NCBI GenBank assembly: GCA_022566775.1
Contig: JADFIJ010000007.1
Span: 1-34,104, forward strand
From: Pseudomonadota bacterium
GTDB taxonomy: Bacteria; Pseudomonadota; Gammaproteobacteria; Pseudomonadales; Pseudohongiellaceae
Direction: 5' to 3'
DNA: 34,104 nucleotides
Positions 1 through 34,104 of this stretch are shown in pieces. Within the stretch, counting starts at the first letter, position 1; every line of letters starts with the position of its first letter. Below the pieces are notes generated by a model. The model saw only the letters and a program-made list of their open reading frames with translations. It was not told the origin of the DNA and ran no database searches. Made by a program: the position numbers and the translations under genes.

Positions 1-42
1 CCGAAATCACTGTTGATTACATTCTTTCGTCTCAGACCGGCA

Positions 43-534
43 CTACGGGCAGGGCACGTCGCAGTCGTCCGAGGTACTCAGCACGTCGGGATTGTATTTC
101 GCGCCTTTGAACGCAAGGATGAACTGTTGCACGTCGGCGAAGTTCACGACCTGTTCCGGCTCGCAGGGCGCGAAGCCCACAATATCCACCGCAGCCACCG
201 TCCTGGCCGGTATCGAGTTGATGTACGAGCCCTGGAACCCTAGAACCGCAAGTTGGACGTCGGCGAAGTTGACGACCCTATTGTCGTCCGCGTCCGCCCA
301 GGTCCGCATGACCACATTCACAAGTTCGGTCGGAAAATTGCATATCGCGCGGACGCTATACGTGGTCGGCTGAAAGCTGCCAAGATCGGTCTCGCTCGGT
401 AGAATATCCGAACCGGTAATGTAGAGCTTCCCGAAATCGCACGTTTCGAACGGTTCGCATGTTTGAATCCGCGTACATGTATCGCCGGGCGTTGTGCATT
501 CCACATCGCTACCGCATCGGGTGGGCTGCAGCTG
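43..534 (-). CDS. Partial planctomycete-like protein with C-terminal dockerin type I-like repeats (5' end lost at the junction)
   Basis: Frame stays open upstream of the listed GTG (504) to about 534. Two related motifs, DADDNRVVNFADVQLAVLGFQG and VVNFADVQQFILAFKGAKYN, resemble planctomycete dockerin-like repeats. Cys-rich upstream segment RCGSDVECTTPGDTCTRIQTCEPFETC. Confidence 0.55.
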   Translation of the reverse strand, partial: QLQPTRCGSDVECTTPGDTCTRIQTCEPFETCDFGKLYITGSDILPSETDLGSFQPTTYSVRAICNFPTELVNVVMRTWADADDNRVVNFADVQLAVLGFQGSYINSIPARTVAAVDIVGFAPCEPEQVVNFADVQQFILAFKGAKYNPDVLSTSDDCDVPCP

Positions 535-765
535 ACAGGCGTTCGCGATGGCGCGATTATTAAACGTTTACCGGGCGCAGCGGAAGCGACTTTGCCGTTG
601 CAATCAAGTGGAGGGGCAGGTGAACGCTGGTGGTTTCTGAATGGCGAACCGTTAACTGAACGCGGGCGCAACGTGACCCTGCATTTGACGGATAAAGGTG
701 ATTATCAATTGCTGGTGATGGATGACGTGGGGCAAATCGCGACAGTGAAATTTGTCATGCAATAG
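529..765 (+). pseudogene. pbpC: 3' fragment of penicillin-binding protein 1C (enterobacterial pbpC C-terminus)
   Basis: Peptide DGAIIKRLPGAAEATLPLQSSGGAGERWWFLNGEPLTERGRNVTLHLTDKGDYQLLVMDDVGQIATVKFVMQ* resembles the E. coli/Enterobacteriaceae PbpC C-terminus. It sits directly upstream of ndk, as in E. coli. The 5' part is absent. Confidence 0.75.
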
Positions 766-913
766 TCTGTTTTGTCCCTGATTGTTGCTAAAACTCATTT
801 TATTTTAAAAAAATGTTACCTTCATCAATAGTCAACGGCCCTGTTGCTCATTATAATCCGCGCCATCTCGTACGCTGGTACAGACAACAACAGAACAATT
901 TACAGAGGTAAAA

Positions 914-1336
914 ATGGCTATTGAACGTACTTTTTCCATCATCAAACCGAACGCGGTAGCAAAAAACGTCATTGGTAATATCTTTGCGCGCTTTGAAGCT
1001 GCAGGGTTCAAAATTGTTGGCACCAAAATGCTGCACCTGACCGTTGAACAGGCACGTTGCTTTTATGCTGAACACGATGGAAAACCGTTCTTTGATGGTC
1101 TGGTTGAATTCATGACCTCTGGCCCGATCGTGGTCCAGGTTTTAGAGGGCGAGGACGCGGTTGCACTCAACCGTGAATTGATGGGTGCAACCAATCCCGG
1201 CGAGGCAGAGCCTGGCACGATTCGAGCAGATTTTGCCAACTCCATCGATGCCAATGCGGTGCATGGATCAGATTCCACTACATCTGCCGAGAGAGAGATA
1301 GGCTACTTCTTCGACGCTGACGAGATGTGTTCCTGA
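914..1336 (+). CDS. ndk: Nucleoside diphosphate kinase (chimeric: enterobacterial N-terminal half, non-enterobacterial C-terminal half)
   Basis: [48 protein letters not shown] is E. coli Ndk-like. NAVHGSDS active-site motif present in the C-terminal half. RBS agaggt upstream of the ATG. Confidence 0.93.
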
Positions 1337-1377
1337 GGCAGGACGCGCCGGGGAGCATCGCTTAAGGCAGGTTGAAC

Positions 1378-2553
1378 ATGACGGCGAAAAGCAAGGTTAA
1401 TTTGGCTGGACTCAGCCTGGCGAATTTAAGGGCTTGGTTCGTCGACGCCGGAGAAAAACCCTTCAGGGCCGAACAGGTCATGAAATGGATCCATCAACGG
1501 GGCGTTGTCGATATCGATGTCATGACTGACATCGGCAAGACCCTGCGCGAAAAACTCAAGCAAAGCACCGAAATAAGTTTCCCCAAGATTCTGCAAAATT
1601 ATGCTGCCGAAGACGGCTGCCACAAATGGATTGTCGAAGTGGCCAGCGGCAGTTGTGTGGAAATGGTCTATATTCCCGAAGCGGGCAGGGCCACCCTCTG
1701 CATTTCCTCCCAGGCAGGTTGTTCTCTGGACTGCAGTTTCTGTGCAACCGGCAAGCAAGGCTTTAACAGCAATCTGACCGTCGCTGAAATTGTCGGCCAA
1801 CTCTGGTGGGCAAATCAGAAACTGGGTGGATTCGATGGTTCCGGTAAACGAGTGGTCAGTAACATCGTGATGATGGGAATGGGCGAGCCCCTGCTCAATT
1901 TCGAAAATGTCATGGAAGCGGTCAATATCATGATGGAAGATTGCGCCTATGGTCTTTCCAAGCGCAAGGTGACTATCAGTACCTCGGGTGTGGTTCCCGC
2001 GATCGACCGGCTCAAAGATTTTACCGATGCCTCCCTGGCTGTTTCCCTGCACGCACCAAACGATGAGTTGCGCAGTCAGATCATGCCGATCAACAACAAG
2101 TATCCCATCCGTGAATTGCTGCGCTCGGTGCAGGGTTATATGGATAGCCTGGCCGACAAACGGGTGCCGGTTATCGAGTATACAATAATCAAGGGGGTTA
2201 ACGATCATCGAGCCCATGCGCGGGAGTTGGCGGTGCTGTTACGCGAGTTCCCCTGTAAAATTAATATCATTCCCTTTAACCCGTTCTCGCTCAGTGATTA
2301 CCGCCGGCCCAGCACTTCCTCTATTGCTAATTTCAGGCAGATATTGCAGGCTGCGGGTTTTATCGTAACAGTCAGGGCCACTCGCGGAGAGGATATTGGT
2401 GCCGCCTGCGGCCAACTGGTGGGTGACGTGCAGGATCAGACCCGTCGTAGCAGTCGCCATAAGCGGCTGGCTGCCGCCAGGCGCGGTGAAAAAATCTTCG
2501 CACGCACTGATAATCTTGCCGTTGCGGCCGACAGAGTAGATAGAAACCTTTGA
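1378..2553 (+). CDS. rlmN: Dual-specificity 23S rRNA/tRNA (adenine-C2) methyltransferase RlmN, radical SAM
   Basis: Radical SAM cluster motif CSLDCSFCATGKQGF, MGMGEPLLNFENV, ISTSGVVPAI. Position directly after ndk is canonical. A TTG start at 1372 is possible. Confidence 0.96.
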   Translation: MTAKSKVNLAGLSLANLRAWFVDAGEKPFRAEQVMKWIHQRGVVDIDVMTDIGKTLREKLKQSTEISFPKILQNYAAEDGCHKWIVEVASGSCVEMVYIPEAGRATLCISSQAGCSLDCSFCATGKQGFNSNLTVAEIVGQLWWANQKLGGFDGSGKRVVSNIVMMGMGEPLLNFENVMEAVNIMMEDCAYGLSKRKVTISTSGVVPAIDRLKDFTDASLAVSLHAPNDELRSQIMPINNKYPIRELLRSVQGYMDSLADKRVPVIEYTIIKGVNDHRAHARELAVLLREFPCKINIIPFNPFSLSDYRRPSTSSIANFRQILQAAGFIVTVRATRGEDIGAACGQLVGDVQDQTRRSSRHKRLAAARRGEKIFARTDNLAVAADRVDRNL

Positions 2554-2606
2554 TAAGAGCGTAGCCTATCGTGCAGATTGCGAATAGTTCAGGAGAGCAT
2601 ATTAAG

Positions 2607-3398
2607 GTGCCCATTCAAAAGCTTATTTCATTGCTGGCGGCTGCAGCCGTGGCCTTTCTGTTGTCATCCTGTGTTACCACGACGACTGGTGGCTACATGG
2701 TTAAGGCCTCGGAACAACAGGCAGCCCGGGACTATATCCGACTCGCGATCGCCTACTACGATTCTGACGATCTGATCACATCGAGGCGACATCTCAATAA
2801 TGCACTGGCAATCGATGCGCGCAATGCGGACGCATATAATGTATTGGCATTAATCTCCCAACGGGAGGGCGATCTGGATCTGGCGGAAGACGCCTTTCGT
2901 ACCGCATTGAGGTACGATCGATCCAATTCCCGGGCCAGAAATAATTATGCGGTGCTGTTGTTTGGTCAGGAACGCTTCAGCGAAGCCTATGATGAACTGG
3001 TGCGTGTGACCAGCAATGCGAACTACGACGGCAGGGCCATCGCCTTTGAAAATCAAGGCCGCAGTGCGTTGCGTCTGAGTCGCATCGATGATGCCAAGAA
3101 TGCCTTTACGCGCGCACTGCGATTGAATGCCAACCTGCATATTTCCGCACTCGAGCTGTCCTTGATCGAATTTAATCAGGAAAATAAGGATCGGGCACAC
3201 CAGCTATTTCAACAATATTTAACCAACGTGCAATTCTATAGCATCCCCTACACGCCGCGGGCACTGCTGGCGGGAATACAAATTGAGGGTCACGCTAAAA
3301 ATCAGAAAATAGTAGATACCTTCGCATTATTACTGACAAGTCTGTATCAGGATTCGCCAGAGTTCGAGACTTATCAACGGCTAAGTAATGCCCACTGA
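2607..3398 (+). CDS. pilW: Type IV pilus biogenesis/stability lipoprotein PilW/PilF, TPR repeats
   Basis: Lipoprotein signal LISLLAAAAVAFLLSSC followed by TPR repeats. Located between rlmN and rodZ. GTG start chosen by signal peptide (an upstream GTG at 2571 is possible). Confidence 0.85.
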   Translation: MPIQKLISLLAAAAVAFLLSSCVTTTTGGYMVKASEQQAARDYIRLAIAYYDSDDLITSRRHLNNALAIDARNADAYNVLALISQREGDLDLAEDAFRTALRYDRSNSRARNNYAVLLFGQERFSEAYDELVRVTSNANYDGRAIAFENQGRSALRLSRIDDAKNAFTRALRLNANLHISALELSLIEFNQENKDRAHQLFQQYLTNVQFYSIPYTPRALLAGIQIEGHAKNQKIVDTFALLLTSLYQDSPEFETYQRLSNAH

Positions 3399-4395
3399 GG
3401 AGCCCGGGGAACAGGCGGAAGCAGGCGCCGAGACTACGGAGACCACCGTGACTTTGGGTGAAATCCTGCAACAGGAACGGCTGCGCCGTGGCCTTAGTGA
3501 GAGAGAAGTCGCAGATCGGCTTCATATCTCCATGTACTACGTGAAGGCACTGGAAGCCAATCAATTTGAAAAGCTGCCAGGCGCCGTATTCGCAAAGGGC
3601 TATATCAAAAATTACGCCTCATTACTGAATCTGGATGCCAGCGAACTGATTCCGTTGTATGAGGAAATCAGCAGGACGCAGTCGGCGGTGGCTGAGTCCG
3701 AGCTCGGCAACAGCACGCGGCGCAAGCTGGACCGCAACAAGTTCTGGCTCGTGGTTTCAGTGCTGGTGTTCGTGGGTGGTTTTACACTGCTGTGGCTCTA
3801 CAACAGTTTTGTCACCGAGGATGAGGTGGATGCGGCCGGGACGAGGCCATCACCAGGACTGACTCAGACCACCGCACCGAACGCAGCGGCAGAGACAGTC
3901 AGCGTCAGCGCAACGCCGCAAGTGCCGCGGCCAAGCCCCGTTGTATCCACCGAGCAAGAAAGCAAACCCGGCTCCGATACAAACTTTATTGCAGCCCTGG
4001 CCGCCATTGCCGACGGCAATTCGTCGAACACCGCGCCGTCAACCCCGATCGGGTCGGTCATCGCGGCGGGGAACAGGGAAATCGATGCGCTTGCGGCAGC
4101 GGTGGCGTCCAGCCTGGAAAATACCCGGCTTATTGAAATTGGCTCTGGTGGTGAGGATTTGCTGAGGATTACGTTTTCCGGTGAGAGCTGGATCGAAGTC
4201 AACGACGGGGAATCCAGGCAGATTTATCGGGATCTCGGAGCAGCCGGAGATGTGCTTGAGATCACCGGTAATGCGCCCTTCAACATCCTGCTGGGAGATG
4301 CACCGTTTATTCGAATGTCGTTAAATGGGACAGAAATCGACGTTGGCGCTAAGATACGTATCGACAATTCTGCCCGCCTCACTGTAGGCTTATAA
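3388..4395 (+). CDS. rodZ: Cytoskeleton protein RodZ, HTH domain and DUF4115 C-terminal domain
   Basis: N-terminal Xre-like HTH (LGEILQQERLRRGLSEREVADRLHISMYYVKALE), single TM segment (FWLVVSVLVFVGGFTLLWLY), periplasmic domain SWIEVNDGESRQIY. Overlaps pilW by 11 nt. Confidence 0.9.
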   Translation: MPTEEPGEQAEAGAETTETTVTLGEILQQERLRRGLSEREVADRLHISMYYVKALEANQFEKLPGAVFAKGYIKNYASLLNLDASELIPLYEEISRTQSAVAESELGNSTRRKLDRNKFWLVVSVLVFVGGFTLLWLYNSFVTEDEVDAAGTRPSPGLTQTTAPNAAAETVSVSATPQVPRPSPVVSTEQESKPGSDTNFIAALAAIADGNSSNTAPSTPIGSVIAAGNREIDALAAAVASSLENTRLIEIGSGGEDLLRITFSGESWIEVNDGESRQIYRDLGAAGDVLEITGNAPFNILLGDAPFIRMSLNGTEIDVGAKIRIDNSARLTVGL

Positions 4396-4398
4396 GTC

Positions 4399-5511
4399 AT
4401 GAATCCCAATCCGCTTATTTCCCGTCGCAAAACCCGCCAGCTCATGGTGGGCAACGTTGCCGTGGGCGGTGATGCACCCATTTCCGTGCAGAGCATGACC
4501 AACACGGAAACCTGCGATGTCGAGGCCACACTGGCTCAAATTTCACGCCTGGTAGCGGCCGGTGTGGATATCGTGCGGGTGTCTGTACCCAGCATGGATG
4601 CCGCCGAAGCCTTCAAGGTAATCCGCTCTCAGGTACAGGTGCCACTGGTCGCCGATATCCACTTCGATCATCGCATCGCCCTCAAAGTGCTGGATTACGG
4701 CGTCGATTGTCTGCGCATTAATCCGGGCAATATAGGCAATGAACAGCGCATCCGGGCCGTCGTCGGCAGCGCAAAAGATAAGGGCATACCGTTGCGAATC
4801 GGGGTAAATGCGGGGTCGCTGGGCAAGGCTCTGCTGCGTAAATACCGGGAGCCGAATGCCGAGGCCATGGTGGAGTCGGCGCTCACTCAAATTGAGATCC
4901 TGGACAAGCTGGACTTTCAGGACTTCAAGATTTCTCTCAAGGCCTCAGAAATATTTATGACCCTAAAGGCCTATCGTAGCCTGGCATCCCAGATAGAACA
5001 GCCGTTTCACCTGGGTATCACGGAGGCAGGAGGATTGCGCTCTGGCACCGTGAAGTCGGCCATTGGCCTTGGATCGCTGTTGATGGAAGGCATCGGCGAT
5101 ACGATTCGAATATCCCTGGCGGCGGATCCGGTGGAAGAAGTAAAAGTCGGCTTCGATATCCTGAAGAGCCTGGGCCTGCGTCACCGTGGCGTAAACCTGG
5201 TGGCCTGTCCCAGTTGTTCCCGGCAAAACTTCGATGTGATCAGCGTGGTCAATGAATTGGAATCTCGTCTCGAAGACATCACCACGCCGATAGACGTTGC
5301 CGTCATCGGCTGTATCGTCAACGGTCCGGGCGAGGCCAAGGTGGCCGAGATCGGCCTGACCGGTGCCAGCCCGAATAACCTGGTTTATGTGGGGGGGGTG
5401 CCGGATCATAAAATAGGCAACGCCAATCTTGTAGATGAGCTCGAAGCAATGGTTCGAGCGCGGGTTATGGAAAAACAGGCGCTAGAGAAGGACATCATTG
5501 CCACTGGCTAA
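4399..5511 (+). CDS. ispG: 4-hydroxy-3-methylbut-2-en-1-yl diphosphate synthase (flavodoxin)
   Basis: [60 protein letters not shown] motifs. Confidence 0.97.
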
Positions 5512-5557
5512 GAACCGGGCGCCCAGTACCGACGATAGAAGTAACCGAATCTGCACT

Positions 5558-6856
5558 ATGGCCAAACTACAAGCTATCCGCGGGATGAATGACATCCTCC
5601 CAGCGCAATCACCGACCTGGCAATATCTCGAAACCTGCTTTGCCCGCGTGGTTCAAAGCTTTGGTTACAGAGAGATTCGATTTCCTATCCTCGAGCAAAC
5701 TCAATTGTTCAAGCGCTCGATCGGGGAAGTCACCGATATCGTCGAAAAGGAGATGTACAGTTTCGATGACCGTAACGGCGACAGCCTGACCCTGCGACCC
5801 GAAGGCACCGCCGGCTGTGTGCGGGCGGCAGATCAACATGGCCTGCTGTACAACCAGCAACAGCGGCTCTGGTACCAAGGTCCCATGTTCAGGCATGAGC
5901 GCCCACAGAAAGGCCGTTATCGCCAATTTCATCAATTCGGCATAGAAGCATTTGGCATGGCGGGGCCCGATATCGATGCGGAGATTATCCAATTGGCCGC
6001 GATACTGTGGCGCGAACTGGATTTGACCGACTTCGTGGTCCTCGAGATTAATAATATTGGCAGTGCCGAGGACCGGCGGCACTACGGCCAGGCCCTGAGA
6101 AAATTTCTCGAGTCGAAATCGGAGCAGCTCGATGACGATGCCCGCAAGCGCTTGGTCAGCAATCCCATGCGGGTGCTGGACAGCAAGAATCCTGCGGTAC
6201 AGGCGGCGTTAAGCGATGCACCGCTGCTGGCTGATTTCGTCAGTGCCGACAGCCAGGCCCAGGTACGGCAATTGCAGCGCCTGCTGAAGGCTGCCGGAAT
6301 TAGCTATAGGGAAAATCCACGCCTGGTGCGGGGGCTGGATTATTACAATAACTGCGTGTTTGAATGGACTACGGAGTCCCTCGGAGCCCAGGGTGCGGTG
6401 TGTGGTGGCGGTCGCTATGATGGCCTGGTTGCTCAGCTGGGCGGCAAGCCGACGCTGGCGGCCGGCTTCGCAATCGGAGTCGAGCGACTGGTGCTGATGC
6501 TGGATTCCCTGCAGAAAGTGCCCGATTCCTCGTGCCAGAGAATCGACGTGTATGTGCTGGTGGTGGGCAACAACCTGGCCGGACAGGGCCTGCAGTTGAG
6601 CCAGAAAATCCGTGATTATTACCCGCAACTGGGGGTGATTTGTCACTGCGGGGGTGGTAAATACAATAATCAGTTAAAACGTGCCTTCAATAGTGGCGCC
6701 GGCCTGGCTGTGATTCTGGAGCGGGAAGGCGACGCCGAGACGCCACTCGCCGAGGTGAAAATTCGTAGCCTGGATGATGCTGGGGTATCGACGACGGTGG
6801 CAATAGGCGACAGCATAGAGAAAGTGGGCGAATTTCTCGGTATTTCAGCGTCATAG
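5558..6856 (+). CDS. hisS: Histidyl-tRNA synthetase
   Basis: AIRGMNDILPAQSPTWQYLE, LRPEGTAGCVRA, VRGLDYYNNCVFEW, AVCGGGRYDGLVAQLGG class II aaRS motifs. ATG at 5558 preferred over the upstream alternative start at 5498. Confidence 0.96.
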   Translation: MAKLQAIRGMNDILPAQSPTWQYLETCFARVVQSFGYREIRFPILEQTQLFKRSIGEVTDIVEKEMYSFDDRNGDSLTLRPEGTAGCVRAADQHGLLYNQQQRLWYQGPMFRHERPQKGRYRQFHQFGIEAFGMAGPDIDAEIIQLAAILWRELDLTDFVVLEINNIGSAEDRRHYGQALRKFLESKSEQLDDDARKRLVSNPMRVLDSKNPAVQAALSDAPLLADFVSADSQAQVRQLQRLLKAAGISYRENPRLVRGLDYYNNCVFEWTTESLGAQGAVCGGGRYDGLVAQLGGKPTLAAGFAIGVERLVLMLDSLQKVPDSSCQRIDVYVLVVGNNLAGQGLQLSQKIRDYYPQLGVICHCGGGKYNNQLKRAFNSGAGLAVILEREGDAETPLAEVKIRSLDDAGVSTTVAIGDSIEKVGEFLGISAS

Positions 6857-7014
6857 AGCCTGTTGAGAACATTGCACCGTGCCCTATAGCACGCAAACAT
6901 GTAGAATTAGCACTTTTTCGCTGGGCCGACCGGAGCCGTTGGATGAACACGGCATTCGGAACCAATGGGAATAATCCAGATCGAATCTAATTGAAGCAGA
7001 AACAGGAGTGAGTC

Positions 7015-7683
7015 GTGGCGTTAAACGCGGCAGAAGAAGAGACGGTAGAAGCCCTCAAGAAGTGGTGGGATGAAAACGGCAAACAGCTGCTATTGATGGT
7101 CGTGGTGGTGGTTGCAGGCTATGGCGGTTGGTTGCTGTGGCAAAACGCCCGACTCGCCAGCGCGGATGCGGCGTCAGATCTGTACGAAGAGATTCTGAGC
7201 ATAGCCGCGGTGACCGAAGGGGTAACGGTTAACGCCGCAGATGGTGCCCGGGTACTCGAACTGGCCGACGAACTGCGGGTCGAGTACAGCGACTCTATCT
7301 ATGCCCTGTTTGCTTCTCTGTTCGATGCCCAGCAAGCGGTGAGGGTTAATGATCTGGAGGCGGCAGAGTCATCGCTGCAATGGATATTGGATAATCAGCA
7401 ATCCGGGTTTTTCAAGCAGACCGATGCCGGACTGATCCTCACGACCCAGCTGCGATTGGGCCGGGTGATCCTGGCGAGAGGTGATGCCGAGCGCGCCCTG
7501 ATCCTGGTAAACAACGTCAACCCGGTATCATATGAACCTGGATTCGCCGAGCTCAGAGGCGATATTTACTTCGCCCTGGGTCGGATTGTCGATGCGCGGG
7601 AAGCCTATGTGGCTGCGCAGCAGGCGGGTTCCAATAGCGACGCTCTGCGCATGAAGCTTGACAATCTCAGCGACGAAAGTTGA
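7015..7683 (+). CDS. yfgM: YfgM family tetratricopeptide protein (ancillary SecYEG translocon subunit/chaperone)
   Basis: N-terminal cytoplasmic TEEETVEALKKWWDENG-type motif followed by a TM segment (LLLMVVVVVAGYGGWLLW). Synteny hisS-yfgM-bamB. GTG start with RBS aggagtgag. Confidence 0.88.
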   Translation: MALNAAEEETVEALKKWWDENGKQLLLMVVVVVAGYGGWLLWQNARLASADAASDLYEEILSIAAVTEGVTVNAADGARVLELADELRVEYSDSIYALFASLFDAQQAVRVNDLEAAESSLQWILDNQQSGFFKQTDAGLILTTQLRLGRVILARGDAERALILVNNVNPVSYEPGFAELRGDIYFALGRIVDAREAYVAAQQAGSNSDALRMKLDNLSDES

Positions 7684-7700
7684 GTGTTCCCGAAGCAACA

Positions 7701-8936
7701 ATGATGAAAAAACCACAGATTATTTTCCCACACTGCGGCACTTACTTTGCTAACCCCAGGTTGCGAGGGAGCCATCTGCGCCTGGCCGTGGCCGCCGTCT
7801 TAGCGCTGGTCCTGTCCGGCTGCAACTACCTCAATCCGCTGAACTGGTTTGGTGGCGATGATGAGGCCAATGCGCCGGTGGAGTTGGGCGCATTCGATAG
7901 GGAAGTAGAAATGAGCCGGCAATGGCGTGTCTCCGTGGGTAATGGTCAGGGTGCTAACTATACAAAAATTACGCCGATTATCGACGGCGGTGTGATCTAT
8001 GCTGCGAGTGAGAACGGCGTTGTGCTTGCAGTTGAACTAAGCACCGGAAACGTGCTGTGGCGGCAACGTCTAGCTTCTACTATTACCGGTGGTGTGGGCG
8101 CGGGTGAGGGATTGGTCATGATTGGCACCGAGGACGCCGAGGTGGTCGCGCTGGACCAGAGTAATGGCGAGATCTTGTGGACGGCTGCGGTTTCCAGCGA
8201 AGTACTCTCGGCGCCACAAACCAATGGTGATATCGCCGTCGTCCAGACCGTGGATGGCAAACTGGTGGCGCTGGAAGCGTCCGACGGCAGCCAGCGCTGG
8301 ACCTATGAAACCACCTTGCCGGCATTGACCCTGCGCGGTACCAGTCAACCAGTCATCACGCCTTCAGGGTCGGTTATCGCAGGATTCAGCAATGGCACGC
8401 TGATTTCCGTGGCCGCGGACGATGGTGTCTTGTTCTGGGAAGAACGGGTGGCGGTACCCGAGGGCCGCTACGATATCGATCGTGTGATCGATGTGGATGG
8501 CAATTTATTGCTCGATGGTAATCGAATTCTTGCCGCCAGCTACCAGGGCAATCTGATGGCCTTTGAAATCACCTCCGGTCGCATCGTATGGGGTATGCAG
8601 GCATCGAGCTATCACGGCATGGAGCAGGGTTTTGGCAATATTTACTACAGTGATGACGAGAGCCGCGTCATCGCCATCAGAGACAATAGTGAAGACGTGG
8701 TTTGGGAAAACACCGATCTCCATTTCCGGTCGATTACGGCGCCGACTGCGATTCGCAATTATATTGCCGTGGCTGATTTCGAAGGCTACATCCATCTCAT
8801 TTCCCAGATCGATGGTCGTCTGGTTGGTCGCTTTGAGGTCGGCGGCGATGGTGTGCGGGCAAATTTACTGGCGAATGACGGCACGCTTTATGTATTCAGC
8901 AATGATGGCAGTCTCGCGGCCATCAGTTTGCAATAA
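7701..8936 (+). CDS. bamB: Outer membrane protein assembly factor BamB, beta-propeller lipoprotein
   Basis: Lipobox ALVLSGC, PQQ-like propeller repeats (VVALDQSNGEILWTAAV, LVALEASDGSQRWTYET). Synteny with der. ATG at 7701/7704 preferred over TTG at 7680. Confidence 0.93.
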   Translation: MMKKPQIIFPHCGTYFANPRLRGSHLRLAVAAVLALVLSGCNYLNPLNWFGGDDEANAPVELGAFDREVEMSRQWRVSVGNGQGANYTKITPIIDGGVIYAASENGVVLAVELSTGNVLWRQRLASTITGGVGAGEGLVMIGTEDAEVVALDQSNGEILWTAAVSSEVLSAPQTNGDIAVVQTVDGKLVALEASDGSQRWTYETTLPALTLRGTSQPVITPSGSVIAGFSNGTLISVAADDGVLFWEERVAVPEGRYDIDRVIDVDGNLLLDGNRILAASYQGNLMAFEITSGRIVWGMQASSYHGMEQGFGNIYYSDDESRVIAIRDNSEDVVWENTDLHFRSITAPTAIRNYIAVADFEGYIHLISQIDGRLVGRFEVGGDGVRANLLANDGTLYVFSNDGSLAAISLQ

Positions 8937-8957
8937 TTATCCCACCGGGGTTGTGTC

Positions 8958-10358
8958 ATGCGGCCAGTAATCGCCATCGTTGGTCGCCCCAACGTCGGTA
9001 AATCAACACTGTTCAATCGTCTCACCCGGAGTCGCGACGCCATCGTGGCTAATATTCCGGGGCTGACCCGTGACCGTCAATACGGTGATGGACAGCTGGG
9101 CAAGCAGCATTTCATCGCCATCGACACCGGAGGTATCACCGGCTATGAAGATGGCATCGATCACGAGATGGCGTCGCAATCGTTGCAGGCTATCGAAGAA
9201 TCCGATATCTGCCTGTTTCTGGTGGATGCCAGGGACGGGCTCACACCCGACGACCACAAGATCGTCGACTATCTACGCAAAAACAACAAAAACAGCTATC
9301 TGCTGGTAAACAAGATCGATGGCCTGGACCCGGCCCAGGCGATGGCGGATTTTTACAGCCTGGGTATGGCAGACCTGTTTCCGATTACGGCAACACAGGG
9401 TCGTGGCGTAAGCAGTATGCTCGCTTCAGTATTGCAGGATTTTTCTAATGAGGATGAGACCGGCACCGAAGCAGTCGCAGCGAAGGGCATTAAAATTGCC
9501 ATCGCCGGCAGGCCCAACGTGGGCAAGTCCACCCTGGTTAATCGCATGCTCGGAGAGGATCGGGTCGTGGTCTTCGATGAGCCGGGCACGACCCGTGATA
9601 GTGTTTATATTCCTTTCGAGCGTCGGGGCGTACCCTATACCCTGATCGACACTGCGGGTATCAGAAGGCGCGGCAAGACCAAAGAGACCGTGGAGAAATT
9701 TTCTGTGGTTAAGGCCTTGCAGGCAATACAGGACGCCAATGTAGTGGTGCTGATCGTAGACGCCCGTACCGGTATCGTGGAGCAGGATTTACACCTGTTG
9801 GGTTATGTCATCGAGACCGGCCGCGCCCTGGTGATTGCATTGAATAAATGGGATGGCATGGAGAGCGCAGACAAGGATCATATTAAAACCGAGATCAGAC
9901 GGCGCTTTATCTTCGTCGACTTCGCCAGGCTTCATTTCATTTCCGCGAAGTATGGCACCGGCGTGGGGGATTTGTATAAATCTATACACAAGGCTTATGA
10001 CTCCGCTAACAAGAAGCTTGCCACCAATAAACTCACACAAATATTGCAGGATGCGGTGACGGACCATGCGCCGCCAATGGCCGCCGGTCGACGCATCAAA
10101 CTGCGTTACGCTCACAGCGGGGGGCATAACCCGCCGATCATTGTCATTCATGGCAAACAGACTGAAAAACTTCCAGGGCATTATAGTCGTTATCTGGAAA
10201 AAACATTTCGCAAGAGATTGAAACTGGAAGGCACGCCAATAAAAATCGTACTGCGATCCGACGACAATCCCTTCGTCAAGGGTGAGGAAAATCTCAGCCA
10301 ACAGCAAGTTGCGCGCAGGCGAAGAATTCGCAAGAATCGAAAACTCGCAAAAGAATAG
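8958..10358 (+). CDS. der: Ribosome biogenesis GTPase Der (EngA)
   Basis: Two G domains: [15 protein letters not shown] and [30 protein letters not shown], and C-terminal KH-like domain. Confidence 0.97.
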
Positions 10359-10370
10359 GGCGGCAAGAAG

Positions 10371-11351
10371 ATGACAGTAACACTCGAAGATATCTCCCAG
10401 GCGGCTGCCCGCCTGCAAGGCGTGGCGATAAAAACGCCGCTGCTGCAATCCCATGTTCTTAACGAGCGCCTGGGGGCCGAAGTATTTCTCAAGCCTGAGT
10501 GTCTCCAACACATAGGCGCTTTCAAATTTCGCGGTGCCTACAATCGCATCTGTCAACTCAGCGACACGGAAAAATCCTTCGGCGTGGTGGCCTACTCGTC
10601 CGGCAACCATGCCCAGGGTGTCGCCTATGCGGCCAAATTGCTGGGGCTGCACGCGACTATCGTGATGCCGACAGACGCCCCGACGATTAAGATCGAAGGC
10701 ACGGAAAAACTGGGAGCAGTGATACGGTTTTACGATCGCCATAGCGAATCCCGAGAAGACATTGCCGCGGAAATTGCGGAAAGCACCGGGGCGATATTAA
10801 TTCCGGCTTTCGATGACGTGGATATTATCGCCGGTCAGGGCACGGCGGGTCTGGAGCTCATGCAGCAGCTCGCGGACAATGACAGGGTGCCGGATAGCGT
10901 ATTGAGCCCCTGTGGCGGTGGCGGTTTGTTAGCGGGTGTTTCTACAGCCGTTAAGGCCCTGCATCCCCAGACCAGGGTCTACGGCGTTGAACCAGAAAAT
11001 TTTGACGACCACCGGCGCTCGAAATTGGCCGGGAAGCGCGTCAGACTGGATGGCAGCAGCCCAACCTTGTGCGATGCGCTGATGGCCATGACGCCGGGTG
11101 AAATAACCTGGTCCATTAATAGCAGAACGGTGGATGATTTTCTCGTGGTTAGTGAAGATGAGGTGGCCTATGCGGTGAGCTATGCCTTTCGCCATCTGAA
11201 GCTGGTGGTGGAACCGGGCGGGGCGGCAGCGCTGGCGGCATTGCTAGGCAACAAGCTGGAAGTTGCCGGTGAAACCGTGGGCCTGGTCTTGTCCGGTGGC
11301 AATATGGACGCCCAGACCTTACACCATTGTCTGCAACATCATGCTAGCTAA
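10371..11351 (+). CDS. PLP-dependent threonine/serine dehydratase (threonine ammonia-lyase/serine racemase-like)
   Basis: PLP-lysine motif GAFKFRGAYN, YSSGNHAQGVAYAAKLLG, CGGGGLLAG glycine-rich loop. Confidence 0.9.
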   Translation: MTVTLEDISQAAARLQGVAIKTPLLQSHVLNERLGAEVFLKPECLQHIGAFKFRGAYNRICQLSDTEKSFGVVAYSSGNHAQGVAYAAKLLGLHATIVMPTDAPTIKIEGTEKLGAVIRFYDRHSESREDIAAEIAESTGAILIPAFDDVDIIAGQGTAGLELMQQLADNDRVPDSVLSPCGGGGLLAGVSTAVKALHPQTRVYGVEPENFDDHRRSKLAGKRVRLDGSSPTLCDALMAMTPGEITWSINSRTVDDFLVVSEDEVAYAVSYAFRHLKLVVEPGGAAALAALLGNKLEVAGETVGLVLSGGNMDAQTLHHCLQHHAS

Positions 11352-11458
11352 AAGCATGGGAAATGTATGCCATCGGTTCCAGGGCGTTGCTTTTGCCGGG
11401 AGGGTGTAGCCCGGTTCGGAGCAGATGGGGAGCTTAGGAATTTGGAGAAAAGATAGAA

Positions 11459-12442
11459 ATGGAGAACGCGTCGCTGTCTGACCCGGTTTATTATCAGGAT
11501 TTGGGTCATGGGATTACCTGCATCGATACCATGCTGCAGCGCCGGGGCCTGGCCGCTTGCTATCTTCTGGAACACCAGGGAATGGCAGGCTTTATCGACA
11601 CCGGCACCAACAACTCGGTGCCGATACTATTGGAGGTGCTGAGGCGCAAGGGCATAGCACCCGATGCCGTCGCCTATGTCATGCCAACCCATGTCCATCT
11701 CGATCATGCCGGTGGCGCCGGCGGCCTGATGCAGCAATTCCCCAATGCAAGCCTGATCGTCCATCCCCGCGGTGCCCGTCATATGATCGACCCGGCGAAA
11801 CTGGAAGCGGGCTCGCTCGCGGTCTATGGTGAAGAAGAATTTGGCAAGATGTTTGGTCGGCTCACTGCTGTCGATGCCGACCGTATCCAGATAGCGGAGG
11901 ATGGTTTCGAATTGGACTTTAATGGCAGAAGACTGGTCTTTCTCGATACCCCGGGCCACGCGCGACATCATTACGTGGTCTACGACGAATTCAGTCGTGG
12001 CTTGTTCACCGGTGATACTTTTGGCGCCAGCTACCCCGAATTAAACTACGGCCGAGCAAGGTTCGTTTTTCCGCCCACCACCCCCATACAATTCGATCCC
12101 TTGGCATGGCAATCCAGCCTCGAGCGCTTGATGACGCTGGACCCGCAGCGAGTATTTGTTACCCACTTCGGTATGCATGAAGAGATACCGGCGATGAAGG
12201 CCTTGTTGCTGCAGTCCATTCAGGACCACGCCGATACCGCCGAAGATCTTGCCCAGGTCCCGGATCGAAGTGAGCGCATCGCCCGATCGCTGTTGCAGGG
12301 AAGTATCGACTACCTGCTGGATGCCCAATGCGGCGTCGATGTAGACACTATTCGTTCACTCATCGGCCGCGATATGGAACTCAATGCCCAGGGCCTGGAT
12401 CACTGGTTGAGTACGCTGCAGGCCCATAGCTCCGGCCCATAG
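11459..12442 (+). CDS. MBL-fold metallo-hydrolase
   Basis: THVHLDHAGG Zn-binding motif, DTPGHARHHYVV, FTGDTFG, VTHFGMHE. Confidence 0.88.
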   Translation: MENASLSDPVYYQDLGHGITCIDTMLQRRGLAACYLLEHQGMAGFIDTGTNNSVPILLEVLRRKGIAPDAVAYVMPTHVHLDHAGGAGGLMQQFPNASLIVHPRGARHMIDPAKLEAGSLAVYGEEEFGKMFGRLTAVDADRIQIAEDGFELDFNGRRLVFLDTPGHARHHYVVYDEFSRGLFTGDTFGASYPELNYGRARFVFPPTTPIQFDPLAWQSSLERLMTLDPQRVFVTHFGMHEEIPAMKALLLQSIQDHADTAEDLAQVPDRSERIARSLLQGSIDYLLDAQCGVDVDTIRSLIGRDMELNAQGLDHWLSTLQAHSSGP

Positions 12443-12569
12443 GCGACGCAATACCGGGCTCTGCCGGGGCGACTCGTAGCTGAAAACATCGGTAAGAAAA
12501 CCGCCATTTACGGTCTGCCAATTGTTGCAGATATATTGCGCGGCCGCCTCAGCCGTCGCTGCCTCTCGA

Positions 12570-13043
12570 TTAGTTTTTATGCCGCGCACGCCTGGCGAGC
12601 CAGGAATCCACGCTGAATGGGCCGGCACCCGCCGCAAAGATCACCATGAAGGCCACGAAGTACAAACCCGCCAGTTCACCCCGATTCAGAGTCGGATACC
12701 AGGCCAGATGCGAGGTCAGATAAGCCATGGTCATTAACAACATCGTCATCAAGGCGGCGAGGTGAGTACGGAAACCGATAAAAACCAGGAAGCCTGCAAA
12801 AAACTCGATAATACCGGCGATAAACAGGGCATTGATGCCACCAGGAATGGGAAAAGAGAGAATTTCTCCAATATTTATGCTGGTCATGCCACCGCCGGTA
12901 AACGGCTGTGGATTCTCGCCAAAGAGCTTGGCATAGCCATGGGTCATAAACATGGAAGCCGTGAGAAGTCGAAAAATCGTCCAGGTAATATCCTGGGATT
13001 TTTCGCCAACGCTGCCGAGTAGTGAATTTAGCCTGATTAGCAT
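12570..13043 (-). CDS. DoxX family membrane protein
   Basis: Four TM segments, FMTHGYAKLFGENPQPFTGG and FAGFLVFIGFRTHLAALM typical of DoxX. ATG at 13043 preceded by ggaggaac RBS. Confidence 0.85.
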   Translation of the reverse strand: MLIRLNSLLGSVGEKSQDITWTIFRLLTASMFMTHGYAKLFGENPQPFTGGGMTSINIGEILSFPIPGGINALFIAGIIEFFAGFLVFIGFRTHLAALMTMLLMTMAYLTSHLAWYPTLNRGELAGLYFVAFMVIFAAGAGPFSVDSWLARRARHKN

Positions 13044-13169
13044 GCCGATAGTTCCTCCGTATTGGGCTGTTGCGTAGTTCGATTGCTGTAAGGTGTCGGC
13101 GTGTGAATCCGCAGGCGCCACACTCGACCCTGGCGATAGATTGAGCCTTGGCGTATAGATCCAGGCGGA

Positions 13170-13868
13170 TCAGGATTCCCCAGATTCCTCGGCAACCACC
13201 TGCATGATCCTTTCTCTGGTCGGTCGCGCCAGTTGGCGGCCATTGATGAACACCGCCGGTGTGCTGCGAACGCCCGAGGCGTTGCCACTGCGCTGGTCGT
13301 TACGGATCTTCTGGATGACCTCGTCGGATTCGATGTCGGCGCGCAACTGGTCGAGATCCAGGTCTAACGCCAGCGCATAGCTATCGAATTCTGATTCCGC
13401 ATCGGTTAATCCGGACCAGATGGTCTGGTTAGCGAACAGGTAATCGTGCATTTCCCAGAAGCGGCCCTGCTTACCCGCCGCTTCCGCATAGAGCGAGGCA
13501 GTCCAGGAGTGGGGATGGGACGCGGTCAGGGGGAAATGCCGAAACACCAGGTGTGCCCGGTCCCGAATCCTCGGCCAGAGGCGGGTCATGGTGTCATGTT
13601 CGGTGGCACAGGCTGGGCACTGGAAATCGGCGTAGACGGTGATACTAACGGGTGTCTCCGCGCTACCGCGGACATGGTCGCCGGCAACGATTTCGATGGT
13701 GGAATAGGTAGGATCCTGGCTGAAGAATGTATACAGCACGAACAGCAACAGCACCGGAGCGACCACGAAACTGCCCACCTTGACCATCAGTTTCCGGGTT
13801 TGTTCTCGCTGTTTCGCTGCTTGCTGCTTCTGTTCTTTTATCTTGCGTTGCTGATCTCGTTTACCCAT
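13170..13868 (-). CDS. Membrane-anchored DsbA-like thioredoxin-domain protein
   Basis: N-terminal basic helix, TM segment (VGSFVVAPVLLLFVLYTFF), FQCPACATEHD CXXC active site, VRSTPAVFINGRQL. Confidence 0.87.
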   Translation of the reverse strand: MGKRDQQRKIKEQKQQAAKQREQTRKLMVKVGSFVVAPVLLLFVLYTFFSQDPTYSTIEIVAGDHVRGSAETPVSITVYADFQCPACATEHDTMTRLWPRIRDRAHLVFRHFPLTASHPHSWTASLYAEAAGKQGRFWEMHDYLFANQTIWSGLTDAESEFDSYALALDLDLDQLRADIESDEVIQKIRNDQRSGNASGVRSTPAVFINGRQLARPTRERIMQVVAEESGES

Positions 13869-14090
13869 CTCTAGTCGGACACCTGAGGTTATTTTATTGG
13901 AAGATGCCAGAGCTGCGCTGGCTTCGAAACCTGGATTACGCGGCTATGTACTATAACCAGAAATGTCGATGAGGCAAAGCCACCACCGTCATCGGCTCAT
14001 CTCAGATTAATGTCGCCAATGGGACTGGCTAAGACGCAGTCATCGAGGCAGGGCTCGATGGGGGACGCTGGCGCTAAAAAAAGAACCGCC

Positions 14091-14432
14091 CTAGTACCAT
14101 AAAACCAGGGCATAGCCGACTTTGCAACCGATGTGTACAGCCTGATCTTGATGCATGCCGATCCAGCCCTCACACTTGGCAAAGTCCGTAATCCAATGCA
14201 GGACGACCTCTAACAGCGCCAGCCACAGGCTGTTGGTGACCAGAAAGACGATACCGCCGTGCACCATGGCGTGTGCGGTGAGCCAGTAATACCAAACTGG
14301 GAACAGGCTCGCCTCTTTATCATGAATCTTGTCATTGCGATTCTTGCCGTAGCCCATAGCTTCGGGTTGCAACACGAAGTCAGCCAGAGCATGGCCAAAG
14401 ATCAGCATGAAAAGGGTTTCAATAAATGGCAT
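14091..14432 (-). CDS. DUF3307-like small membrane protein
   Basis: LIFGHALADFVLQPEAMGYGKN and LHWITDFAKCEGWIG; multiple hydrophobic segments. Confidence 0.65.
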   Translation of the reverse strand: MPFIETLFMLIFGHALADFVLQPEAMGYGKNRNDKIHDKEASLFPVWYYWLTAHAMVHGGIVFLVTNSLWLALLEVVLHWITDFAKCEGWIGMHQDQAVHIGCKVGYALVLWY

Positions 14433-15003
14433 GTCCGGGTCCCCAGCTAAGGTGGATCTTCCTTGTCAGAATTGGCGCGGCACCGCGAATATTTTCCGAG
14501 CCTGCTTCTGCAGGGGGAATAACAGCACGATTTACGCTACTCCACAATAATACGTATTAAACAGGCCAGGGGATCGCTCGCCGAGACGAAGTTGCGAGAG
14601 AGATCACACATATTTGCAACTTTATCCAAAGCTTTGACCGATATTGGTAAAATCCTGGTTTAACTTGTTGAAAAATCTACGGAATATAAAAAAACCCACA
14701 CTATGAAAATGCTGGAATTGAGTCGAAATTGGGCTAGATTTGAACAAATTTGACACAATATATCCCTGCCAGGCTAACCACCAGGGACTTCCAATTTTCA
14801 CCTCGGTCCCGGCAGTAGAACCGGCCAGCCGGTACCGTGCCGGCCCAGAGGCCGCTGTTGGTACCGTGTTCGAGAATCCAGATAAGTTCCACAGACCGTG
14901 CATAACACCTATTTTATGGTATGCCCTTGTACGTCATGGACTGACATTTCACATGTCGGTACAGGTTAGGTGTGAGTTCAACCAGGGCCATGTTTGCACC
15001 GGC

Positions 15004-15885
15004 TCATTGTGTCAAAAACAGGGCAGGATCGACTCGAGTGTTATTGAGATTCACACTCCAGTGCAGATGAGGTCCGGTTACTCTCCCGGTTTGGCCGACA
15101 CGGCCGATCTGGTCGCCGGTACGAATAACGGTACCGGGCTCCACATCGATCGTGTTCATATGGCAGTAGAGGCTGATCAGGCCATGACCATGGTCGATGA
15201 TGATGGTGTTGCCGTTGAAGAAATAGTTACCGGTGGTGAGAATAATACCCGGCGCGGGCGCGTAGATGGCTGTGCCTTCATCGGCGGCGATATCCATGCC
15301 GGAATGGGGATTGCGAGGCTGCTCGTTAAAAAAGCGCTTAAGGCCGAACGAACTGCTGCGGATGCCAGCCACCGGCGCCTGCATGCTGAAAACGGGTGTC
15401 AGAGAATCGTCCCAGCTGGAGAACGCCCTGGTCATCTCGGCACTCTCGCGATTTATTCGTACCATATCTTCAGCGTTAGGATTTACCTGGCGAGTATTGC
15501 TAATAGTAAGGTGTTGTTCAACATACTCCTTGAATTCGATGGAGAATTGCAGTGACTCACTACGCCCGTCTGCGAAACTGAGATCAAATTGCTGGGAACC
15601 GATCTCGGCATTCAAGGGAATGCCGATGATGGCATATTGTTCACCATTGTAATTCGCCAGAGTAATGCGTTGATTCTTATAGCGGCCGGACAGCGCCCCG
15701 GCGCGGGTGGGAATGACGGCGATGCCGCCTGGAACCAGGGAAGATTTGGGCAGTGTCGTGACGGCAACATCCGCCAGTATGTATGCAGAATTTACGAGCA
15801 ATAAGAGGCTTAGGCAAATTGGAATCAGATGACCTATAACTAGTCTTTGCCTAAATATAAGCCGGTGTATGCTCTTATTTCTCAT
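15004..15885 (-). CDS. M23 (LytM-type) peptidase/cell-wall endopeptidase, exported
   Basis: NPHSGMDIAADEGTAIYAPAPGIILTTGNYFFNGNTIIIDHGHGLISLYCHM and GPHLHWSVNL: complete HxxxD/HxH peptidase motifs. Signal peptide at N-terminus. Confidence 0.92.
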   Translation of the reverse strand: MRNKSIHRLIFRQRLVIGHLIPICLSLLLLVNSAYILADVAVTTLPKSSLVPGGIAVIPTRAGALSGRYKNQRITLANYNGEQYAIIGIPLNAEIGSQQFDLSFADGRSESLQFSIEFKEYVEQHLTISNTRQVNPNAEDMVRINRESAEMTRAFSSWDDSLTPVFSMQAPVAGIRSSSFGLKRFFNEQPRNPHSGMDIAADEGTAIYAPAPGIILTTGNYFFNGNTIIIDHGHGLISLYCHMNTIDVEPGTVIRTGDQIGRVGQTGRVTGPHLHWSVNLNNTRVDPALFLTQ

Positions 15886-17260
15886 CGTTTTCCACTGACT
15901 CCACCACGGAAATTATCTGTCCCCGGTTCACTCTGGATAAAATCGTACTGCCTATCTCAACATCGTCGCTGCGGCGGATTACTTTCGCGGAGTCGTCAAA
16001 GGTAATGCTGTATCCCCGGCCCAAGGTGCCGAGGGGGCTCACCGTGTTGAGAGAACGACTCAATTCCCCCAGTTTTGCAACACGAGTTTTAATCAGAGCA
16101 GTCGCCGCCTGCCTCAGGCTCTTCATCACATTGTCCATCTGAATTTTCAGTTGCTGCAGTCGCTGTGCCGGCGAATGTGCTAATAGTGATCTGGCCAGTT
16201 CGTTTAGATCACTTCTCTGTCTGCTGAGGCCGTGTGTTATCGCCAGCCGCAGACGGTTTTCGAGTCTATCCAGGTTCTGTGCCTGTTCCTGCAGGCGACG
16301 GTCTGGATGTTTTAACTGTTTAATCAACCATGCCAGAACCTGCTGCGCCTGGCGGAGGGTCTGTCCGATGGCGCTGCGAAACTGTAACTGATAAGCCGTA
16401 AGTAACTGAAAGTAATCCTCCTGGTCCGGGCTCATGAGCTCGGCGGCGGAAGAAGGGGTCGGTGCCCGCAGATCGGCGACGAAGTCGGCGATGGTGAAGT
16501 CGATCTCGTGGCCAACGGCGCTGGTTATCGGCAGTTCGCTAGCATAAATTGCCCGCGCAACCCGCTCCTCGTTGAATGCCTGCAGATCTTCCAGGGAGCC
16601 ACCGCCGCGACTGACGATGAGTGCCTGCAGGTCGAGTTTATGTCGGACTCGATTGGCAGATTCGATGGCGCTAACGATTTGCTCCACGGCATCGCCGCCC
16701 TGCACGGCGACGGGAAACAGGGTGATGCGGATGGCTGGAAACCGCCGTCTGAACACACTCAGAATATCCTGTAGCGCCGCCCCCGTCGGTGAAGTGACGA
16801 CACCGATGTGGTCATAGTGGGAAAGCACTTGCTGTTTATTTTCCTGATCGAACAGGCCCTCGGCCTGTAGCCTGGCTTTCAGTTCTTCGAATGCCCGCCG
16901 CAGGGCACCATCTCCCACTTCCTCCATGGAGTCGGCGATCAACTGGTAGTCGCCCCGTCCTTCATAAATGCTCAAGCGTCCCCTGACGATGATCTGATTG
17001 CCGTTTGCCGGTTTGAAGCGAACGCTCCTATTGTTCCCGCGAAACATGGCGCAGCGAATCTGGGCTGACTTGTCTTTTAAGGTTAGGTACCAATGGCCGG
17101 AGGCCGGCATCGCCAGGTTGGAAATTTCGCCTTCGACGATGACCGCCGGGAAATTGGATTCCAGTATCGAGCGCGCCATTCGATTGAGGCTGCTGACCGT
17201 GAGGAGTTTTGCGGGCGCATCGGCATCGGTGGTGGAGGCTGGGAATTCGCTCTGTCGCAT
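15875..17260 (-). CDS. xseA: Exodeoxyribonuclease VII large subunit
   Basis: OB-fold [86 protein letters not shown]-type motif. Overlaps the M23 gene by 11 nt. Confidence 0.96.
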   Translation of the reverse strand: [461 protein letters not shown]

Positions 17261-17321
17261 ATAAGCAGTCTAACCTAGAAGGCTGTCGAAAATCTCTCAG
17301 GGAGTCCTGAAGCAGCCAGTT

Positions 17322-18557
17322 TCAAGGCACACTGTGCCGGCGGTCGCCGCGGGACAGTATTGCGGTAGCGGTGACGTTGGCAGTGACGTTGGCTGCGGTG
17401 ATAAACATATCGACGATGAGATCGATGGCAATCAGGATGCCGATGCCGGCAACCGGCAGACCGAGGGAGGTGTATACCGGCGCCATGATTAACAGCCCGC
17501 CGCTGGGTATTCCCGGTGAATAAAAGCTGAACAGTCCGATCGCCAGGGCGATTACCACCATCGCCGGAAATCCCAGCTCGATGCCATAAAGACTGGCGAT
17601 GAAATAAGTTCCGGCGATGCGCCCAACCGGAGAGGCAAATTTAAACAGTGTGACTGCGACAGGCAGAACCACCCCGGATGTTTTACTGGAGATGCCAAGT
17701 TTCTCGGTTGCGGCTATTGTTGCCGGCAAGGTGGCGAGAGAAGAACGGGTGCTGAATCCAATTACCTGAACCGGTGCCACGGTGCGGGCAAACTGTAACA
17801 GTGGCAGTCTGCCAACCACTGTTGCCAGCGGGTAGAGCAGCAGGGTCATGCCGACGATGAGGCCACAGGCAATCACGATAAATGAGCCCAGCGCCGTGAT
17901 CGCAGCCACGCCCAGGGTCGCCGCCAGGGGAAATACCAGGGCGAAGATACCGATAGGCGCCAGCGCCATTATCCAGCCGATGAGGACAAACATCGCGTCC
18001 TTGATGGCGGCAAAAAACTTAACGATCAGCGTCCGATGGCTTTCGGATATGTAGAGCAGGGCAGTAGCGAACAGCGCTGTGAAAATCATCAAGGGCAGGA
18101 TAGAGCCATCCGCGGCGGCGCGAAACGGATTGGCAGGAATAAGGTTGACCAGCCAGTCTCGGAACGGCGGCAGGTCGGTAGCGGTCGCCACCGCCACGTC
18201 GGTACTGGCTAACAGGGCCCGGCTGGCGTCGGCATCAATATTAAGCAGAGCAATCAGCGGGGGCGCAAAGATAAGCGTGTAGCTGCTGGTCGCGATGATC
18301 ATCAGCACAAACAGCGTTAGGGTCTTGCCGCCCAAGCTGGCGGCGATATCGGCGCTGTCCTGTCCCGCTATGGCGGTGACCAGTAAGCCCATGAGCAGGG
18401 GAATTACGGTCATGCGGATAGCGTTTACCCACAGCGTACCGATGGGCTCGATCCATGTCGGCAGCGAGGGAAAGAAGGGGTCCTGCACCAGGGAGAATCC
18501 CACGCCGGCCGCCAGACCCAGCCCCAGAGAGATTAATATGCGAGTAGAAAGGTTCAT
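17322..18557 (-). CDS. Dicarboxylate/amino acid:cation symporter (DAACS family)
   Basis: TLWVNAIRMTVIPLLMGLLVTAIAG, AFSTRSSLATLPATI-like motif (GFSTRSSLATLPATIAATEKLGI), IALDLIVDM-like C-terminus. ATG at 18557 preferred. Confidence 0.9.
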   Translation of the reverse strand: MNLSTRILISLGLGLAAGVGFSLVQDPFFPSLPTWIEPIGTLWVNAIRMTVIPLLMGLLVTAIAGQDSADIAASLGGKTLTLFVLMIIATSSYTLIFAPPLIALLNIDADASRALLASTDVAVATATDLPPFRDWLVNLIPANPFRAAADGSILPLMIFTALFATALLYISESHRTLIVKFFAAIKDAMFVLIGWIMALAPIGIFALVFPLAATLGVAAITALGSFIVIACGLIVGMTLLLYPLATVVGRLPLLQFARTVAPVQVIGFSTRSSLATLPATIAATEKLGISSKTSGVVLPVAVTLFKFASPVGRIAGTYFIASLYGIELGFPAMVVIALAIGLFSFYSPGIPSGGLLIMAPVYTSLGLPVAGIGILIAIDLIVDMFITAANVTANVTATAILSRGDRRHSVP

Positions 18558-18711
18558 GATTCTTGTTCTGTGGTTACGGCCTGTGAATTCAGAGGTGCCT
18601 TGCATAGACAAGGCCAGCTTTTTTTGCTTAGCTGGGACAATACTACCTCGATTCTCGCCAGGAAATCCCACCGGGTATGGCGAGATCTCAACGTAATGCC
18701 AGGAAGTAAAA

Positions 18712-20772
18712 ATGAGAACAAGCTTGGTCAACCGGCTCCTGTTCGCGGCCTTGGTCTATCACTTGGGATTTAGCGCCCAACTGCTCGTCGCCCAGCAGGG
18801 TGCGCCCAACGGTGAATGGCCGAGTTACGGCGGTGACCTGGGTCACACGCGGTACTCGGCGTTGTCCCAGATCAACGCGCAGAATTTCTCGGAGTTGGAA
18901 CTGGCCTGGAGTTTCAAGACCGACAATCTCGGTCCGCGGCCGGAATACCGCTATCAGGCCACACCGCTGGTCATCGATGGTGTCATGTACACCACCGGGG
19001 GTTCCCGCCGCGCCGTAGTGGCGCTGGATGCCCGTACCGGCGAGATGCTGTGGATGTATAGTCTCGACGAGGGCGAACGTGGCGGGGCGGCACCCAGGCA
19101 ATTATCCGGCCGCGGTCTGGCATTCTGGCAGGAGGGCGAAGACAAGCGGGTATTATTTGTGACACCTGGCTACCGCCTGATAGCACTGGATGCAGGCAGC
19201 GGTCGCCCGGTGCCGGAATTCGGTGACAACGGCATCGTCGATCTGAAACAGAATGCCGATCAGCAGATCGACCTGGTGACGGGTGAGATAGGTCTGCACG
19301 CGACACCCATCGTCGCCAAGGATGTGGTGATCGTCGGCGCCGCTCATCGTACCGGCGGCAATCCCCGTAGCCGGGAAAATGTAAAGGGCTTCGTCAGGGG
19401 CTTCGACGTTCGCAGTGGTGAGCGCCTGTGGATTTTCCACACCATCCCCCTGCCGGGGGAGTATGGCTATGAATCCTGGTTAGACGGGTCCGCGGAATAC
19501 ACCGGCAACACCGGCGTGTGGGCACAAATTTCCGTAGATGAGGAATTGGAAATCGTGTATTTGCCGGTAGAGGAATCCACCGGCGATTACTATGGCGCCT
19601 ATCGGCCTGGCGATAACCTGTTTGGTGAAACCCTGCTGGCGGTAGATCTCCATAGCGGCGAGCGCAAGTGGCACTACCAACTGGTGCACCACGGGATCTG
19701 GGATCACGATATCCCCGCCGCGCCCATACTGCTGGATATCAATGTGGACGGCCGCCAGATCAAGGCCGTGGCCCAGCCGACGAAGCAGGCGTTCCTGTAT
19801 GTGTTCGACAGAGTCACCGGCGAGCCGGTGTGGCCAATCGAAGAGCGTGCCGTGGAGGCGGGAGACGTGCCGGGAGAATGGTATTCACCCACCCAGCCCT
19901 TTCCCACCAAACCGCCGGCCTATGACCGCCAGGGAGTGACCGAAGACGATTTGATCGACTTCAGCCCCGAACTGCGGCAACAGGCGCTGGAAATAGCGAG
20001 CTGGTACAAGCTGGGACCCATTTTTACGCCACCGGTGGTCAGCAATATCGACGGGCCGCTGGGCATCTTGATGGCGCCGGCAACCGGTGGGGGTACGAAT
20101 TGGCCCGGCGGCTCCTACGATCCGGAAACCAATATTCTGTACGTTTCGTCCAGTAGCTCGGTTGTGGGCCTGGCCGTGGTGCCACCCTATCCCGGCCAAT
20201 CGGATATGGCTTATATCCAAGGTAACGCCGCCACCGGCCCACGCACTTCCGGCGGTGCCGGCTCTGCGGCCGGCGGTGGCCGCACCGAATTTCAAGTCGC
20301 TGCGCGAGAACAACCGGTTTCAAGTCGCGGCAGGCCGCCGATTGGTTTGCTGGTACAGCGCCTGCCGCTATTAAAACCACCTTATGGCGTGATAGCCGCT
20401 ATCGATATGAACAGGGGCGAAATATTGTGGACGATTCCCCACGGTGAAACCCCGGACAACGTACGCAATCATCCCCTGCTGCGAAATCTCGATATTCCCA
20501 GAACCGGGCAGAGTGGTTCGGTGGGGACACTGGTGACCAGTACGCTGTTGATTGCAGGCGAACCCCAGTTCACCACGGACGGCTCGGGCGTGCGCGGCGC
20601 CTGGTTGCGTGCCTATGACAAGGCGACTGGCGTCGAGGTCGGCGCGGTGCATCTACCCGCACCGCAAACCGGCTCCCCCATGACCTATATGCTCGATGAT
20701 GAGCAGTACCTGGTGCTGGCGGTCAGCGGCAGCGGCTACTCCGGTGAACTCCGCGCTTACAAATTACCGTAA
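18712..20772 (+). CDS. PQQ-dependent (quinoprotein) dehydrogenase, membrane-GDH-like catalytic domain, exported
   Basis: N-terminal signal, NGEWPSYGGDLGHTRYSALSQI, repeated propeller motifs ([15 protein letters not shown]), LVHHGIWDHDIPAAPIL typical of the quinoprotein glucose dehydrogenase family. Confidence 0.9.
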   Translation: MRTSLVNRLLFAALVYHLGFSAQLLVAQQGAPNGEWPSYGGDLGHTRYSALSQINAQNFSELELAWSFKTDNLGPRPEYRYQATPLVIDGVMYTTGGSRRAVVALDARTGEMLWMYSLDEGERGGAAPRQLSGRGLAFWQEGEDKRVLFVTPGYRLIALDAGSGRPVPEFGDNGIVDLKQNADQQIDLVTGEIGLHATPIVAKDVVIVGAAHRTGGNPRSRENVKGFVRGFDVRSGERLWIFHTIPLPGEYGYESWLDGSAEYTGNTGVWAQISVDEELEIVYLPVEESTGDYYGAYRPGDNLFGETLLAVDLHSGERKWHYQLVHHGIWDHDIPAAPILLDINVDGRQIKAVAQPTKQAFLYVFDRVTGEPVWPIEERAVEAGDVPGEWYSPTQPFPTKPPAYDRQGVTEDDLIDFSPELRQQALEIASWYKLGPIFTPPVVSNIDGPLGILMAPATGGGTNWPGGSYDPETNILYVSSSSSVVGLAVVPPYPGQSDMAYIQGNAATGPRTSGGAGSAAGGGRTEFQVAAREQPVSSRGRPPIGLLVQRLPLLKPPYGVIAAIDMNRGEILWTIPHGETPDNVRNHPLLRNLDIPRTGQSGSVGTLVTSTLLIAGEPQFTTDGSGVRGAWLRAYDKATGVEVGAVHLPAPQTGSPMTYMLDDEQYLVLAVSGSGYSGELRAYKLP

Positions 20773-20857
20773 AGTAATGTCACACGGGCACTATGGTCCA
20801 AGTACACTGAACTCACAAAGCGATGTGATGGTATATCCTTCTGCATCAGCAATAAAA

Positions 20858-21010
20858 GTGCAGCACCGAGTGACAGAGGGAGACCTTAGGTTCCCGACAG
20901 AGTGAGGAGAACACTCTTGGGGGTGTCTCCTCCCTCCGTAGATGCATATTTCTCTTCGGATTCGGATATTTTCCTGGAGGAACCTCCCGGGAGGGGTGCA
21001 AGCTGCTGAG
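20858..21010. other. Structured intergenic region, candidate noncoding RNA or leader element
   Basis: Consecutive hairpins 20878-20895 (GGGAGACC/GGTTCCC) and 20904-20932 (GAGGAGAACAC/GTGTCTCCTC), perfect palindrome CCTCCCGGGAGG at 20983-20994, and potential closing pairs GCACC/GGTGC and GCAGC/GCTGC. Confidence 0.35.
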
Positions 21011-21102
21011 GCAGGAGGGTATGCCAGCACAGCGCGCCGTAACTGAACTGATTTTGCTCAATGCCACTCAAATCTGATTTCATCTATTCATCAGGAGGTT
21101 CT

Positions 21103-21888
21103 ATGTCCGTCAACTACTCTTCGATAATTGTTCTGTTGCTGACCAGTTCTTTTGCCTTGGCGGATTCCGTATCTGGATCGAAGGGTCCTATCGAAATAAC
21201 GACGCTGCTTCATGCTGGCGTGCAATTGGAGTACCAAGGTACTGTGGTCCAGGTAGATCCCTGGGATCGCCTGGGATTACCGCGCGCGAAACCGGCAGAC
21301 CTGATTCTGATTAGTGATGATCCTGGCCATCATCTCGATGTGGGCGCTATCGAGAGGCTGCGCAAGCCAGGAGCGAGTGTCGTCTTGACCGCAGCCGGCA
21401 AGCAGAAGTGGCCCGATGGAATTGTGATCGCGAATGGTGAAACTGTGAGGGTGGCAGGTGTCACAGTTGAGTCGATTGCAGCCTACGACATTATTCAGGG
21501 CAATCCTTCTCATCCCAAGGGTGACGCGAATGGCTATGTGGTCAGCCTCGGTGGCAAGAAATTCTTCTTCGCCGGCGTCACCGAATGTGTCGATGAAGTG
21601 AAGGCCCTGCAAGGTATAGATGTTGCCTTCATGCCCATGAATATTCCCCTGGCCCGGATGACGCCGGCGGCGGCGGCCGCCTGTACGCGCGGATTGAATC
21701 CCGCGGTGGTGTATCTGTATCACTACGATCAGGATTATGCGCGCCGAGCCCAGCAGCCCGATTACGTCGGTTCCGGCAGCCTGCCGGATGGATTGACAGT
21801 AGCCGAATCCCTTGAGCGGTTCGCGGAAGAGTTGGATGGATCGGGAATCGAATTCAGAATGGGAGAATTCTATCCGCCTCTCGACTAA
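21103..21888 (+). CDS. Exported MBL-fold metal-dependent hydrolase-like protein
   Basis: Signal peptide MSVNYSSIIVLLLTSSFALAD; LHAGVQLEYQGTVVQVDPW; LILISDDPGHHLDVGAIERL (UPF0173/UlaG-like layout); strong RBS aggagg. Confidence 0.75.
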   Translation: MSVNYSSIIVLLLTSSFALADSVSGSKGPIEITTLLHAGVQLEYQGTVVQVDPWDRLGLPRAKPADLILISDDPGHHLDVGAIERLRKPGASVVLTAAGKQKWPDGIVIANGETVRVAGVTVESIAAYDIIQGNPSHPKGDANGYVVSLGGKKFFFAGVTECVDEVKALQGIDVAFMPMNIPLARMTPAAAAACTRGLNPAVVYLYHYDQDYARRAQQPDYVGSGSLPDGLTVAESLERFAEELDGSGIEFRMGEFYPPLD

Positions 21889-21904
21889 GTCTAGCAGCGT
21901 ATAA

Positions 21905-22189
21905 CTAATTGCGGCTGATGTACGAGAGTATTACATCGTTGCCTATTCTGTCGATTATTTCACCGTCAGATAGGAAGTAGCTAATTGACCCGTCATCGTT
22001 GGCCCAGTGTTGGATATTGGCATTGACAAGTTCAGCGAGTATTTCTTCCCTTATTTCAGTGTTACCGATTTTGAACTTGCCTATGCGCCCGGCGCTTTCA
22101 TTGATGGCTGTCTCAGAAATCGCCGCCTCTTGGTTGGCATCACAGCCAACTGAGAGGATAAAGAGAATTAATAATTGCAGAAATTTCAT
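21905..22189 (-). CDS. Small putative lipoprotein of unknown function
   Basis: Lipobox-like MKFLQLLILFILSVGCDANQ; 94 aa. Confidence 0.55.
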   Translation of the reverse strand: MKFLQLLILFILSVGCDANQEAAISETAINESAGRIGKFKIGNTEIREEILAELVNANIQHWANDDGSISYFLSDGEIIDRIGNDVILSYISRN

Positions 22190-22282
22190 GGGATTAAAGT
22201 TTAAAATGCTTTCTCCAGCTTATCCATAAACCTCTGAGCATCTGAAACACAGATTAGGAACTAATTCGTTTCCCTGTTATTT

Positions 22283-23833
22283 CTAGTCGACGGGGACGAG
22301 CCGGACGATTCGACCGCCGGCGCTATGTTCCAGTAGCAAATAGATATCGCCGTCAGGACCCTGCTCGATATCACGAATGCGGCCGAGTCCTGCAATCAGG
22401 GTCTCGCGCCGGACCAGGCGATTGTTCTCGATGTCTATACGGAAAAGGCTGCGTGCCTTCAGGGATCCGACAAGAAAATCCCCCTCCCATTCGGGAAACT
22501 GTGTACTGCTGGAAATGATAAAACTGGATACGGCGGGAGAGGGTGTCAGGTCCACCACCGGCTGTTCGATATCGGCTAACTCGAAGGCGATGCCCAGCTC
22601 CTTGCCGTACTCGACCGGTGTGCCATCGTAGTCCATACCCAGAGAATACAAGGGCCAGCCATAGTTGCGCCCGGGCAGCAGACGGTTCACCTCATCGCCA
22701 CCACGGGGTCCGTGTTCGGTACCCCACAATTCACCGTTTACAAGATCGAATTCCAGTCCCTGGGGACTGCGATGGCCATAAGTATAGATGCTGCGATAGA
22801 CATCATCGCGATGGGCGAAGGGATTATCTTGCGGAATACTGCCATCATCGTTGACGCGATGAATCTTGCCCCAGGGCGTGGACAGATCCTGAATGCCGCG
22901 ATGATTGGCCTGTTGCACTTTTAAACCCACACTGAAATAGACATGGCCAGCATTATCGAAGGCGACCCGGCCACCGGCGGCCACATCGCTCGAGGCACTA
23001 TAGTGTTCGATATTCGCTTCCCAGATGGTTTCCTGCGCTATCCATTCACCTTCAACGATTTTGCCCCGTACCAGCTTGTTCATGGAAACCGGTGAACCCC
23101 GTTCTCGGCTGATGGCATTACAATCATCGCAGCGGTCACCGAAGTATAGATAGATCCAGCCGTTCTCCTCGTAGTTGGGATGCAGCACGATATCGAACAG
23201 CCAGCCCATGCCTCTCTCTATATCCAGGCGGGTATCCAGACGATAAATATCGTCATAGGCCTGGGGTGTTCCCGATATCAGCTCCGACTGCTCACCGCCG
23301 CGACTGATGATGCTGACACCTTGTGTTTTTTCGGTCAGCAGCAGGCGCCCATCGGGCAGAGGCTCGATCGAGAATGGCAGTGGATTGAGGTTGCTGACTA
23401 CCGTTTCCAGGCGGAAATTATGTAGCTCTGTCTCTATGGTGCCAGCTGGGATCGTAAGCGGCATTTCGAAATTTGAGGTCTCGTAATTAACGTCGGCGCG
23501 GGTCTCGAGGATGAACAGGGCAATGTTACGGATTTGCGCGTTGCTGAAGGTATCGCGCCAGTTGGGCATACCCGAGTCCGTATAGCCATTGCCGATACTC
23601 GCGGTAATCTCTGCCATGGAGTCACCGTGGCGCAGTTCTCCCCGCAGCGGCGTGCCCTGGGGTGCCCCTTCCAGGTTTTCACCATGACACACCGCGCAGT
23701 TCTCTTGAAACAGCGCAATGGAATCGGTGACACCGGAATAAGCCTGAGCTTGCGCGAAGGCAGCGGGCGCCACCATCAGAGTAGTTGGCAATACGATCAG
23801 CAAGATTTTTAAATACTGGCTCAGCTTTTTCAT
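22283..23833 (-). CDS. Cytochrome c domain fused to PQQ-dependent soluble aldose dehydrogenase (GSDH/YliI-like)
   Basis: Signal peptide; heme motif CAVCH; PFSIEPLPDGRLLLTEKTQGVSII, GMGWLFDIVLHPNYEENGWIYLYFGD, YGHRSPQGLEFDLVNGELWGTEHGPRGGDEVNRLLPGRNYGWP. ATG at 23833 preferred. Confidence 0.92.
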   Translation of the reverse strand: MKKLSQYLKILLIVLPTTLMVAPAAFAQAQAYSGVTDSIALFQENCAVCHGENLEGAPQGTPLRGELRHGDSMAEITASIGNGYTDSGMPNWRDTFSNAQIRNIALFILETRADVNYETSNFEMPLTIPAGTIETELHNFRLETVVSNLNPLPFSIEPLPDGRLLLTEKTQGVSIISRGGEQSELISGTPQAYDDIYRLDTRLDIERGMGWLFDIVLHPNYEENGWIYLYFGDRCDDCNAISRERGSPVSMNKLVRGKIVEGEWIAQETIWEANIEHYSASSDVAAGGRVAFDNAGHVYFSVGLKVQQANHRGIQDLSTPWGKIHRVNDDGSIPQDNPFAHRDDVYRSIYTYGHRSPQGLEFDLVNGELWGTEHGPRGGDEVNRLLPGRNYGWPLYSLGMDYDGTPVEYGKELGIAFELADIEQPVVDLTPSPAVSSFIISSSTQFPEWEGDFLVGSLKARSLFRIDIENNRLVRRETLIAGLGRIRDIEQGPDGDIYLLLEHSAGGRIVRLVPVD

Positions 23834-23927
23834 TGCTATTTCCTGTTCTCGTTTTATTCTTCTAATCAATTTATAACAAATTTATCGATGTGCGATTACA
23901 GGCCTGACACTATTGCCTTCCCGACTG

Positions 23928-25070
23928 TCAGCGGTCCAACTCCAATGAATCCAGGAATTCGATCAGGAGTCGATTAGTATCTTCCGGAGCCTGTTGCTGG
24001 TTTCGATGGCCGATGCCGGCTTGCAGTATTACGCCTCTAAGATCGTCAAACTGTGGCCTGCCTCGGGCCTCGAGCTGATCCTGCGTCGCACCCCTGTTCA
24101 CTATGTCCAGATCGCCGGCAATAAACAGAGCCGGCTGGCTTATTTTTTTGCCTGCAAGTTGAGTCGTAAGCTCCCAGTTCAGAGTGCCGTTGCGGTAGTA
24201 GTTGATGCCGCCTCTAAAACCGACGTTTTCAAATTCACTAACGTAATAGTCGAGGTCTTCCTTACTCAGCCAATGAGGCAAGCGAATGGGCTCGCCGAGT
24301 CGTTTTATCCAGCCACCTGCGCTGGCTCGTGGATCGGTGATTTCCGGTGGTTCAGTCGGGGTGCCCGGTGATCTTGAAGTATAGAGTCGAGCGATCAGGG
24401 CTCGTGGATCGGCATCGAATTCGGCTTCGGCCACTCCCGGTTCCTGAAAATAACGGGCATAGAAAAAGTCATCATCAGGTTCCTGGCGCAGCGCCTGGAC
24501 GGGTCTGGTCTCGGAACGTCCTCCATAGATGACGCTCAGACCAACAACAGCCTTAAAAACATCCGGATAAAGCAAAGCACTCTGCCACGCAATCGGTGCG
24601 CCCCAGTCATGACCTACAACTACTGCACTGTCTTCGCCAAGTGCTGACACTATGCCGGCGACGTCAGCCGTGAGTTCTATAATATTATAGTCTTCGATAT
24701 TTTCTGGGATGCTAGAGCCGCCATACCCGCGCATATCCGGCGCAACCGCGTGATAACCAGCATCGGCGAGCGCCTGTAACTGATGACGCCACGAATACCA
24801 GGACTCGGGCCAACCGTGAACAAGAATAACCAGCGGGCCTATGCCGGCTTCGACCAGGCGCAGTCTTATGCCGTTGGAATCCACATAAGTGACCTCGCCG
24901 CCGAATCTCGCGGCCAGTTCTTCGGTCCTGTCTGTGTTCGTTGACACGTTTACCTGTGCATCCTCGTTGCTTCTATTGCGCTGCAGTTGCGTCCCCACGA
25001 AGACGAGCGCCGCAATAAAACCGAGAACGCCAATGGCTGTGGCTATAGGTGGAATATTGGCTTTGTGCAT
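23928..25070 (-). CDS. Alpha/beta hydrolase, epoxide hydrolase-like, with N-terminal membrane anchor
   Basis: LVILVHGWPESWYSWRHQLQALADAGYHAVAPDMRGYGGSS, VVVGHDWGAPIAW nucleophile elbow; N-terminal hydrophobic segment IATAIGVLGFIAALVFVG. Confidence 0.9.
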   Translation of the reverse strand: MHKANIPPIATAIGVLGFIAALVFVGTQLQRNRSNEDAQVNVSTNTDRTEELAARFGGEVTYVDSNGIRLRLVEAGIGPLVILVHGWPESWYSWRHQLQALADAGYHAVAPDMRGYGGSSIPENIEDYNIIELTADVAGIVSALGEDSAVVVGHDWGAPIAWQSALLYPDVFKAVVGLSVIYGGRSETRPVQALRQEPDDDFFYARYFQEPGVAEAEFDADPRALIARLYTSRSPGTPTEPPEITDPRASAGGWIKRLGEPIRLPHWLSKEDLDYYVSEFENVGFRGGINYYRNGTLNWELTTQLAGKKISQPALFIAGDLDIVNRGATQDQLEARGRPQFDDLRGVILQAGIGHRNQQQAPEDTNRLLIEFLDSLELDR

Positions 25071-25128
25071 TTGATACCACCAGGGTGTTTTTCCAATCCG
25101 TCATCGAGTCCAATGACAGCATTTGAGC

Positions 25129-26931
25129 CTAATTCAGAGCGAACACCCAAAGTGCTGCTGCCCCGGGATTGGTATCGGTATATCCGGTAAACCTATTCAT
25201 CAGGCCGAGCCAGATTCCCGTGTGCAGGTTAAGCTGCCCGGCCACCACGGCGATGTATTGCTTACCGTCGACGCTGTAACTGATTGGAAACGAAGAGGGG
25301 ATGGCGTCGAGTTCAGTCTGCCAAAGAATCTCACCATTTCGTTGATCGAAGGCCTTGAACGAATGGTCCAGGAAGCCAAGGAATACCAGGCCTCCTGCCG
25401 TCGCCAGGGTCGCGGAAATCGGCGGTATTACCTGCCGATGTTGCCAGGCTAACTCGCGCCGTTCTAAATCGATGGCCTGGAGCCGCCCGAATTTGCCATC
25501 GCTGCCGGGAATTGGGACGGCATCCATCCACAGCCCGCTGCTGAGCAGTGTGCCCTCACCATTAAGCAGGGTATCCATGCAGACCTCAAACATCGGCACG
25601 AACAACATCTTGGACTCGCTGTTGATGGAGCTGGCCTGCCAGTTGCGACCCCCTTGATAGAGCGGACAGACCGTACGAATAATTTCGGCGTCGGGGATAA
25701 CATCGGGGTTGATCAGTTTGGTCCCGGTGACCGGGTCGATGCCGATGACGATGTTTTGTATGCCCGGATCTACGGAAAACAGGTATTGACCTGTGGCTGC
25801 ATCCAGCGCATCGAAGAGGCCGGGCTTGCCCGCAGTGACGATCACTTTTCTGGTTTCGCCATCGATATCGAGTTCGACAATCGACCGCTCGAATGCCCAG
25901 TCAAGATCGAATTGATCGTTGGCAATGTGCTGGTAATACCAGACCAGTTCGCCGGTGGCCGGTCGCAGGGCGAGAGTCGCATTGGTGTAGAGCGCGTCGT
26001 TGCTAACCCCTTCGATGCCTAGGGGATACAGCAAGGGCCCGGTATTGTAGGTAGGCGAAACGCCGAAGAAAACCAGATCCAATGCCGGGTCATAGCCACC
26101 GGTATTCCATACCGAGCCGCCCTGACGCTGTTCCAGTGGGATGTTGTTCCAGGTGTTGCCGCCCGGTTCACCAGGCCTGGCCAGGGTGTAAAAGCGCCAG
26201 GTTTCCTCGCCGGTTTCCAGATCGACGGCGATGATAAAACCACCCCCGGGTACCCGGGAGGCAGCCACGCCCTGGATTACCTGCCCCCCTGCTGTCAGTG
26301 GCGCACTGCGCAGTGCGTAACCGCTGTTATCACCCGTATCGATGGCGTGATCCCACAGGACCCTGCCGGAGCGCGCATCCAGCGCCACCATGTGCAGATC
26401 CGAGGTGGGCACCAACACCTTGTTCTCATGCAGTGATATACCAAACTTATGGCTGGTGATGGCGCCACCTTGGTGCCGATAGCGCCACAACAGCTCACCG
26501 TTGGTGGCATCCATGGCCAGCACCACATCCCCGGCGCTATAGAGAAACATGACGCCATCGTGTACCAGTGGAGTTGGCATGTTGTTGCCGGGGGTCACCG
26601 TTTGGTGCCAGGCGAGTTCCAGATCGGTAACGGTTTGTCTGTTGATCGAGTCGAGAGGTGAATAGCCCTTATTGTCATAAGTACGACGCCATATCAACCA
26701 GTCGGAGGGAGGGGGATTTTGTAAGAGTTCATCATTTACCGATGAATAATTGCGTAGTAATGGAACCTCGTCAGGGTCAGCTATCACAGATTGCAGCGAA
26801 CTGGCGTCGGTTCGACCATATTGCTCGATAATTCCTCTTGGAGGGCTGCCGTCCTGCTGGGCGATTGCCGTGTTAACGAATAGTGCTAGCAGCAGAACAA
26901 AAGCTGTAGCGATGTGTATTATCGTTCTCAT
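25129..26931 (-). CDS. PQQ-dependent alcohol dehydrogenase-like quinoprotein, exported
   Basis: Signal peptide MRTIIHIATAFVLLLALFVNTAIAQ; WLIWRRTYDNKGYSPLDSINRQTVTDLELAW; VWNTGGYDPALDLVFFG; propeller motifs (VLAMDATNGELLWRYRH). Confidence 0.9.
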   Translation of the reverse strand: MRTIIHIATAFVLLLALFVNTAIAQQDGSPPRGIIEQYGRTDASSLQSVIADPDEVPLLRNYSSVNDELLQNPPPSDWLIWRRTYDNKGYSPLDSINRQTVTDLELAWHQTVTPGNNMPTPLVHDGVMFLYSAGDVVLAMDATNGELLWRYRHQGGAITSHKFGISLHENKVLVPTSDLHMVALDARSGRVLWDHAIDTGDNSGYALRSAPLTAGGQVIQGVAASRVPGGGFIIAVDLETGEETWRFYTLARPGEPGGNTWNNIPLEQRQGGSVWNTGGYDPALDLVFFGVSPTYNTGPLLYPLGIEGVSNDALYTNATLALRPATGELVWYYQHIANDQFDLDWAFERSIVELDIDGETRKVIVTAGKPGLFDALDAATGQYLFSVDPGIQNIVIGIDPVTGTKLINPDVIPDAEIIRTVCPLYQGGRNWQASSINSESKMLFVPMFEVCMDTLLNGEGTLLSSGLWMDAVPIPGSDGKFGRLQAIDLERRELAWQHRQVIPPISATLATAGGLVFLGFLDHSFKAFDQRNGEILWQTELDAIPSSFPISYSVDGKQYIAVVAGQLNLHTGIWLGLMNRFTGYTDTNPGAAALWVFALN

Positions 26932-27093
26932 TACAATGCACCCCGTAAGGTTCGGTTGTTTATGCCCTGGCTTCACAGGCGGTTATTCTGCTCTGAATTT
27001 TAACGCGATGTGCCCGCATTCTGCCAGTTGGTCTTGCCTTAGCATTTTGGACCACTGCGCCAGGTCATAATTTCTGCTTCGAATGGGGCTTGC

Positions 27094-27138
27094 CAAAAAC
27101 GAGAAAGGGCGCCGACCGGTAACAGCCGGTGGGCGCCC
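27094..27138 (-). terminator. Rho-independent-like terminator downstream of the FAH-family gene
   Basis: On the minus strand: GGGCGCCCACCGGCTGTTACCGGTCGGCGCCC hairpin followed by TTTCTCGTTTTTGG. Confidence 0.75.
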
Positions 27139-27165
27139 GAGAGTTCGTCATGACCCTCTGCGCTG

Positions 27166-28326
27166 CTAACGGTACGTACTTACCGGAGGTAACTGCGCAC
27201 CCGACAGGTCGTCCGGAATGCTCATCTCGACCCTGACCGTGTGGGTCAGTGTGCCGATTCCCTCGATGCTGGCACTGATGGTCTCACCGTCGATCAGGTA
27301 TCCGGAGCCTGACGCGCGCTCGACGCGACCAGCACCGGTTCCGCCCGACGTCCCGCTCTGCATGACATCACCGGGGAAGACCGTGATCAGCGACGAGGCG
27401 TACTCGATGAGCTCAGGGATATTATGGATCATGTCACCAGCCCTGGCCTCCTGCACGGTGACGCCGTCGATAACCAGGGTCTGGTGCAGGCGCTCCATGG
27501 GATCGCCATAGAACTCTTTTGGCACGATCCAGGGACCATGCGGCGCGAACGTGTCGTGGCCCTTGCCGACGAACCAGTCCGAACCGGAGCCAAAACCGCC
27601 AGGAGGACGTCCGCCACGGTCGGAGATGTCCATCGCCACCATATAACCAAACACGTAGTCGTACGCACGGTCCGCGGAGATGTACTTACCGGTGCGGCCG
27701 AAGACGATGGCCATCTCCACTTCCCACTCGATCCGGTCACGTCCGTAGGGCATGATGATGTCCTCACCGTCGCCGATGATTGCTCCGCGGGTGGGCTTCA
27801 GGAACAGATAGGGAACGCCGCGGTTTTCCTGACGCTGGCGCAGGCGAGCTTGAAATTCATCGTCATTGCAGCCCTCGCAGGCGTGGCTGTAAAAGTTCAC
27901 GGCCGCGTTCATGAGTTTGCTTGGATACTGAATCGGGGCCATGATATCCACCGAGCCCACCGGGTGCACAAAGCTGCGCTGGCCACTGCCGCTCAGCAGA
28001 TTCTCCTCCACGAGCCAGTTCACAACCTCGTAGATCCGGAACTTCAGGCCGTACTCGTACTGCTCGATGAGCCCGAGCATATCCTCGGGCATGCTGATCT
28101 GGCTGTACTGCGGCAGCAACTGCATGGCGCGGTTCGCGGCCGCAAGCTCGACGATCAGCTGGTCATCGCGCATGACCAGGCCGACGGTCGGTATATCGTT
28201 GATCGCAAAGGTGCCGACCTTGAACGGCTCGACCGACTCCATGGCCTGGGCAGAGACGTCGACCGGGCTGGCAAAAATCACCAGCGTCGCAGCAAACGCC
28301 AGGGTTAATAGGGACTTTCTTATCAT
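27166..28326 (-). CDS. Fumarylacetoacetate hydrolase family protein with Sec-type signal peptide
   Basis: MIRKSLLTLAFAATLVIFASPVDVSAQAMES signal; IEWEVEMAIVFGRTGKYISADRAYDYVFGYMVAMDISDR; GDVMQSGTSGGTGAGR; FAH fold motifs. Confidence 0.88.
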   Translation of the reverse strand: MIRKSLLTLAFAATLVIFASPVDVSAQAMESVEPFKVGTFAINDIPTVGLVMRDDQLIVELAAANRAMQLLPQYSQISMPEDMLGLIEQYEYGLKFRIYEVVNWLVEENLLSGSGQRSFVHPVGSVDIMAPIQYPSKLMNAAVNFYSHACEGCNDDEFQARLRQRQENRGVPYLFLKPTRGAIIGDGEDIIMPYGRDRIEWEVEMAIVFGRTGKYISADRAYDYVFGYMVAMDISDRGGRPPGGFGSGSDWFVGKGHDTFAPHGPWIVPKEFYGDPMERLHQTLVIDGVTVQEARAGDMIHNIPELIEYASSLITVFPGDVMQSGTSGGTGAGRVERASGSGYLIDGETISASIEGIGTLTHTVRVEMSIPDDLSGAQLPPVSTYR

Positions 28327-28535
28327 TTCTTACTCCCGTGCAGAGCACTAACAGGCTTATTGGTAGAACCAAAGCTATCTCTGTAGTGGGCCAATGTCCA
28401 GGCCTATGAATTGTGAGCTGCTTATTGGCCTATCATCGACGACAGCGCTGAATCTATTTAATTTGGGAGTAATGGGATACACTCGAGTCGTTAACCTATT
28501 AATCCAATTTCCTGCGAGCTCAAAAGGAGAACATC

Positions 28536-28913
28536 ATGAAATTAACAAGAAAAATTATGCTAATCGTCCTAATCGGACTATTTTCCCAATTTTCCATGGC
28601 GGATAACGCCTCATCTGCCAAGGAAATCGCCGATATTGTTGCGTCTTTGAATCATTTCCCGTCTGACGCGGACAAGGAAGCGTTGATGGCTATCTCCTCA
28701 GACGATAGCCTTGGCGAAGGCGTACGGGCTATGGCTACGGCGATTGCTACTTTTGCCCATTCTGCAAATGACGAAGGCAAAGCAGCGATGGCCATGATCC
28801 AGGCTAATGATGAGGCCCCTGACCGCACCAAGGAATTGGCCGGAATAATTGCCGGTATCACCCACACGGCTAGTGCGGATGCGAAAGCCACGCTGGCAGA
28901 ATTGTTCCCGTAG
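28536..28913 (+). CDS. Small secreted protein with three ~35-aa helical repeats, unknown function
   Basis: Signal MKLTRKIMLIVLIGLFSQFSMAD; RBS aaaggag; three internal repeats; followed by a terminator. Confidence 0.8.
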   Translation: MKLTRKIMLIVLIGLFSQFSMADNASSAKEIADIVASLNHFPSDADKEALMAISSDDSLGEGVRAMATAIATFAHSANDEGKAAMAMIQANDEAPDRTKELAGIIAGITHTASADAKATLAELFP

Positions 28914-28936
28914 TAATCGCTCAAGGATGACCGAAG

Positions 28937-28965
28937 GCCTCGCTTTGTCACGAAGCGAGGCTTTT
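28937..28965 (+). terminator. Rho-independent terminator
   Basis: GCCTCGCTT tgtcacg AAGCGAGGC TTTT, 9-bp perfect stem and U-tract, 24 nt after the small repeat protein. Confidence 0.85.
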
Positions 28966-29030
28966 CCCGTTTCAACTATAATGCACCCGGTGTGGGGCAG
29001 ACGGTTGCGGACCGCGTATTTAGTTTGGTC

Positions 29031-31217
29031 CTAATCTGGCAGCTTGAACACATACAGTGCGTTATGCCCGTCCGGGCTGCTCAGCTCCGGCGCCAGGAAA
29101 CTGCCGATGCGCCACGGGCTGCCGCCCTCGCGGCCGGCAGCAATGGCGATGTACTGTTCGCCATCGATGGCGTATGACACCGGAAACCCCTGCACCGATG
29201 TAGCGAGTCTGGTGCGCCACAGTTCCTCACCGTTGCTGACGTCGTAGGCGTGGACGTAACGGTCGTAGTCGCCTATGAACAGCAGGCCGCCGGCCGTACT
29301 CAAGGCGGCGGTCAGGAAAGGCGCGCGCTGCTCCACACTCCAGGTCTCATCCATGGTGGCCACGTTGTAGGCACCCAGTTTGCCGAACTGCTCATCGGTG
29401 CCGGGCATGGGCATCCATCTGCGATCCCCCTGAGTGCCGCCGGAGCCGATTTCAAATGTAGTTTGCCGGGGTGACATCTCCATGCAGGACTGGCTCAGCG
29501 GGATGATCAGTTGCTGGGTGGGGGGGTGATAGGTACTGGACTGCCAGTTATGGCCACCGGCGGTGGAGGGGCATACCGAGAGCCATTCTCCTATTTTCAT
29601 GTTGCGAATGTCTTCCCGATACCGTACCTGACCGGTTTCCAAGTTAAGCTCCGAAAACACATTTTGATAAACCGTCTGTTTTAAGCCCCGGAACTCTCCG
29701 CTGCGACGATCCAGCTTCCAGAGGATGCCGCTCTTGCCGATCGTCAGCAGGAAGGGTTCATCGAATATATCCACCAGCACCTGTTCGAATGCCTCGTCCA
29801 TGTCCAGGGATTCGCCGGGCACATGCTGTCGATACCACACCAGGCGGCCATCATCCGGATTCAGTGCCAGGGTGGAATTGGAATACAGGGCGGCGTCTTC
29901 GGTGGTGAGGCCGCGGCTCGCCGCCATCCAGGGCTTGGCCTGGGCGGTACCGAAAAACACAAGATTCAGATCCGGATCCCAGCTGCCGCTTATCCAGACA
30001 TCGACGCCGCCGCGGAATTCCAACGGTAGTCCACCCCAGCTATCGCCCCCGGCTTCCCCGGGCCGGGCGACGGTATAGGTACGCCAGAGTTCTTCACCGC
30101 TGCGGGCGTCGTGGCCGGTGATGAAACAGCTCTCTTCATAGAAACGGCCACACCCGGTGATGCCATTGATGACCTTGCCATTGGCTACGATGGGGCCGCT
30201 GGTGTTGGAGTAGCCCAGGCTGCTGTCGGCGATTTCAACATCCCAGCGTACGGCACCGGTACGGGCGTCCAGCGCCACCAGGTGCGCGTCGGTGGTGGCG
30301 ACATAGATCATGTCCTCCCACATCGCCAGCGTACGCAGATGCCCGCCCTGGCGACCCCCTTCCGGAAACTGCCGGCGGTATTCCCATAATAAGGTGCCAT
30401 CTCGCCCATTTAAGGCTTGCACGACGTTGCCAAAATTGGGAATGAAAATAAACCCATCTCTCACCAGTGGCGCCGGTTGGCTGCGGCCGGGTTCCATGCC
30501 CCAGACCCAGGCCAGGCTCAGGTTCTTAACATTGTCGGTATTGATTTGCGTGAGCGGCGTAAAACCGTGGCTCTGTGGAGTGCGGCGCCAATAGGTCCAG
30601 TCGGCGGCGGCTGGGTCGATCAGCTCAGCCGTGGTGACATTGCGAAAACCCGGCAGCGCTTGCAGGGAGCGGGTCAGTGCGCGTTCAGACCGGTAGATGG
30701 TGGCAAACTCCGGCACGCTGCTGCGAGCAGAGGGAGTGGGCATGGTGCCGGCTCTGCCGGGAACCGGTAGTCGCGGGGCTTGTCGCTGCACCGCGTTGGC
30801 CTGATCGCCAATGAAGGCGACCGCGTCAGATGAGAAGCTCAGCGCCTGGGAGCCAGGGGCGATATCGTTGGCGCTGAGCAGGTGCGCTACCAGGGCCGCG
30901 TAGTCTGCATCTGCCAGGCTCGCCGGCGCCTGTGGCGGCATCGTGCGTCGGATTAGATCCAACAGCTCGCTGACACTTCGATTCGACCAGTTGCTGGTGA
31001 AGTTGCTGCCGGCAAGCGCCGGTGCTTCGAATGAACCCTGCAGATCCAAGAGATGACAGACGGCGCAATTCTGCTGATAGAGGGTGGCGCCGGTGCCGGC
31101 CTGGGCCTGGGTAAAGCTGGCTTGCTCGAGCTCCTGCGCCAGCGAGGTGGCAGCACAGGAGGCTGCAAACAACAGCGACACGCTCAGAAGCCGTTTGCGG
31201 ACGCTTGGATTATTCAT
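29031..31217 (-). CDS. Cytochrome c-PQQ dehydrogenase (quinohemoprotein-type), N-terminal cytochrome c
   Basis: N-terminal signal, CAVCH heme motif, [34 protein letters not shown], propeller motifs ([17 protein letters not shown]), [17 protein letters not shown]. Confidence 0.9.
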
Positions 31218-31288
31218 GCCATCATCTCTTATTATCAGCTGCCCGCCGATTATTGCAGCGGCTCCTGTAGTCGACCCGATCGATCAAT

Positions 31289-32632
31289 TTAATTCAGCGA
31301 CAGGGTTTCCTGATATGCCCGCCTCTCGGCTATGGCCTGCACATACTGCTCTTCATCGATGTAGGTGATGCCGACCCAGGCATGACTCATCTCATCGACA
31401 CCCCGGCGGCCAAACACCACCCACTGGTTGGGGTCCGGGTTAATCGGATTGTTCGCCGTATTATCGAACACGGTGGTGAATTGCAGCACCGTGCCCCTCG
31501 GCAATATGGGTTTTACTTCGTCGGCATAAATGTAGGCGATCTGCCAGGTGTGGTTGTATTTATTCACCTGGCTCAGCACTTCCCTGCGACCGTCAGGATA
31601 AATGGCGGTCATGGTCATCACCTTGCCGCGCATGTGCATGTGGGGACGAAAACTGTGAAGCACCGCCGCCGACTGCAACACGTGGGTGCCCTGTAATACC
31701 TGATAGCCATGGGGAGGGATGATGATGTCCTGTCCCCTGGCCATGCCATTGAGGCCGTCTACCCTGAACATGGATTCGCCATTGGTAACGAGTTCCGGCT
31801 GCTGACCTTCGGGATAAAACCAGAGGCCGACCTCGACCACATCGTCTTCACCCCCGATACCCACCGGAAAATAGTGCAGGTTCCAGGCGATGTTGCCACC
31901 GGCCGGCACCAGCATGCCGGTGCCCTGAGGGTATATTTCCCAGGACTTGCCGACGCCATATCTGGCCAGTGCCACGGCGCGGCCGCCATCGGCGGGCTGC
32001 AGTACCGCATGGCCGTGGTGCACGACCTTCTTGCCCAGGGGAAAGGAGGGCTTAAATTCCGCCGCGCGCAGCCAGCGATCTGATTCGAGGCCTTCAAATG
32101 GCACATCCGGTGTCCACCACTGATCCTGACCATTGGCGATCACATCATAGGGTCTGGACTTGATAATCAGGTCAGGCGGGCCTAATTCCTCGGCGAGGTG
32201 CCAGGCACCGCCGGCGAGCAACTGGATCGGTGCGGGCAGGTCTGCCGGGTCGCCCTCGGGCGCTCCCCCGTCCGCCCAGGCGGCGAGCGTGGCTATCTGT
32301 TGTTCCGACAGCGAGGCATCGTTCTTGAACTGTTGAATACCGGTGGTGGGATCGTTATGCCAGGGCGGCATCATGCGCTTGCCGGTTCTGTCTTTTATCA
32401 GCGCAGCGAAGGGCATTACCTGCTGGTAGGTCTGCAGTGGCATCGGGCCGATACCGTCCGGATTGTGGCAGCTCACGCACTTCTGCTGCAGGATCGGAGC
32501 CACATCCCTGGCGTAGACAGGCGCGAATGCGCTACCGTCCTGGGCCAGCATACCACCGGTGAAACCCGTCAGCACCAGGAAGACGGCTAATTGTAAAATA
32601 CTACCTCGATGTGTTTGCCTGTAACTGTTCAT
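31289..32632 (-). CDS. Cytochrome c domain fused to copper type II (PHM/DBM-like) monooxygenase-like domain, exported
   Basis: Signal peptide; CVSCH heme motif and MMPPWH; candidate Cu ligands VVHHGH, WNLHY, PHMHMRG, DEMSHAW. Confidence 0.82.
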   Translation of the reverse strand: MNSYRQTHRGSILQLAVFLVLTGFTGGMLAQDGSAFAPVYARDVAPILQQKCVSCHNPDGIGPMPLQTYQQVMPFAALIKDRTGKRMMPPWHNDPTTGIQQFKNDASLSEQQIATLAAWADGGAPEGDPADLPAPIQLLAGGAWHLAEELGPPDLIIKSRPYDVIANGQDQWWTPDVPFEGLESDRWLRAAEFKPSFPLGKKVVHHGHAVLQPADGGRAVALARYGVGKSWEIYPQGTGMLVPAGGNIAWNLHYFPVGIGGEDDVVEVGLWFYPEGQQPELVTNGESMFRVDGLNGMARGQDIIIPPHGYQVLQGTHVLQSAAVLHSFRPHMHMRGKVMTMTAIYPDGRREVLSQVNKYNHTWQIAYIYADEVKPILPRGTVLQFTTVFDNTANNPINPDPNQWVVFGRRGVDEMSHAWVGITYIDEEQYVQAIAERRAYQETLSLN

Positions 32633-32697
32633 TCGGCGCTCCTGTTTAAGAGGTGGGTCTCAAGCTGTGTGGTTTATTCGTTGCTGTTTCAATTCTC

Positions 32698-33558
32698 TTA
32701 ATTACTGATATCGACCGTAAAATAGGCATTGGTATGGCAACAGTAAAATTCAAACGCCGCGATACTGTCAATGGTCTGCATGCGCACAATATAGCGCCCC
32801 GGGGCTGCGAACGTCGCCTCAACTTCGGTGGGTCCTGCAGCGGGTCTCATCATATACTCCAATTCGTCGAATTCGACAACACCCGGTCCAGAATGCTTGG
32901 CCCATCCCACCCATATTTCCTCGTCGGGGTGTTCGATCCAGGCGCTTAAGTTTACCGCTTCCCCCACCCGTCCGCTAATAGCAGCTTCGGAAAATAACCC
33001 CTTGCGACCACGCACGCCGACACCATCGGCGGATAGTTTCACCAGCGGTGCCACGTCACCGCGACCGCCGGAAGCCGGCTCGTCTAATACATAAGCCGGC
33101 AGAATGTGTCCGGGGATGCTCAGAGATTGGCTGGCGCTGCTCAGATTCCACACCACGGTTTCATCGATGCCGAAACTGGCAGGCACGGTGACGGTAAAAA
33201 CACAGAATTTGTGCCGGTAGCGCGGTGGCAGTGGATCGAAATGGGTGGGCAGAATGGCGTCAAGACTGGCGTCGCTTAGATGGTTATCGGTCCCCAATGG
33301 AATGGTCAGTGATTGTTCGGAATTGAGATTGAAGAAGCTGAAACAGAGACTCTTGCTGCCATCTGCATTGGCAAACCAGCCGTCGAACAAGGGAATCACT
33401 GGCTGGCCGCTGGGTCTTATGACATCGGCAGACCAGATCTGATTGGACAATTGAATCTGTTGTGCCACTGTACCCGCAATAGGCGAGAGCAACAGCGCCA
33501 GCAACAACGCCTGTAACAACAGGCAGCGCTTGCTTGACAGGTTCTTGCTCATCATCAT
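32698..33558 (-). CDS. Exported protein of unknown function, C-terminal Ig/PKD-like segment with Cys-Cys motif
   Basis: Signal peptide CLLLQALLLALLLSPIAGTVAQ; WAKHSGPGVVEFD...VEATFAAPGRYIVRMQTIDSIAAFEFYCCHTNAYFTV. Start chosen among several adjacent ATGs (33552-33558). Confidence 0.7.
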   Translation of the reverse strand: MMMSKNLSSKRCLLLQALLLALLLSPIAGTVAQQIQLSNQIWSADVIRPSGQPVIPLFDGWFANADGSKSLCFSFFNLNSEQSLTIPLGTDNHLSDASLDAILPTHFDPLPPRYRHKFCVFTVTVPASFGIDETVVWNLSSASQSLSIPGHILPAYVLDEPASGGRGDVAPLVKLSADGVGVRGRKGLFSEAAISGRVGEAVNLSAWIEHPDEEIWVGWAKHSGPGVVEFDELEYMMRPAAGPTEVEATFAAPGRYIVRMQTIDSIAAFEFYCCHTNAYFTVDISN

Positions 33559-34104
33559 GGCGAGGACTCTATAGATGCTGTAGTGCCCGCCGATAGTACT
33601 CAATCCCTGAGCCGTTGTCTCCTGCGGGCACCAATCCTGGGCCTTGCAACCCAGACTCTGGTCAGCTCGCTGGCTGTGCGGGAAGACGACTGATGTGTGG
33701 CTCCAGGCACGTGTTGCAGATCGCCTGCAGGGCGAATCCCAACTAGCGCGACTTCGGGTCGCACGCGCTCTAACACGCGATAATCGGGCTTTCTACCGTA
33801 CTTTAAGAGTAAATGCATCATTTGTTTGTAAGAGCGCGCTTTAGCGCTTTACGCTTATTGTGGTAGAATTCTCGAGGTGGCTTCTCTGGTTTTTGGCACT
33901 AAGGTGCTGAAATCTAAGAGAAGACGCTCGAATGTCCCTGTTCATAGTAGATATTATGCAAGAATCTACGGAATTATAGCATTACGTAATGGTAATATGT
34001 GTCATTAGAAATTAATTCATAAAGGTTTATATACTCGTTGATTGAGTATTTATTATTCATTTATCAAATCGCGTAAATGAAGTATAGATGAACAGCGGTT
34101 TTGC

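Follow-up and report, generated by a model that had tools for sequence, protein, structure and literature searches.

Organization of the eleven-gene block

The window, that is, the whole stretch of 34,104 nt analysed here, is one contig (C228) of a 3.4 Mb draft genome that is 86% complete and is distributed in 299 contigs. Positions 914–17260 contain chiefly housekeeping genes (ndk, rlmN, ispG, hisS, bamB, der, xseA and others), and a dctA-like gene adjoins the start of a block of eleven genes situated at 18712–33603 (Table 1). The genes and enzyme families that a preliminary description had proposed for this block are present at their coordinates, and profile and structure-relative matches uphold the family assignments. 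Since Q1 and MBL are on the plus strand, as is sml between FAH and cQ3, the block comprises two minus-strand units and not one operon: Ig-PHM-cQ3, with gaps of 65 and 71 bp, and FAH-Q2-ABH-GSDH followed by the small lipoprotein gene, with gaps of 189, 58, 58 and 93 bp. Promoter and terminator scans of the sequence returned sites no more frequently than in shuffled sequence. The true starts of GSDH, Q2, MBL and Ig are probably located about 8–16 codons inside the longest ORF, that of Ig at about 15–17 codons.

Table 1. Genes of the block, with their positions in the window and predicted products.
Gene	Coordinates	Strand	Product and observations
Q1	18712-20772	+	Predicted exported PF01011 propeller; core member
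MBL	21061-21888	+	Predicted exported metallo-beta-lactamase-fold protein; Lactamase_B_3
Small lipoprotein	21905-22189	-	Lipobox LSVGC; no family; also in G084
GSDH	22283-23869	-	Predicted exported cytochrome c + Asd/sGDH-type domain; late arrival
ABH	23928-25070	-	Predicted N-terminally anchored EphA-type epoxide-hydrolase-like alpha/beta hydrolase; late arrival
Q2	25129-26976	-	Predicted exported PQQ-ADH/sorbose-dehydrogenase-like propeller (PF01011); late arrival
FAH	27166-28326	-	Predicted exported fumarylacetoacetate-hydrolase-family protein (FAA_hydrolase); late arrival
sml	28536-28913	+	Small protein, predicted secreted; no family; between FAH and cQ3
cQ3	29031-31217	-	Predicted signal peptide + cytochrome c + PQQ-ADH-type propeller (PF01011); core member
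PHM	31289-32632	-	Predicted signal peptide + cytochrome c domain + PHM/DBH-fold dicopper domain; core member
Ig	32698-33603	-	Predicted exported two-domain Ig-like protein; core member, upstream partner of PHM

All products of the block had been described as exported. Using our own heuristic, which looks for a hydrophobic core and a cleavage motif, an export signal, a lipobox or an anchor was predicted at the N terminus of 11 out of 11 products, versus about 6 of the 15 genes upstream that served as controls; the claim thus holds at the level of prediction, both gene starts and export being predictions.

A conserved core in the genus

Gene neighbourhoods were compared among 84 genomes of the genus, mostly drafts, and 28 loci were fetched in detail (G-numbers designate genomes of the genus, G000 being that of the window, and L-numbers designate loci). 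Orthologs of PHM and cQ3, with about 70–79% identity, are adjacent in 48 of the 84 genomes, and the three genes Ig, PHM and cQ3 share a strand and are separated by less than 260 bp in all 26 fetched loci that contain them. Q1 is divergent from Ig, at a distance of up to 1.1 kb in 20 of the 28 fetched loci and of ca. 3.3 kb in three more, and MBL adjoins Q1 or cQ3 in 11 of the 28. Additionally, MauG/MbnH-like and YtkA-like genes adjoin these genes in several relatives. The conserved unit in the genus, designated here as the core, is only Ig-PHM-cQ3 plus the divergent Q1. In the lineage of the window, Q1 and MBL are found at the far end of the block, ca. 14 kb away and with the added genes in between, indicating a rearrangement in this lineage.

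Outside the genus, relatives of cQ3 had no PHM neighbor in the sampled loci, for which two candidates were scored per genome. Co-localization of PHM and PQQ-propeller genes over two finished genomes, G111 and G112, was not above chance (p about 0.17–0.4), and a general PHM-PQQ co-localization was rejected. The PHM-cQ3 pairing is based on one orthologous locus.

Recently added genes

The genes GSDH-ABH-Q2-sml are joined to the core in only the three nearest genomes (G000, G105 and G084), and FAH is present in the block of only two; in G084, the small lipoprotein gene and GSDH-ABH-Q2-sml are kept and the slot of FAH is filled by an unrelated gene for an exported product of 318 aa. Since the core is genus-wide and FAH is missing from the block of G084, GSDH, ABH and Q2 joined earlier than FAH, and the order of assembly is the core first, then GSDH/ABH/Q2 and then FAH. 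Orthologs of FAH (75–94% identity) occur at ca. 100 loci, all of them in other neighborhoods except for the near-identical L072 and L151, and any one neighbor recurs in at most 12 of 77; given this variation, FAH was discarded as an anchor of the module. Nevertheless, linkage of GSDH and Q2 also occurs in G041, where a gene for an exported glyoxalase-fold protein separates the two, and an ABH ortholog is situated beside an Ig-PHM paralog pair in G012 and G099 (L186 and L190), showing that some of the added genes have recurrent partners.

The product of FAH matches PF01557 with 164.7 bits (cut-off, 23.9), its closest solved relative being 2,4-diketo-3-deoxyrhamnonate hydrolase. Residues H148xxE151, E202, E204, D233 and K255 are intact in 95 out of 95 relatives; from what is known of the family, we take the two Glu and the Asp to be metal ligands and the His-x-x-Glu to be a dyad. 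ABH aligns to EphA (PDB 5cw2) with an E value of 9e-92, and both the nucleophile motif HDWG and the cap tyrosines are seen in the alignment. By sequence, ABH is an alpha/beta hydrolase with the motifs of EphA-type epoxide hydrolases, and epoxide hydrolysis is its putative activity.

The eleven genes had been assembled in the preliminary description into one extracytoplasmic degradation pathway, proceeding through hydroxylation, epoxide hydrolysis, alcohol oxidation and C-C hydrolysis. Among the known pathways considered for comparison, the degradation of polyvinyl alcohol uses a PVA dehydrogenase (a cytochrome c-PQQ dehydrogenase) and an oxidized-PVA hydrolase. The predicted export of every product, the intact family motifs of FAH and ABH, the short gaps within the two minus-strand units and the location of the ABH orthologs next to Ig-PHM paralogs in G012 and G099 are all consistent with a single pathway. 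The co-occurrence of the genes is not conserved, however, beyond G105 and G084, and the block of G084 itself contains the unrelated 318-aa gene in place of FAH. The proposed check on co-occurrence thus favored the PHM-like cytochrome beside the cytochrome c-quinoprotein, with Ig upstream and Q1 divergent, and left FAH, the epoxide hydrolase, Q2 and GSDH outside of the conserved unit. As these four genes are not part of that unit, synteny does not indicate a single degradation route, and we consider such a route very improbable.

A second possibility, to which we give appreciable weight even if it is on the improbable side, is that the added half is a chance gathering, at a variable site, of expanded families of exported enzymes that share no substrate with the core. 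The genome of the window contains ca. 52 matches to PF01011 propellers and ca. 29 to the PHM family within its 3.4 Mb, not all of them distinct full genes, which makes adjoining exported oxidoreductases less surprising than a single window implies. The chance level of PHM/PQQ co-localization elsewhere, the different content of the FAH slot in near relatives and the relocation of Q1 within the block point in the same direction. Conversely, a chance gathering leaves the core unexplained and does not account well for the recurrent partners, namely GSDH-Q2 in G041 and ABH with Ig-PHM paralogs. For annotation, the lesson is that a run of exported oxidoreductases does not amount to a pathway unless synteny is tested.

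The PHM-like cytochrome and its Ig-like partner

The AlphaFold model of the PHM product (pLDDT 86.9) was used for a Foldseek search, and its top 31 PDB matches were all PHM or DBH structures (E value 2.6e-12, TM by target of ca. 0.6); as modeled, the protein has a two-domain PHM fold. At the sequence level, a single-sequence search of the PDB gave no match and a profile search no meaningful match, whereas the Pfam model Cu2_monoox_C was matched with 18.1 bits, under its cut-off of 23, and the N-terminal model was not seen; Cu2_monoox_C is weakly matched by 24 of 50 members of the family. In the alignment of these 50 members, with 30–93% identity, the haem motif C52xxC55H56 and M88 are invariant, as are the putative copper ligands H205, H206, H253, H331, H333 and M415 (50 out of 50 relatives). 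Of the six, H205, H206 and H253 would correspond to the CuH site and H331, H333 and M415 to the CuM site, in the same order as in rat PHM (H107/H108/H172 and H242/H244/M314). The family has about 20–30 copies per genome, and of 30 PHM-family loci, 17 had an Ig-family gene no farther than ca. 1.5 kb away. Ig itself did not show any Pfam or NCBIfam family or an informative fold match. A literature search, covering sources outside subscription journals, retrieved no paper on bacterial cytochrome c-PHM proteins.

Propellers with altered sites and the supply of PQQ

The product of cQ3 matches PF01011 (E value 7e-60) and PDB 4cvb (E value 7e-103), and in the PDB search its core domain was closest to PQQ alcohol/sorbose dehydrogenases. 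According to the alignments, cQ3 and its orthologs have Glu instead of the catalytic Asp and Gln instead of the calcium ligand Asn; these substitutions are conservative and are conserved in orthologs, suggesting a working altered site and not decay. Q1, assessed as a membrane glucose/quinate type of PQQ dehydrogenase, contains Gly at the position of the catalytic Asp (HHGIWD), as do 31 of 40 aligned relatives. By alignment, Q2 retains the catalytic Asp, has Arg at the position of the Glu, and its Asn position is ambiguous, falling in a loop. In GSDH, whose closest solved relatives are Asd-type enzymes, Ala occupies the position of the catalytic His (DVAAGGR/DVGAGGR in the window and relatives versus NHFGGR in 2g8s). 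The quinoprotein labels of the preliminary description are therefore less secure, as cQ3, Q1 and GSDH lack canonical catalytic or metal residues; without canonical PQQ/metal residues, cQ3 and Q1 may not be alcohol dehydrogenases. Among 43 aligned propeller paralogs, 28 retain the catalytic Asp, and in several the complete Asp/Glu/Asn set occurs together with a vicinal disulfide.

Neither pqqE nor pqqC is present in G000, G105 (99% complete), G084 or the single-contig genomes G111, G112 and G025. As a positive control, pqqE was found in 17 of the 84 genomes, and the three pqqE-bearing genomes that were checked also contain pqqC. The core and pqqE are anticorrelated, with 5 shared genomes versus ca. 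10.7 expected (Fisher p = 0.002 for all 84 genomes and 0.086 for those at least 90% complete, uncorrected for relatedness). A query with E. coli PqqU identified no close homolog in the genome of the window or its near relatives, with one match of 24% identity, in G105 only. Scavenging of PQQ without synthesis is common among Gram-negative bacteria (PMC12124388), so the cofactor could be imported. With dozens of quinoprotein-like genes and neither pqqC nor pqqE, there is a testable choice between imported PQQ, another cofactor and none. Our literature search, again outside subscription journals, found no paper on quinoproteins of the genus or using the term "empty quinoprotein".

These results bear on a further alternative, in which the core would not be catalytic on organic compounds, the PHM-fold cytochrome and the propellers forming instead a complex for copper/redox handling or electron transfer, with cofactor-empty propellers as scaffolds. 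It would fit the altered residues of cQ3, Q1 and GSDH, the lack of pqqC and pqqE with the anticorrelation described above, and the MauG/MbnH-like and YtkA-like genes beside the core in several relatives. We nevertheless judge it unlikely, given that the changes in cQ3 suggest a functioning altered site, that all the PHM ligands are intact and that other paralogs from the same genome retain full PQQ sites.

A proposed composite block

The reading that we tentatively prefer, while rating it at somewhat less than an even chance, is that of a composite block, in which recently added genes accompany an ancestral periplasmic oxidation unit of the genus, formed by a hydroxylase and dehydrogenase couple and encoded by Ig-PHM-cQ3 and the divergent Q1, often with MBL. 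The PHM-fold dicopper protein would carry out O2-dependent hydroxylation of a C-H bond in a small organic substrate, its fused cytochrome c acting as electron donor in place of ascorbate; cQ3 would oxidize the resulting alcohol, and cytochrome c would return the electrons to the copper sites or pass them into the respiratory chain. Ig would serve PHM as a scaffold or as a partner for substrate or copper. The genes FAH, ABH, Q2, GSDH and sml are recent additions that, in the manner of cassettes, probably extend or swap specificity without completing a fixed pathway. This reading builds on observations of gene order and its conservation, the fold match, the conserved metal ligands and the recent assembly; copper loading, hydroxylase activity, the path of the electrons, the class of substrate and export are inferred.

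The points that we counted against the composite block are the altered sites of cQ3 and Q1, the missing pqqE and pqqC, the lack of a close PqqU homolog, the chance-level co-localization over two finished genomes, the dependence of the PHM-cQ3 pairing on one orthologous locus, and the lack of a PHM neighbor beside cQ3 relatives in the loci sampled outside the genus.

The sister family HTCC2089 has been described as having abundant oxygenases that might act on terpenoids, hydrocarbons or algal metabolites (PMC8371827), which by analogy would be compatible with the hydroxylation idea but is no test of it. In SAR202, paralog expansion has been argued to be a way of widening substrate range (PMC6946804). 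A broader proposal, which we regard as rather doubtful, is that bacteria possess a family of PHM-fold copper hydroxylases that are periplasmic and have a built-in cytochrome c, often with their own Ig-like partner and in ca. 20–30 copies per genome, one copy of which would form a self-sustaining couple with an altered-site cytochrome c-propeller dehydrogenase in hosts that do not make PQQ. If true, periplasmic oxygenases fused to cytochrome c and with intact copper ligands would make up a sizeable unstudied group in marine bacteria.

Comparison with known systems

PHM and DBH are type II, ascorbate-dependent copper monooxygenases best known from animals. The PHM protein of the core resembles them in fold, as indicated by the structure search, and in the order and number of the putative copper ligands (HH, H, HxH, M), and differs in its N-terminal cytochrome c, its Pfam score below cut-off and its large family of bacterial paralogs.

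The alignments of cQ3 and Q2 with PQQ alcohol/sorbose dehydrogenases (PDB 4cvb, 4mh1, 22vi and 7wmd; E values of ca. 1e-78 to 1e-103) extend across the entire propeller, and the Trp of the cofactor floor is conserved, as is the Lys. Unlike these enzymes, cQ3 has an N-terminal cytochrome c together with the Glu and Gln replacements; its score is under the TIGR03075 cut-off, and it has no vicinal disulfide, which is also lacking in 4cvb. Q1, Q2 and cQ3 also match the Acido-empty-quinoprotein group A (TIGR04528; E values from 5e-69 to 2e-83), albeit far under the cut-off (233–281 versus 650 bits), and the genome of the window is like this group in having many propellers and no PQQ synthesis.

As for the proposed flow of electrons, there are precedents in the PQQ dehydrogenase of Coprinopsis, reported to drive a copper LPMO (PMC5960967), and in bacterial LPMOs, reported to be reduced by c-type cytochromes (PMC8981238). 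The Coprinopsis pair is a secreted fungal system with another copper-enzyme fold and another cytochrome, and would share with the core its proposed logic, the transfer of electrons from a quinoprotein to a copper monooxygenase (PMC5960967).

Genes around the core of the exported block

The region upstream of Ig in G105, a near relative of the source genome G000, encodes an exported Rieske protein, a further propeller dehydrogenase (36 % to the cytochrome c-propeller gene cQ3), a dihaem protein of the MauG/MbnH family and a YtkA-like protein. All of these except the Rieske protein adjoin the core (Ig, PHM, cQ3 and the divergent Q1) repeatedly in several genomes. The 3.4-Mb genome G000 yielded ca. 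52 PQQ-propeller and 29 PHM-family matches, not all of them distinct full genes, and neither pqqC nor pqqE was found in it or in close finished relatives. Three PHM-family members in an alignment of 50 were also matched by AhpC/TSA, which suggests a redoxin-PHM fusion.

Features in and around the block
Feature	Location	Description
Partial ORF	window 43-504, minus strand	repeated VVNFADVQ-like motifs
sml	window 28536-28913	small secreted protein; relatives in L065, L185
FAH-slot occupant, G084	L177:2041-2997	exported 318-aa protein, PDLQGVW motif, unrelated to FAH
Ig upstream region, G105	L151:14498-18891	past the end of the window's contig

Variable genes outside the core

The unrelated occupant of the FAH slot in G084, another near relative, possibly reflects cassette exchange. 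FAH proteins ca. 79–83 % identical occur in five loci (L076, L091, L097, L101 and L108) from MAGs labelled Alphaproteobacteria (Kordiimonadaceae, Emcibacteraceae), which may reflect either horizontal transfer or mislabelled bins. Exported cupin proteins are immediate FAH neighbours in ca. 11 of 77 loci (e.g., L111, L128 and their relatives). The sml relatives (62–67 % identity) lie, in other genomes, near an FAH orthologue (L065) and near a GSDH orthologue (L185). At the window edge, the repeats of the partial ORF are similar to dockerin-type calcium repeats.
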